This document shows positions 1 through 64,000 of a DNA stretch of 64,000 nucleotides, piece after piece. The DNA comes from Candidatus Sericytochromatia bacterium (GTDB lineage Bacteria; Cyanobacteriota; Sericytochromatia; S15B-MN24; JAQBPE01), in the NCBI GenBank assembly GCA_035285325.1, contig JAYKJB010000063.1:1-64000 (forward strand). Direction: 5' to 3'. A program made the position numbers and the translations under genes. Numbering within the stretch: position 1 is the first letter of the stretch; the number at the start of each line of letters is the position of its first letter. The notes under the pieces are model-generated. The model did no database searches and was not told the origin of the DNA. It saw only the letters and a list, made by a program, of their open reading frames with translations.

Positions 1-2371
1 GCAGGGAACGGCACAGCTCCAGTGGGGCCTGGTCCTTCGCGACCTCGGTGGCGCGTTCAAAGGCGGCCCTGGCCGCCTCATACCGGCTTGCCAGCTGGTG
101 GATCTTGCCCAGGCCGTTCAGCGAGCGCGCCAGCAAGGTGACGTCCCCCAGCATGTCGGCCAGGCGCACCGCTTCCTCGGAGACGCTCAGGGCAAGATCG
201 GCTTCCCCCAGGCTGCGATGGGCGGTCGCGCGGATCTCCAGCAACTCCAGGCAGGTGGCCGGTGGCATGTCGTCGGCCACCTCGAAGGCGGCCTGCGAGA
301 AATGTCGGGCCTCTGCGAACGCGCCCATGGCGAGGTTCTGGCGAGCCGCCTCCAGCATCCAATGGCGGGCCGTCAGGGGGGTTGGCCCGAGCAGCCCGTG
401 CTGGGCCAGCGCATTGACGGTGCGCAGGGAACGAGGCTCCTCGCTCAGGGCAGCCAGGGCCTCGAAGAGGCGACCGTGGAGGCCCTGAGCCTCCTCCGGA
501 GATAGCTGCGATGCCAGCCAGGCCGCGAATTGGGGGTCGCTCAGTCGGAAACCGAGGTCATCTTGCTTCACGAACTGCCGGGTTTGCAGCGTGGCCAGCG
601 CCTCGTCGATCGTGGCCTGTGAGACCTCCAGCGCACAGGCCGCCATCTCTGCGGACAGGGACGCCGCGTGCAGCGACAACAGGCGCACCAGGCGGAGGGC
701 CTCATCCGACAAGTCCGCGATGCGGGCCGCATAGAGCGATTGAAGCCCGTTCGGCAAGGCGTGCCCACCGCCACTGACCAGTTGCCAGCCGGCCTGTCGG
801 CGCACCAGTTGTCTGGTGGCGAGCAGGTAGCGCAGCAACTCCTCGATGAAGCGCGGAGAGCCCTGAGTGGCCGCGACGATCTGGCTGGCCACCGCCTCAT
901 CCAGTTGCTCGCAGCCCAGATTGGAGGCCACCATGCGGGCCACCTCGTCCGCTGGCAAGGGGGGCAAGGGGGTCTCCGCGAGGGCGTCTCCAACCGGTTG
1001 GTTGGTGGCCACCACCCAGGCGATCGGCGCCTTGCTGGTGAGTTCGAGCAGCGCGTTCAACAGCTTGTGGCTGGGACCGTCCGCGGCGTGCCAATCGTCG
1101 AGCAACACCAGCAGGCCGCGATGCGTGGCCACCGCTTCGAGCAGGCGCAGCAGGGCGACCTTGAGCGCACCGCCGAGGTCGCCGCCCTCGTCCTTGGCGC
1201 CTCCGGTGAACGGTCTTAGCGCCTGTTGTAGCTGCTGCGCCGGTTCCGGGGCAATGCTGCGGCCCAGCGCGAGCAGTTCCCGGGCCAGGTCCACCCAAGG
1301 CCCGTAGGGAATCGGATCGGCCGCGCAGAGGCCCGTGACCGTCGGCAGATCGATCAGGCGCGCCTGGCTGGCGGCCTCCTCCAGCAGGCGACTCTTGCCG
1401 AGGCCCGCCGCGCCCAGCAAGGCAATCGGGCGCGGTCGGTGTCCGTTGGCGGCCTCACCGGCGGCTGCCACCAGCTGGCTGAGTAGGGTCTGGCGACCGA
1501 CAAAGGGGCCTTGCAAGGGCAGGGCCAGGCTGTCCTCTTCCTCGGCAGGCAAGCCGAGCGCCCGCAGCACCTCGTTGGCCGACTGGGGGCGATCGAGGGG
1601 CCGTTTGGCGAGCAATCGTCCGATCAGGGCCTCGAGGTCGGCTGAGAGCTCCGGACGCAGGCTGCGCAGGCTGGCAGGCGCCGCAGTCAGATGCAGCTTG
1701 AGCGTTTCCGCCGCGCTCCCTCCCACGTGCGGCAAGCGCCCGGCCGCCAGTTCGTACAGCAAGACGCCCGCGGCATACAGGTCGGAGCGCTGGTCGGCCC
1801 TGCCCCGCTGGATCAGTTCGGGGGCCAGATGGCTGACCGTTCCTTCCAGCCCTTGGGCCCGGGTCCCGGCGGGGCCGGCCAGGCCGAAATCCATCAGCTT
1901 CAGGGCGCCCTGGGTGGTCCGCATCAGATTTTCGGCCTTGAGATCGCCGTGTACCAGCCCCTGGCGATGCAGGTGGGCCAGGATCGGCATGAGTTCGGCC
2001 ACCAGGTTTCGGATGGCGCCTTCCGGCCAGGTCTCGCCCGCAGGCAGTGCCTCCCCCTCGACCAGTTCCATCGCAAAGTACGGCAGGCCTTCCGCTGTCA
2101 GCCCCAGCGCTTGCACCTGCGGGATACCGGGGTGGTGCAACGCTTGCATCACCCGGTGTTCGCTCTTGAAGCGGCGTTGGGCGGCCACATCAGGCGCCAG
2201 TTCAGCCGCCATGACCTTCAGGGCCCAGACCCTTTGCGTGTCTTGGTCCAGCACGCGGTAGACGACCGCCATCCCCCCGGCGCCGAGTCGTTCCAGCACC
2301 TGATAGCGGTTCCCGACCAGTGTTCCGATGAGTCCTTCAGCGTCTGGCAAGGTGTCTTCCTGGGCCACCAC
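1..2371 (-). CDS. Ser/Thr protein kinase - AAA ATPase - TPR regulator (partial)
   Basis: The reading frame enters from the right and runs off the window at base 1, so the C terminus is missing. The N-terminal kinase has a glycine loop (GAGGMAVV), a lysine in ALKVMA, a catalytic loop HGDLKAENL and DFG (LMDFGLAG). HGD in place of HRD makes it a non-RD kinase. A STAND/AAA-type ATPase follows with a P-loop (LLGAAGLGKSRLLEE) and an acidic Walker B strand (LLVLLDDWH), then helical TPR-like repeats to the edge. No in-frame ATG precedes the kinase domain and an in-frame stop lies further upstream, so I chose GTG at 2371 (a second GTG follows directly). Family knowledge suggests a cytoplasmic signalling scaffold. 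It is a paralogue of the genes at 3461 and 17376. The target is unknown. Confidence 0.85.
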   Translation of the reverse strand, partial: MVAQEDTLPDAEGLIGTLVGNRYQVLERLGAGGMAVVYRVLDQDTQRVWALKVMAAELAPDVAAQRRFKSEHRVMQALHHPGIPQVQALGLTAEGLPYFAMELVEGEALPAGETWPEGAIRNLVAELMPILAHLHRQGLVHGDLKAENLMRTTQGALKLMDFGLAGPAGTRAQGLEGTVSHLAPELIQRGRADQRSDLYAAGVLLYELAAGRLPHVGGSAAETLKLHLTAAPASLRSLRPELSADLEALIGRLLAKRPLDRPQSANEVLRALGLPAEEEDSLALPLQGPFVGRQTLLSQLVAAAGEAANGHRPRPIALLGAAGLGKSRLLEEAASQARLIDLPTVTGLCAADPIPYGPWVDLARELLALGRSIAPEPAQQLQQALRPFTGGAKDEGGDLGGALKVALLRLLEAVATHRGLLVLLDDWHAADGPSHKLLNALLELTSKAPIAWVVATNQPVGDALAETPLPPLPADEVARMVASNLGCEQLDEAVASQIVAATQGSPRFIEELLRYLLATRQLVRRQAGWQLVSGGGHALPNGLQSLYAARIADLSDEALRLVRLLSLHAASLSAEMAACALEVSQATIDEALATLQTRQFVKQDDLGFRLSDPQFAAWLASQLSPEEAQGLHGRLFEALAALSEEPRSLRTVNALAQHGLLGPTPLTARHWMLEAARQNLAMGAFAEARHFSQAAFEVADDMPPATCLELLEIRATAHRSLGEADLALSVSEEAVRLADMLGDVTLLARSLNGLGKIHQLASRYEAARAAFERATEVAKDQAPLELCRSL

Positions 2372-2492
2372 CGCCTGGCTGTCACTCCGGTCGAACGCCG
2401 GCTGTGTGGTTCCTCCCCTTTGTACCCGGCCGACCTGGCCCGTAACCCCACACGATCACGCTGTCGTGCCGTTGTGGCGCCCCTGACGGGCG

Positions 2493-3464
2493 TCAGGTGA
2501 TCGTCTGTTCCTCGGGGAACAGGCCCTCGTCGCTGGTGGGGAACAGATCCCTCAACAGGGGGTGCTGGCGGGCGTTGATGGCCAGCCGGGAGAGCAAGGG
2601 AATCAGGGCCTGCAGCGGCGCGGTGTCTCCCCCCGCGCGTACCTCGGCCAGCTGGTCGTCCAGTTGTTGGAAATGCTGTCGTCCCGCCGCCAGGGTGGCG
2701 ATCAGTTCCGCATTGGTGCCGATGCCGAGCGCCAGCAGACGGGCCGTGCGGGTGCTGCCGGTCAGCAGGGCGCGCATGTCCATGGGCGTGTCCTTTTCGA
2801 TGATGTCCAGCGTCAGCAACAAGGTCTCCATCCGGGGCGCCAGGCTGGCCCGCAGGGTCTCGGCGCGGGCCAGCAGCTCTTCCCGATGTTTCTTGGCCTT
2901 GAGCCGCTCCACCGCGCTCATCTCGGCCGTCTTGGCCTTGGCCTGGAGCGTTTCGGGCGCTGGGAACAGCTGTGCCAGTACCCGGTCCTCCTTGAACACC
3001 TCGTGGAATCGGCAGAGGTAAAAAATTTGCAGCTTGAGCTCTTCGAGGGTTTGCTGCTGGGGGTGATTGCGGTCAAGTTCGGCCTGGGCCCGGATGATCA
3101 GGCGAACCGCCTCGTAAAAGCGAAAGACCGCGACCTGAATCTCGCGCACCAGTGCCGACTTGCCCAGCAGGCTGGTGGCCAGGTAGGCCACGATCTGTTC
3201 GCCCTTGGGGGACAGCGCGTGTTTGGGCTGAACGGCCTCCAGTCCGGGGATCTCCAGTTTGGCGCGCTCACAGGAACGCAACAGCAGCTCCACCCGCGGC
3301 TCCAGCGATTCGATGGTCTGAAGCGACTTTTTCACCATGTCGGCGGTTTGGCCGGCCAGCGCGCCGGTGTTGGTGAGCGGCCGCGTCTGAGGACGCAGGG
3401 GCTGGGTGCCCCCGAAACGTCCCAGGGGGGCGGTGCCGCGCTGAAAGCTATCTCGCTCGCTCAT
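2493..3464 (-). CDS. Unknown helical protein coupled to the upstream kinase
   Basis: The 323-aa product matches no family I recognise. It has no signal peptide or membrane segment. After about 40 residues that are probably disordered, it is almost entirely charged alpha helix, including a Lys/Glu-rich stretch near residues 175-205 (AVERLKAKKHREELLARAET) that could be a coiled coil. Its ATG (3464-3462) overlaps the TGA of the kinase gene at 3463-3461 (ATGA), so translation of the two is probably coupled. That context suggests a partner or substrate of the 1528-aa kinase, which is inference only. A second kinase gene starts about 120 bp downstream in the same direction. Confidence 0.8.
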   Translation of the reverse strand: MSERDSFQRGTAPLGRFGGTQPLRPQTRPLTNTGALAGQTADMVKKSLQTIESLEPRVELLLRSCERAKLEIPGLEAVQPKHALSPKGEQIVAYLATSLLGKSALVREIQVAVFRFYEAVRLIIRAQAELDRNHPQQQTLEELKLQIFYLCRFHEVFKEDRVLAQLFPAPETLQAKAKTAEMSAVERLKAKKHREELLARAETLRASLAPRMETLLLTLDIIEKDTPMDMRALLTGSTRTARLLALGIGTNAELIATLAAGRQHFQQLDDQLAEVRAGGDTAPLQALIPLLSRLAINARQHPLLRDLFPTSDEGLFPEEQTIT

Positions 3465-6400
3465 CGTGGCGCTCGACTCCCTTGCGGGCTGGGGAAGCGC
3501 TGCCAGAAGGCGGCGAGCATCTCCCCCAGGCGGACGAGGGTCGCCAGAGCGGCGACGTTCTCTTCCAGAATGTTGGGATGGTCCAGATACAGCACGCCCA
3601 GCGTGGCATCGCCGAGACGGACGGGCACGGCGTAGATCGAACGAAGCCCTAGGGCCTGGATGCTGGCGCGGCTCTGGAAGGCGGCATCGGCCTGGGCGTC
3701 CACCAGATGCAGCGGTTGTCCTTCGTCATGCACCCACCCGGCCACGCTGCTGGACACGTCTCCGGCCTCCTCGGGCAGCCGCTGTCCGGCTGCGTCGACC
3801 GCCAGCAAGGCACGGGTGCTGCGGCCTTCCAGCAGCAAGGCGCGGCTGGCCCGACAGAGCGCCAGCGCTTCGGTCGCCACCAGGGTGAAACCGGCCTCCA
3901 GGCTGTCGCTGGCCAGCAACCGCAGTGACAGGCGATGCAGCAAGCTCTGCTCCTCATAGGCCTGGCAAAGGTCGGCCCATTCGCGCGCCCGTCGGATGGC
4001 GATCGCCACCTGCCTCCCGAGCGCGAGCGCGAGGTCGAGCTCGGCGGGACCGAAATCGGGGTTCACTCGGCGCGAGTCCGCCAGCATGACCCCGAGCGTC
4101 TCCTCGCCATCATGGAGCGGCACCCCGAGAACGGTGCGCAGGTTCAGGGTCTGCACGCTGAGGCGGTTTGACAGGAGCGCATCCCCCGTCGCATCCTGCA
4201 CGAAAACGGGTTCGCCGCTCCACAGCACCTGGTCGGCCAGCCCCGTGCTGAAGGTGTCGCTCTCCCACGCTTCCAAACCGTAAAACACCTGTTTGGTGAC
4301 CTGGAAGCCGCTGTACAGCAGCAGGAACCCGCGTTCCGCCGCGGCGAGTTCGACCAGGGCGATCAGCGCGCGCTGCATGACCTCGTCCAGGTCCGTCTGC
4401 AAGGTGACCGCGCCAATCACCTCCGTCAACTGGCGCAGGCGGTCAAGCGAGCCTGCACCGGTCGGGGCTGCCACGTGCTGGAGCAGCGCGTGGCGCTCAG
4501 GCCAGACCAGATAGTCTGCGCGGGCCGCCTCGTCCAGATCGATCAGCAGCCGATTCAGTTGAGCCGGTGCCTCGAGCCGCTCCCGACTCGCCGCGAACTG
4601 GGTCCGGCCGAGCCCCCCTCGGCAGACTGCTTCGAGCACTGGACAGGCAGCGCCTTGCGCCAGGCTCAGTCCCTCGCTGAAGCGGCCGGCGGCGGCCTCG
4701 CGATCGAGCGGTTCCAGCACCCGGCCCCAGAGGGCCAGGATTTCCGCCCCCAGCAGCTGGAAGCTGTGCGACTCTGCCAGCTGCGCGGCCTCTTCGAGCA
4801 AGTTCAGCGCTGCGTCGGTCGCTTGCATCCGGAAGTGGCTTTCGGCCTCCCAGCGCAGGGCCTGGGCCAGGGCCAGCGGGTTTTGCGCGCGGCGGGCCAC
4901 CGCCACCATCTCGCGCAGGGCGTCCGCCGCCTGGGCATCCCCTGTGGCCAGCTTCAAGACCGACGCGAAGGCGGCCAGGGTCCCGGTCATCTGGATGTCT
5001 TCGCTGGCCACCGCCAGTTCCTCGGCCCGCGTCAGCTCCTCCGCCGCTCGGGTCAGGTGTCCCAGATGCAGCAGAGCCGTCAAGCGCCGGGCGTAGACGT
5101 TCAGCTCCAGGTACCGGTTGCCCAGATCCTGCGCCAGTTTCAGAGCGGTGTCGAGCTGTGCCAAGCCTGGCACGAGTTCCCCCTGCAGGATGCGGGCCAG
5201 GCCCAGGATGGCCAGGGCGTAGGCCTCCGGGAACTTGCGACCTTGCTTGCGGCTGAGCTCCGCGGCTTGCAGGGCGTGTGCCGTGGCTTCTTCCAGACGC
5301 CCCAGTTCCAGGTCGGTGGTGCCGAGGTTGAGGAGCGCAAAGCCCCGCTCGTTCGCCATGCTCATTTTCTGGGCAATCGACTGGCAACGCTCGAACAGGG
5401 CTCGGGCCTCTTCCACGCATCCCCGATTCAGATACACGTTCCCCAGATTGTTGCAGGCCTCGTGTAGATCGTAGGGGTTGTCGTGGGCCATGTTGTAGGC
5501 GATCGCCTCCTCGAGCAAGGCCAGGCCTTCGTCACGCTGGTCCGGATCGCTGGTGGCCAGCACGTAGCCGTACAGGCTCATGGCCGAGCCCACCATGGTG
5601 TCGACCGCGGCTTCGCGTCCTTGCTTCACCGCGTCGGCCAGCAAGCCGCGGGCCTTCACGGTGTCGCCCGAAAAATAGCTGGTCCGTCCGGCGTGCAGGC
5701 GGGCGCGCACGCCGGCCACCACATCGTCGGCCTGATCCGCCAGCGCCACGGCTTGGAGCAGCGCCTCGACGCCTTTGGCCAGGTTGCCCGTCACCTGGTA
5801 CGCGATCCCGAGCGAGGTCAGACACTGGGCGCGTGCCCCCGCATCACAGGCGGAAGAAGCCGGCAGCACTTCGTTTTCGAGTAACTTCAAGGCTTCGCTG
5901 CTGTCACCCTGCCAGCGCAGCGCCGCCGCCCAGGTGTCATACAGTTCGGCGCGCGCGCGGTCATCCAGCGGGGCAACGCCGGCGACGGCTTGCAACAGCG
6001 GCAGCAGGGCGGGCAGGGCACTGATGGCGCGGGCCAGTCGCGCCGCCGACAGCGTCCAGGCGATGGCGGCTTCCGGTTGTTCGCCGGCCAGGCAATGCCG
6101 GGCGATCGCCATACGCTCAGCCAGGCCAAGCTGGGTGGTGTTCGGCTGTTGCTCGCCTCGGCCACTGAGTTCCCAAGCAAGGCGGGCGTGCCAGGTGCAT
6201 TGCTCCGCTTCGGAGAAGCTGCTGGCCAGGGCCAAGGCCTGCGCGGGCCGCACGAAACGGAAGCTGCCTGCCTGGTAGGTCAGCGTTTCGCTGCTCTCCA
6301 GTTCCGCCAGGGCGGCGAAGACCTTTCCTTGGGGCAGGTCGGCCAGGGCCGTCAGGGCAGCCAGCGAGCCGCTCGGCCCGAACAGGGCGGCCAGTCGCCC

Positions 6401-8047
6401 CAACTGCTGGGCCTCCGCTCCGAGTTCGTTGAAGGCGGATTCCAGCACGACCCGGAGGCCACCGGGCAGCGCCAGCGTCCGGCCGTCCGGAATCTCCCAG
6501 CGCCGGCCGGCTCGCACCAGCAACCCTTTGTGGTACCAGTGCTCCAGCAGCGTGACCACCGTGCCGGGATTTCCCCCAGACAGGGTGGGCAAGGCCTCTT
6601 CGAGCAGTGCCGGCAGTTCCACCTCTCCCAGCATGGCTTGGGCCATGCGCCGGACCTCCCCGCTGTCCAACGGGACCAGCACGAGCGCGCGTTCCCCCTC
6701 GCTCGGCGCGTCTGCGCGCGTCAGGACCCAGTGCCAGTGGCAGCTTTCGCCCCGAGCTCGCAAAAAGGTCAGCAGGCTCTGCGAGGCCGGGTCAAGCTGG
6801 TCGGCGTCGTCGAGCAGCCAGGTGGCTCGGGGAGCGGCCGCCTCCGCCAGTTCGGCGATGGCGGCGTGCAGGCGCAGTTGCTCCCGGGGGCCATCCAGGG
6901 CGGCCGCCGGCGGCACCTCCAGGTCAGGCAGCAGGCGAACCAGAATCGGTGCAAGCCGCCCCAAGTTGGCGGGTTGGCGGCTCACCAGGGCCTTGAGCCA
7001 GGGGGTCAGGGCGGCATAGGGTGCCGCCTGTGCCCCCAGGCCCTGGGCCGACAGGGTGATCCAGCCGCGCAGCTGGGCCTCCGCCCGCCATGCCGCGAGC
7101 AGCAGGCTTTTGCCCGACCCTGCGCCGCCGACCAGGTGGAACAGCGAATGGCGCTCCCCCTCCACGGCGCGGGTCAGTTCCGCGAGCGGTTCCTCGCGCG
7201 CGATCATCGGGGCGCGCAACAGGCCAAGCGCCCGCTCGCCCTCGACGTCCAGCCCGAGCGCATCGAGCAGTTCCCAGCCGTCGCGGAATCGGTCGGCCGG
7301 CTGCTTGGCCAGCAGGCGGTGGACGGCGATCGCCATGTCCTCCGACACATCCGGGGCCAGGCTTTGCAGCGGGGGGGGCTCGAGCGTCAGGTGGGCGCGC
7401 AGCAACTCGACCGGCGCCCAGGTGAAATCGGGGTCGAAAGCTGGCCGGCCGGCCAGCAGGTGGTACAGGACGCCCCCCAGGGCGTACAGGTCGGCGCGTG
7501 GGTCACTGGCTGCCCCGCGGATGCACTCCGGGGCCACATAATGCAACGACCCACGGATGGGCTGGCCGGCGCGACCCGGCCGGCTGAGCAGGCCGAGATC
7601 CATCAATTTGGGCAGCCCGTCGTCCCGGAGTCGGATGTTTTCAGGTTTCAAATCGCCGTGCAGATAGCCCCGTGCGTGCAGGTAGGAGAGGGCGGCGACC
7701 AGGCCTGGGAGCCATTGGCGCAGCGAGGCTTCGGGGCAGCGTTCGCTGGCGGACAGGTCCACCCCGGGCACCGCTTCCATGGTGAAGAAGGGGCGGCCAT
7801 CCGCCAGCTCTCCATAGTCGTGACCGGCCACCAGGTTGGGGTGGCTCAGGGAGGTCATCGCACCAAATTCCTGTTTGAACAGGAAGCGCGATTCTTCGCG
7901 TTGCGCGCTCGTCGCATCGGGGGCGCCGTGGAGGATCTTCAGCGCGACCGCGCCGTCGCGCTCGCGATCGTGGACCAGATGAACCTCGCCCATGCCACCG
8001 CGGCCCAGCGGTCGAAGGTGCGCGTAGCGGCTAGGGAGCGACAGCAT
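3461..8047 (-). CDS. Ser/Thr protein kinase - AAA - TPR - GAF-GAF signalling protein
   Basis: The product is about 1528 aa. The kinase occupies residues 8-265 with GRGGMGEV, the VAIK-type lysine in ALKIL, and HGDLKPENI. The magnesium motif reads DLG (LMDLGLL) rather than DFG. An AAA/STAND ATPase follows, with P-loop GGAGSGKSLLL and Walker B TWLLDDAD, then a long TPR superhelix and two GAF domains near the C terminus. There is no recognisable catalytic output domain after the GAFs. I chose ATG 8047 because a TATAAT box at 8089-8084 puts the transcript start near 8077, downstream of the alternative GTG at 8080, and GAGG lies 10 nt before this ATG. The stop overlaps the next gene. Such kinase-AAA-GAF giants are typical of cyanobacteria-like and myxobacterial genomes. 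The signal sensed is unknown. Confidence 0.88.
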   Translation of the reverse strand: MLSLPSRYAHLRPLGRGGMGEVHLVHDRERDGAVALKILHGAPDATSAQREESRFLFKQEFGAMTSLSHPNLVAGHDYGELADGRPFFTMEAVPGVDLSASERCPEASLRQWLPGLVAALSYLHARGYLHGDLKPENIRLRDDGLPKLMDLGLLSRPGRAGQPIRGSLHYVAPECIRGAASDPRADLYALGGVLYHLLAGRPAFDPDFTWAPVELLRAHLTLEPPPLQSLAPDVSEDMAIAVHRLLAKQPADRFRDGWELLDALGLDVEGERALGLLRAPMIAREEPLAELTRAVEGERHSLFHLVGGAGSGKSLLLAAWRAEAQLRGWITLSAQGLGAQAAPYAALTPWLKALVSRQPANLGRLAPILVRLLPDLEVPPAAALDGPREQLRLHAAIAELAEAAAPRATWLLDDADQLDPASQSLLTFLRARGESCHWHWVLTRADAPSEGERALVLVPLDSGEVRRMAQAMLGEVELPALLEEALPTLSGGNPGTVVTLLEHWYHKGLLVRAGRRWEIPDGRTLALPGGLRVVLESAFNELGAEAQQLGRLAALFGPSGSLAALTALADLPQGKVFAALAELESSETLTYQAGSFRFVRPAQALALASSFSEAEQCTWHARLAWELSGRGEQQPNTTQLGLAERMAIARHCLAGEQPEAAIAWTLSAARLARAISALPALLPLLQAVAGVAPLDDRARAELYDTWAAALRWQGDSSEALKLLENEVLPASSACDAGARAQCLTSLGIAYQVTGNLAKGVEALLQAVALADQADDVVAGVRARLHAGRTSYFSGDTVKARGLLADAVKQGREAAVDTMVGSAMSLYGYVLATSDPDQRDEGLALLEEAIAYNMAHDNPYDLHEACNNLGNVYLNRGCVEEARALFERCQSIAQKMSMANERGFALLNLGTTDLELGRLEEATAHALQAAELSRKQGRKFPEAYALAILGLARILQGELVPGLAQLDTALKLAQDLGNRYLELNVYARRLTALLHLGHLTRAAEELTRAEELAVASEDIQMTGTLAAFASVLKLATGDAQAADALREMVAVARRAQNPLALAQALRWEAESHFRMQATDAALNLLEEAAQLAESHSFQLLGAEILALWGRVLEPLDREAAAGRFSEGLSLAQGAACPVLEAVCRGGLGRTQFAASRERLEAPAQLNRLLIDLDEAARADYLVWPERHALLQHVAAPTGAGSLDRLRQLTEVIGAVTLQTDLDEVMQRALIALVELAAAERGFLLLYSGFQVTKQVFYGLEAWESDTFSTGLADQVLWSGEPVFVQDATGDALLSNRLSVQTLNLRTVLGVPLHDGEETLGVMLADSRRVNPDFGPAELDLALALGRQVAIAIRRAREWADLCQAYEEQSLLHRLSLRLLASDSLEAGFTLVATEALALCRASRALLLEGRSTRALLAVDAAGQRLPEEAGDVSSSVAGWVHDEGQPLHLVDAQADAAFQSRASIQALGLRSIYAVPVRLGDATLGVLYLDHPNILEENVAALATLVRLGEMLAAFWQRFPSPQGSRAPR

Positions 8048-8083
8048 GGGAGCAAGACCTCGTCGGCGCCTGGACGGCACCTC

Positions 8084-8089
8084 ATTATA
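8084..8089 (-). promoter_or_regulatory. -10 box for the kinase gene at 8047
   Basis: A perfect TATAAT reads on the minus strand about 37 nt before the ATG at 8047. No convincing -35 hexamer lies 16-19 bp upstream. It decides the start codon of the kinase gene. Confidence 0.55.
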
Positions 8090-8166
8090 CCCGTGCCGCC
8101 TCCGCGTCCTCGCTTGCGCCCGGCAGTGAGGGCGTCACCCCAGTCACATCTGGAGGCCTGCCGTTA

Positions 8167-8175
8167 TGTTATACT
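8167..8175 (+). promoter_or_regulatory. Extended -10 promoter for exbB
   Basis: TGT followed by TATACT forms an extended -10 element about 90 nt before the exbB start. There is no clear -35 box, as expected for extended -10 promoters. The same TGTTATnnT core precedes rplI and metK. Confidence 0.5.
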
Positions 8176-8265
8176 TCGCTCCAAGCTCGGCCTTCCCGAC
8201 CAAGCTTCGCCCGCTCCTGCACCTGATTTCAGGTTTTGCTTCAAGATAAAGGACATCGACCCGGC

Positions 8266-8868
8266 ATGACCTTGCTGAACCTCCTCCGCGCCGGCGGTTG
8301 GACGATGGTACCGATCCTGCTCGCCTCGCTGGCCACCGTGGCCCTGCTGATCGAGCACGCGTGGTCGCTTGCGCGCGCCAAACGCCATCTTTACTGGCTA
8401 TGGCAGTACCCCGATAAGAAGGATCAGTTGCTGCTCAAGAAGCCCAACGATCTGGTGACCCAGTTCCTCGCTGAAGTCGAAGAGGGCCAGATTCGGGACC
8501 TGGGTGAGAGGCTCAACCTGGCCAACCAGATGGTCCTTTCCCAGGAACGGCGCATTTCCTGGCTCGGGACGATCGCCTCGATCGCGCCCCTGTTGGGTCT
8601 GATTGGGACGGTCTCAGGCATGATCCTGATCTTCTACCAGATTTCTGCGGCGCCCCCGGCCAATCCCTTGGCCGAGCTGTCTCGCGGCATTTCCGAGGCC
8701 CTGGTCGCCACCGCCGGTGGTCTGGTCGTGGCGATCGTGGCCGCCTTGGGCCACCACACGCTGCAGAACAGCAACGACGACCTGGCCATGGACCTCGATG
8801 CCTGGCTGAAGGACACCGCGGCGCCCGCGACCCCCGGAGGCTTGCCCCTTGCTCAGCCGATCAAGTAG
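8266..8868 (+). CDS. exbB: MotA/TolQ/ExbB proton channel protein
   Basis: The 200-aa inner-membrane protein is of the ExbB/TolQ family, which with ExbD/TolR couples the proton gradient to TonB or TolA. The first membrane segment is at about residues 10-28. The conserved core is near residues 105-180, with a Gly-rich segment (APLLGLIGTVSGMI) and a second segment around GISEALVATAGGLVVA. ATG 8266 was chosen because it gives a normal N terminus, with AAAGGA 12 nt upstream. The gene overlaps exbD by 20 nt. ExbB versus TolQ is not settled by sequence. The BtuF-like gene downstream favours a nutrient-uptake role. Confidence 0.88.
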   Translation: MTLLNLLRAGGWTMVPILLASLATVALLIEHAWSLARAKRHLYWLWQYPDKKDQLLLKKPNDLVTQFLAEVEEGQIRDLGERLNLANQMVLSQERRISWLGTIASIAPLLGLIGTVSGMILIFYQISAAPPANPLAELSRGISEALVATAGGLVVAIVAALGHHTLQNSNDDLAMDLDAWLKDTAAPATPGGLPLAQPIK

Positions 8869-9247
8869 GCGCACGCGTTCGCCACGCTTCGAACTGATAC
8901 CCATGATCGACGTGATGATGATTCTCACGATCTTTCTGGCGGTCATGGCGTTCTTGCCCCAGGTTCGCACCTCGATCACGGCGCAATTGCCGGAGGCCTC
9001 CTCGGCGGAGAACACGCCCCCGTCGCTGACGATCGAACTGACGCGCGACGGCCTCCGGCTCGAAGAGAAGCCCCAAACGCCGGACGGCCTCGTGGAGGAG
9101 GTCAAGGCTGCGGTCGAGAAGAACCCCGAAACCGCCTTCGTCATCGCGGCCGACAAGTCGCTGCCATACGAGCAGGTGATCGCGCTGATTGACCGGGTCA
9201 AGGGCAGCGGCGCCAAGCGCATCGGACTGGCCACCAGCACGCCTTGA
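8849..9247 (+). CDS. exbD: ExbD/TolR biopolymer transport protein
   Basis: The 132-aa protein has the ExbD architecture: a short basic cytoplasmic N terminus, one membrane helix (residues 16-36) containing the functional aspartate in the motif LIPMIDVMMIL, and a periplasmic domain ending in a typical strand-helix (VIAADKSLPYEQVIALIDRV). It starts at TTG, with GGAGG 8 nt upstream inside the end of exbB, so the two are translationally coupled. With ExbB it forms the proton-driven motor complex. No TonB is encoded in the window. Confidence 0.88.
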   Translation: MLSRSSRRTRSPRFELIPMIDVMMILTIFLAVMAFLPQVRTSITAQLPEASSAENTPPSLTIELTRDGLRLEEKPQTPDGLVEEVKAAVEKNPETAFVIAADKSLPYEQVIALIDRVKGSGAKRIGLATSTP

Positions 9248-9255
9248 GGTCCAGG

Positions 9256-10158
9256 ATGACGTCTGGCTTGACGCCGCGGACATGGTTGCGCGCGGCGCTG
9301 GCGGGATGGGGGCTGATGTGCCTGCTGGCCTTGCCGGCAGTCGCGGCCCCCACGGCCCGCAGCGGGGTGCCGGCCTCCGCCCCTGGGGCGACGCCCGTGG
9401 GGGGGGCCCGACGCATCCTCTCGCTGGGCCCCTCGCTGACGGAGATGGTCTGTGCGCTCGGCCTGGGTGACCGCCTCGTGGGGCGCACGCGCTGGTGCAA
9501 CCAGCCGCCTTCGGTGTCCCGCTTGCCGGTGGTCGGCGCGGTGGGCGGCTGGAACGAGGAGCGCGTTGTGAGTCTGCGTCCGGATACGATTCTCGCGCTG
9601 GAGGGAGAGCAGGGACCGGTTCAGCGCCTGGCCCGCCTGACCGGGGCTCGCCTGATCGTCCTCCCGACCCTCCAGCTGGCCGACGTGGGACGTAACATGC
9701 GGGCGATCGCCGAGGCCGCCGGGGTGCCGGAGCGCGGGGCTCGCTGGGCCAACGACCTGTCCCAAGGGCTGGCCCTGCGGCGCCGGCGCTTGCCGGCCGC
9801 GGCCGGTCCCACCACGGTCTATCTGGTCTGGGACGAGCCTCTGATGCTCGCGGGACCTCACAGCTACATCGGCGAACTGATCCGGCTGGCGGGCGGCACC
9901 AACCCTGTCTCGTCCCGCTTGCCCGGCCCCTACCCGCAATTCAGCTGGGAGGGCCTGCTGCTCGCCGATCCGGAGGTGTTGCTGGCCCCGGAGGACCGGC
10001 GCAGGGCGCTGCGCCGGGTGGCGACCGGCTATCCTCGCTTGCGGGCCGTGCAGCGCGGGCGCCTGCATACCTTGCCGGATGACCTGATCTCACGTCCGGG
10101 GCCGCGCGTCCTGGCGGCGCTGGATGCCCTGACCCGTCTCCTGCAGCCCGTTCAATGA
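9256..10158 (+). CDS. BtuF-like periplasmic substrate-binding protein
   Basis: The 300-aa product has an N-terminal signal peptide (hydrophobic core at about residues 12-30) and the PF01497 fold of cobalamin/ferric-siderophore binding proteins. It carries the opening motif RRILSLGPSLTEMVCALG, a Trp-containing loop after GRTRWCNQ, and a second lobe containing a YIGELIRLAGG segment. ATG 9256 has GAGG 6 nt upstream, which overlaps the end of exbD. The locus lacks the BtuC permease and BtuD ATPase, so the transporter partners must be elsewhere. The ligand (B12, haem or siderophore) cannot be read from sequence. The link to ExbBD suggests TonB-dependent uptake. Confidence 0.85.
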   Translation: MTSGLTPRTWLRAALAGWGLMCLLALPAVAAPTARSGVPASAPGATPVGGARRILSLGPSLTEMVCALGLGDRLVGRTRWCNQPPSVSRLPVVGAVGGWNEERVVSLRPDTILALEGEQGPVQRLARLTGARLIVLPTLQLADVGRNMRAIAEAAGVPERGARWANDLSQGLALRRRRLPAAAGPTTVYLVWDEPLMLAGPHSYIGELIRLAGGTNPVSSRLPGPYPQFSWEGLLLADPEVLLAPEDRRRALRRVATGYPRLRAVQRGRLHTLPDDLISRPGPRVLAALDALTRLLQPVQ

Positions 10159-10169
10159 CCATCTCGCGG

Positions 10170-10175
10170 TACAAT
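10170..10175 (+). promoter_or_regulatory. Candidate -10 box for the ABC-F gene
   Basis: TACAAT ends 11 nt before the ATG at 10187, so a transcript from it would start within about 5 nt of the start codon and be almost leaderless. There is no Shine-Dalgarno sequence between it and the ATG. The -35 is unclear. Confidence 0.4.
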
Positions 10176-10186
10176 CGCCTGGACCG

Positions 10187-12094
<1,908 letters not shown>

Positions 12095-12121
12095 CGCCCG
12101 GTTGAGCGCTGCCATTGGCCG

Positions 12122-12859
12122 TCAGGCAGGGGGGATATCCACCTCGTAGCTGGGCCGCCGGAGCTCGGCTCGGCGTCGTTCGTCCTCTGACAGGACGCCC
12201 GGGCGCCAGCTGCCCGGAAAATGTTGCTGAAACGCTTCCTGAATCGCATGGGCCACCTCTTGCCAGCCCAATGGGCGCGCGAGCAATTCCGTGAGGGTAC
12301 GGGCCTGTGCGGTGTCCGAAAGCCAGTCGAATTCTTTCGCCCGACGCAGGTACATCGTGCCGTGTTGCAAGACGGTTCCCTGCCGGCGCACCTGGGCGCT
12401 GCCGCAGATCTTGGCGCCGCCTGCCGTCAGGTCGGCGGGCGTGGCCTGGGCAAAGCAGCCCAACTCCCTGGCCGCGCGCCCTTCCCCCGGCATCAGCCCT
12501 GCCTGGAGCCCCAGGGACGCCAGGGCGGAGACGAGGGGGGCGCTCAGCAGGCGATACGAAGCCGACACGCTGTCCGGCAATCCCTGCGTGACGACACTGT
12601 AGGTCACGTCAGCCGTGTGAAGGACGGCCCGACCGCCGGTGGGACGTCGCACCAGGGTGGCGCCGGCCTCACGCCAGACGCGGAGCTGGGCCTCCGGGAC
12701 GCGCTGGGCATATCCCAGCGAGATGGTGGGACACACCCAGCGATACAGCCGCAGGGTGGCGGGCGATTCACCCAGCCGATGCGCTTCCAGAATGGCCTCA
12801 TCGATGGCCATGTTCCAGGCCCCCTCGCCTGGCCCGTCCATCAGCAGACGCCAGTTCAA
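12122..12859 (-). CDS. lipM: Octanoyl-[acyl carrier protein] transferase, LipM type
   Basis: The 245-aa protein belongs to the BPL/LplA/LipB superfamily. It has the lipoyl-binding motif VRRPTGGRAVLH, the catalytic-site lysine in GAKICGSAQ, and a cysteine (GCFAQATPADL) at the position of the LipM active-site Cys. That cysteine favours octanoyl transfer from ACP over ATP-dependent lipoate ligation. It would supply octanoate for LipA to make lipoyl groups on 2-oxoacid dehydrogenases or GcvH. The start is TTG with AAGGGA 5 nt before it. It lies 9 bp after the recombinase gene and is probably in one transcript with it, although there is no functional link. Confidence 0.85.
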   Translation of the reverse strand: MNWRLLMDGPGEGAWNMAIDEAILEAHRLGESPATLRLYRWVCPTISLGYAQRVPEAQLRVWREAGATLVRRPTGGRAVLHTADVTYSVVTQGLPDSVSASYRLLSAPLVSALASLGLQAGLMPGEGRAARELGCFAQATPADLTAGGAKICGSAQVRRQGTVLQHGTMYLRRAKEFDWLSDTAQARTLTELLARPLGWQEVAHAIQEAFQQHFPGSWRPGVLSEDERRRAELRRPSYEVDIPPA

Positions 12860-12868
12860 GCGCGTCCC

Positions 12869-13753
12869 TTACAGGGCGTTTTCGAGTGCCGAGCGCAGGT
12901 CACTTCCCAACTCGGTATGCGCATAGATGGTGGTGGTGTCGATGCGCCGGTGCCCGAGCAGCTTTTGAATCTTGTCGATCGACACCTTGCGGTTGATCAG
13001 GCGGGTGGCGAAGGTGTGTCGTAGCTTGTGGCAGCTGAATTTCCGGTTCCCGAGTCCTGCCCGCGCCATCACGCATTTGACGGTCTTGTAGACGCTGTCG
13101 TAGCTGAGCCGTCGGTGATGATTTTGCAGCGAGATGAACAGCGGGCCCTTGCCCACGGGATGTACCTCAAGCCAGGTCTGGATGGCCTGGGCCAGCGCCT
13201 CGCTGATTGGCAGCATGCGCTCCCGCCGTCCTTTGCCGAAGACGCGCAGTTCGCGTTCTTCCAGGAACAGGTCCTCGATGTTGAGCCCCACCAGCTCACC
13301 CGCGCGCATCCCGGTGTAATAGAGCGCTTTCACAATCGCGGCTTCGCGGCGGTCGGCCGGGGAGTCCTCGCGCAAGGCATCCAGCAATGCCTGAACCTGG
13401 GCGGCATTGAGATAGATCGGCAGTCGATCCTCCACTTTGGGGGGTTCGAAGTTCCCCGTCGGGTCAATGCTGATCACCTTCTGCCGCAGACAATGATTGA
13501 AAAAGCCCCTCAACGAAGCTTGTTTCCGGCGCACGGTGGTGCCCTTCATGCCCTTGCGGCCGAGCCCGGCGATGTAGACCTCCAGGTCTTCGTGGCTGGC
13601 CAGGGCCAGCGGCTTGCCCAGGCTGGCTTGTGCTTGTAACAGGTCCAGCCCATAGCAGCGCAGGGTGTGCTCGGAGAAATTCTTCAGGCGGAGTCGCCCC
13701 AGGTAATCCTGGATCATGTCCGGGGTGGAGGAGGACAGGGTCGCGGTGGTCAC
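12869..13753 (-). CDS. Tyrosine recombinase, XerC/XerD-like
   Basis: The 294-aa protein has the usual Xer layout: a SAM-like N-terminal DNA-binding domain (1-90) and a catalytic domain with Arg in YTGMRAGELVGL, Lys in the GKGRRER turn, the HxxR box HKLRHTFAT and the box-III His with the nucleophile Tyr (LGHRRIDTTTIYAH). All catalytic residues are present. It starts at GTG with GGGAG 8 nt upstream. It probably resolves chromosome dimers at dif. I see no dif-like site, direct repeats or mobile genes beside it, so a role as a mobile-element integrase is less likely. Confidence 0.9.
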   Translation of the reverse strand: MTTATLSSSTPDMIQDYLGRLRLKNFSEHTLRCYGLDLLQAQASLGKPLALASHEDLEVYIAGLGRKGMKGTTVRRKQASLRGFFNHCLRQKVISIDPTGNFEPPKVEDRLPIYLNAAQVQALLDALREDSPADRREAAIVKALYYTGMRAGELVGLNIEDLFLEERELRVFGKGRRERMLPISEALAQAIQTWLEVHPVGKGPLFISLQNHHRRLSYDSVYKTVKCVMARAGLGNRKFSCHKLRHTFATRLINRKVSIDKIQKLLGHRRIDTTTIYAHTELGSDLRSALENAL

Positions 13754-13840
13754 GGCGGAGACTCCCTGGTCGTGGGTGAGGTTCCAGATAACCCCTCACG
13801 AGTTAACGCCAACGTCCACAGAGCGGTCAAGAGACCCCAG

Positions 13841-14587
13841 TCACAAGGGCGGTGTGGTGCGGGCGAAAAAATCCAGGATGGCGCTCGTCTGAATGGTGCG
13901 CTCGCTGTGCCCCCTTCTCGGATAAAGGTGGACGTCGGCTGGAATATCGAGTTCTGACAGTCGTTCCGCCAAACGCTGGGTCTGCGCGGGGGGGACGCTG
14001 AGGTCCGCCAGTCCGTGCTCGAGGTAGACCGGGATGCCCCGCAGGCCTTCTGCCTGTTTCAGCAGCGAGTGTGAGGCGGTCCGGGACGATCGCCGAAGGC
14101 TGGGGTGAGCCCTGAGGATGCTGCCGGCCAGGGTGGGGTTTGCCTGCGCCAGGCTCCTGAGGTCGCTGAATCCCTGACTGCTGGCGACCGCGGCCGCGCG
14201 ATAGGGCAAGCTCAGCGGGTTGATGGCGGCCAGCAACGCAGTGCCCCCTCCCATGGAGAAGCCGACCAGATACAGGCGCTGCGGATCGGCCGAATGCTGG
14301 GTGACCAGATGGGAAAGCAGTCTGCCCGCCGCCTCCAGCGCAGCGCTGCCGCCCCAATGCGCACGGCTTCCGAGCAGGGCACTGGCAGCCAGCCAGCCTC
14401 GTTGATTGGCGCGCCAGCCCAGGTCGGTGCGGGTGCGCAGCTGGGTCTCGTCCATGCCGTGGCCATGAAAAAAGACCACCGCCGGTCGCAGGCGCTGCGC
14501 TTGGGCGGGAATCAGGATCTCACAACGGTCTCCAAGCAAATGGGCCACCTCGAGATGCATCACCGGCACGGTCTGGACTTCCGTCAT
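13841..14587 (-). CDS. Alpha/beta hydrolase (esterase/dienelactone-hydrolase-like)
   Basis: The 248-aa product has the alpha/beta hydrolase fold: an oxyanion region with HGHGMDE, nucleophile elbow GFSMGGG, an acid in HGLADLSVP and the catalytic His in YPRRGHSE. It has no signal peptide, so it is probably cytoplasmic. ATG 14587 (MTEVQ...) was chosen because it follows GGGAGAA and removes a basic, unlikely N-terminal extension. It is divergent from yggS. The substrate is unknown. The family includes acyl-esterases, thioesterases and S9-like peptidases. Confidence 0.78.
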   Translation of the reverse strand: MTEVQTVPVMHLEVAHLLGDRCEILIPAQAQRLRPAVVFFHGHGMDETQLRTRTDLGWRANQRGWLAASALLGSRAHWGGSAALEAAGRLLSHLVTQHSADPQRLYLVGFSMGGGTALLAAINPLSLPYRAAAVASSQGFSDLRSLAQANPTLAGSILRAHPSLRRSSRTASHSLLKQAEGLRGIPVYLEHGLADLSVPPAQTQRLAERLSELDIPADVHLYPRRGHSERTIQTSAILDFFARTTPPL

Positions 14588-14784
14588 GAGCAAACCGTTC
14601 TCCCGCCGCGCACGCCGGCACGCCTTGGATGGTCGGGTGGCTCCACCAGATTGCCAGCGCGCCGGAGCCTTCACCTGGCCAGACTGGCTGAAATCGATGG
14701 TGAAAGCGTTCAGGATGCCCCCACTCCCCGTGGGTTCGGCACCAGACGGACGTGATGCGTCGCACAGATGGCCCGGGGAGGCCG

Positions 14785-14813
14785 TTGTTAATGTGGATCG
14801 CAGGTGCTATATT
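14785..14813 (+). promoter_or_regulatory. Sigma-70 type promoter for yggS-sepF-proC-yggT
   Basis: TTGTTA at 14785-14790 and TATATT at 14808-14813 are separated by exactly 17 bp. The predicted transcript starts about 45 nt before the TTG start of yggS. It is one of the best-matching promoters in the window. Confidence 0.65.
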
Positions 14814-14867
14814 TACTCGGTTTCCATCTCCAGACCCACGTCTGGACTTGATTTCAGGAAAGGGGAC

Positions 14868-15587
14868 TTGGACGATATCAGCCTGAACCAGCGGATCCGG
14901 CACCTCGTGGCCCAAGTTCGACACGCCGCCGAGCGGGGAGGTCGCTCTCCCGACGCGGTCCGTATCGTCGCCGTCACGAAGTATTCGCCCGTCGACATTC
15001 TTCGGGAAGCTCAGGCCTTGGGTCTGACCGATTTCGGGGAAAGCAAGGTTCAGGACGCCGTGCCCAAGCAAAGGGCCCTCGCGGCACACTCGCTGCGCTG
15101 GCACCTGGTGGGGCATCTGCAGACCAACAAGGTCAAACTGGTGGTGGGAAACTTTTCCCTGGTCCATTCGGTGGATTCCTGGCGGCTCGCAGAGGCGTTG
15201 AGTCACGAAGCGCTCGTACGAGGACTCGTTCAACCCGTCTTGTTTCAGGTCAACGTATCCGGAGAGCCGAGCAAGTATGGATTCCCACCGCAGGAGGCGC
15301 CAGCGGTCGCAGAACGTGCGTTCGAACGACTGCCTGGTCTGGAGGTTCAGGGTTTCATGACCATGGCCCCTCAGGCAGCCGACGCGGAACTCGCCAGGCC
15401 CTGGTTCCAGTCGCTGAAGGGGCTGTTCGACCGGGTCGCCTGTCACGGGCCAAGTCACTTCCAACACCTTTCTATGGGGATGTCACAGGACTATCGAGTC
15501 GCCATCGAAGAGGGCGCCACCCTGATCCGAGTGGGGAGCGCGTTGTTTCGGGGTGAGGCTGCGCAACGCGGAACGATGAACCAGTAA
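14868..15587 (+). CDS. yggS: YggS/PROSC family PLP homeostasis protein
   Basis: The 239-aa protein is an alanine-racemase-fold, PLP-binding YggS/PLPBP. It shows the PLP-lysine strand (IVAVTKYSPVD), the GES motif (DFGESKVQDAV), HLVGHLQTNK and the phosphate-binding end (MGMSQDYRVAIEEG, RVGSALF). It controls free PLP and affects amino-acid metabolism, and has no known catalysis. The start is TTG with AGGAAAGGGG just upstream, and a 17-bp-spaced promoter lies before it. Placement ahead of sepF, proC and yggT is the common arrangement in Firmicutes, Actinobacteria and Cyanobacteria. Confidence 0.93.
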   Translation: MDDISLNQRIRHLVAQVRHAAERGGRSPDAVRIVAVTKYSPVDILREAQALGLTDFGESKVQDAVPKQRALAAHSLRWHLVGHLQTNKVKLVVGNFSLVHSVDSWRLAEALSHEALVRGLVQPVLFQVNVSGEPSKYGFPPQEAPAVAERAFERLPGLEVQGFMTMAPQAADAELARPWFQSLKGLFDRVACHGPSHFQHLSMGMSQDYRVAIEEGATLIRVGSALFRGEAAQRGTMNQ

Positions 15588-15647
15588 GAACAGCCTCTCG
15601 GTGGTAGAGGCTTGCTCGATAAATTGGGAACACGAAGGAGGAATTCG

Positions 15648-16154
15648 ATGGGCGCCGGGTTTTTGTCGAACTTACAGAAAATGGTCGGGTTCGATCCCGA
15701 GGACGACGACGTGTATGACGAGGCGCCCTACGAGGAGGCCGCGGCACAGCAAGAAAAGGCACGCCAGAAGGCCATTCACGCGACGCCCTTGACGCCGCCC
15801 CCGGCCCCGATGCCGTCCGGACGCAGCAACATCGTGGGTCTGCCCACCACGGCCAACCACGAGGTCGTCGTGATTGAACCTCGCTCGTTCGATGAGGCCC
15901 TCGGCATTCTCGACAACCTGCGCTCCCGCAAGGCTGTGATCCTGAATCTGATGGGTCTGGCTCCCGAGCAGAGCCAGCGACTGGTCGACTTCGTCTCCGG
16001 GGCCTGCCATGCGCTGGACGGCCACCAGGACAAGATTGGCGAATCCATCTTCCTGTTCACGCCTTCCAATGTGGTCATCAACACCTTCCAGTCCGAGCGG
16101 GATTGGATGGGCAACAACCAGCAGCCGAAGGACCTCTTCTGGCGCGTCCGCTGA
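15648..16154 (+). CDS. sepF: Cell division protein SepF
   Basis: The 168-aa protein has the SepF layout: an N-terminal membrane-binding amphipathic helix (GFLSNLQKMVGF), an acidic and Pro-rich disordered linker (residues 25-75), and a C-terminal SepF domain with EVVVIEPRSFDEA, AVILNLMGL and the core FVSGACHALDG. SepF polymerises into arcs and tethers FtsZ to the membrane at the division site. ATG 15648 has a strong AAGGAGGAA 5-7 nt upstream. It follows yggS in the same operon. SepF is widespread in Gram-positives and Cyanobacteria and largely absent from Proteobacteria, which helps place the host. Confidence 0.95.
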   Translation: MGAGFLSNLQKMVGFDPEDDDVYDEAPYEEAAAQQEKARQKAIHATPLTPPPAPMPSGRSNIVGLPTTANHEVVVIEPRSFDEALGILDNLRSRKAVILNLMGLAPEQSQRLVDFVSGACHALDGHQDKIGESIFLFTPSNVVINTFQSERDWMGNNQQPKDLFWRVR

Positions 16155-16178
16155 ACGCTCCCTGTCCGATTCAGGAGA

Positions 16179-16200
16179 TGCCGGCCCGCAAGGGCCGGCA
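16179..16200 (+). promoter_or_regulatory. Perfect GC hairpin with GCAA tetraloop before proC
   Basis: TGCCGGCCC, loop GCAA, GGGCCGGCA forms a perfect 9-bp stem closed by a GNRA-type loop. It ends 6 nt before the first proC ATG and has no U-tract after it. It could be a weak terminator after sepF, an mRNA-stability element, or an element that limits proC translation. The sequence alone cannot decide. Confidence 0.6.
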
Positions 16201-16206
16201 GTTTGC

Positions 16207-17028
16207 ATGATGATTCAGATGGCTCTGATCGGCGGGGGTGCCATGGGCGAGGCGCTCGTGCGCGGGGTGCTGGCCAAGGGCCTGTACGCGGCGGGTGAAA
16301 TCCTCATCAGTGACCCGCTCGAGTCCCGTCGCGACTATCTCGCCAGTGAATTCGGCATCGCCGTGACGGCCAACAATCGGGCCTGCACCGCAGCCTCGCA
16401 TGTGCTGCTCGCGGTCAAGCCGAATCAGATGGCCGACGTGCTGGACCCGCTGCGCGATGCCTGGCGTCCCGGGACTCTGGTGACCTCGATCCTGGCAGGC
16501 AAAACGCTGGCCGACCTGGGGGCACATCTTCCGGAAGGGGCCGCGATCGTCCGGGTCATGCCCAACACGCCCTCCCTGCTGGGAGAGGGCATGGCGGCCT
16601 TGACGGCCAACGGCGCCACCAGTGCGGAACAGAAGGCGCGCGCGGTTCGCCTGTTCGAGGCCGTGGGCGAGGTGGCGGAGCTTCCAGAGTCGTATTTCGA
16701 CATCGTGACAGGCCTCTCGGGCAGCGGGCCCGCCTATGTGTTCTTGATGATCGAGGCCCTGATCGAGGCGGGGGTGTACAATGGCCTGCCACGTCGTGTG
16801 GCGCGGCAACTGGTGCTGCAGACGGTGATCGGGGCCAGCCGCATGGTCAAGGAAACCGGGATGCATCCAGCGGAACTCAAGGAGCAGGTGACCTCGCCAG
16901 GGGGCACCACCGCCGCGGGCCTACAGGTCCTTGAGGCGGCCGCCTTGCGCTCCATCCTGATCCAGGCCGTCAAGGCGGCGACGGACCGCTCCAGTGCCCT
17001 GTCGGGCGACCTCAAACCCGTGCGCTGA
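16207..17028 (+). CDS. proC: Pyrroline-5-carboxylate reductase
   Basis: The 273-aa enzyme makes proline from pyrroline-5-carboxylate with NAD(P)H. It has the Rossmann motif ALIGGGAMGEALVRG, the conserved VRVMPNTPSLLGEGM and GLSGSGPAYVFLMIEAL, and the C-terminal signature VTSPGGTTAAGLQVLE. Two ATGs occur in tandem at 16207. No good Shine-Dalgarno is visible because the preceding 22 nt fold into a perfect hairpin. Length and motifs are normal. It sits between sepF and yggT, as in many Firmicutes and Cyanobacteria. Confidence 0.95.
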   Translation: MMIQMALIGGGAMGEALVRGVLAKGLYAAGEILISDPLESRRDYLASEFGIAVTANNRACTAASHVLLAVKPNQMADVLDPLRDAWRPGTLVTSILAGKTLADLGAHLPEGAAIVRVMPNTPSLLGEGMAALTANGATSAEQKARAVRLFEAVGEVAELPESYFDIVTGLSGSGPAYVFLMIEALIEAGVYNGLPRRVARQLVLQTVIGASRMVKETGMHPAELKEQVTSPGGTTAAGLQVLEAAALRSILIQAVKAATDRSSALSGDLKPVR

Positions 17029-17041
17029 AGGGGAACGCCTC

Positions 17042-17320
17042 ATGGATTTGTTGATTCCAGCTGCCAACGCCATTTTCATCGTCAGCGAAGTGTTGCAGAT
17101 CATGATCATCGTGCGCGCCTTCCTGACTTTTTTGCCACGCATCGACCCGTATCACCCCGTCGTGCGCTTTCTGGATCAGGTTGTCAGCCCCATCTTGCGC
17201 CCATTCCAGGCCTTGATGCCGCCCATGGGAGGCTTCGACCTGTCACCCATTCTGGCCCTCTTCACGATCCAGATCGTGGCCAAATTGCTGGTCAGTCTGC
17301 TGCGTGGCCTGGCCCTCTAA
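17042..17320 (+). CDS. yggT: YggT family membrane protein
   Basis: The 92-aa integral membrane protein has two hydrophobic segments (about residues 8-30 and 63-88) around a conserved loop with FLPRIDPYHPVVRFLDQ and the SPILRPFQ motif. YggT (Ycf19-like) proteins act in cell shape or division, and in chloroplasts in nucleoid or membrane organisation; their biochemical role is unclear. ATG 17042 follows AAGGGGA and lies 13 bp after proC, so it closes the yggS-sepF-proC-yggT operon. It converges on the kinase-GGDEF gene. Confidence 0.88.
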   Translation: MDLLIPAANAIFIVSEVLQIMIIVRAFLTFLPRIDPYHPVVRFLDQVVSPILRPFQALMPPMGGFDLSPILALFTIQIVAKLLVSLLRGLAL

Positions 17321-17375
17321 GGGCAATCCCCGTCAGTAGCCCGGACGGCGGGCCGCTGCGTTCCGAGCGACGCGA

Positions 17376-20300
17376 TCAGTGGCTCGCCTGCGAGGCCTTG
17401 GCCTGGCTTTCCTGCTTCTTCAATTCTTCCGGTGAGAGCATGCCTTCTTGCCAGCTCTGAACTTGATTGCGTCCCCCGGCCTTGCACGCATACAGGGCCG
17501 TGTCCGCCCGTTCGAGCAACTCGGCCACGCGTTCGTCGGTCGGCAACAGCGAAGCCACGCCCAGCGAGGCGGTAATTCGGCCCACCGGCTTGCCTTCCAG
17601 GTCGACCAGTTCCACCTCGCTGATGGCTTCCCGGATGCGCTCGGCCACGGTGCAGGCCCCCGGCGAGTCGGTGTCGGGGCACAGAATCACAAATTCCTCG
17701 CCGCCAAAGCGACAGGGCAGGTCGCTGGCTCGGACCGATTGGGGCAAAATTTTGCCGACGACCTTGAGCACCTCGTCGCCGATGGCATGGCCGTGGGTGT
17801 CGTTGAATTTCTTGAAGTGGTCCACATCCAGCATGATCACGGCCATGTTGCGGTGCTGGCGTTTCGACAGCTCGATCTCGCGCGACGATTGATCCTGGAA
17901 GAAGCGCCGGTTGTAGAGTCCGGTCAGCACGTCGGTGCTGGCCTCGTGCTCGGCCCGACGGTACATGTCGAGGGCCTTCTCCAGTTCGTCGGCGCGCTGG
18001 TTGAGGCGGGTGTAGAGTGTCGCGTTTTCGATCGCGCCGCTCGAGTGGCCCGCGATCGCCCGGAGCAGGTCGAGGTCCCGTTCGCTGAAGGTCGACACCA
18101 CGGCCTGGCTGTCGACGTACAGCACGCCCAGGTTGCGCCCCTTGGCCTGAAGGGGCACGCACATCAGCGTGCGCAGGTTCAGGGACATGATCGACTTGGA
18201 CGTCTGAAATTCCTCGTCGGCGAGGGCGTCCACCACCGTGATGGCCTGTCCGGTGGTCAGCACCTTGTCGCAGATCGAACGTGAAATACGCTCCTCCAGC
18301 AGGGCCTTGCCATCGCGGTCAAAGGCGGCCTTGCAAACGAGTTGATGCTCTCCGGCCAGCTCATCCAGCAGCATGAGGAAACCGCGTTCGGCGTGGGTGA
18401 CCTCCAGCGTCAGGCGCACCACCAGGTTCAGCACCTCCTCCACGACGAGGGTTTCATTGATTTTCTCCGCCAGTTGGTTGAGCATTTCCAGCTGGCGGCT
18501 GCGCTGCGCCATCTGGGCCGCCCGCGCCGCGTTGCGCACGGCGATGCAGGCCTGGTCCGCCAGCCGCGAGACGAAACGCAGGTCCTCGTCCTGGTAAGCC
18601 AGCCCATCGGCGGTCTCGCGATCCAGGTACAGCTCACCCACGACGGCCTGTCCCAGTCGCACCGGCACCGCCATCGCCGTCTGGACACGCAGGCTGTTGG
18701 TCTTGACGGCCTCTGCGGTGCGGGGATCCGTGGGAGCGTCCTCCACCCAGGCGCCGTTGCCGCTGGTGCGGGCTTGGGTGATCAGTTGGGTCGCCAGGGC
18801 CCAATCCGCCTGATAGCCGCCGTCTGGACGAATGTGGCGCATGATCTGGCCGGTGAAGAAGTCCGCCTCGATCATCAGATAGGCGCGCTCGGCTTTGACC
18901 TCCGACATCAGGCCATCCAGCGCGCGGCTCAAAGCCTGCTCGGGATCACGCAGCTCCGTGAGCGATTCTGCATAGTCCAGGACGCGCTCGAGCCGCAGCA
19001 AGGTATCCTCGGTGGCATTGTTCTCGCTGTGCTGGGCCGCCACCTGGGAAGCCAGATCGGCCAGTTCTCGGGCCATCCGGATGAGGCGTTCGCCGGGCGC
19101 TCCGCCCGTGACCGCTTCCCCTGAAGCCGGCGCGAGCCCCAGCAGCGCCTCCGCACCTTGGATGCGCAGGCGTTCCGGCAAAGACACGAAGTGACGCCGT
19201 GCTTCATCGTCAAAGTCCTCCAGCAAGGTCCGGAAGACCTTCTGGGCCTCCACGAAGCGTTGTTTGTTCACCCGCTGGTAGGGGTTCACCGAGGCCAGGC
19301 CGTGCAGTGCAGCGGCTCGCTGCAGCGGGGTACCCAGCGCCTCCGCCCCTTGTTTGGCGTGCTCGAAGCAGAGCGCGGCCTGGTCGGCTTGCCCCAAGCG
19401 CAGCAGCACTTCGCCTTGCAACAGGGAGGCCAGCATCCCCTGATGCTGGGCACCGATGGTCAGCGCCATCGTGCGGGCCTCCTCAGCCAGGGCACAGGCC
19501 CGCTCGAGCTGGCCGGCTTGAAGTTCACACCAGGCCAGGGTGCGCAGGGCACGCACCTGATTGCCCTTCGCGCGAGCTTTGCGCGAGGCTTCCAGCGATT
19601 GGGTCACCAGGTTGACGCCGGTGTCGCTCTTTCCCAGTCGCACCAGCACCTCGCCCAACATCGCCTGCATCCGACTTTCGGGTTCGGTGTTGCCCGTTTC
19701 CTGGATCAAGGCTGTGAGGGCCTGGCCGGTCGCCCGGGCCTGCTCGAGGCGACCTAGCTGCAACTGGATTTCCAGCGTGTACTGCAGCACCAGCGCTTCC
19801 AGATACTTGTTCTTGATCTCGCGTGCCAGTTCGAGGGCCGTGCCCGCCAGTTCGAGGCCCTGGCTCATGTCGCCCAGGTAGGTTGAGGCGCAGGCCTCCA
19901 GGGTGAACGCCATGCCCAGCGGAAACTTGGAGTTCAGGCTCGTGGCGATTCCGTTCGCTTCCCGTGCCAGCTCGATGGTATCGCGGTATTGCCCTCGCTC
20001 GTAGGCCGTGATGGCCAGATTCAGGATGGCGAAGATCTCTTCGTCGCGCAGCCCGATCTCGACACAAATTTTCTTGTTTTGCTGAAAGGTTTCCCAGGCG
20101 GCGTCGAAGTTGCCCTGCATGTTCTGGGCATTGCCGAGCAGGTTGTAGGCGTTGTTCAGTCCCACCCGGTCGCCCACGGCACTGAGGATGTCGACCGCTT
20201 CTTTGAGGTTATTTTCACCTTCCTCCAGTTTGTCGGGATCCCCGCTGACGTACATCAAACCGGCAAATCCCAACGCCTCGCCAATGTAGGCAGGAACCTG

Positions 20301-22835
20301 GGCGGACCGCGCCAACTCCAGGGCACGATGGGTATGTTCAGCGGCTTCAGTCGGCTTGCCGGTGAAATACAGGATGCGGGAGCTGGTCAGCAACGCTCGC
20401 GCCGCGCCGGCCTCGTCCCCTCCGGCCTGGCAGGTTTCGATCGAGCGATTGGTGAGCGCGAGGGCGGTGGGATAGTCATTGCTCATCTGGGCAACCTTGG
20501 CCGCCGAGGTGAGCAAGCGGCCCAGGTGGAAGGACTCCTGGAGCGTTTCCGCCAGCGGAATGCACACGCCGTAATCCGCCGTGGCTTCCTCGGAGCGACC
20601 GGAGACGCGACAGACGTCCCCTCGCACTCGCCTGTAATGCAACATCAGGTGCTGACGCGGGGTGGGCAGACCTGTCGGGTTTTCGGCTTCCTCGGCCTGC
20701 AGCCATTCAAGCCCGGCGCTGAGGAAGCGGTGCGCTTCCTGGTTGGCGAACAGGTTGGCACTGCGGGTGCCGGCCTCCAGGGCAAATGCCAGCGTTTTTT
20801 CCTTGTCTGCGGCGTGGATGGCGTGGTGCGCGATCGCCGTCACCAGGGCCAGCGGGGCTTCCGAGAGCGGCGTTTCCCCCAGGGTGGCCTCCAGCGCTTC
20901 CGCGATCGCAGCGTGCAGCTGTCCTTTCATGCCAGGCTCCAGGTTGGCGTAGAGCACCTCGCCCAGCTGTCCCTGCACGAACCGATAACCGGCCTCCTCG
21001 GTGCGGACCAGGATCGATTGTTCCGCCAGTTCCGCCAGGGCGTCGAACAGGCGATCTTCGGGAAGACGGGTCACGCGCAGCAGCATGTCCAGGCCGAGTT
21101 CACGCCCGAGCACGGCACCGATGCGCGCAATGGTCAAGGCCGCTTCGCTGAGGGTGGCCAATTTTTCCAGCAACAGGCCTTGCAAGTCGCCGGGCATCTG
21201 TTCCGGCGTCAGCGTGATGTCGCTGTTCCAGCGTCCCTTGCGCTTGCAAAGGGTCTGGTTTCGCACCAGGTGTTCGAGCAGTTTTTCGATGAAAAACGGA
21301 TTGCCTTCCGAGAATGCCGCCATCTGCTCCAGGAACGTCGCGCCGATTTCCGATGAGCCGAGCATGGAGGCGACCATGCCGTGGAGCTGTTCCCCCGCAA
21401 GATTCTCCAGCACGAGGGTCTCCACCAGAGGCAGCCAGGCCGGCTGGCCTTCGGGCGTGCCGCGATGATTCAGCAGGAACAGCAGGGGCGCTTCCCGGTA
21501 ATTCCGCAGCACGTAAGTCAGCAACTCGGTGGAGAGCGGATCCGCCCAGTGACAGTCTTCCAGTACCAGGACGACGCCGCGGCGACTGGCCAAACCCGCC
21601 AGCAGTTCCGAGACGGCCGCCTGCAGGCGCATCTTTTCCTTGGAGGGCGGGTCCAGGTCGGGAGCCGCGACGATGGGGTCCAGTTGTGCCAGCGTGCTCA
21701 GGTCCGGGATCAACTTGACCAGAATCGGCGCCTGGCGGTTGAGCAAATCCGGAACATGCTCCCGAAAGGCCGGCACCAGGCCGCGCAAGATCTCAACGAA
21801 CGGCCCATAGGGCGCCGTGCCCTGTTCATACGACGCTCCCACGACGAAGGGATGGTTTCGCATCTGGACCGCGAAGCGAAACTCGTTGACCAGGCGACTC
21901 TTGCCGACGCCGGCTGGTCCACTCAGCAACAGGGCACCGGCCGGCAGCCCCTGGCTCAAGCGTTCCAGGCCCTGGCTCAGGCGGTCGAGTTCGGCGGCTC
22001 GGCCCACGAACGAGGGCGAGAGCAGCACCGCGCCGGACGTTTCTCCCACGTCGATGCCGAGATCCTCCAGGACGTCGTACGCGGACTGATAGCGCGCCGG
22101 TGCATCCTTTTCCAGCAATTTATGGATGACCCTCTCCCAGACAGGGTCGACCTGAGGATTCAGCTCTCGCAGCGGGGTCGGCGCTTGCTTCAGATGGGCT
22201 TGAATCAGCGCCACTGGCTCTTGATCCGTGAAGGGCAGGCGGCCTGCCAGCATCTGGTAGCCCAGGCATCCCATGGAATACAGGTCGACGCGCTGGTCCA
22301 GGCGGCCCCCCCGTGCCATTTCCGGGGCCATGTAACCCAGCGTGCCCTTGATCGTGCCGCAGGCGCCGCCCGCGCGCTCCATCAATCCGAAGTCCATGAG
22401 GCGCACTTCCCCATCGGGTCGCACGCGCGCGTTCTCATCCTTGATGTCGCAATGAACGAAGCCTTGCTGGTGGAGGTAACCTAGCGCCAGCATCAGCTGG
22501 CTGAACACGCTGCGGAAGGTCTCGTTGTCCAGCGGCAGCATCTCATCGAGGCCTTGGCCGGGCACCACTTCCATCGTGAGGAAGGGCGAGCCATCCGGAA
22601 GTTGGCCGAAATCGTACACCGCACAGCAGTTGGGATGGCGCAGCGCCGCCATCTGGCGAAACTCTTGCTTGAATTGCAAGATCGCTTCTTCCGACGCACC
22701 CAGCTTGGAGGAGAGGACCTTGAGCGCGACTTCCTGATGTGTGGTGGTGTCCTCGACAAGGTTCACCAGGCCCATGCCGCCCTCTCCGAGCTTTTTGATC
22801 ACTCGGTAGCGACTTGCAATGACTTCGCTGGTCAT
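17376..22835 (-). CDS. Ser/Thr kinase - AAA - TPR - GAF-GAF - diguanylate cyclase
   Basis: The product is about 1819 aa. The kinase (about 10-265) has GEGGMGLV, lysine in ALKVLS, HCDIKDENA (HCD, not HRD) and DFG. The AAA/STAND ATPase has P-loop GPAGVGKSRLVNE and Walker B VLVLEDCHWAD. A long TPR array follows, then two GAF domains and a C-terminal GGDEF domain (about 1640-1810). The GGDEF domain is intact: MLDVDHFKKFND, FGGEEF, and an RASD inhibitory I-site exactly five residues before GGEEF. It should therefore make cyclic di-GMP with product feedback. ATG 22835 has GAGG 5 nt upstream and starts just before the kinase. It is a paralogue of the genes at 1 and 3461, the only one ending in a cyclase. 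Kinase target and GAF ligands are unknown. Confidence 0.9.
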   Translation of the reverse strand: MTSEVIASRYRVIKKLGEGGMGLVNLVEDTTTHQEVALKVLSSKLGASEEAILQFKQEFRQMAALRHPNCCAVYDFGQLPDGSPFLTMEVVPGQGLDEMLPLDNETFRSVFSQLMLALGYLHQQGFVHCDIKDENARVRPDGEVRLMDFGLMERAGGACGTIKGTLGYMAPEMARGGRLDQRVDLYSMGCLGYQMLAGRLPFTDQEPVALIQAHLKQAPTPLRELNPQVDPVWERVIHKLLEKDAPARYQSAYDVLEDLGIDVGETSGAVLLSPSFVGRAAELDRLSQGLERLSQGLPAGALLLSGPAGVGKSRLVNEFRFAVQMRNHPFVVGASYEQGTAPYGPFVEILRGLVPAFREHVPDLLNRQAPILVKLIPDLSTLAQLDPIVAAPDLDPPSKEKMRLQAAVSELLAGLASRRGVVLVLEDCHWADPLSTELLTYVLRNYREAPLLFLLNHRGTPEGQPAWLPLVETLVLENLAGEQLHGMVASMLGSSEIGATFLEQMAAFSEGNPFFIEKLLEHLVRNQTLCKRKGRWNSDITLTPEQMPGDLQGLLLEKLATLSEAALTIARIGAVLGRELGLDMLLRVTRLPEDRLFDALAELAEQSILVRTEEAGYRFVQGQLGEVLYANLEPGMKGQLHAAIAEALEATLGETPLSEAPLALVTAIAHHAIHAADKEKTLAFALEAGTRSANLFANQEAHRFLSAGLEWLQAEEAENPTGLPTPRQHLMLHYRRVRGDVCRVSGRSEEATADYGVCIPLAETLQESFHLGRLLTSAAKVAQMSNDYPTALALTNRSIETCQAGGDEAGAARALLTSSRILYFTGKPTEAAEHTHRALELARSAQVPAYIGEALGFAGLMYVSGDPDKLEEGENNLKEAVDILSAVGDRVGLNNAYNLLGNAQNMQGNFDAAWETFQQNKKICVEIGLRDEEIFAILNLAITAYERGQYRDTIELAREANGIATSLNSKFPLGMAFTLEACASTYLGDMSQGLELAGTALELAREIKNKYLEALVLQYTLEIQLQLGRLEQARATGQALTALIQETGNTEPESRMQAMLGEVLVRLGKSDTGVNLVTQSLEASRKARAKGNQVRALRTLAWCELQAGQLERACALAEEARTMALTIGAQHQGMLASLLQGEVLLRLGQADQAALCFEHAKQGAEALGTPLQRAAALHGLASVNPYQRVNKQRFVEAQKVFRTLLEDFDDEARRHFVSLPERLRIQGAEALLGLAPASGEAVTGGAPGERLIRMARELADLASQVAAQHSENNATEDTLLRLERVLDYAESLTELRDPEQALSRALDGLMSEVKAERAYLMIEADFFTGQIMRHIRPDGGYQADWALATQLITQARTSGNGAWVEDAPTDPRTAEAVKTNSLRVQTAMAVPVRLGQAVVGELYLDRETADGLAYQDEDLRFVSRLADQACIAVRNAARAAQMAQRSRQLEMLNQLAEKINETLVVEEVLNLVVRLTLEVTHAERGFLMLLDELAGEHQLVCKAAFDRDGKALLEERISRSICDKVLTTGQAITVVDALADEEFQTSKSIMSLNLRTLMCVPLQAKGRNLGVLYVDSQAVVSTFSERDLDLLRAIAGHSSGAIENATLYTRLNQRADELEKALDMYRRAEHEASTDVLTGLYNRRFFQDQSSREIELSKRQHRNMAVIMLDVDHFKKFNDTHGHAIGDEVLKVVGKILPQSVRASDLPCRFGGEEFVILCPDTDSPGACTVAERIREAISEVELVDLEGKPVGRITASLGVASLLPTDERVAELLERADTALYACKAGGRNQVQSWQEGMLSPEELKKQESQAKASQASH

Positions 22836-22964
22836 GGAACCTCGACGCTGGTGTGTCACGCGGCTGGCGGCGGCAGGCCGGCCCGCCATGCTGAGAATAC
22901 CCCCACAGGTGAGTCGCTTAACACCCGTTTTCAAGGCCGCTCCGGGAGGGTGAGAGCTTTTCCC

Positions 22965-24374
22965 CTACTTCTTTTCCGCCTCCTTGACCGGCCGCCATTC
23001 CAGGCCAAGCCAGACCGTGTTCTCGTTGTTGGAGATGGGGCGGGCCCACTGCGCCATGAGACCGTACTGGCTTTCTCCCAGGGGGAAGTAGCTGGCTCCC
23101 AGCCGGATATGTGGCCTGAACGGGTCGAAGAGCTGCCCCATCAGCGTGACCCGGTCCGTCAGACCGTAGTCCAGGCCCACCCCGATTTTCGAGCGAATCA
23201 GCCCGAAATGGTATCCGGCAGGCCCCCACACTTTGGTGTCACCCAGAGACAGGTTGAAGAAGTTCCCTTCGCCGACCTGCTCGATGCCCGCTGCAATCGT
23301 GTTGTTGGCCACCCGCATCCTGACGCCCAGATTCGCCGCCAGGCCGGTGCCGTCCGGTTTGTTCAAGCCCACCGCCTGAACCTGCGGCTCGATCGCGATG
23401 CCGTCGAAGTTTTTCGATTCCGTCAGGGCCGTGGCACCGGTGACCCGCGCCGTCAGGTCGCGGATGTTGCGCACGGTGTCTTTGAGGTCGCGCTGAATCT
23501 CGGGATCGCCCGCCGTCGAATTGAGGGTCGTGGCGAGCTGGTCGAGCCGGTGAATCAGGCTGCGCAGATCCTGCACGGCGCGCTGATTGGCCGCGGTTTG
23601 CTGCGGTCCGAGCAGCACCTCGTAATTCCTGACCAGGCCACGCGAGAGGGTCCGCATGTCGCCGATAATTCCGGCGACCTCCTGCGGCGTCGTGGCGGCG
23701 GCGAGTTCGTTGGCGTGAGTGGCGAGCTGATTCACCGTTTTCAGCAACTGGGAGATGTCGCGCGGGGTCGCCTCCAAACCTTTCAGGATACCCTCGGCCT
23801 GGTTGCCGAGCCGATTGACCGTCTCGGTCGTGTTGGCCAGGTTCTCCGCGGTCTTGGCGAAGAGTCGCTCGAACTTCTTCGGGTCGACCGACTTGCGGAA
23901 GGATTCGAAGGTGTCCGTGACCTCGTCCAGCACCAGTTCCAAGCGCGAGGGGTCCTCCCCTCGCACGGCCTCCTGCGGTTTCAGCCAGACAATCGGCACC
24001 GGGCTCGGAGCGGGCTGCCCCTTCATCTGGAGGGGTGGCTTGGGGGGGAAGATCTCCAGCGCCTTTTCACCGATGATGCCCAGCGACATGATCTTGTAGC
24101 GTCCGTTCTTGGGCAGCTGGGTCTCGCTGTCATTGACGTGTACCGTGACTTCCACCAGTGCCCCCCGAGGGTCCAGGTGCTTCACGCGTCCGATTCTCAG
24201 ACCCATGTAGCGCACGTTGGCGCCCGGCAAGAGCCCCGCCACGTCCCCGAAGCGCACGGTGAAGTCATAGCCGGTGGGGCGCAGCGAAAAACTGGTCAGC
24301 CAGCTGAGCCCCACCCCGATCGCGATCAGGGAGGCAAGGGTCGCGGCACCGACTTTGGCAGCGGGAGAAATCAC
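22965..24374 (-). CDS. mlaD: MlaD-like MCE protein with a C-terminal beta domain
   Basis: The 469-aa protein has one N-terminal membrane anchor (about 8-30), an MCE domain (about 35-115; GLLPGANVRYMGLRIGRV is diagnostic), a long helical region with coiled-coil character (140-320), and a C-terminal part of about 140 residues made of alternating strands that looks like a small beta barrel (GVGLDYGLTDRVTLMGQ). MCE proteins ring and carry phospholipid across the periplasm with an MlaFE transporter. The start is GTG with GAGG 8 nt before it. It is encoded 104 bp after mlaF. It is longer than E. coli MlaD (about 180 aa), and the barrel-like tail could contact the outer membrane (inference). Confidence 0.88.
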   Translation of the reverse strand: MISPAAKVGAATLASLIAIGVGLSWLTSFSLRPTGYDFTVRFGDVAGLLPGANVRYMGLRIGRVKHLDPRGALVEVTVHVNDSETQLPKNGRYKIMSLGIIGEKALEIFPPKPPLQMKGQPAPSPVPIVWLKPQEAVRGEDPSRLELVLDEVTDTFESFRKSVDPKKFERLFAKTAENLANTTETVNRLGNQAEGILKGLEATPRDISQLLKTVNQLATHANELAAATTPQEVAGIIGDMRTLSRGLVRNYEVLLGPQQTAANQRAVQDLRSLIHRLDQLATTLNSTAGDPEIQRDLKDTVRNIRDLTARVTGATALTESKNFDGIAIEPQVQAVGLNKPDGTGLAANLGVRMRVANNTIAAGIEQVGEGNFFNLSLGDTKVWGPAGYHFGLIRSKIGVGLDYGLTDRVTLMGQLFDPFRPHIRLGASYFPLGESQYGLMAQWARPISNNENTVWLGLEWRPVKEAEKK

Positions 24375-24434
24375 GGTGGAGGCCTCGGAGTGGGGTCTGG
24401 GGTGAGGATCCCGGGCAGAGATGGATTGGCTGCC

Positions 24435-24459
24435 CTCGCCCTCCGGGAACCTGGGCGAG
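24435..24459 (-). other. Hairpin between mlaF and mlaD
   Basis: CTCGCCC and GGGCGAG form a 7-bp stem around an 11-nt loop in the 104-bp gap. There is no U-tract, so I do not call it a terminator. It may modulate expression of mlaD relative to mlaF. Confidence 0.35.
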
Positions 24460-24478
24460 CGGTCAGACGGTCGAGGGG

Positions 24479-25237
24479 TCAGTCGCCCGTGAGGTCCTGA
24501 GTGACGACGCCGTCGAGAAAGTGCCGGATCAGGGGGACCTGGGTGGCGCGCATCTCATCGGGCGTGCCACTGCCGACGACCTGTCCCTGATACAGCATGG
24601 TGATGTGGTCCCCGCAGAAAATGGTGCTGTGCTGGTGCGTCACCACGATCGAAGTGGCCTGCGTGTCGCGGGTCAGGCCCACAATCAGCTTTTCAATCAC
24701 GGTGCTGGTGATCGGGTCGAGGCCCGTGGTCGGTTCGTCATACAGGATCGTGCCCGGATCCCGCGCGATCGCCCGGGCCAGGCTGACGCGTTTCTGCATC
24801 CCGCCGCTGAGGTTGGCAGGGTAGAGATGCTCCACCCCAGGCAGGTTCACACGGGCGAGCTTCTCCGCCACGATGCGCTCCAGCTCCGGGCGGGGCACCT
24901 CGAGATGCTCGGCAATCGGGAAGGCCACGTTTTCTCCGATCGTCATCGAATCGAAGAGGGCACCGGCCTGAAAGACGAAGCCCAGCTGCTGCCGGTACGA
25001 TTTCATCTCGTCGGCGGACAGGCGGGTGATGTCCCGCCCGTCGACCCAGACCTTGCCGCGGGTGGGCCTCAGCAAGCCCGCCACGAGGCGCAGGACCGTG
25101 CTCTTGCCACAACCGGACGGCCCGATCACCACGCTGGTGCGTCCGGGCAGAAAGGTCAGATTGATGCCCGTCAGAATCTGGCGCGGGCCAAAGGCCATGT
25201 GGACATCTTCGAGTCGGATGGTGGGGCCCTGGCTCAT
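24479..25237 (-). CDS. mlaF: MlaF-type ABC transporter ATPase
   Basis: The 252-aa ATPase energises the MlaE permease for lipid transport at the inner membrane. It has Walker A (GPSGCGKSTVLR), Q-loop (GFVFQAGALFDSMT, typical of the Mla/MCE group), signature LSGGMQKR, Walker B with catalytic Glu (TILYDEPTTGLDP) and the switch His (VVTHQHS). ATG 25237 overlaps the mlaE stop (ATGA), so the two are coupled. Length and motifs match the MlaF/Ttg2A family. Confidence 0.93.
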   Translation of the reverse strand: MSQGPTIRLEDVHMAFGPRQILTGINLTFLPGRTSVVIGPSGCGKSTVLRLVAGLLRPTRGKVWVDGRDITRLSADEMKSYRQQLGFVFQAGALFDSMTIGENVAFPIAEHLEVPRPELERIVAEKLARVNLPGVEHLYPANLSGGMQKRVSLARAIARDPGTILYDEPTTGLDPITSTVIEKLIVGLTRDTQATSIVVTHQHSTIFCGDHITMLYQGQVVGSGTPDEMRATQVPLIRHFLDGVVTQDLTGD

Positions 25238-26022
25238 CGCAGGCCTCCCCCCGGAAAGAGCACCAGGCTCAGGAAGTAATTCAGCACGAAGATCGCGATC
25301 ATGCTGTGGACCACCGAGTTGGTGGTGGCCTCGCCCACGCCCTGGGCGCCTTTCTTGGCGTTCAGGCCTTGATGACAGCCGATCACGGCAATCAGGAAGC
25401 CGAAAATGCCGGCCTTGAACATCCCCTTGAAGACGTCGGCGGGGACCAGAAATCCCTGAATCGAGTTGAGGAACAAGGCCGACGAGATGCCCATCATCTT
25501 GGTGGCCACCAGCCATCCGCCGGCGGCCCCGATCAGCAGGCCGAGGCCCGTCAGCAACGGGACCATCACCATGCAGGCAATCACCCGTGGCACGACCAGA
25601 TAGCGGCCAGGGTCGACGGCAAAGGCTTCCAGCGCGTCGATCTGTTCGGTGACTTTCATCGACCCCAGTTCGGCGGCGATCGCCGAACCCACACGACCCG
25701 CGATCACCACGCTGACCAGGATGGGGGCCAACTCTCGCGCGAGGGCGATCGAGACCACCCCGCCGATGGCGGTGGTCGCCCCGTACTTGATGAACTCATG
25801 GGTGATCTGCAGGGTGAAGACCATGCCCACCGAGAGCGAGATCAGCAAGGCGATCGGCAGGGAGTCGACGCCGATGAAGGCCAGCTGGGTCACGGCGTTG
25901 CGGTGGTGAATCTGGCCCGTGAGCAGGAGACGCAAGGCGCGCAGGCCCAAGGTCGTCAGGTTCCCGAAAAATTCGAGGAACCCGAGGGTTTTCATCCCAA
26001 CTGCTTCAAGGGCTTTGATCAA
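25234..26022 (-). CDS. mlaE: MlaE-type lipid ABC transporter permease
   Basis: The 262-aa permease has five or six membrane helices and the MlaE/YrbE signature ELGSMKVTEQIDALEAF. It forms the inner-membrane channel for phospholipid exchange with the MCE protein. The start is uncertain. TTG at 26022 gives MIKALEAVGMKTL; an ATG at 25995 would remove nine residues and leave the interface helix. Neither has a strong ribosome-binding site. It lies first in an mlaE-mlaF-mlaD series behind the DUF2993 gene. Confidence 0.92.
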   Translation of the reverse strand: MIKALEAVGMKTLGFLEFFGNLTTLGLRALRLLLTGQIHHRNAVTQLAFIGVDSLPIALLISLSVGMVFTLQITHEFIKYGATTAIGGVVSIALARELAPILVSVVIAGRVGSAIAAELGSMKVTEQIDALEAFAVDPGRYLVVPRVIACMVMVPLLTGLGLLIGAAGGWLVATKMMGISSALFLNSIQGFLVPADVFKGMFKAGIFGFLIAVIGCHQGLNAKKGAQGVGEATTNSVVHSMIAIFVLNYFLSLVLFPGGGLR

Positions 26023-26083
26023 GGGCCAGGGCTCGTGCCAATGCGGGGCGGTCCGGAGGCATCCCGCACACCGACCGGGCCTT

Positions 26084-26944
26084 TTATTCCCGCGGGTCGG
26101 GGGTCTGTTGCAGGCCTGTCGAAGCTGGTTGTTCGGGAGCGGCCGGAAAACCCGCCGGACGCAACCAAGGGGCCGGGTCTGCGGGGAGGGTCCCGACCAG
26201 TTCCACCTTCAGGAGCGGGCTGATCACTTCAAGACCCTGAAAGCGCCAGCCGTCCCCCGGCAGCGGCAGCGTGGCCAGGTCCAGCCGGGCTTCCAGGGTT
26301 CGCAGCATCGCTTTCAGCACGACCCCAGGAATGCGACGGCCGGCCCACGTCGCCTCGGCCCCGGCCAGTCGGATGCGGTGTCCGTCCGGAGATTCCGGCA
26401 CTGCTGTCACGACGATCGGCAGAGGCGCGCCTCGGGCCGCCACCACCTCGGCCTGCAATTGCAGGCGTCCGTCACTCAGCTGGACCTTCAAGGCTTGCAG
26501 CCGGGCGCGCTCACCGAGTTTTTTCTTCAGGGGCAGCGGGACGGCGAATCCATCCGGAATGGCGATCGCCACGGCCTGACGGAGCCAGGCCGTCAGCGTC
26601 TCCTCGCTCGCCGCGACCTGGAGCGAGATCGGGGCCGGGGCGAGCAGAGCCGGGGGCTGCAGCCCCATCAGGGCCTGGCTCGTCAGACGCAGGTCGGTCA
26701 GTTGAAGCGTCATCTCGGGCAGGGGCAGACCCGACCAGGCGGCCTGGCGCAGGCGGACCGTCATCGCCGGCACGTGGCCACGGGGCAGATCGAGCAACGG
26801 GTCGGCCTCCAGCTGCACCTCGACCTGGGCACGCTCACCGCCCCGCCCTTGGAGTTCAGTGGCCACATGATCCGCCAGCACCCCCGGGGCCATCGCGCTC
26901 AACGCCAGGGTCAGGATTGCGGCCAGGGTCGCCTGCAACATCAT
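26084..26944 (-). CDS. DUF2993 (LmeA-like) lipid-binding protein
   Basis: The 286-aa protein has a signal peptide (MMLQATLAAILTLALSAMAP) and the DUF2993 pattern: an N-terminal helix ending in HVATELQ, repeated strands with a PAMTVRLRQAAWSGLPLP segment, and a second similar half. LmeA-type proteins bind phospholipid in the cell envelope; the family is frequent in Cyanobacteria and Actinobacteria. The gene starts 4 bp after the SLH porin and precedes mlaE by about 60 bp, which fits a role in outer-membrane lipid supply. The C-terminal 35 residues are Pro-rich and probably disordered. Confidence 0.78.
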   Translation of the reverse strand: MMLQATLAAILTLALSAMAPGVLADHVATELQGRGGERAQVEVQLEADPLLDLPRGHVPAMTVRLRQAAWSGLPLPEMTLQLTDLRLTSQALMGLQPPALLAPAPISLQVAASEETLTAWLRQAVAIAIPDGFAVPLPLKKKLGERARLQALKVQLSDGRLQLQAEVVAARGAPLPIVVTAVPESPDGHRIRLAGAEATWAGRRIPGVVLKAMLRTLEARLDLATLPLPGDGWRFQGLEVISPLLKVELVGTLPADPAPWLRPAGFPAAPEQPASTGLQQTPDPRE

Positions 26945-26948
26945 CGCC

Positions 26949-28418
26949 TCAAAAGTCCTTGCTGATCCCGAGGGTGGCGCCCAGCATGGTCTGGCTGCCA
27001 CCGCTCAGGGCTGGGCTCAGCCACATGCCGAGGCCGCCCTCCAGGGCCCACTGGTCGACCAACCGATAGCGGGCCCGCCCGTCGAGATCCAGCCCCAGTC
27101 GCGTCAGACTCTGAGGACCTCTCGGCAGGTTATAGCTCTGGAAGAGGGGCAGGAGCAGCGCTCGCCCAAACACGTCGAGATCGGCCGAGGCCCGGTAGGC
27201 AAAGGCGGCCCCAGGGCCGAGGCCCATGTAAGTCTTGTCTGCCGACAGGTAATACTGGCTGACCAGTTGCCCCGTGAGGTTGAACTGAGAGCGCCACAGG
27301 GCGCCGCCGCCCACGGCCAGCTCCCAGTCGGCTTCCTGGTTGAGTCGGTACCACGCGGCCCCGGAAAGGGTCGTGTCCAGCATGTCGACCGGGGTGGCTC
27401 GTCCCTGGTGGGGGATGTCGAAACCCAGGTAAGCCGTGCGCAGCTGGGCGCTTCCCCCCCATGGGCCTTGCCAGTACTCCCCGCTGGCTCCACCGCCCCC
27501 GAGCATCGACCCCGAAAACTGTGGTGGTTCTCCCGTCGTCACGGCGCCGGTCTGGCGGGGCAGATCCTCGTTGTACAGCAGGATCAAGGAACCGTTCAGC
27601 TGGCCGCGGGTTTGCCATAGCGGGCGCTGCATCCCGCTGCGGGGCTGCGTTGTGGGGAGGGCGCTGGCGGTCTGAGCAGGCAACGTCGCCGCAGGGGTCG
27701 GCGTTGGCAGGCCGGCAGGACCGCCGTCCGGGGGACGACTAGCCAGCGGCGCAGGCGTGGGTTGAGATGCCTCCTGCAGCTCCCGTTCAACCGCCGGGTT
27801 CAGATAGGGCAAGGCCTTGATCAGCATGCCGAGCAGCTGAAACCGGGTCACGGTGTTCTGCGGAAAAAATCGACTGCCAGGCCGGCTGTCGAGCAGGGCA
27901 TAGCGGTTCACGATCCGGTCCAGCGTGCCGAACAGCGGGGAGCCGGCCGGCACATCGGCAAAAAAGACCGCCTGGCGCCGGCGCGCCGGTGGCGAGACGC
28001 CGTTCTTTTCCAGCAGGGTGTCGAAGGCCTCGACCAGTTCCTCACGGGAGACCCCCGCATCTCCTCGAAACAGGCCCGGCTTGGGGCCTTTCATCAACTC
28101 GAAGCCCAGCACCCGCTGAACGTCGCGCGTGGCTTCGTGACCAGGCGGCATGTCATTGAGCACCACGAAGGTGGCCGGTGGTCCGCCCTCCCGATAGAGC
28201 GCGCTGATCGTCTGGGCCAGTTCGTAGCGTGTCAGCGGGACCTCTCCGGCGAAGTCGACCGGTGTGCGACCGCCCATGAGGCGGTGGTCGGCCAGCACGC
28301 TCGCCGGCACGCGGGCCCAGTGGCCCGGCGGAATGTCTCGGAACTCCACGGCCGCCTGGGCGGCGCCACTGGCGAGCAGGCTGAAAATGAGGGCGGCAGG
28401 CAGACAGCGCGACAGCAT
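26949..28418 (-). CDS. SLH-domain outer-membrane beta-barrel protein
   Basis: The 489-aa protein has a signal peptide (cleavage after AAQA, about residue 22). Three SLH-like repeats follow (about 25-200), recognisable from PPGHWARVPASVLADHRLM, the RYELAQTI turn and RFQLLGMLIKAL. After a Pro/Thr-rich linker (220-270) comes a C-terminal barrel of amphipathic strands ending in phenylalanine (GISKDF), the usual outer-membrane insertion signal. Cyanobacterial SLH porins have the same order, anchoring to pyrogenic cell-wall glycan. There is no Shine-Dalgarno; a perfect -10 box lies 8 nt before the ATG, so the mRNA is probably leaderless. Confidence 0.82.
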   Translation of the reverse strand: MLSRCLPAALIFSLLASGAAQAAVEFRDIPPGHWARVPASVLADHRLMGGRTPVDFAGEVPLTRYELAQTISALYREGGPPATFVVLNDMPPGHEATRDVQRVLGFELMKGPKPGLFRGDAGVSREELVEAFDTLLEKNGVSPPARRRQAVFFADVPAGSPLFGTLDRIVNRYALLDSRPGSRFFPQNTVTRFQLLGMLIKALPYLNPAVERELQEASQPTPAPLASRPPDGGPAGLPTPTPAATLPAQTASALPTTQPRSGMQRPLWQTRGQLNGSLILLYNEDLPRQTGAVTTGEPPQFSGSMLGGGGASGEYWQGPWGGSAQLRTAYLGFDIPHQGRATPVDMLDTTLSGAAWYRLNQEADWELAVGGGALWRSQFNLTGQLVSQYYLSADKTYMGLGPGAAFAYRASADLDVFGRALLLPLFQSYNLPRGPQSLTRLGLDLDGRARYRLVDQWALEGGLGMWLSPALSGGSQTMLGATLGISKDF

Positions 28419-28426
28419 GGCGCCCC

Positions 28427-28432
28427 ATTATA
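28427..28432 (-). promoter_or_regulatory. -10 box giving a leaderless SLH-porin mRNA
   Basis: TATAAT on the minus strand ends 8 nt before the ATG at 28418. Transcription would begin at or next to the start codon. No -35 match lies at the right distance. Confidence 0.5.
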
Positions 28433-28492
28433 GCCTCATCTGCGCTCGATTGCGGGGTTCCTGGGCACTGGTCGGCCGAACGGGGCTCGCGT

Positions 28493-28861
28493 TCAGGGGA
28501 ACGGCAGCCCCGACAGCCGGTCGCCCAGCTGGACCCCAGCCTGCTGCAGGCGCCCGGCCGGTAGTTCCAGCACGGCGTGTGCCCCTCGGACCGGCCAATC
28601 CATCTGCCATGGGCGCATCGCGTGCCGCATGGCCAGGACCTCGCCGAGATGACTGAGGTACAGCACGTCGATGGCATAGCGCATGCCGAAACAGTGCACG
28701 GCGTTGCAGGGGATGAGCAGCAACCCCTCGGCCGCCGCCAGGGGAGGGCCCGCCAGCAGACCGACCAGGCGTTGCCAGGCGGTATCGGCCACGCGCGCGC
28801 GCAAAGCCAATGGCTGTCCCGTTCGAACGAGGGTCAGGCAGAGCGCGGCCGCCGGGCTCAA
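28493..28861 (-). CDS. DUF192 family protein
   Basis: The 122-aa protein fits DUF192: a core with RLVGLLAGPPLAAAEGLLLI, a CFGMRYAIDVLYLS segment where most members read WMKNT.xxLDxxF, and a C-terminal VLELPAGRLQQAGVQLGD. DUF192 proteins are small beta barrels of unknown function that often lie next to secretion or envelope genes. It starts at TTG with GGAG 6 nt upstream; TTGA overlaps the tadC stop, so it is the last gene of the Tad transcript. It lacks an obvious signal peptide, unlike many relatives. Confidence 0.75.
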   Translation of the reverse strand: MSPAAALCLTLVRTGQPLALRARVADTAWQRLVGLLAGPPLAAAEGLLLIPCNAVHCFGMRYAIDVLYLSHLGEVLAMRHAMRPWQMDWPVRGAHAVLELPAGRLQQAGVQLGDRLSGLPFP

Positions 28862-29808
28862 GGCGCACTCCAGTTGGTGAACAATTCGAGGGCCACCGGT
28901 CCGAAGATCACGATGAAGACCACCGGGAAGATGAAAAATACCAGCGGGAAGGAGAGCTTCACGGGGGCCTGCATGGCCTGTTCCTGGGCGCGTTGAATGC
29001 GGTTGTCGCGGGCAATCTCACTCTGGACGCGCAGGCTCTTGGCCACGCTGGTGCCCATGGCCTCGGTCTGGATCATGGACATGACCACCGAGTTGATTTC
29101 CTTGAGGCCGACGCGGCGGGCCATTTCCTTGAGCGCGTCCCCTCGGGGACGTCCGAGCTGGATCTCACGCAAGACCTGGTCGATTTCCTCGCGCAGCGGG
29201 GAGGGGCGCGTCTTCTCCACCACCTTTTGGAGACTCGCCTGGAGGGAGAGGCCTGCTTCCACGCACACGGTCAGCAGGTCGAGAACGGTCGGGAGCTGTT
29301 TCAAGATGGCGTTGCGTCGGCGATCGCCCTCCTGCCTCAGCACCAGCACCGGGTACCAGTAGCCTCCGATGCCCGCAATCAGGGCCATCAGGGCTGCCAT
29401 GGCCGTGTTGTAACCGAACAGCGCGATCGCGAAGACCACCGCGCCGAGGGGCATCAGCACGGCGCATTTGACCTGCCAGACGCGAACTTGCAACGGCGTC
29501 ATGGCGTAGCGCCCCGCCGTCTGCAGGAGCTTGGCCAGGTCGTTGGACTCCCCTTCCGTGAAGCGCTCCTCCACGAAGGGCTTGAAGGCTGAGTCCAGCT
29601 TGGTGTTGAGGTCGGCCAGGGCGTCGGGGTTGGCCTTGCCCTCGGCCGCGGGATCCCGCGGTCGGAAGCTGGGGCGTTCTTCCGGTTGGGTGAGGCGCTT
29701 CAGGCGTTCCTCGACGTCTTCGCGCTGTTTGGGCTTGGCGATCGCCAGAAAGAACAGGAAGGTGGAGGCAAAAATCAGGAACGCCAGCAGCAGTACCACA
29801 GGGTCCAT
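28858..29808 (-). CDS. tadC: Tad pilus inner-membrane platform protein TadC
   Basis: The 316-aa type II/IV secretion platform protein (T2SSF domain) has an N-terminal membrane helix (1-24), two central helices (115-155) and a C-terminal pair (285-312). The conserved cytoplasmic segment between them contains LPTVLDLLTVCVEAGLSL and MIQTEAMGTSVAKSLR. With TadB it forms the platform that the TadA ATPase turns to extrude Flp pilin. It lies 3 bp after tadB and overlaps the DUF192 gene. Confidence 0.92.
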   Translation of the reverse strand: MDPVVLLLAFLIFASTFLFFLAIAKPKQREDVEERLKRLTQPEERPSFRPRDPAAEGKANPDALADLNTKLDSAFKPFVEERFTEGESNDLAKLLQTAGRYAMTPLQVRVWQVKCAVLMPLGAVVFAIALFGYNTAMAALMALIAGIGGYWYPVLVLRQEGDRRRNAILKQLPTVLDLLTVCVEAGLSLQASLQKVVEKTRPSPLREEIDQVLREIQLGRPRGDALKEMARRVGLKEINSVVMSMIQTEAMGTSVAKSLRVQSEIARDNRIQRAQEQAMQAPVKLSFPLVFFIFPVVFIVIFGPVALELFTNWSAP

Positions 29809-29811
29809 CGC

Positions 29812-30729
29812 TCACACCTCGATCGTCACGATGCGCTTGATGAAATAGGCGCCGGCCGCGATCATGCCGGCCCCCAGCGCGGTCATCAGCATGCCAATGG
29901 GGTGGCTCAGCAGCAGGCCCGTCCGGTCAGGGGCGATCAGAAACATCGCCACGAAGAGCCCCACGGGCAGCAGGGCCAGCACCCAGCCGCTCATGCGACC
30001 TTGCGTCGTCAGGGTGCGAATCTGTTTTTGCAGCTTGTTGCGCTGCCGGATCGTTTCGGCCACCGTGTCCAGAATCTCGGCCACGTTGCCACCCGTCTGG
30101 CGTTGCACGATCAGGGCGGTGGTGGCGATTTCCAGCTCCTCGAGCGGAATGCGCTCGGCCCAGGCGGCCAGAGCAACGTCGAGCGGAACCCCCATTCGCA
30201 GCTCCTGCAGCACCTCCGTTACTTCCCCGCGGATCGGGTCCGAAAAGTCCGTCGCAATCGATTCGAAGGTCTGCAGCACGGTCTGTCCGCTCTTGACGCC
30301 ATTGGCCATCATGCTCAGGGCATCGGTGAACTGGTCCAGAAATTCCGCCAGGCGTTGATTGCGGCGCATCTCCAGGTAGGCGTGGCGGGACCGCCACGTC
30401 ACCATGCCGAGCCCCCCACCGAACAGGACTCCCCCCGGGGTCAGGCCGCCCATCAGGAATCCCACCGCCGCCACGCCGAGGGAGGCCAGCAGCCAGCGCT
30501 GCCGAAAGGTCTGGGGGGTGAGGTCCAGGCCTGCCTGGCGCAGATGTTTCGCGAGGGCTTGCTCACCCCCTTGGTCGCTGGGGCGGGCGGGCGTCGCACC
30601 CGCCTGGGGCGTAGCGCCCGCCCCAGGCCGTTCGTGGTGGCTCTGCCAGGCGCGCAGGGCGAACCAGGCGGCCCCGAAGACCAGCCCGAACAGACCCACG
30701 AAGAGGAGTAGCTGCGTCGCCAGGCTCAC
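29812..30729 (-). CDS. tadB: Tad pilus inner-membrane platform protein TadB
   Basis: The 305-aa protein has one N-terminal helix (5-25), a pair at 85-115 and a C-terminal pair (245-300), with the T2SSF core (EFLDQFTDALSMMANGVKSG and ATTALIVQRQTGGNVAEIL). It forms the platform with TadC. It starts at GTG and lies about 25 bp downstream of the ATPase gene. Length and topology are typical for TadB. Confidence 0.92.
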   Translation of the reverse strand: MSLATQLLLFVGLFGLVFGAAWFALRAWQSHHERPGAGATPQAGATPARPSDQGGEQALAKHLRQAGLDLTPQTFRQRWLLASLGVAAVGFLMGGLTPGGVLFGGGLGMVTWRSRHAYLEMRRNQRLAEFLDQFTDALSMMANGVKSGQTVLQTFESIATDFSDPIRGEVTEVLQELRMGVPLDVALAAWAERIPLEELEIATTALIVQRQTGGNVAEILDTVAETIRQRNKLQKQIRTLTTQGRMSGWVLALLPVGLFVAMFLIAPDRTGLLLSHPIGMLMTALGAGMIAAGAYFIKRIVTIEV

Positions 30730-30754
30730 GACCCGCGCATCCTGTTCGCCATCA

Positions 30755-32938
30755 TCACGTCAGAGGGCCTTTCTGAAACAGGTCGGCCGGGAGCTGGAAC
30801 CCCATACTCTCGATGGTATCCAGGCAGTAAGGCCGGATGCCCGTCGCACGGAAACCGCCTTCCACCTGTAGCTGGCTACGGCCTGACTGCCGAAACTCGA
30901 AGATATCCTGCATGCTGATGATCTCACCTTCCATGCCGGTCACCTCGGAGATGCGGGTGATCTTGCGGCTGCCATCCGTCAGACGACTCTGCTGAACGAT
31001 CAGGTGGATCGCGGAGGCAATCTGCTCCCGGATGGCCCGGACCGGCAGGTCCATGCCGGCCATCAACACCATGGTCTCCAGCCGGGCCAGGGCGTCCCGC
31101 GGGGAGTTGGCATGGCCCGTGGCCAGCGAGCCATCGTGACCGGTGTTCATGGCTTGCAGCATGTCGAGGGCCTCGCCCCCGCGCACCTCGCCCACGATGA
31201 TCCGGTCGGGCCGCATGCGCAAGCTGTTCCGGACCAGGTCGCGGATCGGAATCGCCCCCTGACCTTCGATGTTCGGAGGACGCGCCTCCAGCGAGATGAC
31301 GTGGGCCTGCGCCAGTTTCAGTTCGGCCGCGTCCTCGATCGTGACGATTCGCTCGTCCGGCGGGATGAACGAGGACAGCACGTTCAGCAGGGTGGTCTTG
31401 CCCGAGCCAGTGCCGCCCGAGATGAACACGTTCAGCTTGGCCTGCACACAGGCTTCCAGGAAACTCGCCATGGGCACCGTGCAGGTGCCGAAGCGAATGA
31501 GGTCGTGGATCCCCAGGCGTCGTTTGGAGAACTTTCGGATCGTGATGGTGGAACCGTTCAGGGCCAGTGGCGGGATGATCACGTTCACCCGGGAGCCGTC
31601 TGGGAGGCGGGCATCGACCATCGGGCTCGATTCGTCCACGCGCCGTCCGATCGGCGCCACGATGCGATCGATCACCACGCGTAGCTGCTTCTCATCGGTG
31701 AAGGTGCGGTCCGAACACGTCAGGCGCCCCTGGCGTTCGATGAAAATCTGCCCTGGCCCGTTCACCATGATTTCACTGACGCTGTCGTCGGCCAGGAAGC
31801 CCTCCAGCGGGCCGTAGCCGATCGCTTCGTTGGCGATGTCCATCACGATACGGGCCCGCTCTCCGCGCGTCGCCAGCTTGAGCTGCATGTCCTCGATCAG
31901 GCGGTTGACCCGCTCGGCCACCTGCTCCCGCATCACGGACTTGAAGTCCGGGTCGGCCAGCCGTTCGAACGGGATGTCCTCCAGTTTCATCTGCTCGACC
32001 AGCTTGGCGTGGATGGCCACCTTCATCTCGCGCAGGGCGAGCTGGTCTTGGTCGCGGGGAATCAAGGCTCCGCCTGCTTCGTCGGCCAGGCCTGGCGCAT
32101 GGCGGTCGGCTGGCGGCGCGGGCAAGGGGCCCGTCATGGCCGTCGGAATCGGATGGGCGGCTGCGCTGGCTTCGGGCGTCAGTTCCGTCAGGGGGCGTTG
32201 CGCCAGATCCACCTCGGGAAGCTGTTGCAAGCGTTCGACCAGGGTCTGAATGGCCTGCGACACGGGGTGGTTGGGAGAATGGCTGACAATCGGCAGTCCG
32301 CGGTTCAGGGCACTCACCACCTGCGGGTGGTAGGGAATCCGGCTGAACAGACGGCGTTTGAGCGTGGTGGCGACGTCCTCGGCGGAGATGTCGGCCGTGA
32401 TGCCTTCTCGATTCAGCGCCACGGTCAGGCGATCGCTCGGAAAATGCAGGTCGCGGGCGCGGTCGAGCAACTCCTTGGTGGCCTGGAGGGTGGGAATGTC
32501 CGGCGTCACGATGGTCAGGACCACCGAGGCCAGGTCGAACAGCGGCAGCATCAGGGGACTGATGTGCGGCCAGCAGGTGTCGATGATCAGGTGGTCGTGG
32601 TGTTCGGCCAGCTGGTGCAGCAGCGCCACCACCCGGCGATGCGGGATGACGGCCTCACCGGGTGGCGGAGCGGCCAGCAGTTGCACCCCGCTGGGATGAG
32701 GGATCAGCAGGCGCGCCAGCGGCGTGTTGCGGTTGACCCAGTCGCCCCAGTGCAAGCCACCGGTGTCCAGGTCGAGGAACGAGGCAAGGCTTCCGCCGGC
32801 GAGCCAGTCCAGGTCGACCAGCACCGTTTTCGCGCGATGGCGGGTGGCCAGGGCCACCGCGATGTTGGCGGCCAGGACCGAGCGTCCCACTCCCCCTTTG
32901 CCGCCGAACAGCGTGATGATGCGCGCCCGTTTTGCCAT
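30755..32938 (-). CDS. Fused CpaE/TadZ-CpaF/TadA: MinD-like plus pilus ATPase
   Basis: The 727-aa protein joins two Tad proteins that are normally separate. Residues 1-240 are a MinD/ParA-like ATPase (TadZ/CpaE) with a deviant Walker [10 protein letters not shown]; Arg replaces the second Lys of KGGVGKS/T. A Pro/Ala linker follows (about 250-290). Residues 300-727 are the TadA/CpaF secretion ATPase with Walker A ([13 protein letters not shown]), the Asp box ([11 protein letters not shown]), Walker B ([16 protein letters not shown]) and the His box ([12 protein letters not shown]). TadZ localises the apparatus and TadA powers pilin assembly. No frameshift or internal start is visible at the junction. 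Fusion fixes them at 1:1. Confidence 0.92.
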
Positions 32939-32940
32939 GG

Positions 32941-34002
32941 TCAGGGCTTCGGAAAGACGCCGGGGGTGCCCTTGCCGTAGTCCGATTCCGGCTTCACGAC
33001 GTTGCGATTGACGATGGTGGGCGTGACGATGAAGACCAGTTCACTGACGCGCTCGTCGTAGTTGGCTGAACCGAACAGGTAGCCCAACAGCGGAATGTCG
33101 CCCAGCCAGGGCAGCTTGCTCGCTGTGCGGATCTTTTCCTTGCGCAGCAGGCCCGCGATCACCAGGCTCTCGCCGGAAGGAATCTGGACCTCGGTCTTGG
33201 CCCAGCGCGTCGCCAGGCCCGGCACGCTGAGATCCTTGAGCTGGACGGCATTCTCCTGGTCGATGGTGCTCACTTCAGGACGCAGCGCCAGGGTGATGGC
33301 ATCGTTGCCCTCGAGGTGGGGCGCCACTTCCAGGCGCACGCCATATTCCTTCCACTCCACCGTGTAGGCCGCTCCGCCAGCGGTCGCCTGCAGCAGGGGC
33401 ACGGGAATCTGGCCGCCGGCCAGGAATTCGCCCTTCTTGCCGTTCTGGATCACCAGCGTGGGCTGCGCGAGCACGCGAATGTCGCGTTCCTGGGCCAGCG
33501 TATTCAAGGTGGCGCTGAGCACATCGGCGCGCACGGGCAGGCCGAAGCGAAAGGGGGCATTGGGCATGGCTTCCACGAAGCCCAACTTGTCGTTCCAGCG
33601 CATGCCCACCTGGCCCAGCTTGCGCTCCGTCACTTCCAGCACCTGGATGCGCACCGCGATCGACTCGTCGCGGGCCGTGGCGATCACCTCCAGCCGGTAA
33701 GCCCTGACCGGTCCGCGGCTGGGAAACACCAGAAAGTTCGTGAATCCGGCTTTCTTGGCATTGACCAGGATTTCCTTGCCGCCCGGAAGGGCCACCACGT
33801 CCGCGATGTTGGAGTCGCCGACGACCAGGCGCTCCACCCCGTCCGGCGCGGTCACGATGGTGGTCTGGCCGAGCGGGATGGAGATATCGGGACGCTGGGC
33901 CAGCGCCGGGCGGGGGCAGGTGGCATCCAGCACGAGTCCTCCCGCGCTGACGCTGACGCAGAGCGCCAGGGTCGCGAGGCGGGCTTTCAGGCGATTGAGC
34001 AA
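32941..34002 (-). CDS. cpaC: Tad secretin CpaC/RcpA
   Basis: The 353-aa outer-membrane secretin has a signal peptide (about 1-36), the pilus-assembly N-terminal domain (ERLVVGDSNIADVVALPGG) and the secretin core (NTLAQERDIRVLAQPTLV, EFLAGGQIPVP, VIAGLLRKEK and the LPWLGDIPLLGYLFGS signature). It is the gate for the Flp pilus. It is somewhat short compared with typical CpaC (450 aa or more) because it has no extra N domain. TTG start with AAGGGG 8 nt before it. A -10 box at 34038-34043 lies upstream, so the ATPase-secretin part of the operon may have its own promoter. Confidence 0.9.
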   Translation of the reverse strand: MLNRLKARLATLALCVSVSAGGLVLDATCPRPALAQRPDISIPLGQTTIVTAPDGVERLVVGDSNIADVVALPGGKEILVNAKKAGFTNFLVFPSRGPVRAYRLEVIATARDESIAVRIQVLEVTERKLGQVGMRWNDKLGFVEAMPNAPFRFGLPVRADVLSATLNTLAQERDIRVLAQPTLVIQNGKKGEFLAGGQIPVPLLQATAGGAAYTVEWKEYGVRLEVAPHLEGNDAITLALRPEVSTIDQENAVQLKDLSVPGLATRWAKTEVQIPSGESLVIAGLLRKEKIRTASKLPWLGDIPLLGYLFGSANYDERVSELVFIVTPTIVNRNVVKPESDYGKGTPGVFPKP

Positions 34003-34037
34003 GCGAGCGCCCCTTTCAGGTCGCGGTGGTCCAGCCC

Positions 34038-34043
34038 GTTATA
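34038..34043 (-). promoter_or_regulatory. Candidate internal promoter before the secretin gene
   Basis: TATAAC on the minus strand lies about 35 nt before the TTG start of cpaC, in the 64-bp gap after cpaB. No -35 is obvious. It could uncouple secretin and motor expression from the upstream tad genes. Confidence 0.35.
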
Positions 34044-34066
34044 CCCGCCTGGCGGGGCGATCGCTT

Positions 34067-35182
34067 TCACTCCCCTCCGCCGAAGCGAATGACGTGCGGG
34101 GTGGTCGGCTTTTTGGGGGCTGGCGCGGTCTGGGTTTGCGCAGCAGGCCGAACTGGGGCCGGCGGGGCGACGCGTTGGGGGCGGGGGCGAGGGGGCTCCG
34201 CGGGACGCACCACCTCGCGGATCACCACGCGGGGACGATTGGGCGCCTGGACCGCGGGCGCCGAGCGGACCACGGGGCGGCCCGGTACACGGCCGCTCAC
34301 CAGCGCCATGATGGCCTCGTCACTGAATTGCGTCTTTTGAAGGCTGGTGTCGCCGTCCGCTCGCAGCACGACCTTCAGGTTGCCCAGATCCTCGAGCAAG
34401 GTCACCAGGCCGACCTTGTTGGCCAGAATGGCCAGCGTGACCGTGCTGTCGGAGGCGATGCCGCCGCTCTCATCCTTGGCCTCCTCCTCCGCATTGCGCA
34501 CCTCGCCGAGCAGATGATCGCCCACAGCGATCACGCGCGCTTTCTGCAACACCGGAGTGCCGATGCGGCGCATGTCGTTGTTCGGGTCAGGAATCGTGGC
34601 GATCAGGTCGACCTCGTTGCCCGGCTTGATCAGACCCGCCAGACCGGAAGCGGAATCGACATTGATCGTCTTGGCACGTTCCCCACGTCGAAGCAGATAG
34701 GCGATGCCCAGCTTGCGATCCGGCGGGCTGACGCGGGCCTCGATCAGCGGCTCGCCAGCCACCATCGGGGCCAATGCGACCATTCCCTTGGCTTTTTCGA
34801 GGCCTTGCTGCTCTGCACCCGCTTCAATGGCGCCTTTCGGCAGAAAGGCGCGAGGGATCGCGGCTGTGGTCAGGCGGTCGTCCGAGAGGCGCGAGCCGCG
34901 CTCCACGTCTTCGGTGAGCACCACGACCTCCACCTTTTCCCCCGCCTCCGACAGCCCTGCGGCCGATTTGTTCAGGTAGGTGACTCCCACCGTGGCGGCC
35001 AGAAAGGCGGCGGCCGCCGCCAGCAGCAGGAAGCGCCGATTCACGTCCAGCTGTGGCAGCGCGGCGCGCGGGGATGGAGCGGCCTGGGCCGGTTGGCTGA
35101 CCGCGGAATCGCTTTCCCATGCGGGCGGATGGGTATCTTCCGGCTCCGACCCGCTTGCGCGCAGCTTGTCTCTCAGGTTCAT
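34067..35182 (-). CDS. cpaB: Flp pilus assembly protein CpaB/RcpC
   Basis: The 371-aa protein has a cytoplasmic N terminus of about 48 residues, one membrane helix (about 50-68) and a periplasmic SAF-type domain (VVVLTEDVERGSRLSDDRL) followed by the RcpC/CpaB domain (LLRRGERAKTINVDSASGL, PGNEVDLIATI). The C-terminal 85 residues are Pro/Arg-rich and probably disordered. CpaB binds peptidoglycan and helps fit the secretin. ATG 35182 was chosen because GAGG lies 7 nt upstream and the remaining frame upstream is unlike the family. Confidence 0.87.
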   Translation of the reverse strand: MNLRDKLRASGSEPEDTHPPAWESDSAVSQPAQAAPSPRAALPQLDVNRRFLLLAAAAAFLAATVGVTYLNKSAAGLSEAGEKVEVVVLTEDVERGSRLSDDRLTTAAIPRAFLPKGAIEAGAEQQGLEKAKGMVALAPMVAGEPLIEARVSPPDRKLGIAYLLRRGERAKTINVDSASGLAGLIKPGNEVDLIATIPDPNNDMRRIGTPVLQKARVIAVGDHLLGEVRNAEEEAKDESGGIASDSTVTLAILANKVGLVTLLEDLGNLKVVLRADGDTSLQKTQFSDEAIMALVSGRVPGRPVVRSAPAVQAPNRPRVVIREVVRPAEPPRPRPQRVAPPAPVRPAAQTQTAPAPKKPTTPHVIRFGGGE

Positions 35183-35202
35183 CCTCGTACCTCGGGTTCT
35201 GT

Positions 35203-35649
35203 TCAGGGCTTGGGGGGGATCCGCTGGGAAAAGATCATGGTCAACGGTTGCCTGGTGCGGGGATGAGGGCCCGCGTGGATCTGCAGGTCCAGGCGGCCCA
35301 GGCGCGGATGCTCGAACTGCAGCCAGGCCGGTGCGCCGGCATCCGCCGCTGCCACCGCTTCGGCCACGCTGTGAGGCGCACTGCGCCACCCTTCAGCGGG
35401 CAAATGGCGAGCAAAATAAGCGATCACCGCTTGAGGTGGGTCGGATGTCTGGGAGATGGCAAGACGTGGACGTTCCCAGGCGGGCAGCGGATGACTGGCG
35501 CCGGGATATTCGGGAAACGCCAGCGTGGCCTGCTGCGCTGGCGTCGTCGCCGCCATCGCCAGTGGGGCGATCGAGGCGACACTCAGCAGCCCGATCAGGC
35601 TCGCCCCTGGCAAAAGGCCGGCCAGGCCCGGGATGGCGGCGCCCTTCAT
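35203..35649 (-). CDS. Unknown secreted protein within the tad operon
   Basis: The 148-aa product has a signal peptide (about 1-33) and no further membrane segment. The mature part starts with a FPEYPGASHPLP segment and a PPQAVIAYFARHLPAEGW motif. I recall similar short exported domains with a YPGA and a D/S-P-x-x-V-x-x-F/Y-x-x-x-L-x-x-x-GW pattern, but no function is known. Its ATG overlaps the tadE stop, so it belongs to the Tad operon. A pilus-related periplasmic role is inference. Confidence 0.72.
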   Translation of the reverse strand: MKGAAIPGLAGLLPGASLIGLLSVASIAPLAMAATTPAQQATLAFPEYPGASHPLPAWERPRLAISQTSDPPQAVIAYFARHLPAEGWRSAPHSVAEAVAAADAGAPAWLQFEHPRLGRLDLQIHAGPHPRTRQPLTMIFSQRIPPKP

Positions 35650-36323
35650 TCGAATCGCCTCGCCTTGTAAGGCCGGCTGACCACCTTGGCGATCCAGGGG
35701 TTCAGGTCCAGCAGGCCCGGGGTTTGCGCGTCACGACCCCGAATCGGTAATTCGGCCGGCATCAGGGCACTGGCCGAAAGGGCAGGGGTCAGCAGATTCG
35801 ACAAGCCGCCACCCGGCAGCATGCGGGCGGCCAGGCGACCCAGCGGCGTCATGTCGCGCGAGAGGTCGCGCGTGACCGTGGCGCCGTACAGGGCGACTCC
35901 GACGCCACAGCGAGCCTGACCCAGGCCGGCTCCCAGGCTGAGCGTCCCGGTTTTCGCATACACCCCGGCCATCCCGCGTCCGCTGGCCCCGAGGCGACTC
36001 CAGGCCACGCCCGTCACCCGCACGGTGCTGCGAGGCATGGCCTCCGAGACGGCCTTGCGGGCCAGTTGCTCGTCGGGCTGCAGGCCCTTGCCGCGTCCGT
36101 CCTTGAGGCCCTTCAGGGTCGCATCCAGCGCCACGGTGCGCGCGGCGTGGCGTGCCGCCATCGCGGTGCTCTGCTGCACCAGCACCAGGCCACCGCAGTA
36201 CACGACACCGAGCAGCAGAAGGACCAGCATCGGCAGGACCAGGGCGAATTCCACCAGAGCCTGACCACGTTCGTCGTCGCGGAACCCGCCTGTCCTTGCC
36301 TGGCATCGGGGCACGGCCGTCAT
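35646..36323 (-). CDS. tadE: TadE-like minor pseudopilin
   Basis: The 225-aa protein has a short basic leader and a class III prepilin-like site: G followed by QALVEFALVLPM (Glu at +5, Phe at +6), then a hydrophobic helix of about 22 residues. TadE proteins are processed by the Tad prepilin peptidase and assemble as minor pilins. Its ends overlap both neighbours as ATGA. The C-terminal domain (90-225) has no recognised fold. Confidence 0.85.
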   Translation of the reverse strand: MTAVPRCQARTGGFRDDERGQALVEFALVLPMLVLLLLGVVYCGGLVLVQQSTAMAARHAARTVALDATLKGLKDGRGKGLQPDEQLARKAVSEAMPRSTVRVTGVAWSRLGASGRGMAGVYAKTGTLSLGAGLGQARCGVGVALYGATVTRDLSRDMTPLGRLAARMLPGGGLSNLLTPALSASALMPAELPIRGRDAQTPGLLDLNPWIAKVVSRPYKARRFE

Positions 36324-37153
36324 CGCTTGTCTCCAATCTGCAGCAAGCGAACGGTGTACCAGTTCACGCCGAAGCCCTTCTGAGGGTCGAGGGCGGTCAG
36401 CTTTCCGCCAAAGGCGCGCTGAGCGTCCAGCGGCCCGGCCGTGGCCATCGCGCCCAGGGCGGCCTGGCGCCCGTATCCGAGCAACCCCGAACCCAGGGCC
36501 GACACCCGAGGTTCCACGGCCACGTGGCTCTTGCCGGACGCGCCCTCGCCGATGCTCTCTTCCTGAAAGGCGGTGCCGCCGATGATGCCGCTCTGGCTGA
36601 ACTCTGCCAGGGCATCTGGCCGCCGGATCAGGGCCAGGTTGCTGCGGTCGATCACGCCCAGCACGCCGAGATTGGCCTGGTAACCAAGCTCGGCCGCCTG
36701 CTTGACCGCCGCGGGGCCCACCTCGGCCTGCGCCACCCAGGCATTATAGGCTTTGATGCCTTCGTGCAGCGCCTCCACGTTTTCGCGGTGGTGGACGGCT
36801 CGCCCCAAGGCATCTTGAAAGGCTTGGCGATTTTTTTCCCGGGGATCGACCAGGCCTTGCAGGGCCAGGCCGGTGGCCCGCACCAGGTGTGCCCGGGTCA
36901 GGGCAATCTGACCACTGGCCGCTCGATAGGCCAGTGAGCGGGTGTTGTGAACGCCCGCTTTCAGTCCGGTGGCGGCCAGCGCCGAGGCGTCCGCGGCGTT
37001 CTGAGCCTGAATCTTGCCCAGAACGAGCAGGCCGATGTCCAGAGCACCGTAAAACAGCGCCATGGTGATCACCACGGCACCGGCGCCCCACAGCAAGGCC
37101 TGGCCGTCTTCGTCGTCACGCAAACGCCGGAGCGGCACGTAGGGCCCTCTCAT
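36320..37153 (-). CDS. TadG-like pilus assembly protein
   Basis: The 277-aa product starts like a TadE/TadG protein: EDGQALLWGAGAVVITMALFYG gives a Gly-Gln-Ala-Leu site and a membrane helix, but the Glu at +5 is replaced, so it is probably not cleaved. AQNAADASALAATG after the helix is the typical Tad/TadG N-terminal motif. ATG 37153 overlaps the stop of the preceding gene (ATGA). The large C-terminal region is periplasmic with no recognised domain and no von Willebrand domain. Confidence 0.8.
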   Translation of the reverse strand: MRGPYVPLRRLRDDEDGQALLWGAGAVVITMALFYGALDIGLLVLGKIQAQNAADASALAATGLKAGVHNTRSLAYRAASGQIALTRAHLVRATGLALQGLVDPREKNRQAFQDALGRAVHHRENVEALHEGIKAYNAWVAQAEVGPAAVKQAAELGYQANLGVLGVIDRSNLALIRRPDALAEFSQSGIIGGTAFQEESIGEGASGKSHVAVEPRVSALGSGLLGYGRQAALGAMATAGPLDAQRAFGGKLTALDPQKGFGVNWYTVRLLQIGDKR

Positions 37154-38280
37154 CGGCCAAACAGGACGCGTTCGCGCGCGTCCCGCGTTTTGGCTTCGGT
37201 GTCGAGCCCCTTGGTCAATCCTTGTGTCCACGGCCTGACCTTGCGCTCGAACCCCTTCACGTAGGGGCCGTAGACGGGATGCGTCTGGGCCACCTGGACA
37301 AAGCGGGCCACGTTTTCACAGGTGCGCGCCAGGCCCGTGCCCTCGTTGGCGACGTTGGCTTCGTGGGCCTTCAGCCCCTCCGCCACGACCTTGGTGGTCC
37401 AGGGGGCCTGGCGATCGCCCCGGGCCTCGAAATGTGGGCTCAGATAGAAGAGTGACGAGTAGCTGCCGCTGTTCGCCTTGCCATGGTCCTTCGGGTTTCC
37501 AGGCACCGCCCCGCGCGTCTGATAGGCCTCCCCCTGCACGCGCAGCGCTTCGATGGCGCGAATGTCGGGCAATTGAATGGGGGGGACGCTTCCTCCGGCT
37601 TGCCCTCCGCCGGCCGGCGGTTTGGTCCCCGTCGGCAGTTTGGCGCCCGGTGTCCCTGGCGGTTTGCCTGCGCCGGGTGCCGCGGGTGCCGGCTCTACCT
37701 TCACGACCGGCAGGGCTTCCCGAACCGCCTTCTTGACGGCCTCGACGGCCTTGCCGGCATTTACCACGGCGGCGGGCGCCAGCGCCTTTTCGGTGGCCTC
37801 GACCCGATAACTGACCAGGAAGCGCGATTTGGGGCCCGTTTTGGCATTTTCGTGACGCCCGGGCTCGTATTCCAGCGGCAGACTCGCGGCGGCGGACAGG
37901 ACGTCGAACCCCTGCACCTGTCCCCCCGTCATGGCACTGATGACCCCTGTAAACCGGTCCGTGCGCGCCTGCAACTGAATGCCTGCGGCCTGGCGAGAGC
38001 CCTTCATGCCCTGCACAGCCTGCGCCAGCCAGGGGGGGGAGGCAGCCACGTAGGAAGCCAGGGCCGTGCGGGTCTTGCCGAGGTCGCCGCCGACCACGCT
38101 GGCCGAGCGGGAGGCCAGGAATGCAGCGGCGTTCAAGCTGCTTTGCTGTTGCAGCCAGAGGGCTACCTCGATCGTGCCGAAGGTCAGCAGCGCCAGCATG
38201 GGCAGAACCAGCGCAAATTCAGCCAGGGCTTGGCCGTTCTCGCCGGCCTTCAAACGGCCGAGACCTTTGGCATCAACCAC
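37150..38280 (-). CDS. TadE/TadF-like minor pilin with a Pro/Gly-rich insert
   Basis: The 376-aa protein has a clear class III prepilin site (ENGQALAEFALVLPML; Gly, then Glu at +5 and Phe at +6) and a helix at about 18-42. Between residues 200 and 240 lies a Pro/Gly/Lys-rich low-complexity linker (PGTPGAKLPTGTKPP). A second globular part follows. It is larger than typical TadE (about 150-200 aa). It starts at GTG and lies 3 bp after the prepilin peptidase gene. It probably acts as a minor pilin or tip component. Confidence 0.8.
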   Translation of the reverse strand: MVDAKGLGRLKAGENGQALAEFALVLPMLALLTFGTIEVALWLQQQSSLNAAAFLASRSASVVGGDLGKTRTALASYVAASPPWLAQAVQGMKGSRQAAGIQLQARTDRFTGVISAMTGGQVQGFDVLSAAASLPLEYEPGRHENAKTGPKSRFLVSYRVEATEKALAPAAVVNAGKAVEAVKKAVREALPVVKVEPAPAAPGAGKPPGTPGAKLPTGTKPPAGGGQAGGSVPPIQLPDIRAIEALRVQGEAYQTRGAVPGNPKDHGKANSGSYSSLFYLSPHFEARGDRQAPWTTKVVAEGLKAHEANVANEGTGLARTCENVARFVQVAQTHPVYGPYVKGFERKVRPWTQGLTKGLDTEAKTRDARERVLFGR

Positions 38281-38283
38281 GCT

Positions 38284-38826
38284 TCAGCCCCTCATCCACG
38301 TCAGCAAGTCCTGCGGTTCGGGAAAGAACAGCGCCAGGGCTGAGCCGAGGGCAATCGAGACCCCGTAAGGGAAGGCAGGCGCCGCACTCTGGGTGAGCGC
38401 CGCCTGGGCCTTGCCGCCGGGCAAAATCAGCCCGACGAAGTACCAGTACACGTTGCTGAATAGCCGTTTCAGGGTGCCGTGGCGAATCGCCACAGCCACC
38501 GCAATCAAGCCTCCCGCGCCCGTCACGTAGAGCACGGCGGCGAGGGCGGCGGGCCAGCCGAGCCAGGCACCAACGGCCGCCATCAACTTCACGTCGCCGG
38601 CCCCCATCTGGCCGAGCATGAAGCCCACCAAAAATACCGCACTCCCGCCAAGCAACCCCAACACACTCGACTGAAGCCCCGCGGAGCCCGACATCCAGAC
38701 GTGCAGCAGCAAACCCACCGCGATCGCCGGGAAGGTCAGCCAGTTGAAAATCTTGCGGGACTGCAGGTCCGTGATCATGGCGACGCTGAGGACGCCGACC
38801 AATCCAAATTGCCAGGCGGGTACCAT
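38284..38826 (-). CDS. cpaA: Tad prepilin peptidase CpaA/TadV
   Basis: The 180-aa aspartyl prepilin peptidase has about six membrane helices. The two catalytic aspartates are visible in AMITDLQSRKI and in the GxGD motif QMGAGDVKLMAAVG. It cleaves the leaders of the Flp, TadE and related prepilins. It lacks the N-methyltransferase domain of PilD, as Tad peptidases do. ATG 38826 was chosen for the predicted first membrane segment; no strong ribosome-binding site is seen. It is the first gene after the pilin terminator. Confidence 0.88.
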   Translation of the reverse strand: MVPAWQFGLVGVLSVAMITDLQSRKIFNWLTFPAIAVGLLLHVWMSGSAGLQSSVLGLLGGSAVFLVGFMLGQMGAGDVKLMAAVGAWLGWPAALAAVLYVTGAGGLIAVAVAIRHGTLKRLFSNVYWYFVGLILPGGKAQAALTQSAAPAFPYGVSIALGSALALFFPEPQDLLTWMRG

Positions 38827-38901
38827 CGGCTCTGTCCATGTTCGGGGGGGCGCCGGGGCCGTGCTGCCTTCATGTTCCCGGTCGAGAGGGGCGACAAACG
38901 C

Positions 38902-38926
38902 AAAAGGGCCAGCCTCTGGCTGGCCC
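38902..38926 (-). terminator. Intrinsic terminator after the flp pilin genes
   Basis: On the minus strand, GGGCCAGCC, a 3-nt loop and GGCTGGCCC form a perfect 9-bp stem followed by TTTT. It lies 14 nt after the second flp gene and ahead of cpaA. Partial read-through would give high pilin and low machinery expression. Confidence 0.8.
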
Positions 38927-38939
38927 CGCGAGTCGACGT

Positions 38940-39122
38940 TCAGTTGGTTTTGACGGCAGTGGCTCCCTTGCGCAAAGCGGAGCCAACCTCCATGAAGATA
39001 TTGACCAGATTGGCTTTGACCGTTCCCAGTACCCCGATCAGCGCCACGGAGACGAGGCCGAGGATCAGACCGTACTCGACGAGGCTCTGCCCGTCCTCGT
39101 CCAACCACAATCGGCGCCACAT
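38940..39122 (-). CDS. flp: Flp-type pilin 2
   Basis: The 60-aa prepilin has a short leader with DEDG, then QSLVEYGLILGLVSVALIG; cleavage after Gly leaves Glu at +5 and Tyr at +6, the Flp hallmark. A short polar tail follows the hydrophobic helix. ATG 39122 has GGAGG 9 nt upstream; a GTG one codon earlier is also possible. It is nearly identical to the pilin encoded just upstream in its first 30 mature residues, so it arose by tandem duplication. It is a structural pilus subunit. Confidence 0.92.
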   Translation of the reverse strand: MWRRLWLDEDGQSLVEYGLILGLVSVALIGVLGTVKANLVNIFMEVGSALRKGATAVKTN

Positions 39123-39143
39123 CACAGGGTACCTCCGCGAAGG

Positions 39144-39335
39144 CTACTTGCCGCCCTTGACCGACGTGGCCGCCGTCTTCAAGGACTTCGCCACGGCATC
39201 GAAGATCTTGCCGAGTTCGGTCTTCATGGTGCCGAGCACGGTAATCAGTGCCACGGACACCAGGCCCAGAATCAGCCCGTATTCGACCAGCGATTGGCCT
39301 TCTTCTTCCTTGACCAGTTGCATCAGCATATTCAT
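39144..39335 (-). CDS. flp: Flp-type pilin 1
   Basis: The 63-aa prepilin has EEEG followed by QSLVEYGLILGLVSVALIT, with cleavage after Gly and Glu/Tyr at +5/+6. The C-terminal tail is Lys-rich. GAGGAG lies 9-12 nt before the ATG. It is first of two tandem pilins, and the terminator at 38902 follows the second. The 165-bp gap upstream probably holds the main pilin promoter, though I found no clear -35/-10 pair there. Confidence 0.93.
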   Translation of the reverse strand: MNMLMQLVKEEEGQSLVEYGLILGLVSVALITVLGTMKTELGKIFDAVAKSLKTAATSVKGGK

Positions 39336-39500
39336 CGGAACGATCTCCTCGCTTGACTGACTTGAAACGCTGCAGTGGTGTCGAGCCCCTGCTGAAATGG
39401 TTGTCGCCGTCGGGCCGGCGCGGCTTGCGTTGCACTGGTCAAGCTCGGGTGAAGTTTGGTTTAAGGATGCGCTAAGGTGCTGTCGCCGGAGGCGCCCCGC

Positions 39501-39680
39501 TCACGGCGCGCGCCACTGCTTGAGGCTTTCGTGCTGGCTCTGGAAGGCGGCGGCTTGCAGGCCCTTCAGCGTGGCGGCGGCCCCGAACAGGCACAGGACG
39601 AATACCGCGGTGATCAAGCCGTACTCCACCGCAGTGGAGCCGCTCTCGCGCGTCAGCAAGCGTTGCACGGCCCCGATCAC
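39501..39680 (-). CDS. Third Flp-like prepilin
   Basis: The 59-aa product starts at GTG, which overlaps the stop of the lipoprotein gene (GTGA). It has a basic leader ending RESG, then STAVEYGLITAVFVLCLFG: the cleavage Gly with Glu at +5 and Tyr at +6 is intact, followed by a hydrophobic helix. The tail is Gln/Ser-rich and differs from pilins 1 and 2. It carries one Cys in the helix. Sequence divergence and separate position suggest a minor or specialised pilin rather than the main subunit. Confidence 0.8.
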   Translation of the reverse strand: MIGAVQRLLTRESGSTAVEYGLITAVFVLCLFGAAATLKGLQAAAFQSQHESLKQWRAP

Positions 39681-40249
39681 TTGCTGCCGGGGTTGCCGCT
39701 GAAGTAGATCGGCACGAAGGCCTGGAGGGTGATCGGGAAATTGGCATCGTCCAGGCCGGTGAAGGTGGTGTCGGCCGTGACCAGAGGCGCATTGCCCTCC
39801 GGTTGGCTGGTGTCGAGGCCGAATTGCTCCACGTGCCGGGTCAGCACCGGCAATTCGATCTCGGTCTTGCCTGGCTCAATGAACAGCCCGAGCTGGCTCT
39901 GGTCCATCTTGCCGCCGGCGGGGGGGGCGGGATAGGTGGAGGCTTCCACCCGAAAGGACAGGCCGAACGACACGCCCGGCAGGCGATCGGGGCTCGCCGG
40001 TTTGCCGCTGCCGAGGAGGTACTTCACCGAGACCGAGTTGAACAAGGCACCGATGCTGCCTGGTTCGCCCTGGAACCGAACGACCGGGTTTTCGGTCTTG
40101 ATATCCCGGACACCCGCCGTGTTGGGAGGCTCGTAGATGACCTTGCCTGGCTTGACGGAGGCCACGTACAGGCTGGCAGGCAGGTTGGTGTACCACCCAC
40201 AGCCTGCGAGGAGAGGCAGCAACAAGATCCCGACGAGATGGTGACGCAC
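39677..40249 (-). CDS. Tad-associated lipoprotein of unknown function
   Basis: The 190-aa product is a lipoprotein: GTG start, short basic N terminus, hydrophobic segment and lipobox LLAGC at about residues 13-17. GGAGG lies 9 nt before this GTG; a second, stronger AAAGGAGGTG lies about 30 nt upstream. The mature part is strand-rich with no recognised domain. Translation is coupled to the third pilin. It could play the part of TadD-like or pilotin lipoproteins in the Tad locus, but shows no TPR repeats, so this is only context. Confidence 0.7.
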   Translation of the reverse strand: MRHHLVGILLLPLLAGCGWYTNLPASLYVASVKPGKVIYEPPNTAGVRDIKTENPVVRFQGEPGSIGALFNSVSVKYLLGSGKPASPDRLPGVSFGLSFRVEASTYPAPPAGGKMDQSQLGLFIEPGKTEIELPVLTRHVEQFGLDTSQPEGNAPLVTADTTFTGLDDANFPITLQAFVPIYFSGNPGSK

Positions 40250-40354
40250 CGAGGAACCCCTCCGGCCAAGATGAACACCTCCTTTGTACCCAGGGGCCCC
40301 GGGATGCCCTCTCGTCCTGGACCCCCTGCTGCCAGCGCTGCGCATTGAACGGCC

Positions 40355-40384
40355 TTGTCAGGACTGGAACATGTGTTCTATACT
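40355..40384 (+). promoter_or_regulatory. lexA promoter with an embedded SOS operator
   Basis: TTGTCA (40355-40360) and TATACT (40379-40384) are separated by 18 bp. Between them lies GAACATGTGTTC (40367-40378), a perfect GAACNNNNGTTC LexA box of the Gram-positive/cyanobacterial type. A repressor bound there would cover the spacer and block polymerase, so lexA should be autoregulated. Confidence 0.88.
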
Positions 40385-40409
40385 TCGCGCAGCGGAGGAG
40401 GTATCAGCC

Positions 40410-41066
40410 ATGACGTTTCAGGATGCCGGGGTGCCAGCAGAGGGCGAGGGCAGCCTCGCGCGTGCCAACCGCCAGGATGAGGTCCACGCCTTCATTGTCG
40501 CCCACGTGGCCCAGAACGGATACGCGCCCTCGATCCGGGAGATCTGCACGGCGCTGGGTTTGCGATCGACCTCCACGGTCCACTACCATCTCACGGCCTT
40601 GGCCAAGCGCGGCTTGATCCAGTGGGAGGGGGGCAAGAACCGCGCGATTCGCTTGACCGGACAGGGCGGGGGGGGCAGTTCCTCACGTTCGCGAGGCCTT
40701 CCCGTGGTCGGGCGCATCGCCGCCGGCCGGCCGATCGAGGCGATCGCCGATGCGCCGGAGCATCTCGACCTCGAGACCGAATTCAGCGGGCCTGACGTCT
40801 ACGTGTTGCGCGTCAAGGGTGATTCGATGATCGAGGATCACATTCAGGATGGCGACTACGTGATCATTCAGCGACAGGACACCGCGCGCGACGGAGACAT
40901 CGTGGTGGCCTTGCTCGACGATGGGGAAGCGACGCTCAAACGTTTTTATCGGGAACGCGGTGGACGCATTCGCTTGCAGCCAGCCAACAGCGCAATGTCC
41001 CCCCTTTTTGTGGAACGGGTGCTGGTGCAAGGCAAGATGATCGGCCTGCTGCGCAAGGCGGTCTGA
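40410..41066 (+). CDS. lexA: LexA repressor
   Basis: The 218-aa SOS repressor has an N-terminal winged helix (about 18-80; GYAPSIREICTALGLRSTST is the recognition region), the Ala-Gly autocleavage site in GRIAAGRPIEA, and the Ser-Lys dyad (Ser in KGDSMIEDHI, Lys in GEATLKRF). ATG 40410 has GGAGGAGG 8-12 nt upstream. The operator in its promoter has the same type that this class of LexA binds. It is divergent from the Tad locus and converges on the pqqD cassette. Confidence 0.95.
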   Translation: MTFQDAGVPAEGEGSLARANRQDEVHAFIVAHVAQNGYAPSIREICTALGLRSTSTVHYHLTALAKRGLIQWEGGKNRAIRLTGQGGGGSSSRSRGLPVVGRIAAGRPIEAIADAPEHLDLETEFSGPDVYVLRVKGDSMIEDHIQDGDYVIIQRQDTARDGDIVVALLDDGEATLKRFYRERGGRIRLQPANSAMSPLFVERVLVQGKMIGLLRKAV

Positions 41067-41130
41067 GCGCGCGGGGCTATGACGCCCCCACGTGCGGGGG
41101 GACTGGGGGAGACCGCAGCCAAGTCTGCTT

Positions 41131-41433
41131 TCAGGCCACCCTTTGCAGGATCTGCTTGTCCAGGAATTCCTGCAGCAGCGCCAGCACGTCGGTCTCTGCC
41201 TCTTCCTGCGCCACCTCGTATTCCTCAGCCAGGCGCGCGGCCACCTCTCGCGCGCTGCCGCATTCTGAAAGCAACTCCCATACCCGGGTGCCCACCTGGT
41301 TCAGGGTGTGCAGCACGCTGTCATGCGGCGTCAGGATGAGGGTTTCGCCGTTGACCACGCGGGCGGCAATGCGAGGGTTCAGAGGGGGAAGGACCGCCTC
41401 GGCGGTCAAACTTGCTGGGTGATCGTGTCCCAA
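41131..41433 (-). CDS. PqqD-type RiPP recognition protein
   Basis: The 100-aa protein is of the PqqD family (RiPP recognition element). It shows strand VNGETLILTPHDSVLHTLNQ, the conserved turn VGTRVWELL and the helices REVAARLAEEY and DVLALLQEFLDKQIL. PqqD-like domains bind the leader of a precursor peptide and present it to a modifying enzyme. TTG start with GAGG 8 nt upstream, inside the kinase-like gene that it overlaps by 28 nt. No PQQ genes are present. It is the last gene of the three-gene cassette. Confidence 0.85.
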   Translation of the reverse strand: MGHDHPASLTAEAVLPPLNPRIAARVVNGETLILTPHDSVLHTLNQVGTRVWELLSECGSAREVAARLAEEYEVAQEEAETDVLALLQEFLDKQILQRVA

Positions 41434-42242
41434 ACCGATTCCTCAAGCGCAAAATGCAGTTCGCGCACCGGGACCTGCTCCACGAGGCGCTGAGCGATCT
41501 CCAAAGACCGCGCGAGACCCTTCGGAGATTGGTCGTAATATACGGTGGATTCGAGAATTTCGCGAATCGCCGCGGGCGGCGTCAGCGGGGAAACGCGATG
41601 CTGCGTGGCCTTGCGTAAACGGTACAAGGCGGCCAGTGGACGCGTGCCCGGCAGGCTGGAGCCCCACGCACCGAAAAAGGGGGTGCTGTGGAGTTCTGGT
41701 TCAGGACCATCCAGTCTCACCGCCACCAGTTCATCGCACAACACGTCATATCGGGCCGAAGACAAGCCACAGAGCGTGGTCTTGCCGCTGCCGGACGGAC
41801 CAAAAAAGACGCTCCCGCAGGCGTTGGGCCCGGCAATGCCTGCGGCGTGCATCATCACGCCGCCCTGCTGCGTCAGCAACTGGCTGATTTGCAGGCGCAA
41901 CAAGCCGTCGATCGCCATCGGGAAAATGGCATCGGGGCTGGCTGATTGGCTGGAGGGGTCCAAGACGCGCAGCTTGGCGGAGCCGTCGCTGGAGAGGGTT
42001 CCGTGATACTGGTCATGGCACAGGTGGGTTCCGGCGTCATCTTGAAAGATCAGCGGTTCACCGACTTCGGGGAGTTCCCCGGTCAAGGTCAACGCCACCG
42101 TCAAGCGGGCATCAGCCGGCCGATCGCAAAGAAAAGCACCGAGTCTCGGCAGGAGGGGGGGCCACCAGGCCGGGTCCGGCAGATCCAGTTCGATCGCGAA
42201 CCCGGCGATGGCAAGCTTGAGGTGGCCCTGGGCTGAGTTCAA
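41406..42242 (-). CDS. HPr-kinase-like protein of a peptide-modification cassette
   Basis: The 278-aa protein has the P-loop kinase fold of HPr kinase C-terminal domains: a conserved His before the P-loop (MMHAAGI), Walker A SVFFGPSGSGKTTLCGL (about 145-160), and the acidic site in YDVLCDELVAVRL. The N-terminal 120 residues are family-specific. It lacks the full HPrK/P signature motif, so it is not a PTS regulator; such homologues occur next to PqqD in RiPP loci, and one in lasso-peptide clusters phosphorylates the precursor. I chose TTG 42242 because it overlaps the stop of the precursor-like gene (TTGA). A GTG at 42299 would read through that gene. Confidence 0.78.
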   Translation of the reverse strand: MNSAQGHLKLAIAGFAIELDLPDPAWWPPLLPRLGAFLCDRPADARLTVALTLTGELPEVGEPLIFQDDAGTHLCHDQYHGTLSSDGSAKLRVLDPSSQSASPDAIFPMAIDGLLRLQISQLLTQQGGVMMHAAGIAGPNACGSVFFGPSGSGKTTLCGLSSARYDVLCDELVAVRLDGPEPELHSTPFFGAWGSSLPGTRPLAALYRLRKATQHRVSPLTPPAAIREILESTVYYDQSPKGLARSLEIAQRLVEQVPVRELHFALEESVWDTITQQV

Positions 42243-42388
42243 CTGCGCGCTCGGGCCACGTTGAAGGCACAGGCCGGCGAGCCGGGGACCTTCAAGCACG
42301 CCAACGAGACCTCGAAGACCCGATGGGATTCGAGGCGCGGTTTCTCGTAGGGCTTCTTGGGTTCGGGCGACTCGGAGGGAGGGCGCAA
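42239..42388 (-). CDS. Precursor-like peptide with YxxP leader motif
   Basis: The 49-aa peptide starts at TTG with GAGG 5 nt before it. A Pro/Ser/Glu-rich N terminus leads to KKPYEKPRLESH, which holds a YxxP motif (Y14-P17) like the one that RiPP recognition elements bind in lasso-peptide leaders. FEVSLAC follows, then a 17-residue end with two cysteines (C31, C40), one Gly-Ser-Pro turn, and a C-terminal serine. Its TGA overlaps the start of the kinase-like gene. Coding is supported by position, the ribosome-binding site, coupling and motif, not by homology I can test. Confidence 0.6.
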   Translation of the reverse strand: MRPPSESPEPKKPYEKPRLESHRVFEVSLACLKVPGSPACAFNVARARS

Positions 42389-42415
42389 GGGAGCCTCAAA
42401 TAGCGGGCTGAAACG

Positions 42416-44374
42416 TCAGCTACCGGACATTCCAAACGAGGAGAGCCCCAGCAACGATGCGCTTGAGTTCGGCACCGGCAGTGCGGTTGCGATCGCCGGC
42501 CGCGGCTGGGGTCTCGGGGGACGAACGTCGTTGGCGAAGTCCATCACCTCACGGTTCTGTTGCGGCATGCCGTCCGGCAGGCGGTCCGCCAGGCCTTCGG
42601 CGGTCTGTTGCAGGGCGTCGGATTGTCGCGCGACCCGTTCTCGGATCTGCTCCACGCTGATGCGGTCCAAGGTCAGGGTCTGCTGTCGCACCTGCAACCG
42701 TGAAATTTCGGCCCGCACCCGTACCTCTTGGGTGCTGGCACGGGCTTCGCCGATCGATGACTCCAGTGCCTGCGCCACCCGAGCGCCTGCGTTCAGCATG
42801 GCCTCGCCATTGGGGCTGGTGACGGACTGCGCCACCTGGTTGACCTGGTCCGGATTCGATTCGGTCAGCGTTTGCAAGCGTTGCTGGTCCAGTTGGACCT
42901 GCCCGTTGTTGCGACTGAAACCCAGGTCACCCAGGGTGGTCACACTGCCGTCCGTAGAACGAGAGAAGTTGCTATTCAGCGCCGATTGGAGGTCATTGAG
43001 TATTTCTTCGGTTTCCGGCTGGCCCGTGGTGCCGCGACGAGACTCGATCGCGGTCAGCGCGCGATTGATCCCGTTGGCGTAATCTTGCAAGTCGCGGGTC
43101 AGGGCCCCGTTGACCTCCGCGGGCGGCGTCACCTCGATGCCCAATCCGCTCGACAAATTCCCCTCGCGATCTTCAATTCGCAGAGGTTGCCCGTTGGTGC
43201 TTTCTACATTGATGCGACGTTCGCGGGGGTCCAGCGATGCACGCGCACCGGTTCCGGGAGCGGAGATGCCCGAGAGCACATCATTGAGGGTCTGATCGGC
43301 CCGGAAATTCAAGGTTTGTCCGTTCACGTCGATCTGAAAGCGCCCCGCCGAGGCTTGCAGGTTCAACGCGCCGCCGAGGCTCTGCAACGTGGCGTCACCC
43401 AGCGCGTTGCCGGCCTCCGCTTGCGCCGGTTGTTCCAAGGCTTCCCGCGCGCGAGGGCTGCCCGCGTCATCGTTCGAGCGGGAACTCTCTTCCGGGGTCT
43501 CGGCGCGCTCCGTCCTCGTCACCTGGCCTGACATGTCAGGCGAGACGGACGTGGTGGTGTTGGTCGACGAATTCAGACGAGGGTTGATTGACGCCCCTTC
43601 ACGCTGAGGGGCAGGATCGCTGGACGGTGCGGTGGCCCGTTCTTCCGTGCGCTGCCGCTGGATGGTGTCTGGCTGGGTGGCCCCCCCGGAAGCGGCAGTG
43701 TCCGGAGCGACTCCCGTGCCAGACGGCGATTGCTCGGCGCTGCGCGGGCTATCCGGCGTGATGGTCGCGGGCGGATTGAGTGAGGTGCCCCCAGCAGGAC
43801 CGGAGGCAACCGAGGTCGGCGAAGCGGATGACGCAGCCGTCGGAGCACTCGCGGTGTTGGTTGTCGAGGGCGTCGACGAATTGCTGGCCGAGAAACTGAC
43901 CGACACGGGGGACAAGCTTGGGGAGGGAGCGGTCACACCGTTGGTGGGACTGGTGGCCGCCGCATTGGACAACGAGTTGCTGACGTCCGCTCCGCTGGAC
44001 ATGGACGAGGACACGCTCGTCAGACCGACGCTCTGTAGCGCGGTGCTCGACACGGAAGTCTGCGAGGAGGAGCGGAATTGCGCGCCGGACGCGAGCGTGG
44101 AGTCGCTCAAGTTGGCCCGCAAATCCCGAAAGGCTGCATCCAAATCTTGGGCCAGCGGCGATTCCGGCGCACGCGAAGGGGACGAGGCGGGGGCACGCGT
44201 GGGTGACGTGGTCGCATCCGGCCGCGGTGCGGCCGTGGGCGAATCACCAGACGGTGGCGCCATTTCCGGCCGTCTGGGACTGACGCCGTTCAGACCACTC
44301 GAAATATTTGTGTTCCGAGGCTCAAGTGGCTCGAAATTGATCCGATTGGTGGAAGGCGTACTTGAAACTTGCAT
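42416..44374 (-). CDS. FliD-like protein with a long Ser/Thr-rich region
   Basis: The 652-aa product has no signal peptide. Residues 25-300 are Ser/Thr/Pro/Ala-rich and surely disordered. At about 345-415 lies a flagellin/hook-like domain (FQIDVNGQTLNFRADQTL, then NVLSGI-type and IEDREGNLSSGLGI segments) resembling the FliD N-terminal core. The C-terminal half is helical with a FliD_C-type motif (LGDLGFSRNNGQVQLD, QRLQTLTESNPDQVNQV) and a coiled coil. FliD caps flagellar filaments. No other flagellar gene is in the window. ATG 44374 has GGATGG 7 nt upstream. A flagellar-like or surface protein is my best call. Confidence 0.65.
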   Translation of the reverse strand: MQVSSTPSTNRINFEPLEPRNTNISSGLNGVSPRRPEMAPPSGDSPTAAPRPDATTSPTRAPASSPSRAPESPLAQDLDAAFRDLRANLSDSTLASGAQFRSSSQTSVSSTALQSVGLTSVSSSMSSGADVSNSLSNAAATSPTNGVTAPSPSLSPVSVSFSASNSSTPSTTNTASAPTAASSASPTSVASGPAGGTSLNPPATITPDSPRSAEQSPSGTGVAPDTAASGGATQPDTIQRQRTEERATAPSSDPAPQREGASINPRLNSSTNTTTSVSPDMSGQVTRTERAETPEESSRSNDDAGSPRAREALEQPAQAEAGNALGDATLQSLGGALNLQASAGRFQIDVNGQTLNFRADQTLNDVLSGISAPGTGARASLDPRERRINVESTNGQPLRIEDREGNLSSGLGIEVTPPAEVNGALTRDLQDYANGINRALTAIESRRGTTGQPETEEILNDLQSALNSNFSRSTDGSVTTLGDLGFSRNNGQVQLDQQRLQTLTESNPDQVNQVAQSVTSPNGEAMLNAGARVAQALESSIGEARASTQEVRVRAEISRLQVRQQTLTLDRISVEQIRERVARQSDALQQTAEGLADRLPDGMPQQNREVMDFANDVRPPRPQPRPAIATALPVPNSSASLLGLSSFGMSGS

Positions 44375-44540
44375 CGGGATCCATCCTTTCCTACAAACGG
44401 AACGACCTGGCTGGTCGCCCTGCGTGGACGGCGCACCGAGGATCCATCCTCGGGCTTTGAATCGAAGCCTTCGTCGTCCTGAGAAAGCTTCGGCGGGGTA
44501 GTCCCTACCGTCTCTGATTAAGAGGACACTTTCCACTATA
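44375..44540 (-). promoter_or_regulatory. Long structured leader and -10 box of the FliD-like gene
   Basis: TATAGT on the minus strand (44540-44535) is followed by about 150 nt of untranslated leader. It contains a perfect 8-bp palindromic stem, CCGAGGAT/ATCCTCGG (44436-44453), and a CGAAGC/GCTTCG pairing. Such a leader suggests post-transcriptional control. I could not match it to a known riboswitch. Confidence 0.45.
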
Positions 44541-44831
44541 CCCGATCTCGGGCGTGTGAATCACTTCCTCCCTGAAAAGATCGAATGGCTGCGCCCTCGG
44601 GACCACCCCCGGGGGTGCTGTTTTCTTGGTGGCCACGATCTGCGCTGATTTCGCTTGTGCTGATCAGGGGAGACTGGCTGGTCTGTGATCGGGCGCACAG
44701 GCGTTTGGCTCCGATCCGCTTAAGAGGCTTTTTCTGTAAGCTTAACGTCAGTTTGAAATCCTCACGGCGGATAACCTCCCCAGGTGCTTCGCACAGTTTT
44801 TTAACAGGGCTTTCCGAAGGAAACCGCCATC
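44541..44831 (+). other. Intergenic region with a 14-bp palindrome
   Basis: This divergent gap has no coding potential that I can support. It holds a perfect palindrome CACCCCCGGGGGTG (44604-44617), followed by a T-rich stretch. It could be an operator for either neighbour. An AT-rich stretch at 44725-44760 may hold the promoter for the lipoprotein gene. Confidence 0.4.
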
Positions 44832-46403
44832 ATGACCGTGACTCGCCAGTTTCAAGCCGTTTCTGCCCTCGCGGTGGCTTTGATCGTCAGCGGCTGTGGT
44901 TACTCGCCGCTGTATCAGCCGTTGCCGATGCAGCCCTATACCAGTGACTATGTGGGTGGCAACCGACTGATCCGTCAGGAGGTGATCCCCACGCTGCCCG
45001 CCGGTGTCGAGGCGACTGCGCTGGAGTTGGAACCTGGGCAGGCCAGCGCCCGGGTGGGTCAATCGATGCAACTCACGGCCGTGATCAGGGGCTCCGACAA
45101 CAAGCTGTATCGCGATCCGCGCCTGGTGACGTGGGCGGTCGGCAACAGTGAGATGGCTCAAATCGATCGTCAGGGCGTGTTGATGCCGACAGCGCCGGGC
45201 ACGGTCAAGGCGGTGGCTCAGGTGGGCAAGTTGACGGCTGAAGCCACCATTCAGGTCGAGCCTGCCCGTTACGCCTGGCAGCAAGTGCTCTCTCCGACCG
45301 GGGTGAACCTGCGCGCCGTGAAGATGGTGAGCCGCTTCGAGGCGTGGGCCGGCGGAGAAAACGGCACGCTGTTGCGCTTCGTCAACGGCGCCTGGCGCGC
45401 TGAACCGTCGTTTCGTCAGCCCGATGCCTCGATCACGGGTCTGGGCTTCGCCAACAGCACGTTGGGGTGGGCGGTCGGCTCGCGTGCGGGCGGAAGCATC
45501 CCCTTCGCAGCCCGTTGGGATGGAAACGCCTGGCGCCAGGTCAATCTGCCGGTCAGTGCCGGGACCTTGCAGGCCATCAGCGTGATCAACGAGCGGGATG
45601 CCTGGGCGGTCGGCCAGGAAGCCGGCGGGAACGGTCTATTGTTGCACTGGGACGGCGCGTCCTGGCGGCAAGCGGAATCTCCCGCTCGCGGGAAGATCAA
45701 TGACATTCACATGGTCTCAGCCCGGAGTGGTTGGGCCGTCGGAAAGTATTCGGGCCTGGCCACCACCCCGATGATCCTGAAGTACCAGGACGGTGCCTGG
45801 GTGAAGAAGAGCATCTGGGACAACCGTGGCGCCATCTCGGTGACGGACTCTCAGGAACTCACGGCGATCAAGATGATCAGCGAGACCCAAGGGTACGCCG
45901 TCGGTATTCGCGACAACCTGGTCATCCGCCCGCGGGGCATCTTCTTGCAATACGACCCGAAACGGGATGGCTGGGTGTCCGGACAGTTCGATAGCTCGGT
46001 CGAGGGCCTGGATCAGGTTCCCCTGCACGACATCGAAATGATCTCCGGCACGGAAGGCTGGGCGCTTGGCCAGGTGCGTCAACGTGACTTCACGCTGGAA
46101 CGGAACCCGCGCTCCATCTTCGGCAACTTGCTGGCCAACCAGAATGGGGTGCTCAAGCCTGATACCAGCTACTTCTCCGGCAATGTGAGCGGCGCTTTCT
46201 ACGCGATTGATTTGCTGCCTCAGGGCGAAGGCTTCGTGGTCGGGCAAAACGGGGTCATCATGCAGCGCACCTTCGATTGGCGGGGGCTGAACAATGGCAC
46301 GGGCAGTTCTGCCTTCGGCGGTGGTCAAAGCTCCAGCCTGCCGCTGACCTATGGGCCCGGTGGCGTGGCCGTGCCAGGGGGCACCCCCGTCAACAATTTC
46401 TGA
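44832..46403 (+). CDS. Ycf48-like beta-propeller lipoprotein
   Basis: The 523-aa lipoprotein has a signal peptide with lipobox LIVSGC (Cys about 22). A BIG_2-like Ig domain (about 65-145; ARVGQSMQLTAVIRG) is followed by a beta propeller (about 150-480) built from repeats of the form GWAVG...ILxxxDGxWxx (for example DAWAVGQ, SGWAVGK, LLHWDGASWRQ). This is like the Ycf48/HCF136 family, which helps photosystem II assembly in Cyanobacteria, but relatives occur widely in non-phototrophs. The C terminus is Gly/Ser/Pro-rich. ATG has AAGGAAA 9 nt upstream. Its role is unknown; it is outer- or inner-membrane anchored. Confidence 0.8.
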   Translation: MTVTRQFQAVSALAVALIVSGCGYSPLYQPLPMQPYTSDYVGGNRLIRQEVIPTLPAGVEATALELEPGQASARVGQSMQLTAVIRGSDNKLYRDPRLVTWAVGNSEMAQIDRQGVLMPTAPGTVKAVAQVGKLTAEATIQVEPARYAWQQVLSPTGVNLRAVKMVSRFEAWAGGENGTLLRFVNGAWRAEPSFRQPDASITGLGFANSTLGWAVGSRAGGSIPFAARWDGNAWRQVNLPVSAGTLQAISVINERDAWAVGQEAGGNGLLLHWDGASWRQAESPARGKINDIHMVSARSGWAVGKYSGLATTPMILKYQDGAWVKKSIWDNRGAISVTDSQELTAIKMISETQGYAVGIRDNLVIRPRGIFLQYDPKRDGWVSGQFDSSVEGLDQVPLHDIEMISGTEGWALGQVRQRDFTLERNPRSIFGNLLANQNGVLKPDTSYFSGNVSGAFYAIDLLPQGEGFVVGQNGVIMQRTFDWRGLNNGTGSSAFGGGQSSSLPLTYGPGGVAVPGGTPVNNF

Positions 46404-46453
46404 CGGGCGCTCTCGCTCGGAAGGGCCTGAGCGGATGGCCACCTGACTTCTCT

Positions 46454-46481
46454 GAGGGCCGGTCCCACGGGGCTGGCCCTC
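46454..46481 (+). other. Long GC hairpin after the propeller gene
   Basis: GAGGGCC and GGCCCTC pair and enclose further complementary bases, giving a stem of about 11 bp with two wobble pairs. It lies about 50 nt after the stop and could end the mRNA. There is no U-tract. Confidence 0.5.
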
Positions 46482-46621
46482 GGGCGTGGCATTGGGGGAG
46501 TATCAGGCGAGCCGCCACCGTGCCGTCACTGGGCCCAAATCAGGTTCCTGTCACAGCTTGGCCTGGTTCCGGTATGATATCTTGAACCGGAAACGCACCG
46601 TGATTGGAGAGACCCGCGCCT

Positions 46622-47152
46622 GTGACCAGCTTCAAACATGCCGCCATTTTGACTGCCGCCATCTCGCTTCTGACGGGCTGCAATGCCGGGGCGTTGACGA
46701 TGGGCTACCTGGCGCAACGCGTCCTCCGACCGTTGGCCACGTCCGGCTCGGTGGCGGGTGCCATTCCCGCCTCCGTCAAGGTGGGCTACCTGGCCTGGAT
46801 CGAGATCCCGAACGAAGGTGCCGTTCGAGGCAAGCTGGACTTCAACCTGACCGTCCCCAAAACCGTGGAATTCGACCTGGTGGACACCCCGCGGGCCAAC
46901 CAGTTCGCCTTGCAGATCAGTCCTGGCAATGACACGGCCGAAGGCACGTATGTGGTGCTGGCGTGGGATGACCAGAACAACAACAACAAGTTTGAAGGCG
47001 ACCAGGGGGAGAAACGCGCCGCGGAAGTCTACCGCATCCGCGGTCAGGCCAGCACCAGCAATTTTTGGACCGCGGAAAAGTTCCTGTTCACGGACAAACG
47101 CCTCGAGATCCAGATGGCTGACCACAACGGGGGCCTGGTCTTCACCTTCTAG
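46622..47152 (+). CDS. Lipoprotein of unknown function with an Asn-rich metal-binding-like loop
   Basis: The 176-aa product has a lipobox (SLLTGC) after a short signal peptide. GTG 46622 was chosen for that and for GGAGAG about 12 nt upstream. The mature domain is strand-rich; VVLAWDDQNNNNKFEGDQG resembles the calcium-type loop DxNxNxKxxGD found in Big/carboxypeptidase-regulatory-like exported domains. No enzyme motif is seen. A -10-like TATGAT at 46573 lies about 45 nt upstream. Confidence 0.72.
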   Translation: MTSFKHAAILTAAISLLTGCNAGALTMGYLAQRVLRPLATSGSVAGAIPASVKVGYLAWIEIPNEGAVRGKLDFNLTVPKTVEFDLVDTPRANQFALQISPGNDTAEGTYVVLAWDDQNNNNKFEGDQGEKRAAEVYRIRGQASTSNFWTAEKFLFTDKRLEIQMADHNGGLVFTF

Positions 47153-47222
47153 GCGGGCGCCAGCAACGAGGCCCTTGACCATTTCGGACTCTCACCGGCG
47201 AGGTGTGAGACCTTCCGGTTGT

Positions 47223-47411
47223 TCAGCCCATCAAGCGGGCGGCGATCGCCAGCGCCAGCGTCCCCGCCGACATCAAACCCGTCGTGGTGGTTTGATTCAC
47301 CAGCTGGCCTCGCGTGGTCAGACCACGCTGATAGGCCTGATAGGTACGCCAGTTGCGGAAGCCTTGAACGGCTGTGGTGACGAGCATCAGAACGAACATG
47401 GTTCCCAGCAT
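47223..47411 (-). CDS. Small two-helix membrane protein
   Basis: The 62-aa protein has hydrophobic segments at about 2-17 and 42-60, joined by a basic, Gln/Tyr-rich loop (FRNWRTYQAYQRGLTTRG). AAGGAG lies 7 nt before the ATG, which is a strong argument that it is real. It faces the rplI promoter region and converges on the lipoprotein gene. I do not recognise the family. Confidence 0.65.
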   Translation of the reverse strand: MLGTMFVLMLVTTAVQGFRNWRTYQAYQRGLTTRGQLVNQTTTTGLMSAGTLALAIAARLMG

Positions 47412-47484
47412 TCCAATCTCCTTGCTGCGCCGGTCGGGGGTCCTGTCAGCTTAGCGCATCGACCGGGCCCTTGGTGAGGCCGGG

Positions 47485-47493
47485 TGTTATAAT
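47485..47493 (+). promoter_or_regulatory. Extended -10 promoter for rplI-dnaB
   Basis: TGT followed by TATAAT at 47488-47493 forms an extended -10 element about 48 nt before the rplI start. No good -35 box is present. Confidence 0.6.
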
Positions 47494-47540
47494 GACGATT
47501 TGCAACTTCGTCTCGTCGACAATCTGGGAAGGAAACTGCC

Positions 47541-47987
47541 GTGAAGGTGATTCTGAACAAGGACGTCAAAGATCTGGGCAAGTCCGGTTCGCTGGTCGAG
47601 GTCTCTGAAGGTTACGCCCGCAACTTTCTTTTTCCTCGGCAGATCGCGGCGGAAGCCACGCCGGCGGTCTTGAAGCAGTGGGAGGAGAAGAAGAAGGCCG
47701 AGCAGCGCAAGGAGGAACGCCTGCGAGCCCAGGCGCAGGAACTCGCGCAGGTGTTGCAGGCCGCCAAGGTGGTGGTCTCGCACAAGGTCGGCGAGAACGG
47801 TCGCCTGTTCGGGACCATCACGCACAAGGAAATCGCCCAGGCGATCCAGCAGCAGACGGGCCACGATGTCGACAAGCGAAAGATCGAGGCAGAACCCATC
47901 AAAACGCTCGGCTTTCACGAGTTCGTGGTCAAGCTGCATCCCCAGGTAACGGCCAAAATGCGCATCGAGGTGCGCCAGGAATCGTGA
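47541..47987 (+). CDS. rplI: 50S ribosomal protein L9
   Basis: The 148-aa protein begins with [19 protein letters not shown] and [15 protein letters not shown], the L9 N-terminal rRNA-binding domain. A long connecting helix follows (about 42-75), then the C-terminal domain ([19 protein letters not shown]). L9 stabilises the L1 stalk region. GTG start with AAGGAAA 6 nt upstream. It is followed after 37 bp by dnaB, the classical rplI-dnaB pairing. Confidence 0.97.
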
Positions 47988-48024
47988 GGCGAGCGGACCG
48001 CAGCCAGCGTGGCCGTCTGAGTCG

Positions 48025-49377
48025 ATGAAAGACGTGATCGAGCGGGTTCCCCCGCACAATCTCGAAGCGGAGCAGGCGGTCCTGGCGGCCATGATGGTCG
48101 ACCGGGAGGCGATCGCCCGCGTCAACCAGTTGCTGGATGCGGGCAGCTTTTATCGCGCCGCCCACGGTGTGTTGTTCGACGCGATGCGGGACCTCTATGA
48201 GCGCGGGGAGCCGGTCGACCTGATCACCGTGCGTGATGAGTTGGGGCCGCGTCTCGATGAAGTGGGCGGCTACGGTTACCTGGTCGATCTGGCAGCTTCC
48301 ATTCCCACGACGGCCCATGCCGAGTACTACGGCAAGATTGTTGCGGACAAGGCCATCTTGCGGAATCTGATCCGGGTTGGAACGGAAATCGTCGCCCAGG
48401 CGTTCGCCGAAGAAGAAGACGTGGAGACGGTGCTCGACACCGCTGAAAGAACCATCCTCGAGGTGGGCCAACGCCGCCAGTCCGGTGCCATGACCCCGAT
48501 CAAGGACGTGATCAACGAGACCTTCGAGGCGATCGAGGCGCGCTACGCGGAAAAGGATCGCCTGCTGGGCAACACCACCGGCTTCTACGACCTCGACAAC
48601 ATGCTCAACGGGTTCCAGCACAGCGACCTGCTGATCCTGGCCGCTCGGCCCGCGATGGGAAAGACCAGTCTGGCGTTGAACTTCTGTCGCAATGTGGCGG
48701 TGGAAACCCGCAAGGCGGTTCTGGTTTATTCTCTCGAAATGTCCAAGGAGCAGTTGGTCCAGCGCTTGTTGTGCGCCGAGGCCGGGATCGATTCGCATCG
48801 CCTGCGAACGGGCTACCTGGCCGAACAGGATTGGGGCAAACTGGTCCAGGCGATCGGCCTGCTCTCCGAGGCGCCCATTTATATCGACGACACGGCGGCG
48901 CTCACGGTGGCGGAACTGCGCTCGAAAGCCCGCCGCGTGATGGCGGAGACAGGTGAACTGGGCCTGATCATGGTGGACTACCTCCAGTTGATGTCCTCGG
49001 GCATCAAATCGACCAAGGATGACAACCGGGCCGCAGCGATGGGCGCCATCTCACGCGGGTTGAAACAGCTGGCCCGCGAGCTGCGGGTGCCCGTGATCGC
49101 GTTGTCCCAGCTCAGTCGTGCGGTGGAGAGTCGTCCCAACAAACGCCCGATGCTCTCCGACCTGCGTGAAAGCGGGAGCATCGAGCAGGACGCCGACATC
49201 GTGATGTTCATCTATCGGGATGAATACTACAATCCCGAAACCGACAAGAAGTCGACCGCCGAGGTGATCGTGGCCAAGCACCGAAACGGGCCCGTCGGTC
49301 ACGTCGAGCTGTACTTCGAGAAGAACCTGACCAAATTTCAAAGCATCTCGGCCCGCAGTTTCCCGACCGCGACCTGA
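48025..49377 (+). CDS. dnaB: Replicative DNA helicase DnaB
   Basis: The 450-aa replicative helicase has an N-terminal DnaG-interacting domain (1-100; HNLEAEQAVLAAMM is typical), a linker helix and a RecA-like C-terminal domain with Walker A (AARPAMGKTSLALN), Walker B (LIMVDYLQLM), the arginine-finger region and motif LRESGSIEQDADIV. It unwinds DNA at the fork as a hexamer. There is no intein insertion. It shares the rplI transcript. Confidence 0.97.
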   Translation: MKDVIERVPPHNLEAEQAVLAAMMVDREAIARVNQLLDAGSFYRAAHGVLFDAMRDLYERGEPVDLITVRDELGPRLDEVGGYGYLVDLAASIPTTAHAEYYGKIVADKAILRNLIRVGTEIVAQAFAEEEDVETVLDTAERTILEVGQRRQSGAMTPIKDVINETFEAIEARYAEKDRLLGNTTGFYDLDNMLNGFQHSDLLILAARPAMGKTSLALNFCRNVAVETRKAVLVYSLEMSKEQLVQRLLCAEAGIDSHRLRTGYLAEQDWGKLVQAIGLLSEAPIYIDDTAALTVAELRSKARRVMAETGELGLIMVDYLQLMSSGIKSTKDDNRAAAMGAISRGLKQLARELRVPVIALSQLSRAVESRPNKRPMLSDLRESGSIEQDADIVMFIYRDEYYNPETDKKSTAEVIVAKHRNGPVGHVELYFEKNLTKFQSISARSFPTAT

Positions 49378-49683
49378 GGCCGTTTCCAGGCCGAATCGGA
49401 TAAGCACGCGGCGTATAAGGTCGACTCGTGACACCGGTATCGGGAAAAACGGACACCCTTGTCCTTACTCGTTTTCGCGGCTTGGCGTCCGCGGTGTCGG
49501 TTGCTGGTGACTCCTCTTTGGCCGCGACTTTCCAACGGCACGTGACGGCGTTCGGGCCGCTCGGCCGCTCGGTGCCTCTGGGGGGGCGGCTTGAAACCGG
49601 CGAGACCGGCTTGCTTTGACGCTCATGGGCACACTATGTTATCCTTGTTCGCCTTCAATCTCCCTGAATGTAAGGAGCCCGCT
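49378..49683 (+). promoter_or_regulatory. Intergenic region with the metK promoter
   Basis: This 306-bp gap has no credible gene. A metK promoter is visible near its end: TTGACG at 49616-49621, an 18-bp spacer and TATCCT at 49640-49645, preceded by TGT as an extended -10. The predicted leader is about 32 nt, too short for a SAM riboswitch. A short GGACA/TGTCC hairpin (around 49453) may end the dnaB transcript, weakly. A GGCCGCTC direct repeat occurs near 49555. Confidence 0.55.
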
Positions 49684-50913
49684 GTGTCTCAGGCCAACCG
49701 CCGCCACTTGTTCACCTCTGAATCCGTGACCGAGGGGCACCCCGACAAGATTTGCGACCAGATTTCCGACGCCGTGCTGGATGCCATCCTGGCGCAGGAC
49801 CCTTTGGCTCGTGTGGCGTGTGAAACGAGCGTGACCACGGGTCTGGTGCTGGTGGCGGGGGAAATCACCACCAAGTGCTATGTCGACATCCCGCGGCTGG
49901 TGCGCGAGACGGTCCGCGACATCGGCTACACGCGGGCCAAGTTTGGCTTCGACGCCGAAACTTGCGCCGTCCTGACGGCGATCGACGAGCAGAGCCCGGA
50001 CATTGCGGCAGCCGTCGACCGCAGCTTCGAGCTGCGCAGCTCGGCGCTCTCCGAAGCCGAGGTGGAGAAGCGCATCGATGAGATTGGCGCGGGTGACCAG
50101 GGGCTGATGTTCGGCTTTGCCTGCGACGAGACCCCCGAGTTGATGCCGCTGCCGATCGTGCTGGCGCATCGCCTGGCGCGGCGGCTCTCCGACGCGCGTC
50201 GGCACCTTGGGTTATCCTACCTGCGCCCGGACGGCAAGACGCAGGTCACGGTGGAGTACTCCGGCGGGGTGCCGGTGCGCATCGATACGGTGGTCGTGTC
50301 TACCCAGCACGACCCCTCCGTGGGCAACGAACAGCTCAGCGCTGACATCCTCAAGACGGTGATCGAGCCGATTCTGCCGGCCGAACTGGTGCGGCCTGAC
50401 ACGCGCTACTTCATCAATCCCTCGGGCCGTTTTGTCGTGGGCGGTCCTCAGGGGGATGCCGGCCTGACGGGGCGCAAGATCATCGTGGACACCTACGGCG
50501 GCTACGCCCGTCACGGCGGCGGCGCTTTCAGCGGCAAGGATCCCACCAAGGTGGACCGTTCGGCGGCCTACGCGGCCCGCTACGTGGCCAAGAACATTGT
50601 GGCGGCCGGTCTCGCCAAGCAGGTGGAGATTCAGCTGTCTTATGCCATCGGCGTGGCCCGTCCGACCTCGATCTTCGTCGACACCTACGGCACCGGCGCC
50701 TTGCCCGACGAGGTCATCGAGCGTCTGGTGGGAGAACACTTCGACCTCAGGCCCGCCGGCATCATCCGCATGCTCGATCTGCGGCGTCCGATCTACAAGC
50801 AGGTGGCGGCTTTTGGCCACTTCGGTCGGACGGACGTGGACGTGCCCTGGGAGCGGACGGACAAGGCCGAGCTGCTTCGCCAGGCGGCCGCCTCGCTGGC
50901 GGCGGCGGTCTGA
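49684..50913 (+). CDS. metK: S-adenosylmethionine synthetase
   Basis: The 409-aa enzyme makes SAM from methionine and ATP. It has [20 protein letters not shown], the GAGDQG-type loop ([18 protein letters not shown]), KTQVTVEY, the signature [19 protein letters not shown], and DTYGTG near the C terminus. The GTG at 49684 has AAGGAG 7 nt upstream; upstream in-frame ATGs lie before or at the predicted transcript start. Length is slightly above E. coli MetK (384). A strong terminator follows. Confidence 0.97.
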
Positions 50914-50931
50914 GCGCGTCGCCTCGTTGCT

Positions 50932-50960
50932 GGGGCCAGCCTGGCTGGCCCCATTTTTTT
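50932..50960 (+). terminator. Intrinsic terminator after metK
   Basis: GGGGCCAGC, a 3-nt loop CTG and GCTGGCCCC form a 9-bp perfect stem followed by ATTTTTTT. It lies 18 nt after the metK stop and nearly matches the stem of the terminator after the flp genes. Confidence 0.92.
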
Positions 50961-51064
50961 GCCCCCTCGCGCGTTCCCATGCTTCGGTGCATCCACGTGA
51001 CGAGTAGAGTGTCTCAGGGTACCCCGGTGACCGGTCGACGGTGTCGCTGGAAAGCGCTTGACTG

Positions 51065-51682
51065 TCAGGGTATCCGCGCGGTGGCGGTGAACTGATACCG
51101 AAGCTCGAGGTGGTCGGAGCTGGCTCCAGTCACGGCAGACCGGATCGGGTTCAGGCTGACCTTCAAGCCAAAGGATGCTGCCTCGGTGCGCGCCTGATCC
51201 GTGAGCCACGGATAAGCCTGAGTCACCTGAAAGCCGCGTTCACCCAGGCTGAGCGGGGCTCCGAGGGGCGGCAGCTGGTAGGGGTCACCACCGCTGAGGC
51301 TCATGTACGGCGTCACCACCAGGGGCAGCGGACCTTGGTTGAGGATGCGCAGCCGGATCATGGCGCCTGTGACCTGGAGGCGCTGGGTTTCGGCCGGAAG
51401 CAGCAGGGACGTCACCGGAATCCGGGTTTCCTTCAGGTCCGGCGAGGCTTCCCCCCGTTGCTGCGGCCACGAAGGGAGGAAGGACGCATAGGGAATCACC
51501 AGGCTCTGCTCCGCCGTCACGTAGGGCAGGGTACAGCCAGCGCTTGCGGCGATCGCCGCGCCACCGGCGAGCCAGACTCCGGCCCTCAGCAGCGCGGCCC
51601 GCTGGATTCGCCAGCGGGGGCAGCAGGTCCGCTCAAGGCGTGGGCGGACATCGGAGCAAGCCGATGATGCTTTTGGCGTCAC
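51065..51682 (-). CDS. Lipoprotein of unknown function
   Basis: The 205-aa product has a long basic N-region, a hydrophobic core and a lipobox (ASAGC, Cys about 50). GTG 51682, with AGGGGTG 5 nt upstream, overlaps the NUDIX gene by 50 nt; no better later start is in frame. The mature part is strand-rich (IRLRILNQGPLPLVVTPYMS) and resembles Ig-like or LEA14-like exported folds; no catalytic motif is seen. Confidence 0.68.
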   Translation of the reverse strand: MTPKASSACSDVRPRLERTCCPRWRIQRAALLRAGVWLAGGAAIAASAGCTLPYVTAEQSLVIPYASFLPSWPQQRGEASPDLKETRIPVTSLLLPAETQRLQVTGAMIRLRILNQGPLPLVVTPYMSLSGGDPYQLPPLGAPLSLGERGFQVTQAYPWLTDQARTEAASFGLKVSLNPIRSAVTGASSDHLELRYQFTATARIP

Positions 51683-52187
51683 GAATCACCCCTTGTGCGA
51701 TCCAGTCGAGGGCATCCCTGTGGTTGATGGCGTGCAGGTCGACGAACTCGTCTTCCGGTCGGGTCGTGGGCACGGGGCGTAGGCCGCGAGCCTCGAACAG
51801 GTGGGTCAGCTCCGTCGTGTAGCCGGCCGATGCATGGAAGCATCCCACGAGGTGCCAGTGGTCTGCCGTGTGCCCCGTCTCTTCCGCCAGTTCGCGCTGG
51901 GCGGCCGCCAGTGGAGACGCGTCGCGCGGTTCCAGGCCGCCACCCGGCAGTTCCCACGTGAGCTCTGAGATCGCGTGCCGGTATTGGCGGACCATCAGCA
52001 CGTGGCGATCATCCGGAAGGGCCACGATCGCGACGGCGCCGGGGTGCTCGATGACCTCCCGCGTGGCCATCCGACCGTTGGGTAACATGACCGTGTCCAG
52101 GTGCAGCCGCAGGTGGCCAGCGTGAATCAATTCCCGCGTCAGCCCGCGCTCCCGCAGGTCAGCACTCGCGCCTTGCCCCTCATTCAT
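51633..52187 (-). CDS. NUDIX hydrolase, ADP-ribose pyrophosphatase type
   Basis: The 184-aa protein has a NUDIX box, GGGLEPRDASPLAAAQRELAEETGH in two parts: the REL.EETG half is perfect, while the usual GE before it is RD. The preceding ELPGGGLE is typical of NudF/ADP-ribose pyrophosphatases, which remove toxic ADP-ribose. FHASAGYTTELTHLF after the box fits this subgroup. ATG 52187 overlaps the end of the exonuclease gene; no Shine-Dalgarno is visible, so coupling is likely. Confidence 0.85.
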   Translation of the reverse strand: MNEGQGASADLRERGLTRELIHAGHLRLHLDTVMLPNGRMATREVIEHPGAVAIVALPDDRHVLMVRQYRHAISELTWELPGGGLEPRDASPLAAAQRELAEETGHTADHWHLVGCFHASAGYTTELTHLFEARGLRPVPTTRPEDEFVDLHAINHRDALDWIAQGVIRDAKSIIGLLRCPPTP

Positions 52188-53190
52188 TCGGGTGAGGAGA
52201 GCGCCGCGACCCATTCGTCCCGGCTGGAGGGAGGAGGCGACTGAGGGGGGGCAGGTGATCACGACTCGAACGGCCCAGCCGAGGGGGGCCGGGGACCACC
52301 TTGCGCAGGGCCCGCAACTGGTCTTCTTGGGCCGTGCTGAACCGTCCAGCCTGAAGCCAGCGATCCAGCCTTTGTCGGTCCAGTTTCAACAGCGCCTCTT
52401 TCATCTCCCAGTCGGCCAGCAGAGGCAAAAGCTCGGATTCGTCATATTCCCAGGCTTGCCGAGGAAGCTGTACCAAAACGTCATCGGCGTCCAGGGGGAT
52501 GCGCGCATCCGGCTGGACGGCAAAGTAACTGTGCAGCGTTCGCCGGAGGTCCGCCTGCTCTGCTTGCAACGCTTCGATCAGGCGCCCGACGTGCTCGTGA
52601 CGCTTGGCCACCTGCTCGATCACCTGATGTTGCCCCTCACGCCAGCACAGGCGCTGCTGCCATTCATGCCAGAGGGAAGGGAGCACAGCGGCCAGGTGGC
52701 CCGCGTCAAGAGCGGCCCGGTGGAGACCTTCTGGGGCACGGCCGAGCAGGCGACAAACGGTTTCCAGCTTGTGAGAACGCAGGTCTGGAAAGGCTTCCCG
52801 CGCCATTTCCAGCGTGTCGAAGACCTCGCCTGGCAGCGTTGGCAATCCTTCGCGGGCCAGGGATGCCCGCAGAAAACCCGCATCGAAGGGGGCGTGGTGG
52901 GCTGCCCACGGGCTTTCTCCCAGGAATTCGATCAAGGTTTCCAGGGCCTGCCGGAGCGGCGGCGCGTCCGCCACCATTGCCATGTCGATGCCATGGACCG
53001 CAAAGCTGCTGCGGCTGATGGTCACGTCCGCGCCGGGTTTGACCAGGGTTTCCCAGGTTTTTGTGACCCGTCCTCGTTCCAGACGAACGGCCCCGATCTC
53101 GAGAATGCGATCGCGAGAGGCGTCGAGGCCGGTCGTTTCGAGATCGATGACGGTGATGAGGTCGGGAAGTGGCTTCGGTTGAAGGCTCAC
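52180..53190 (-). CDS. DnaQ-like 3'-5' exonuclease
   Basis: The 336-aa protein has a DEDDh exonuclease domain (about 8-170): Exo I VIDLETTGLD (Asp, Glu), Exo II AAHHAPFDAGFL (Asp) and Exo III HRAALDAGHLAAVL (His, Asp). This is the fold of the polymerase III epsilon proofreading subunit and of related repair or RNA exonucleases. The C-terminal 150 residues are helical, with no recognised domain and a Pro/Arg tail. GTG start overlaps the stop of the preceding lipoprotein gene (GTGA). Confidence 0.86.
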   Translation of the reverse strand: MSLQPKPLPDLITVIDLETTGLDASRDRILEIGAVRLERGRVTKTWETLVKPGADVTISRSSFAVHGIDMAMVADAPPLRQALETLIEFLGESPWAAHHAPFDAGFLRASLAREGLPTLPGEVFDTLEMAREAFPDLRSHKLETVCRLLGRAPEGLHRAALDAGHLAAVLPSLWHEWQQRLCWREGQHQVIEQVAKRHEHVGRLIEALQAEQADLRRTLHSYFAVQPDARIPLDADDVLVQLPRQAWEYDESELLPLLADWEMKEALLKLDRQRLDRWLQAGRFSTAQEDQLRALRKVVPGPPRLGRSSRDHLPPLSRLLPPAGTNGSRRSPHPNE

Positions 53191-55082
53191 AAGCTGTCCA
53201 TTGGCTTGATTCGCGGGCTCTTGGGGGACGGCTTGGCAGAGGACGTCGGTGACGCCGAAGGGCTTCCCAGCGGGGCACTCGGTGACGGGCGGGGACTCTT
53301 CAGCAGCGGCTTGGGAGCTCGGCCGCTGTCTTTCAGGGTTCGGCTGCCGCTTTGAGGACGATTTCGCACCACTTCGAAGGTGGCGGGCTTGGTCAGCCCG
53401 GAGAATTCCCAAGGGCGATCAGCCAGGTTGGTGAGTTCGAATTTTTTGTCATCCACCAGTTTCACGGCGGACAGAATGTAACGGTAGGATTCACCCTCTC
53501 GCAGGAAATAAAGGTCCTTGACGTTGGGCAAGCTTGCCCCCGTTCCACTGGTCCAGGTTTCCCAGATGGTGTCTCCATCCGGCCCGGTCTTTTCGACGGC
53601 CAGACGGTAGGCCGTTACCTGGGTGCTGTGGGCCTCCCAGGTGAAGCGTGGATGCTTGCTGCGGTCCGCCGGGGTCACGCTGTCGGGTGCCTCCGGGAGC
53701 TTCAGCGAAACCTTGGGATCCGCCGCCTCCAGGTCGTGAACGTGGACGTGCGAGGTTTGGCCCGTTTCACTTTGCCCGGAAGCGGTCAAATGGTAGGTGG
53801 CTCCTTCCGGAAGCGGCGGGAGACGCAAGCGGAAATAGCCATCTTTCGCCACGGGGACACTCGCCAGCGGAATCTCACCATCCCCCACGACGATGGCGGC
53901 TTGCACCCGCGTGGGGCGCACGCCGGGAATCCCTTTCTTGGCGGCGATCGCCGCTTTCACCTCAGTCTCCTTGGCCGAACCCTCCACCGTGCCGGCAAAC
54001 AGCAGGGGAGCCGTCACGGCCCGCAGAATCAAGGTCGGCGAGACGGTTCTGCGCTCCCGTCCCTGCGACACGGGGACTTCCTTGACCATAGCGAAGGAGA
54101 CGATTTCCCCTTCCAGGTTGGTCGTCCAGGCGGCGGCGCTGTAGCTGCCGGAGGGCAAGCCTTTCATGCTGAAAGACCCGTTTTCGTCGGTCAGTTCACG
54201 ACCGCCCGCCAGTTTGCCGGCGACCGAGGACACCTCCACGTCGACCTTGGCGGCAGGTTGGTTGTTGGCGAGACGGACCACGCCTTTCATCTCATGCAAT
54301 TTTTTGAGGTCGGGCTCCAACGGCCGCAGGGGGATGTCCACCTCGGAGGGCATCGTGCCGATCAGGCTCAGGGCCTGGTAGCCAGGTGCCCAGACGGTCA
54401 GGTTGTAGGTGCCTTCGGGCAAGTCCTTGAACTCGAATTTACCCCGGGAGTCGACGCGGGCCGTGGTGGCCGGCTGAGCCGGCCCACTGGCAGTGGGCGG
54501 GGTGCCCGATGCGGCGGCGGCAGGCTCCACGGACGCCGTTGCCGAGCTCTGCGCGGCGGCACTGGCCGAAGGCCTGGCGTTGAGGGAGGTGGTGGCGGAG
54601 GCGTTGGCTGAGGCACTGGCCACGGGAGCGGGCAGAACGGGCGCCGTGGTCGTCTCGGCATCGGGAATGCGAGGATTGTCGGCTTGGGCGAGCATCCATT
54701 CGGCGGGGCCCCCGCCGCCACCCAAAGGGGGACTGGGCTCGTCCAGTTCTTCCTTGCCGGGTGAAGGAGCGGGAGGAATCGGCGTCGACAAACTCGTTGT
54801 CTGGACGCCTTCCACCACCACCAAGGCCTTCTCCACGGGTTCGCCCGTCAGACTGTCCAGCACCGTGCCGCGAATGGTGCGACGGGGCACGAGGGCATCG
54901 CCGGCCTTCTTGTCCTTGTCCTTGTCCGCCACGCCTGGGTTGGTCTGAGGCGGCAAGTTTGCGGCCCCTTGCCCCGGTACGCTGGTGGGGGAGCCGCCGC
55001 AACCGATCAAGATGGCAACGCCCACGCTCAAGGCGATCGCAAGGCGCCTCTTGCTGGCAATGGGTGCGTGAACAACGGGCAT
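53187..55082 (-). CDS. Lipoprotein with carboxypeptidase-regulatory-like domains
   Basis: The 631-aa lipoprotein has lipobox AILIGC (about residue 28) and a Pro/Ala-rich disordered spacer (100-210). Several beta-sandwich domains of the carboxypeptidase-regulatory/PEGA-like type follow: RGTVLDSLTGEPVEKALVVV, then GKFEFKDLPEGTYNLTVWAPG and MKGLPSGSYSAAAWT. These domains bind or scaffold rather than catalyse. The C terminus (from about 590) is a Ser/Pro/Lys low-complexity tail. ATG 55082 has GGAG 6 nt upstream. Probably a surface or periplasmic scaffold. Confidence 0.8.
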   Translation of the reverse strand: MPVVHAPIASKRRLAIALSVGVAILIGCGGSPTSVPGQGAANLPPQTNPGVADKDKDKKAGDALVPRRTIRGTVLDSLTGEPVEKALVVVEGVQTTSLSTPIPPAPSPGKEELDEPSPPLGGGGGPAEWMLAQADNPRIPDAETTTAPVLPAPVASASANASATTSLNARPSASAAAQSSATASVEPAAAASGTPPTASGPAQPATTARVDSRGKFEFKDLPEGTYNLTVWAPGYQALSLIGTMPSEVDIPLRPLEPDLKKLHEMKGVVRLANNQPAAKVDVEVSSVAGKLAGGRELTDENGSFSMKGLPSGSYSAAAWTTNLEGEIVSFAMVKEVPVSQGRERRTVSPTLILRAVTAPLLFAGTVEGSAKETEVKAAIAAKKGIPGVRPTRVQAAIVVGDGEIPLASVPVAKDGYFRLRLPPLPEGATYHLTASGQSETGQTSHVHVHDLEAADPKVSLKLPEAPDSVTPADRSKHPRFTWEAHSTQVTAYRLAVEKTGPDGDTIWETWTSGTGASLPNVKDLYFLREGESYRYILSAVKLVDDKKFELTNLADRPWEFSGLTKPATFEVVRNRPQSGSRTLKDSGRAPKPLLKSPRPSPSAPLGSPSASPTSSAKPSPKSPRIKPMDSL

Positions 55083-55171
55083 GTCTGACTCCATGTCAAG
55101 GTCGTTCGACTGACCCGTGATGGTACCACAGATCCAGTGTCATCACCGTTTCTCGGGAAGGCCTCGGCGTG

Positions 55172-55903
55172 CTAGCTCGCCCCATTCGAGGCGCTGGCGG
55201 ACTTCATGTCGCTGCGCGCGTGGTGAAGGGCCGTATGGGCCAGGCGCGTCGGCTCCGGCAACCTGTAACCCTGGCAACAGGAGGCCACGAATTCCTGAGC
55301 GGACTTGCGATTGACCAGGTGCCCCACCGAGATGAACAGGGGCGCGACCCGATTCTTCGATCGGAAGACCACGCCGATAATCTCGCCTTGCCACACCAGC
55401 GAGGAATGCGAACCCGCCGTGATTTCTGGTTCCACATAACTGCCGACCAGGGCGCTGCGTGAACAGCCGATGGTTGGCTTGTCCAGCAGAACGCCCAGGT
55501 GCGAGGCCACGCCGAGGCGGTGCGGGTGTGCAATGCCGGGCCCGTCTACCAGGAGCAGGTCAGGCAAGGCTTCAAGACGTTCCAGGGCCGCCAAAATGGC
55601 CGGAACTTCCCGAAACGAGAGCAGGCCTGGGATGAAAGGAAAGGTCACGCGATGCTCGATCGTGATTTCTTCCAGCAGCGCCAGGTCCGGATATCTCAGA
55701 ACGCTGACAGCCACCACCAGCACATCGCTGAAGCGGGAGTGGGCGATCTCGATCCCCCCGACGGTCTGGACCTTGCCGTCCCACTCCGTTTCTCGGACAC
55801 GAGCCTGCAAATCCTTTTGAATCTGCTGTGCTTCGAAAGGGGATACATCCCAGCGGTGTTCGTGAAACAGGGGAATCGTCAAGGAGCTACTCCAGGCAGG
55901 CAC
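55172..55903 (-). CDS. nfi: Endonuclease V (deoxyinosine 3' endonuclease)
   Basis: The 243-aa repair nuclease matches Nfi along most of its length: FPFIPGLLSFREVPAI (catalytic Glu), LLLVDGPGIAHPHRLGVASHLG (catalytic Asp and His; two parts) and the YRLPEPTRLAH end. It nicks DNA next to deoxyinosine. The first catalytic Asp (E. coli Asp35, in GADV) is replaced by Glu here (GGIEIAH), so metal geometry may differ or activity may be reduced. GTG start with GGGGGAAA upstream. The gene stands between a lipoprotein and the calcium antiporter. Confidence 0.88.
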   Translation of the reverse strand: MPAWSSSLTIPLFHEHRWDVSPFEAQQIQKDLQARVRETEWDGKVQTVGGIEIAHSRFSDVLVVAVSVLRYPDLALLEEITIEHRVTFPFIPGLLSFREVPAILAALERLEALPDLLLVDGPGIAHPHRLGVASHLGVLLDKPTIGCSRSALVGSYVEPEITAGSHSSLVWQGEIIGVVFRSKNRVAPLFISVGHLVNRKSAQEFVASCCQGYRLPEPTRLAHTALHHARSDMKSASASNGAS

Positions 55904-55980
55904 GGTTTCCCCCTTATACCCGCCCCCTGCACGCGCCTGGTTGGTTCATAAAACTTGATATACGGAACGTCCCCGTCCCT

Positions 55981-57039
55981 TCAATGCAAGAAGAAGGCCA
56001 CTGCCAGAATTCCGTAGGTGGCGAGCAGCATGAAACCCTCCAGCCAGTTGGACTCCCCATCGAGGGTGATGAAGTTGGCGATCACAACCGACATCACGAC
56101 CGCCATCACCTCGAATGTGTCGAACGAGAGGGTCAGCGGACGCCCCATGAACCAACCGGCAATCACCAGCATGGGGGCGATCAAGAGAGCAATCTGGGTC
56201 GTGGAACCGATGGCGATTCCCAGCGACAGGTCCATTTTGTTCTTCATGGCCACCGTGACTGCCGTCATATGTTCCGCGGCATTGCCGACCAGCGGGACGA
56301 GAATCACGCCGATGAAGAAGGCCGACAGTCCCCAAGCGTGGGTGACGTGTTCGATCGAGCCCACCATGATTTCTGACATCCAGGCGACCAGCAGCGTCGA
56401 GCCGAGCAGCATGCCGACGGCTGTGCGCAGTGCCAGGGTCGGGGCTTCGTGGGGGTCGTGCTGCCCCTCGCCTCCCGCGTAGAGATCGGCGTGCGTTTTC
56501 AAGGCAAAGATCAGATTGGCGACGTACACCCCGATCAGCACCAACGCCACCAGAACGGAGAATTCCCAGACCTTGGGATGGGCCACCTTGACGGCGCGCG
56601 TGTGCCAGTCGAACGCGGCAGGAACCAGCAAGCCCACCACCGCCAGGGTCAGAAGGGAGGTGTTGAGACCAGCCACGGTGCGGTTGAACACCAGGGTGGG
56701 GGTCTTCAATCCGCCCACAAAAATGGCCATGCCGAGCACGAATAGAATGTTGCCGATGATCGAGCCCGTGATCGAGGCCTGGACCACCTGATAGAGACCC
56801 GCGTGGAGGGCGAACACGGCAATGATGAATTCGGTCGCGTTGCCGAAGGTCGCGTTCAGCAAGCCCCCGATGCCAGGCCCGGTTCTGAGGGCAATTTCCT
56901 CCGTGGCCGTGCCCATCATCTTGGCCAATGGGACGATCGCCAACAGCGAGAGGACAAAGGTGATCGTGGGGTCGGCGTGGACCCACTTCGCGGCAATGGC
57001 AGCGGGAATGAAAAGAAGAAGGGCGTAGAGGAATTTCAT
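55981..57039 (-). CDS. Ca2+/H+ antiporter, CAX type
   Basis: The 352-aa membrane protein has about eleven helices and the two CaCA alpha repeats: [16 protein letters not shown] and [15 protein letters not shown], whose acidic residues coordinate Ca2+. It also has the cytoplasmic acidic/His loop of bacterial CAX ([12 protein letters not shown]) at about 205-220. It exports Ca2+ in exchange for protons. ATG 57039 is the obvious start of the first helix. The next gene upstream is a small c-type cytochrome-like lipoprotein, whose link is unclear. Confidence 0.92.
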
Positions 57040-57071
57040 GAGGGTCTCTTCGGGCTGATTGGTGCGCGTGG

Positions 57072-57410
57072 TCAGTACCTGGCAGGCAAATCGAACTGGT
57101 AGTACTTGTCGTTGAGGTAGCGGGTCAGGTCAAAGATATCCTGAGTGGTGTAATTGCCCTCTCCTCCAACCACCTGCTCGTAGTATGCACGCACCGTGTT
57201 GGTTAATTCCTTGATGTCACTGGTGCGTGGGTCGGCGAAGACATCGGCTGGGTGACAGGTTTTGGCGCAATTGGCCTTGTACAGGCGTGCGCCTCGGTCA
57301 GGGTCGGCGACCAGGGTCCGTTCGTAGTCCAGCGGCTCGCGGCAACCCCAACTGACCAGCCCCCACACGGCGAGCGTCAGGGCGGCGGTGCGACTCATCG
57401 GGTGAAACAT
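57072..57410 (-). CDS. Small cytochrome-c-like lipoprotein with CXXXCH site
   Basis: The 112-aa protein has a lipobox (VSWGC) and a mature domain of about 90 residues that looks like a monohaem cytochrome c: GARLYKANCAKTCHPAD near its start and helix YTTQDIFDLTRYLND near its end, with candidate axial Met absent. The haem site reads C-A-K-T-C-H, that is CXXXCH with one extra residue. Such sites are known but rare. ATG 57410 has AAGG 8 nt upstream. Role probably electron transfer or haem sensing at the membrane; unproved. Confidence 0.75.
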   Translation of the reverse strand: MFHPMSRTAALTLAVWGLVSWGCREPLDYERTLVADPDRGARLYKANCAKTCHPADVFADPRTSDIKELTNTVRAYYEQVVGGEGNYTTQDIFDLTRYLNDKYYQFDLPARY

Positions 57411-57453
57411 GGGTCAGGCCTTCGTGCGCGGAGCAACTGGGTGGAAAAATCGG

Positions 57454-57933
57454 TCAACGGGAACGCGGAAAGACCGCACGAACCGGATAGTCGACCACGC
57501 CCAAGGGCGTTTCGAAATGGGCCAGGCCCTCCAGTTTCCAGCTGATGGTCTTGCGCAGCAGCAACCACTGACGCAAGGGCGCGGCCATGTCCGCATAGGC
57601 CAGACCCACGCGAACGAAGACGGGCCGATCCTGCCCCGGTGGCACCTCGATCGTCTGTGATGTGCTTCCCTGAAGCATTTTCAAGTCGTTGGCATACAGC
57701 GAGTAGTCCAGTCGGTCCAGTACCACCGCGTGGTCACCCGGGTTGTGAACGCGCAGGGTCACCGCAAATTCTGCGCCCGCCAGGTCCAGGCCAACAATCT
57801 GGGCGTTGACCAGGGAAAACGTCGCCTGCTCGATCGCTCGTCGCTGCACGTAGGCCTGATAGACGGCACAGCCCGTGAGCATCGGCAGGCACGCCAACGC
57901 CAGCAGAAAAAGCCATCTGGAAGCTCGATTCAT
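57454..57933 (-). CDS. LEA14-type lipoprotein
   Basis: The 159-aa lipoprotein has lipobox MLTGC and a WHy/LEA14-like domain: strand-rich, with VTLRVHNPGDHAVVLDRLDYSLYAND, the typical N-P motif of these desiccation/stress-related proteins. Function in bacteria is unknown; a structural or lipid-related role in the periplasm is usual speculation. It precedes the cytochrome gene by about 40 bp in the same direction. Confidence 0.8.
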   Translation of the reverse strand: MNRASRWLFLLALACLPMLTGCAVYQAYVQRRAIEQATFSLVNAQIVGLDLAGAEFAVTLRVHNPGDHAVVLDRLDYSLYANDLKMLQGSTSQTIEVPPGQDRPVFVRVGLAYADMAAPLRQWLLLRKTISWKLEGLAHFETPLGVVDYPVRAVFPRSR

Positions 57934-57963
57934 CGGGTCACCTCATCTGGCTGGGAACAGTTG

Positions 57964-60897
57964 CTAAAACCATACGCCGTGAAGTGGTTTCCACGCCAGG
58001 GAATAGCCGAGCCCGACGCGAAATTCGAGATTGCTCCCGAGGATGGCCGTTTCGGGAACCTTTCCCGTGAACAGAAACCAGTCGGCTCCCACATTCAGGG
58101 TGAATCGCTCCCAGAGAGGGATCGCGATGCCCGCATTCAGAAGCGCGGACAGTCCCAGGCGGTCGGGCGTGTCGGTGGCGGTCGGAAAATATCGGAACAC
58201 TTCCATCCCGGTTCTCACCTTCGCCTGGGTCAATGGTGTCAGGCTGCGCTCGAGGCCACCGGCCAGGTACAACCCTGGCTCCAGCATGCCCGGATTGGCG
58301 AGGTCATTCTTCAGGGCTGCCCCGACGCGCCAATCCCGCACCGCTCCACCGGGGGCATAGACCAGGCCGCCGATGGCGGCGAGTTCGGAACGGCGAGGTT
58401 TGACCAGCTGGTCGGTGCTGTCTGGAACGAACTCGGTGGTGTAGTTCCAGCTGGCGAAGGGCACGGCGGCCCCCCCGGGGAGGGGGACGGCGATTCGCTT
58501 GAGCCGGATTTCACTGCTGAGATTCAACTCGTCGTCGGTCTCTTGATTGACCTCTTGCCCTGAGCGATTCAAGGACTGCCTTTTATAGACGGCTCGCGCG
58601 CGGTTTTCGAAGGCCCAATCCCGGGAGTCGTAGAGCACGGACAGCTTCGCGCGGCCTCCCAGCGTCTGGCTGGAGGGAGCCGTCACCCGGGTGTTGCGCA
58701 CCTGAGAGAAGGCCGAGTGACCAGAGGCGTTCAGGGCATTGGTCAGAAGTTCCCCATCCTCGAGTCGGAGAGACCAGCGAGCGGGAGAATCCTCCGCATT
58801 CGCCAGACACCAGGCCAGCAATTCTCGCCGGTAGGACTCGTTGAACTGTCCACGGTGCCGACCCTTGAGTTCTTTCAGGCAGCTGATGACGTGGTCACGC
58901 AGGCCCATGGGGATTCCCTTTTGCGCGGGGTGCAGCTCCGCGTGGTGTAACCATTTCCACTGGTTCACGGTGGGGCTGTCGCCCAGCAACGCGGCCACCT
59001 CCGGCAGGCGGGTGGTCGCGTCCGTGGTGGTCAATCGATACCAGTCATCATCCCGGATGGAGGCCCCCATCAGCGTCTCTGATGAGGGGTCGAGGCCGGC
59101 CCAGCCCAGGCCCGGTTGGCGCAGCCCGGCCAGGGCTCGCAGGGTTTTGCCCGCTACGCGCACGTCCACTAACTGGTCGGGAAATTCCAACCAGCCTTCG
59201 ACCGTCAAACGACTGACGGGACCAAAGACCCGCTGTCGCAGGGGCAACCGCCTCACGAAGGCCGCCTCCGCGTGGGTGGTTCGCCAGAGCATCTGGGCGA
59301 TCAGGCGGTTCCATAGCGTTTCGGTCACACGTGAACTGGGCAGGGCCACGCTGTCTGGTGGAACCAGCGGGTGCAGGTCGCGAATGTCCGGCAGCAGCAA
59401 CTCCCGACTGCGCCGCTGCTGGTCGGCTTTGATGGCGTCAAGCAAGGCTCTGGCATGCGGGTCATGGGGGAGCTGGTCCGTGACCAGGATGGCACGGTTG
59501 GTAATTTCGGACAGGAGTTTGGGACCGGCGGGCGATCCACGGAAGGTCGCGGTGAGATGACCGACCCGGTTCGGGCTCGAGCGTGCCAGCAGAAGGCTGC
59601 TCCTCACGCGGGTTCGTGCCTGGCCCGCCAGCCTGGTGGATTCGGTGATGACCTCCCCCGGGGTGCCTTCCATGTCGGCCAGAACGGCCGACGCGCCGTT
59701 CAGGTGCTGCAGCATTTGCAACCGCTCATCCTGGATGTTGGAGGCCAGCACCACCCATTCCGGTCGGCTGGACAGTGGCATTTGCTCGAATTGCCGCAAA
59801 ATTTTGCGTGCCGCTTCGATCGGTTCTTCGACCTTCCAGAATGATGACTTCCCGGCCAGGCCCGCCGAGGTGAAGGCCCGGTCGTCCACCAGGCCGACCA
59901 CCGCCACCGATACGCCATCCAGCTGACGCGTCAGCACGGGCGGCGGCGAGCGAAACTCCGGATTTTGGGGGGTTAAATTTGCGGCGAAAACCGGCACGGC
60001 CTCCGTGAGTCGGCTCCACTCGGCCGCATCCAGCGCGAGTTCCGCCTCGGCTGGGACCATGCCGTCGAGTTGGAGGCTGGCCAGTCGGGTCATCGAGAAC
60101 GCCCGACGTTGTCGTGTCGACTCTGACGTTCCGAATTCGACCGCGTTTCCCAGGTCCAGGGCGATCGCCCGTCCGGCCGCTGCCCGTTTCATCCTGGATT
60201 GAAGCCATTGCCGGCGCAGCCCCTCTCCCAGGGTTCGCCCGATCGTCATGATGGTGGCCGGAGCATCCCCTGTGGGTTCTCGGCGAATGCGCACGGCCGC
60301 GGCCGGTACCATCTCCCAGGCACGTCGATGGAGTGGTTCGGACGAGGAGAGGGGCGTGTCTTCCAGATTGACCAGGGCCAAACGAGTGCCTGCGGCGCTG
60401 CGAAGCGTGTGGTGACGTGCCTGGACCAGGCGGATGTCGTCATAACCGCCGTGGCGCCGGTAGGCCTGCTCCAACCAGCCGAGGCCCCACGGCCTCGAAG
60501 CGGTCGGCGTTTCCAGCAAATAGGCATAGTCAGAGCGCAGCAAAGGCAGGGGCTGGCTGCGCTCGAATCGGGGTTGACCGTGCGAGAAGAATTGCTGAAC
60601 ATCCTCGCGCGTCAGTGGACCCTGTTCCGTGTAGAGGTACATGTTGCCACTGCGAAACACATTGTCCGAGAGCATCCCGACCGGTTGGACGGGATCTTGC
60701 TCCGACAGCTGGTGGAGTGGCGTCAGTTCCGCAAAGTCGAGTCGCGCATGAAACGTGCCCTGGCTTTGGCCGGTGTAGATGATCTGCGGGTGATGCTCGC
60801 TGGCTGACGGGCTGTTGGGCTGGCCCCAGGCGGGCGCTGGCGTCACCAGCAGGATCAGCAGGCTCGCCGTCGACCATCCGCGGCCATCAAACCACAC
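57964..60897 (-). CDS. 5'-nucleotidase-like protein fused to an outer-membrane barrel
   Basis: The 977-aa product has a signal peptide (hydrophobic core about 12-24). Residues about 40-420 resemble the metallophosphatase half of UshA-type nucleotidases, and 480-680 the 5'-nucleotidase C-terminal domain (LVDVRVAGKTLRAL, then DDDWYRLTTTDATT). The metal motifs are lost: the usual TNDxHG start reads YTGQSQGTF and no GNHE is found. The last 300 residues are amphipathic strands ending in WF, an outer-membrane barrel. GTG 60897 was chosen because it starts a normal signal peptide; the frame stays open to 60981. I expect a surface-exposed, non-hydrolytic protein. Confidence 0.68.
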   Translation of the reverse strand: MWFDGRGWSTASLLILLVTPAPAWGQPNSPSASEHHPQIIYTGQSQGTFHARLDFAELTPLHQLSEQDPVQPVGMLSDNVFRSGNMYLYTEQGPLTREDVQQFFSHGQPRFERSQPLPLLRSDYAYLLETPTASRPWGLGWLEQAYRRHGGYDDIRLVQARHHTLRSAAGTRLALVNLEDTPLSSSEPLHRRAWEMVPAAAVRIRREPTGDAPATIMTIGRTLGEGLRRQWLQSRMKRAAAGRAIALDLGNAVEFGTSESTRQRRAFSMTRLASLQLDGMVPAEAELALDAAEWSRLTEAVPVFAANLTPQNPEFRSPPPVLTRQLDGVSVAVVGLVDDRAFTSAGLAGKSSFWKVEEPIEAARKILRQFEQMPLSSRPEWVVLASNIQDERLQMLQHLNGASAVLADMEGTPGEVITESTRLAGQARTRVRSSLLLARSSPNRVGHLTATFRGSPAGPKLLSEITNRAILVTDQLPHDPHARALLDAIKADQQRRSRELLLPDIRDLHPLVPPDSVALPSSRVTETLWNRLIAQMLWRTTHAEAAFVRRLPLRQRVFGPVSRLTVEGWLEFPDQLVDVRVAGKTLRALAGLRQPGLGWAGLDPSSETLMGASIRDDDWYRLTTTDATTRLPEVAALLGDSPTVNQWKWLHHAELHPAQKGIPMGLRDHVISCLKELKGRHRGQFNESYRRELLAWCLANAEDSPARWSLRLEDGELLTNALNASGHSAFSQVRNTRVTAPSSQTLGGRAKLSVLYDSRDWAFENRARAVYKRQSLNRSGQEVNQETDDELNLSSEIRLKRIAVPLPGGAAVPFASWNYTTEFVPDSTDQLVKPRRSELAAIGGLVYAPGGAVRDWRVGAALKNDLANPGMLEPGLYLAGGLERSLTPLTQAKVRTGMEVFRYFPTATDTPDRLGLSALLNAGIAIPLWERFTLNVGADWFLFTGKVPETAILGSNLEFRVGLGYSLAWKPLHGVWF

Positions 60898-60952
60898 GGG
60901 CCAAGGAACTTGGCCCCTGCGCTCGTGTTGTTTCCAGCCAGTGGCGCGATGA

Positions 60953-61738
60953 CTATCTGAAGAGTTGCCCGATCTGGCCAATCAAGTTTCCGATCTGCGT
61001 GATGGGATCGGCGCCATAACCCGGGTAACCTCCGTAGCCTGGGGGAGGTGCCCCATAGCCCGGTGTGTGGCCGTAGCTTGGGGGTTGATAAGCAGGGGGC
61101 GCGATCATCAGGGCGGCTTGCCCGAGGGCGGCCAGTTCCCGGTTACTCGGTACGGCCGGTGCGTGGTAGGTTCCCATCGCGTACTGGACCGACGCGGCGT
61201 GCAAGGTCAGCAGGAACGGTCCTCGCAGAACCCAGTCGTTCACATCCCCCGGTGCGCCATACTGTCCCAACCAGCTGAGCGCGGCCAGGCGATGAAGGGG
61301 CATTCGGCCCATCGTCTGATCCTGGTATGCCAATTGCAGGAGGCGAGCGTGGTCGGGCCGCATGCCGGGGACCCGCATGAATTGCTCCCGTACGGCATAC
61401 GCGTGGAGGCGCTGTTCGGGGATCTTGGTCAGGCTGGAGGCGATCGCGCGGGTCCACGCATAGCGGGTCCAGAAGCGGACCCCACCGAGTTGCATCAAGC
61501 CTCGATTCAAGGCCCATCCGTCGTAGGGATGGTCAAAAATGTGGTCGCGAGGATGCAAATAATTCCAGTTGTAGCCGTTGTTCTGCGGCCATACGGCGCT
61601 GGCGACGACGCCCTGTGGGCCCGAGCCCGCCGGCCCAGCCGTGGCAAGTTCGGCGGCGGCGGAAGCGGCAGACCATTGTGACGCTTGGCGCGTGGCTGGA
61701 GAAAGAAGGATGGGGCTCATCGGGGAGACGGTTTGCAT
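60953..61738 (-). CDS. Unknown protein with a Gly/Tyr/Pro-rich tail
   Basis: The 261-aa product has no clear signal peptide. Residues 60-200 are Trp/Tyr-rich helices; the segment FMRVPGMRPDHARLLQLAYQ resembles the PGIGPxxAxxL helix-hairpin of DUF4332, but the match is partial. The C-terminal 60 residues are Gly/Tyr/Pro-rich (PPGYGGYPGYG), then a short repeat-like helix (IGNLIGQIGQLF). ATG 61738 has GAGG 8 nt upstream. It is divergent from rpsU and may share an AT-rich promoter region (61800-61860). Confidence 0.7.
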   Translation of the reverse strand: MQTVSPMSPILLSPATRQASQWSAASAAAELATAGPAGSGPQGVVASAVWPQNNGYNWNYLHPRDHIFDHPYDGWALNRGLMQLGGVRFWTRYAWTRAIASSLTKIPEQRLHAYAVREQFMRVPGMRPDHARLLQLAYQDQTMGRMPLHRLAALSWLGQYGAPGDVNDWVLRGPFLLTLHAASVQYAMGTYHAPAVPSNRELAALGQAALMIAPPAYQPPSYGHTPGYGAPPPGYGGYPGYGADPITQIGNLIGQIGQLFR

Positions 61739-61861
61739 CGTGGCAACCTCGGGCGATTCAGGACGGTGTCCACGGGCTTTATCGCCCTGGTCAGGCGTGA
61801 TCTTTCCAGAAATTGGTAAATTAAAGGTTAAGAATGATGAAAGAAAGGTGTCGATCGTCAT

Positions 61862-61890
61862 TTGCCTCGTTCGGCATTTGCCCGTATAAT
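61862..61890 (+). promoter_or_regulatory. Sigma-70 promoter for rpsU
   Basis: TTGCCT (61862-61867) and TATAAT (61885-61890) are separated by exactly 17 bp. The leader to the rpsU start is about 88 nt. It is one of the strongest promoters in the window. Confidence 0.75.
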
Positions 61891-61985
61891 GAAACCCTGT
61901 CGCGGCTCCCTTACTACCCAGCAGCAGCCACAATTTCGGGACATCCGGGCGACAGAGAGTCTGGCTGCGGGGGGGGTGAATTCAT

Positions 61986-62159
61986 TTGGCAGAAGTTCGC
62001 GTTGGCGAAAATGAGCCCATCGAGAGCGCTCTGAAGCGGTTCAAGAAGAAGATCCAGAAGGCTGGCATCTTGTCCGAGATCAAGCGCCGTGAGCGCTACG
62101 AAAAGCCCAGCGTCCGTCGGAAGAAGAAGTCGGAAGCTGCGCGGAAGCGTCACAGCTAG
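61986..62159 (+). CDS. rpsU: 30S ribosomal protein S21
   Basis: The 57-aa protein is S21: [20 protein letters not shown] near the start, a basic helix ([17 protein letters not shown]) and a Lys/Arg-rich tail ([14 protein letters not shown]). S21 helps in base pairing of the anti-Shine-Dalgarno during initiation. It starts at TTG with a G-rich GGGGTGA 7 nt upstream. It precedes phoH, an arrangement common in Firmicutes and Cyanobacteria-related lineages. Confidence 0.93.
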
Positions 62160-62295
62160 GTTGTGACTCATCCAATTTGTTCCAATTCTGGGTGCGGCGG
62201 GGCTTTGGTCCTGTCGCGCCCTTTTTGATTCGGTACCCCAGCTTGCGTGACGCATCGTGCGGGACGAATTCGGCCGATGGCGTCAGGAGTTCCCT

Positions 62296-63267
62296 GTGTC
62301 TGCGAGCACCCCAACTGAAAAGAACCTGAACCTGCCGCATCCCTACACCGCACGCTGGCTTTGTGGGGACCGGGATGAGAATCTGAGTTTCCTCTCTTCC
62401 GCACTGGGGGTGCACGTGCGCCTGGCCGGTGACGGACTGGTTTGCACCGGCCCGTCGGAAGCGGTTGGGCTGGCGGCACAACTGCTCACGCGTCTGATTC
62501 CGCTCGCGTCGGAGCACGAGATTCTGTCCCTTGAGACCCTGCGTGGCGAGCTTCGCGGTCTGGATGAGGAGGCCGCCGCCGAGGATGACCTGCAAGAGGG
62601 CCTGGTGACTCGCACGCAGCGGGGGAAGCCTGTCAGGGCGCGCACGCTACAGCAGCTGGACTATGTCCGCGCCGTCACCTCCCACACGCTGACGTTCGGC
62701 CTGGGGCCGGCTGGCACTGGCAAGACGTTTTTGGCGGTCGCGCTCGCCTCTCGCTGGTTGAGGGAAAAGCGGGTGGGGCGTGTCATCCTCACCCGCCCTG
62801 CCGTGGAGGCTGGGGAGAATCTGGGCTTCTTGCCTGGCGACTTGCAGGCCAAGGTCGACCCCTATTTCCGCCCGCTCTACGACGCGCTCTATGAGATGTT
62901 CGACGGGGAGAAAGTTACCCGATATCTGGAGAGGGGTATGATCGAGGTGGCGCCTCTGGCGTACATGCGTGGTCGGACGCTGGCTGATGCATTCATCATC
63001 CTTGACGAAGCGCAAAATACCACGCCAGAGCAAATGAAGATGTTTCTGACACGCATTGGACCGGGCTCGCGGGTGGTGGTCACGGGGGATGTCACCCAGG
63101 TCGACCTACCCCGGGGCAAGCGTTCGGCCTTGCTGGACGTTCAGTCGATTCTCGCCGGTTTACCGGACATTGCCTTCGTGCTGTTCAGCGCACAGGATGT
63201 CGTGCGGCACGACCTGGTTCGGCGGATCGTGTCGGCCTATGGGGCCTGGGAGGCTCGGCAGGCATGA
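62296..63267 (+). CDS. phoH: PhoH-like ATPase
   Basis: The 323-aa protein has a short N-terminal region and a PhoH NTPase domain: Walker A GPAGTGKTFLAVALA, AVEAGENLGFLPGDL, the AYMRGRTLADAFIILDEAQNTT Walker B (two parts) and the RVVVTGDVTQVDLPRG motif. Family members are associated with phosphate starvation, RNA maturation or ribosome metabolism. GTG 62296 (AGGAG 6 nt upstream) was chosen over an in-frame GTG at 62257. It overlaps the next gene (ATGA) and precedes the 7TM-HD and, usually, ybeY. Confidence 0.95.
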   Translation: MSASTPTEKNLNLPHPYTARWLCGDRDENLSFLSSALGVHVRLAGDGLVCTGPSEAVGLAAQLLTRLIPLASEHEILSLETLRGELRGLDEEAAAEDDLQEGLVTRTQRGKPVRARTLQQLDYVRAVTSHTLTFGLGPAGTGKTFLAVALASRWLREKRVGRVILTRPAVEAGENLGFLPGDLQAKVDPYFRPLYDALYEMFDGEKVTRYLERGMIEVAPLAYMRGRTLADAFIILDEAQNTTPEQMKMFLTRIGPGSRVVVTGDVTQVDLPRGKRSALLDVQSILAGLPDIAFVLFSAQDVVRHDLVRRIVSAYGAWEARQA

Positions 63268-64000
63268 CGGATCGCCTGATCTCGCTGGCGCAGCGTGTGG
63301 TGCCGCCTCGGGTGCAGTCGATGGCCCTGCAGCCGTCGACCCATCAGGCACTCAATGTCCTGGTGGCCAGCCTATTGAGCCTTCTCTTGCTGGTTTTGGC
63401 TCAGCCTCGCTTTGCCACGGCCCTGGCCGAGGGCCACTGGTTGCCGCTGGGCGGCCTGGTCATGGTGCTTGGCACCGTTCTTGCTTTGATTGTCGGTTAT
63501 TTGCGGCAGTACGAGGCCACGGTGGTGTCCTCTATCCGTCAGTTGTATCTCATCACGCTCGTCGTGGTGGGAACGCTGGCAGCGGCTTGGGCCTTCAGTG
63601 TGCTCCGGTTGGATCCTTTCGTCAGCCCGCTGGTGGCGTGCGGCATGCTGCTGACGGTTTTCGTCAACAGCCGCGTGGCGCTGGTGATCAGTTTCCCGAT
63701 GGCGCTGTTTCTGGTGCAGTTCCCAGGGCACGATGGAACGTCGACCCTGGTGTCCGTGATGGCGCTGATGGTGGCGGTTTATGCCGTCAGTCGCGTGCAG
63801 CAGCGCTACGACGTCGTGCGCGCCGGCGGGATTGCCGCCTTGATGGCGGCGTGGTCCGTGGCGGCCCTGTTCAGCCTTGATGGCGTCACCTGGCAGGATT
63901 GGGGACTGCACGCCGTATCGGCCGCCGGTTCAGGCTTCGGGTCCGCCATCCTGGTGGTGGGCGTGCTGCCACTGGTGGAAGACCTGTTCGGCATCACGAC
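63264..64000 (+). CDS. 7TM-HD (PgpH-like) phosphodiesterase, N-terminal part
   Basis: The 245 visible residues are almost wholly membrane helices (about eight segments) ending in the 7TM-HD signature VLPLVEDLFGITT, after which the cytoplasmic HD domain should begin beyond the window. Related PgpH proteins hydrolyse cyclic di-AMP. The large extracellular 7TMR-HDED domain (about 220 residues) that normally lies between the first helix and the 7TM unit is absent here. ATG 63264 overlaps the phoH stop. The gene order phoH-pgpH is conserved. Confidence 0.85.
   Translation, partial: MTDRLISLAQRVVPPRVQSMALQPSTHQALNVLVASLLSLLLLVLAQPRFATALAEGHWLPLGGLVMVLGTVLALIVGYLRQYEATVVSSIRQLYLITLVVVGTLAAAWAFSVLRLDPFVSPLVACGMLLTVFVNSRVALVISFPMALFLVQFPGHDGTSTLVSVMALMVAVYAVSRVQQRYDVVRAGGIAALMAAWSVAALFSLDGVTWQDWGLHAVSAAGSGFGSAILVVGVLPLVEDLFGIT

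Follow-up and report, generated by a model that had tools for sequence, protein, structure and literature searches.

In a Candidatus Sericytochromatia bacterium, the genes of the MlaE-MlaF-MlaD transporter are directly followed by a gene for a single protein that carries a Ser/Thr kinase at one end and a GGDEF domain at the other, and this linkage is a feature of the order, most of which retains it, though not the whole. The gene lies in a stretch of 64,000 nucleotides, which we call the window. The chain is a real fusion whose enzymes, judged from their motifs, look intact. It is most likely a diguanylate cyclase gated by its GAF and STAND modules, which would tie outer-membrane lipid transport to c-di-GMP.

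Domains and motifs of the kinase-cyclase chain

A preliminary description of this DNA had read kinase, AAA, TPR, GAF and diguanylate cyclase domains in one chain of 1819 aa, encoded by a single ORF that is open over its whole length, and the Pfam search bears this out by placing every domain over the cut-off (Table 1). It had also placed a GGEEF cyclase with an I-site behind the kinase, which agrees with what we find, so that modules for phosphorylation and for c-di-GMP synthesis are joined in one chain. Among the matches listed (25 families), no NCBIfam equivalog exceeds its cut-off for the chain, and Pfam gives no HisKA-HATPase match at its C-terminus.

Table 1. Features of the window discussed in the text; residues are numbered along the 1819-aa chain
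Feature	Position in window	Strand	Basis or remark
Paralogue cut at contig edge: kinase, AAA_16, start of TPR	2-2371	-	Pfam; continues on contig C24
Paralogue: kinase, AAA_16, TPR, two GAF stretches	3461-8080	-	Pfam
Whole chain: Ser/Thr kinase, AAA_16 (STAND-like) NTPase, TPR, GAF, GAF, GGDEF	17376-22835	-	ORF and Pfam
GGDEF diguanylate cyclase domain, residues 1632-1791	17463-17942	-	Pfam, E 1.5e-47
GGEEF signature, residues 1711-1715	17691-17705	-	Motif
I-site RASD (RxxD), residues 1702-1705	17721-17732	-	Motif
Second GAF, residues 1466-1601 (best GAF stretch)	18033-18440	-	Pfam over cut-off
First GAF, about residues 1291-1450	18486-18965	-	Limits by eye; Pfam gives two GAF stretches
TPR alpha-superhelix, about residues 634-1230	19146-20936	-	Pfam and model; limits approximate
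AAA_16 NTPase, residues 276-453	21477-22010	-	Pfam over cut-off
Protein kinase domain, residues 10-250	22086-22808	-	Pfam Pkinase over cut-off
MlaD (MCE) protein, directly upstream of chain	22965-24374	-	Same strand
MlaF-like ABC ATPase	24479-25516	-	Upstream of MlaD
MlaE permease	25234-26022	-	Upstream block

The loss of catalytic residues, named beforehand as a refutation, was looked for by alignment and did not occur. In the GGDEF domain, which among solved structures is nearest to those of WspR and PleD, the alignment with PleD reads VRASDLPCRFGGEEF (window chain) against VRAIDLPCRYGGEEF (PleD). The GGEEF, DVDHFKKFND and DVLTGLYNR stretches align with both known enzymes, so the metal and substrate residues are present, and the I-site, which an active cyclase can do without, is separated from the signature by exactly five residues (RASD-LPCRF-GGEEF). 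The kinase, nearest among solved chains to PknB and StkP, has all its catalytic residues, that is, K39, E58, D130 (in the HCD of residues 128-130), N135 and D148 (in the DFG of residues 148-150). It carries HCD in place of HRD and thereby lacks the mark of RD-type kinases, which is the mark of a subtype and not a requirement of the family. Non-RD kinases often do not need activation-loop phosphorylation.

The middle of the chain has a make-up like that of a STAND protein, with a Walker A motif (GPAGVGKS, residues 306-313), a Walker B motif from residue 423 (LVLEDC) and a superhelical sensor arm, as seen from the AAA_16 match, the motifs and a TPR model at high pLDDT. In the model of the NTPase and TPR parts, the TPR half alone is confident, the NTPase half having a pLDDT below 50 in long stretches, and a Foldseek search lists 6mfv, a structure of the STAND-TPR type, at rank 17, with an rmsd of 14. 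Four TPR_12 stretches exceed the Pfam cut-off and reach residue 1124; the confident model ends at residue 1000. The model of the GAF-GAF-GGDEF part is unusable (mean pLDDT 40).

A counterpart in a genome of the same family is 63% identical over residues 1-1811. Full-length counterparts at 39-41% identity are present in three further genomes of the order. Against the five relatives that are linked to Mla genes (see below), identity is 47-74% in the kinase, 37-58% in the NTPase part, 30-55% in the TPR, 25-50% in the first GAF, 57-79% in the second GAF and 46-81% in the GGDEF domain. The second GAF ranks with the best-conserved regions, level with the enzymes, and the TPR arm and the first GAF vary. 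This is what one would expect if the second GAF and the enzymes were the working core, and we read the second GAF and the cyclase as a probable fixed unit behind a variable sensor arm. All six Mla-linked chains keep GGEEF and RxxD, as well as the kinase Lys, Glu, HxD Asp, Asn and DFG/DYG Asp; the HxD variant is HCD or HGD in every one of them, and the GKS of Walker A is kept throughout, the first Gly of the motif being Ala in one genome (G006).

Linkage to the Mla genes and descent of the linked chains

MlaE was searched in 10 genomes of the order and gave 28 matches, among which those with an E of at most 1.2e-74 are called canonical here. One canonical copy is present in 9 of the 10 genomes (it is missing from G004), and at 6 of these 9 loci, MlaD is immediately followed, on the same strand, by the kinase-GGDEF chain, in genomes that belong to four families (G000, G001, G002, G003, G006 and G007). 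The gap between MlaD and the chain measures 129 nt in the window and, in the five other genomes, 0-75 nt by the start codons that were considered. A search of the coding strand between the two genes showed no terminator-like site, a promoter scan found 0 where 0.9 were expected, and Rfam gave 0 matches in the window. In the stretches fetched from G003, G006 and G007, MlaE, MlaF and MlaD are the only window-like ORFs beside the chain.

The linkage has its limits. In G009, there is no chain within 3.9 kb past MlaD, and none was seen in G005 and G008, where the contigs end 2.0-2.5 kb past MlaF. For the other 19 MlaE matches of the order, 10 regions were fetched and none has a kinase match. Outside the order, 20 further MlaE matches (48 minus 28) were found in 8 genomes, and none of the 12 regions fetched there has the chain beside MlaE, one of them (L239) having a single weak kinase match at its edge, more than 7 kb off MlaE. 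Mla therefore works without the chain.

Upstream of MlaE, the window also encodes an LmeA-like phospholipid-binding protein and an SLH-domain protein (26084-28418, minus strand), and ORFs similar to both are found at the equivalent place in the same-family genome.

The descent of the linked chains was considered on two trees, a C-terminal one that covers all 21 GGDEF chains collected, and a kinase-NTPase one with 39 of the 40 collected chains (P0009 left out), which is a quick tree with long branches. A single clade of the six Mla-linked chains was rejected on both (AU p 6.6e-38 on the kinase-NTPase tree and 3.9e-5 on the C-terminal tree), and a clade enlarged by G005_C26 was still rejected on the C-terminal tree (AU p 2.8e-4). 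On the latter, a starred clade holds the six linked chains and, nested among them, four unlinked ones. One ancestral Mla-linked locus that shed duplicates would be the simplest reading of these trees. This wider set, of the ancestral locus together with the duplicates, was not rejected on the kinase-NTPase tree, with a p of 0.48 for a set that was picked with the tree already in view.

One chassis with several outputs

The combination of a kinase HMM with an AAA_16 or a GGDEF HMM retrieves 16 chains from the fetched stretches of the bacterium's own genome, a count that takes in the three chains of the window. Five of them end in GGDEF, one in HD_5 (on contig C59), five in a GAF-like end only, and five are shorter with no output seen; in these last two groups, Pfam was run on P0002 only, and the other tails were assigned by reading. 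The two paralogues in the window had both been described as lacking a visible cyclase. This stands for the one at 3461-8080, in which Pfam finds no GGDEF and which stops after its GAFs, and fails for the one that is cut at the contig edge. The 127 edge bases of the window are the reverse complement of those with which contig C24 begins, a stretch found at those two contig ends only in a search of the assembly, and the continuation on C24 stays in frame and adds GAF, GAF and GGDEF. The 127-bp overlap suggests that both parts belong to one chain, which is counted once above and called the joined chain.

The genome has 14 GGDEF matches, five of them in kinase chains, namely the window chain, the joined chain and those on C4 (P0008), C63:108040 (P0010) and C21 (P0009). 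The cyclase signature is intact in three of these five. GGEEM is found in the joined chain and in P0008, neither of which has RxxD at the right spacing. Degenerate signatures are found in P0010 (DDTTF) and P0009 (GGEAF), both of which keep RxxD. P0009 (L047:3103-7914, minus strand) is also missing the Lys, HxD and DFG residues of its kinase, and it seems to have lost both enzymes. The other c-di-GMP parts of the genome are 7 HD_5 and 4 PilZ matches, with no match to EAL, and one 585-aa frame (C84:35631-36698, plus strand) has both GGDEF and HD_5, a maker and a breaker of c-di-GMP together. Directly downstream of P0008 lies a MacB/FtsX-type permease gene (L233:6439-7662, minus strand, C4), 53% identical to one in G001 C358 that is adjacent there too, so that P0008 is, after the window chain, another kinase-cyclase chain with an envelope transporter as its neighbour.

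The chassis that these chains share is found with other outputs. The HD_5 chain on C59, which has the same chassis with two GAFs, keeps HD, HHE and DGKGYP and is of the HD-GYP type, that is, the c-di-GMP-degrading type, and it shares 59% identity over 1847 columns with a counterpart on G001 C125. A gene with a SpoIIE-type phosphatase domain follows it directly (L231:6502-7878, minus strand), and a similar ORF likewise follows the counterpart in G001. In G017 and G011, two genomes that belong to the class but not to the order, and in a chain from Bdellovibrionia (L211), the kinase-AAA_16-TPR-GAF chassis ends in a SpoIIE-type phosphatase, and in a cyanobacterial genome (G018), it ends in HisKA-HATPase. 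The matches obtained in G017 coincide with those in Candidatus Sericytochromatia bacterium KatS3mg068 (L080), and those in G001 with those in Cyanobacteria bacterium RYN_339 (L097). For GGDEF outside the Mla group, 8 output-label changes are counted on the kinase-NTPase tree, at least 5 of which are forced by starred branches, and the GGDEF-bearing G001_C294 groups with two HD_5 chains (99, starred). With several such changes on the tree, it is therefore likely that outputs were exchanged or lost on one shared chassis.

A kinase-TPR-GGDEF architecture is already known and has been in print since 2005, when a 1826-aa Ser/Thr kinase of Clostridium thermocellum (gi 23020879) that has six TPRs and GGDEF at its C-terminus was listed, with a remark on c-di-GMP (BMC Genomics 2005, PMC1262709). 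In the accessible part of that paper, this chain is like ours in having the kinase first, the TPR in the middle, the GGDEF last and a near-equal length, and unlike ours in that no AAA, GAF or Mla linkage is named for it. By Pfam, the order Pkinase-AAA_16-TPR-GAF-GGDEF is found in Herbivorax and in Anaerolineaceae, the TPR match of the latter being under the cut-off. The chain of Herbivorax, which we take to be a near relative of Clostridium thermocellum, differs from the window kinase in having T in the place of K39, HRE in that of HxD and NFG in that of DFG. A scan of named genomes, which covered the best 80 of at least 597 candidate loci as ranked by GGDEF similarity, had a kinase in the ORF by HMM at none of the 80; one of these loci (L113) is from Herbivorax, whose genome has its kinase-GGDEF fusion elsewhere. 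The TOMM kinase/cyclase fusion (TIGR03903) likewise has a kinase and a nucleotide cyclase in one chain, but its cyclase is presumably of class III and not GGDEF, and the match to residues 276-716 of the window chain, at 196.4 bits, does not reach the cut-off of 705.75. The HstK or cbSTKIII chains of cyanobacteria (PMC2176072; G018 is an example) share the kinase-AAA_16-GAF chassis and a length of about 1850 aa, but have HisKA-HATPase as output where the window chain has GGDEF; the survey lists STK-GAF-HisKA chains, and its main text nowhere uses the word GGDEF. In the literature covered, which lies mostly outside subscription journals and includes the accessible parts of PMC7159879 and PMC12826048, no report of the HD-GYP version or of the Mla linkage was found, and among the matches listed, no title or opening of an abstract ties c-di-GMP to MlaD, MCE or phospholipid transport.

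Possible role beside the Mla transporter

The explanation that we find best, and put forward tentatively, is that the chain is a cytoplasmic hub, expressed together with MlaE-MlaF-MlaD, which reports the state of the transporter as c-di-GMP through a cyclase under I-site feedback. GGDEF enzymes act as dimers, I-sites confer product inhibition, and STAND proteins switch by nucleotide-dependent assembly. In such a hub, binding of a partner or ligand at the TPR and GAF parts would lead the NTPase to change its assembly state, and the assembly would pair GGDEF domains so that c-di-GMP is made, until a high level of product halts its synthesis through the I-site. The kinase may phosphorylate the chain itself or a partner, the first candidates being the Mla proteins, and the main job of the co-expressed chain would be to sense or adjust the state of the transporter. 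Co-transcription, ligand, gating, phosphorylation target and the link from lipids to c-di-GMP are what we infer here.

The conserved I-site also suits another reading, in which the GGDEF domain would mainly be a c-di-GMP sensor that, on binding, alters how the chain assembles and switches the kinase, phosphorylation of partners being the real output. RxxD persists in the two paralogues with a broken signature (GGEAF and DDTTF) as well as in the six Mla-linked chains, and binding may therefore outlive catalysis in some siblings. However, the window chain and its five linked relatives keep GGEEF and the metal and substrate residues, for which a pure receptor has no need, and we consider this reading unlikely for them.

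It is also improbable that the chain is a general signalling protein of an expanded family, which came to lie behind mlaD by chance, with its targets elsewhere and a position inherited without function. The abundance of such chains in the genome, most of which are not beside Mla where their neighbours could be seen, speaks for it, as does the absence of the linkage from some genomes. Yet a four-gene block kept in four families is hard to explain without selection, all the more as the other genes that flank it in G003, G006 and G007 have no match to the window.

The preliminary description had found cross-talk with the neighbouring Tad pilus tempting, and regulation of this pilus by local c-di-GMP would be the corresponding reading. 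The part of the claim that stands is the proximity: the window has a Tad cluster at 28858-39435, and the same-family genome, too, has Tad-like ORFs close to the gene. But the stretches fetched around the G003, G006 and G007 relatives contain no match to the window's Tad ORFs, and a PilZ domain is absent from the ten window ORFs scanned; we grade the cross-talk as weak and find this reading very improbable. As the conserved neighbours in distant relatives are the Mla genes, Tad linkage was dropped as the main lead. The cluster itself includes a 727-aa chain (30755-32938, minus strand) that joins a TadZ-like ParA domain to a TadA-type T2SSE ATPase. Finally, an assembly or reading-frame artefact, to which a source assembly in 138 contigs might lend some colour, is refuted as the origin of the fusion by the full-length counterparts in independent genomes.

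Returning to the hub at the Mla locus, one may go further and see the kinase-STAND-TPR-GAF chassis as a socket for exchangeable second-messenger outputs, with both GGDEF and HD-GYP in use within the order. The window chain would then be a maker of c-di-GMP dedicated to MlaEFD, and outer-membrane lipid flux, Ser/Thr phosphorylation and c-di-GMP would form one circuit, an extension that we regard as doubtful. The parts worth following are the Mla linkage and the sibling with the opposite output. The position kept behind mlaEFD hints at what the chain controls and offers a concrete target, and the HD-GYP sibling on the same chassis raises the question of whether a single sensing apparatus can serve c-di-GMP outputs of opposite kinds.

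Follow-up and report, generated by a model that had tools for sequence, protein, structure and literature searches.

A candidate non-lasso RiPP pathway with genes at three loci in a Sericytochromatia lineage

What might a short peptide, an HPr-kinase-like protein and a PqqD-type protein make together when they are encoded side by side? The question is raised by three minus-strand genes at 42388-41131 of the window, the whole 64,000-nucleotide stretch of Sericytochromatia DNA that was analysed (Table 1). A first-pass annotation had described these genes as they are found here and had read them as a possible new, minimal type of cassette for a leader-guided, phosphorylated peptide, adding that partner enzymes could lie elsewhere.

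The triad and its 49-residue precursor

The comparison rests on four genomes: the window's own (G000), the RYN_339 MAG from a different genus of the same family (G001), a member of a different family in the same order (G005) and a member of the same class (G010). All four are fragmented assemblies, and they are not independent, G000 and G001 being close. In these two, precursor, kinase and PqqD stand in the same order, and the flanking genes are kept as well, a FliD_C-like gene upstream and a convergent LexA gene downstream. Neither a sigma-70 promoter match nor an excess of terminators was seen. The gene order in G005 is kinase, PqqD, SPASM radical SAM, precursor and, directly after it, an S26B/SipW-like peptidase domain fused to NTP_transf_5, with glycosyltransferase and polysaccharide-export-like genes adjoining (the latter by inspection). 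The kinase, PqqD, radical SAM and precursor of G010 share a single 4-kb contig beside a flippase-like gene. Also in the window, 44832-46403 encodes a protein of 523 aa in which Big_2 and YCF48/BNR-like domains were recognised; it is kept beside the cassette in G001. Flp/TadE-type pilin genes and a type IV prepilin peptidase lie at 37150-39680, together with three short pilin-like ORFs near one another.

Table 1 Features of the minus-strand triad, in window coordinates
Feature	Position	Strand	Remarks
Shine-Dalgarno-like GAGG	42394..42397	-	5 nt before precursor TTG; predicted from sequence
RiPP-type precursor, 49 aa, MRPPSESPEPKKPYEKPRLESHRVFEVSLACLKVPGSPACAFNVARARS	42239..42388	-	TTG start, stop included; G001 homologue
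Leader recognition stretch Y14-E-K-P-R-L-E-S-H-R-V-F-E26	42311..42349	-	13-residue Y-to-E spacing
Putative core, residues 27-49	42242..42310	-	C31, K33, G36, S49 invariant in 4 genomes
Cys31 of precursor	42298-42296	-	invariant in 4/4 precursors
Terminal Ser49 of precursor	42244-42242	-	invariant in 4/4 precursors
HPr-kinase-like P-loop kinase, 278 aa	41406..42242	-	probable start TTG 42242; listed ORF from GTG 42299
Walker A motif GPSGSGKTT of kinase	41775..41801	-	motif in homologue alignment
PqqD-type RiPP recognition element, 100 aa	41131..41433	-	PF05402 5.6e-16; TTG start

With its TTG start and small size, the 49-aa ORF could be taken for a chance open frame overlapping the start of the kinase gene. 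This reading was rejected and has next to no probability, since the frame is conserved across genomes: G001 encodes an equally long homologue at the same position from an ATG start (65% identity and 32 invariant residues, with both Cys and the terminal Ser retained), dN/dS between the two is about 0.28, and specific profile matches stand beside kinase and PqqD in four genomes. In the codon comparison third positions are the most changed, and by this measure the precursor is under purifying selection. Aligned, the four precursors share an invariant P-Y-E-x-P, Glu26, Cys31, Lys33, Gly36 and terminal Ser, the Cys falling just past the leader and the Ser coming last in each; every one of these PYExP-leader precursors (n=4) has a PqqD in the same cluster. 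The Y-to-E spacing of the leader is common to G000, G005, G010 and the lasso-like precursors found beside cyanobacterial kinases. The YxxP leader motif and the C-terminal Ser, both singled out in the first-pass annotation, have thus held up across the four genomes. The same annotation had suggested looking for the triad in relatives and held that its reading would fall if the 49-aa frame were lost where the kinase and PqqD persist; both genes were found with the precursor in G001, G005 and G010, and it is kept in four genomes out of four.

Neither NCBIfam nor Pfam assigns the precursor to a family. Within the 64-kb window the leader regular expression matched no other short ORF, and a degenerate DNA pattern, YE[KR]P...FE..LAC, matched once in 84,980 genomes, at the RYN_339 locus. 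A precursor profile gave four strong matches among 386 genomes of the phylum, these four only. Because the profiles used here contain the cassette-genome rows themselves, high scores for those rows are expected, and the informative part is that no further genomes match.

Predicted leader binder and kinase

The PqqD-type assignment made at first pass is borne out, and the protein resembles the B1 proteins of lasso peptide systems. Its closest solved relative in a PDB search is TbiB1 (2.2e-7), which has been solved with its leader, and a medium-confidence model of the protein placed the TbiB1 and TfuB1 leader complexes at the top of a fold search (Foldseek E about 0.1, probability about 1). PadeB1 has nanomolar affinity for its leader (PMC5067487). 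The G000 and G001 proteins are 51-52% identical, and TTG 41433 is the equivalent of the ATG start in G001, which is preceded by AAGGAG. This is the sole PqqD of G000, and G001 and G005 likewise carry one each; a radical SAM in these genomes could therefore turn to no second free-standing leader binder of the PqqD type.

The HPr-kinase-like label fared less evenly. The motifs are present, with H132, GxSGxGKTT and D170 invariant across 12 aligned homologues (8 of them cyanobacterial), and 8 of the 12 match Hpr_kinase_C (best 7.3e-9), whereas the window protein's own family match is weak and its assignment remote; taken alone it gave PEPCK_ATP at 1.6e-4 and HprK_rel_A at 0.002. Judged by the alignment, the kinase is a member of the HPrK-like homologous group. 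It is 46-47% identical to its G001 counterpart, whose best NCBIfam match is ScmC (6.6e-7). An AF2 model built from two sequences reached a pLDDT of 41, and a locus search with the kinase across the genome-contig collection returned no confirmed relative. TTG 42242, which together with the stop codon of the precursor reads TTGA, is more likely than GTG 42299 to be the start codon, because the G001 kinase begins 2 nt past the stop of its precursor.

Cyanobacterial homologues of the kinase adjoin precursors that lack a C-terminal Ser, and the kinase is therefore not always a sign of a terminal Ser. Those at L010 (2391-3230), L007, L008, L011, L012 and L014 adjoin at least one lasso-like, non-Ser-ending precursor, and at L010 three such precursors lie in tandem.

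Candidate partners at other loci and the proposed pathway

The part of the first-pass annotation that did not survive is the minimal type itself, a cassette without radical SAM, protease or macrocyclase. In G005 and G010 a SPASM radical SAM is clustered with the kinase, PqqD and a YExP, Ser-ending precursor, G005 adds the fusion, and homologues of both enzymes are encoded on other contigs of G000, so the partners appear to act in trans, much as that annotation had allowed. The cassette genes are scattered over the genome, and only three could therefore be seen at first pass.

SPASM radical-SAM enzymes are common, and G000 holds 15 radical-SAM matches. The one nearest to the clustered enzymes, C135:24444-25514, is about 31% identical to those of G005 and G010 (E 1e-40 to 1e-52); its G001 counterpart, a 63% match, occupies a syntenic place. 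In a tree of 30 radical-SAM rows, the C135 and G001 proteins form one clade with the clustered enzymes (support 100/97). Across the class, strong matches are confined to the four cassette genomes, the weakest of them at 5e-31 and the next match at 4e-23. When a four-row profile was run against 386 genomes of the phylum, a gap from 1.7e-160 to 1.5e-60 separated these four from the rest. The enzyme is unlinked to the triad in G000 and G001, where its involvement is argued from homology, co-distribution and phylogeny in four non-independent genomes.

Other radical SAMs of G000, by inspection MoaA-, MiaB-, RimO-, LipA-, HemN/HemW-like and others, were considered as partners and rejected; C90, the next most similar, groups elsewhere in the tree. 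One MoaA-like radical-SAM frame (L027, G000:C11:30677-31045) gives way to short repeats (TNDK.I) and to an unrelated C-terminal portion rich in repeats, a possible misassembly or gene fusion.

The S26B-like-NTP_transf_5 fusion that follows the precursor in G005 also occurs in G000 (C59:5554-7221) and G001 (C125), unlinked to the triad; it was not found in G010, where the cassette contig spans 4 kb. Its S26 domain retains G-[STA]-SM-x-P, a His and a GD motif that an Asp follows; it matches an archaeal-type signal peptidase model below the cut-off. Among 386 genomes, only G000, G001 and G005 match across the peptidase half, the others matching essentially the nucleotidyltransferase half alone.

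Taken together, we favour, with a probability of roughly 0.6, a RiPP pathway spread over three loci. The PqqD protein would bind the precursor through its YEKP leader, and the SPASM radical SAM of contig C135 would modify the core, most plausibly at the invariant Cys31 just past the leader. The HPr-kinase-like protein would phosphorylate the hydroxyl of terminal Ser49, and the S26B/SipW-like-NTP_transf_5 fusion of contig C59 may remove the leader and/or decorate the phosphate. What is read directly from sequence comprises the precursor and its conservation, the PqqD family, the kinase group, the radical-SAM homology and clade, the shared fusion and the co-distribution; from these we infer all catalytic steps, their order and the membership of the fusion, the last because it has a single clustered example, in G005. 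Chances are about even that this amounts to a non-lasso RiPP class combining a SPASM radical-SAM change with HPrK-like phosphorylation of a C-terminal Ser, in which the fusion both cleaves the leader and decorates the phosphate and the genes of the window's lineage are spread across three loci.

Competing readings and known systems

Three other readings must be weighed against this pathway. In G000 and G001 the triad alone is clustered and its place is conserved, as would be expected of a minimal phosphopeptide system of precursor, PqqD and kinase, with the distant radical SAM and fusion serving other pathways. Such a system is unlikely: the radical SAM sits inside the cluster in G005 and G010, those of G000 and G001 are the closest homologues of the clustered enzymes with the same distribution, and the single PqqD of G000, G001 and G005 leaves the radical SAM with no other stand-alone leader binder. 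A little less probable again is a redox-cofactor-like pathway, in which a PQQ- or mycofactocin-like small molecule is made and the kinase activates a residue or controls the pathway. It would account for a SPASM radical SAM with a PqqD, and the model that best fits the G010 enzyme is that of the mycofactocin maturase; the score is 147 bits where the cut-off lies at 265, however, and equivalog cut-offs are reached by none of the enzymes. Nor was any PQQ or mycofactocin accessory gene recognised beside the clusters, and the conserved core residues are the Cys and the terminal Ser.

Less probable than either is a lasso peptide, threaded by a B2 protease and an Asn-synthetase-like cyclase encoded elsewhere and tailored by the kinase as in paeninodin. 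The leader is lasso-like, the PqqD has its nearest relatives among lasso B1 proteins, the cyanobacterial relatives of the kinase adjoin lasso-like precursors, and G000 has three Asn_synthase matches outside the cluster. The lasso B2 protease (PF13471), however, is absent from G000, G001 and G005, and the Thr at position -2 is missing from all four precursors, which have Leu or Ala there; on these two grounds the lasso peptide was rejected. The Thr typical of lasso leaders is present in the lasso-like leaders linked to the cyanobacterial kinases. No Asn-synthetase-like cyclase was recognised in the G000, G001, G005 or G010 clusters, and the clustered partner in the relatives is a radical SAM. 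Lasso-type genes were seen elsewhere as separate observations: contig C328 of G010 (L091, L099) has a 461-aa open frame with a lasso B2-like domain (PF13471) and NTP_transf_5, like the B2-nucleotidyltransferase fusions of lasso clusters, and this genome may carry a lasso pathway as well. Another genome, G017, encodes a PqqD and, on a separate contig, a B2-like protein that stands alone (C4:156609-156809 and C6:121460-121702), possibly forming a lasso pathway.

The three-locus RiPP pathway has its nearest counterparts in several described systems. Its kinase and terminal Ser recall the tailoring of paeninodin and pseudomycoidin, where the C-terminal Ser of lasso precursors receives a phosphate from HPrK homologues, and hexoses are added to this phosphate by a nucleotidyltransferase that some clusters encode as a fusion with the B2 leader protease (PMC8498205). 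Alike are the HPrK-like kinase, the PqqD/B1 leader binder, the YxxP-type leader, the C-terminal Ser and a nucleotidyltransferase fused to a protease-like domain. The cassette differs in lacking the B2 protease and the leader Thr at -2, in having a SPASM radical SAM in place of the lasso cyclase, in a protease-like half that is S26B/SipW-like rather than transglutaminase-like, and in the spread of its genes over three loci. Phospeptin, a polyphosphorylated RiPP (PMC9259500), resembles the cassette in the phosphorylation predicted for the latter.

SynChlorMet (SCM; NCBIfam ScmC/ScmD/ScmE/ScmF) shares ScmC, the PqqD-like ScmD and SPASM radical SAMs. It has two radical SAMs where the cassette has one, the cassette adds the S26B-like-nucleotidyltransferase fusion, and all cassette matches fall far below the curated ScmC, ScmD, ScmE and ScmF cut-offs, which by this measure places it outside SynChlorMet. 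To our knowledge the SynChlorMet precursor has not been identified, whereas one is identified here. The HPr-rel-A system likewise pairs an HprK-related kinase (HprK_rel_A) with a PqqD-type protein (PqqD_rel_X), but the cassette scores below both cut-offs, with 17 bits against 200 and 23 against 35. With sactipeptides, which are marked by a thioether from Cys to an alpha-carbon, and with other SPASM radical-SAM RiPPs the cassette shares its SPASM radical SAM and the invariant Cys with which the putative core begins; we know of no kinase or terminal Ser in these classes. In the openly accessible literature searched, no paper described a RiPP that pairs radical-SAM modification with a kinase for its C-terminal Ser; given that scope, the absence is weak evidence.

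A precursor is now on offer for a kinase, PqqD and radical-SAM cassette. Mining that looks at clusters alone will miss such RiPPs, as the same gene set can be found together in one cluster or, in other genomes of the class, divided among three loci. The proposed cassette would bring together radical-SAM peptide maturation and the phospho- or phosphoglyco-tailoring of a C-terminal Ser, two kinds of chemistry that are usually treated apart.
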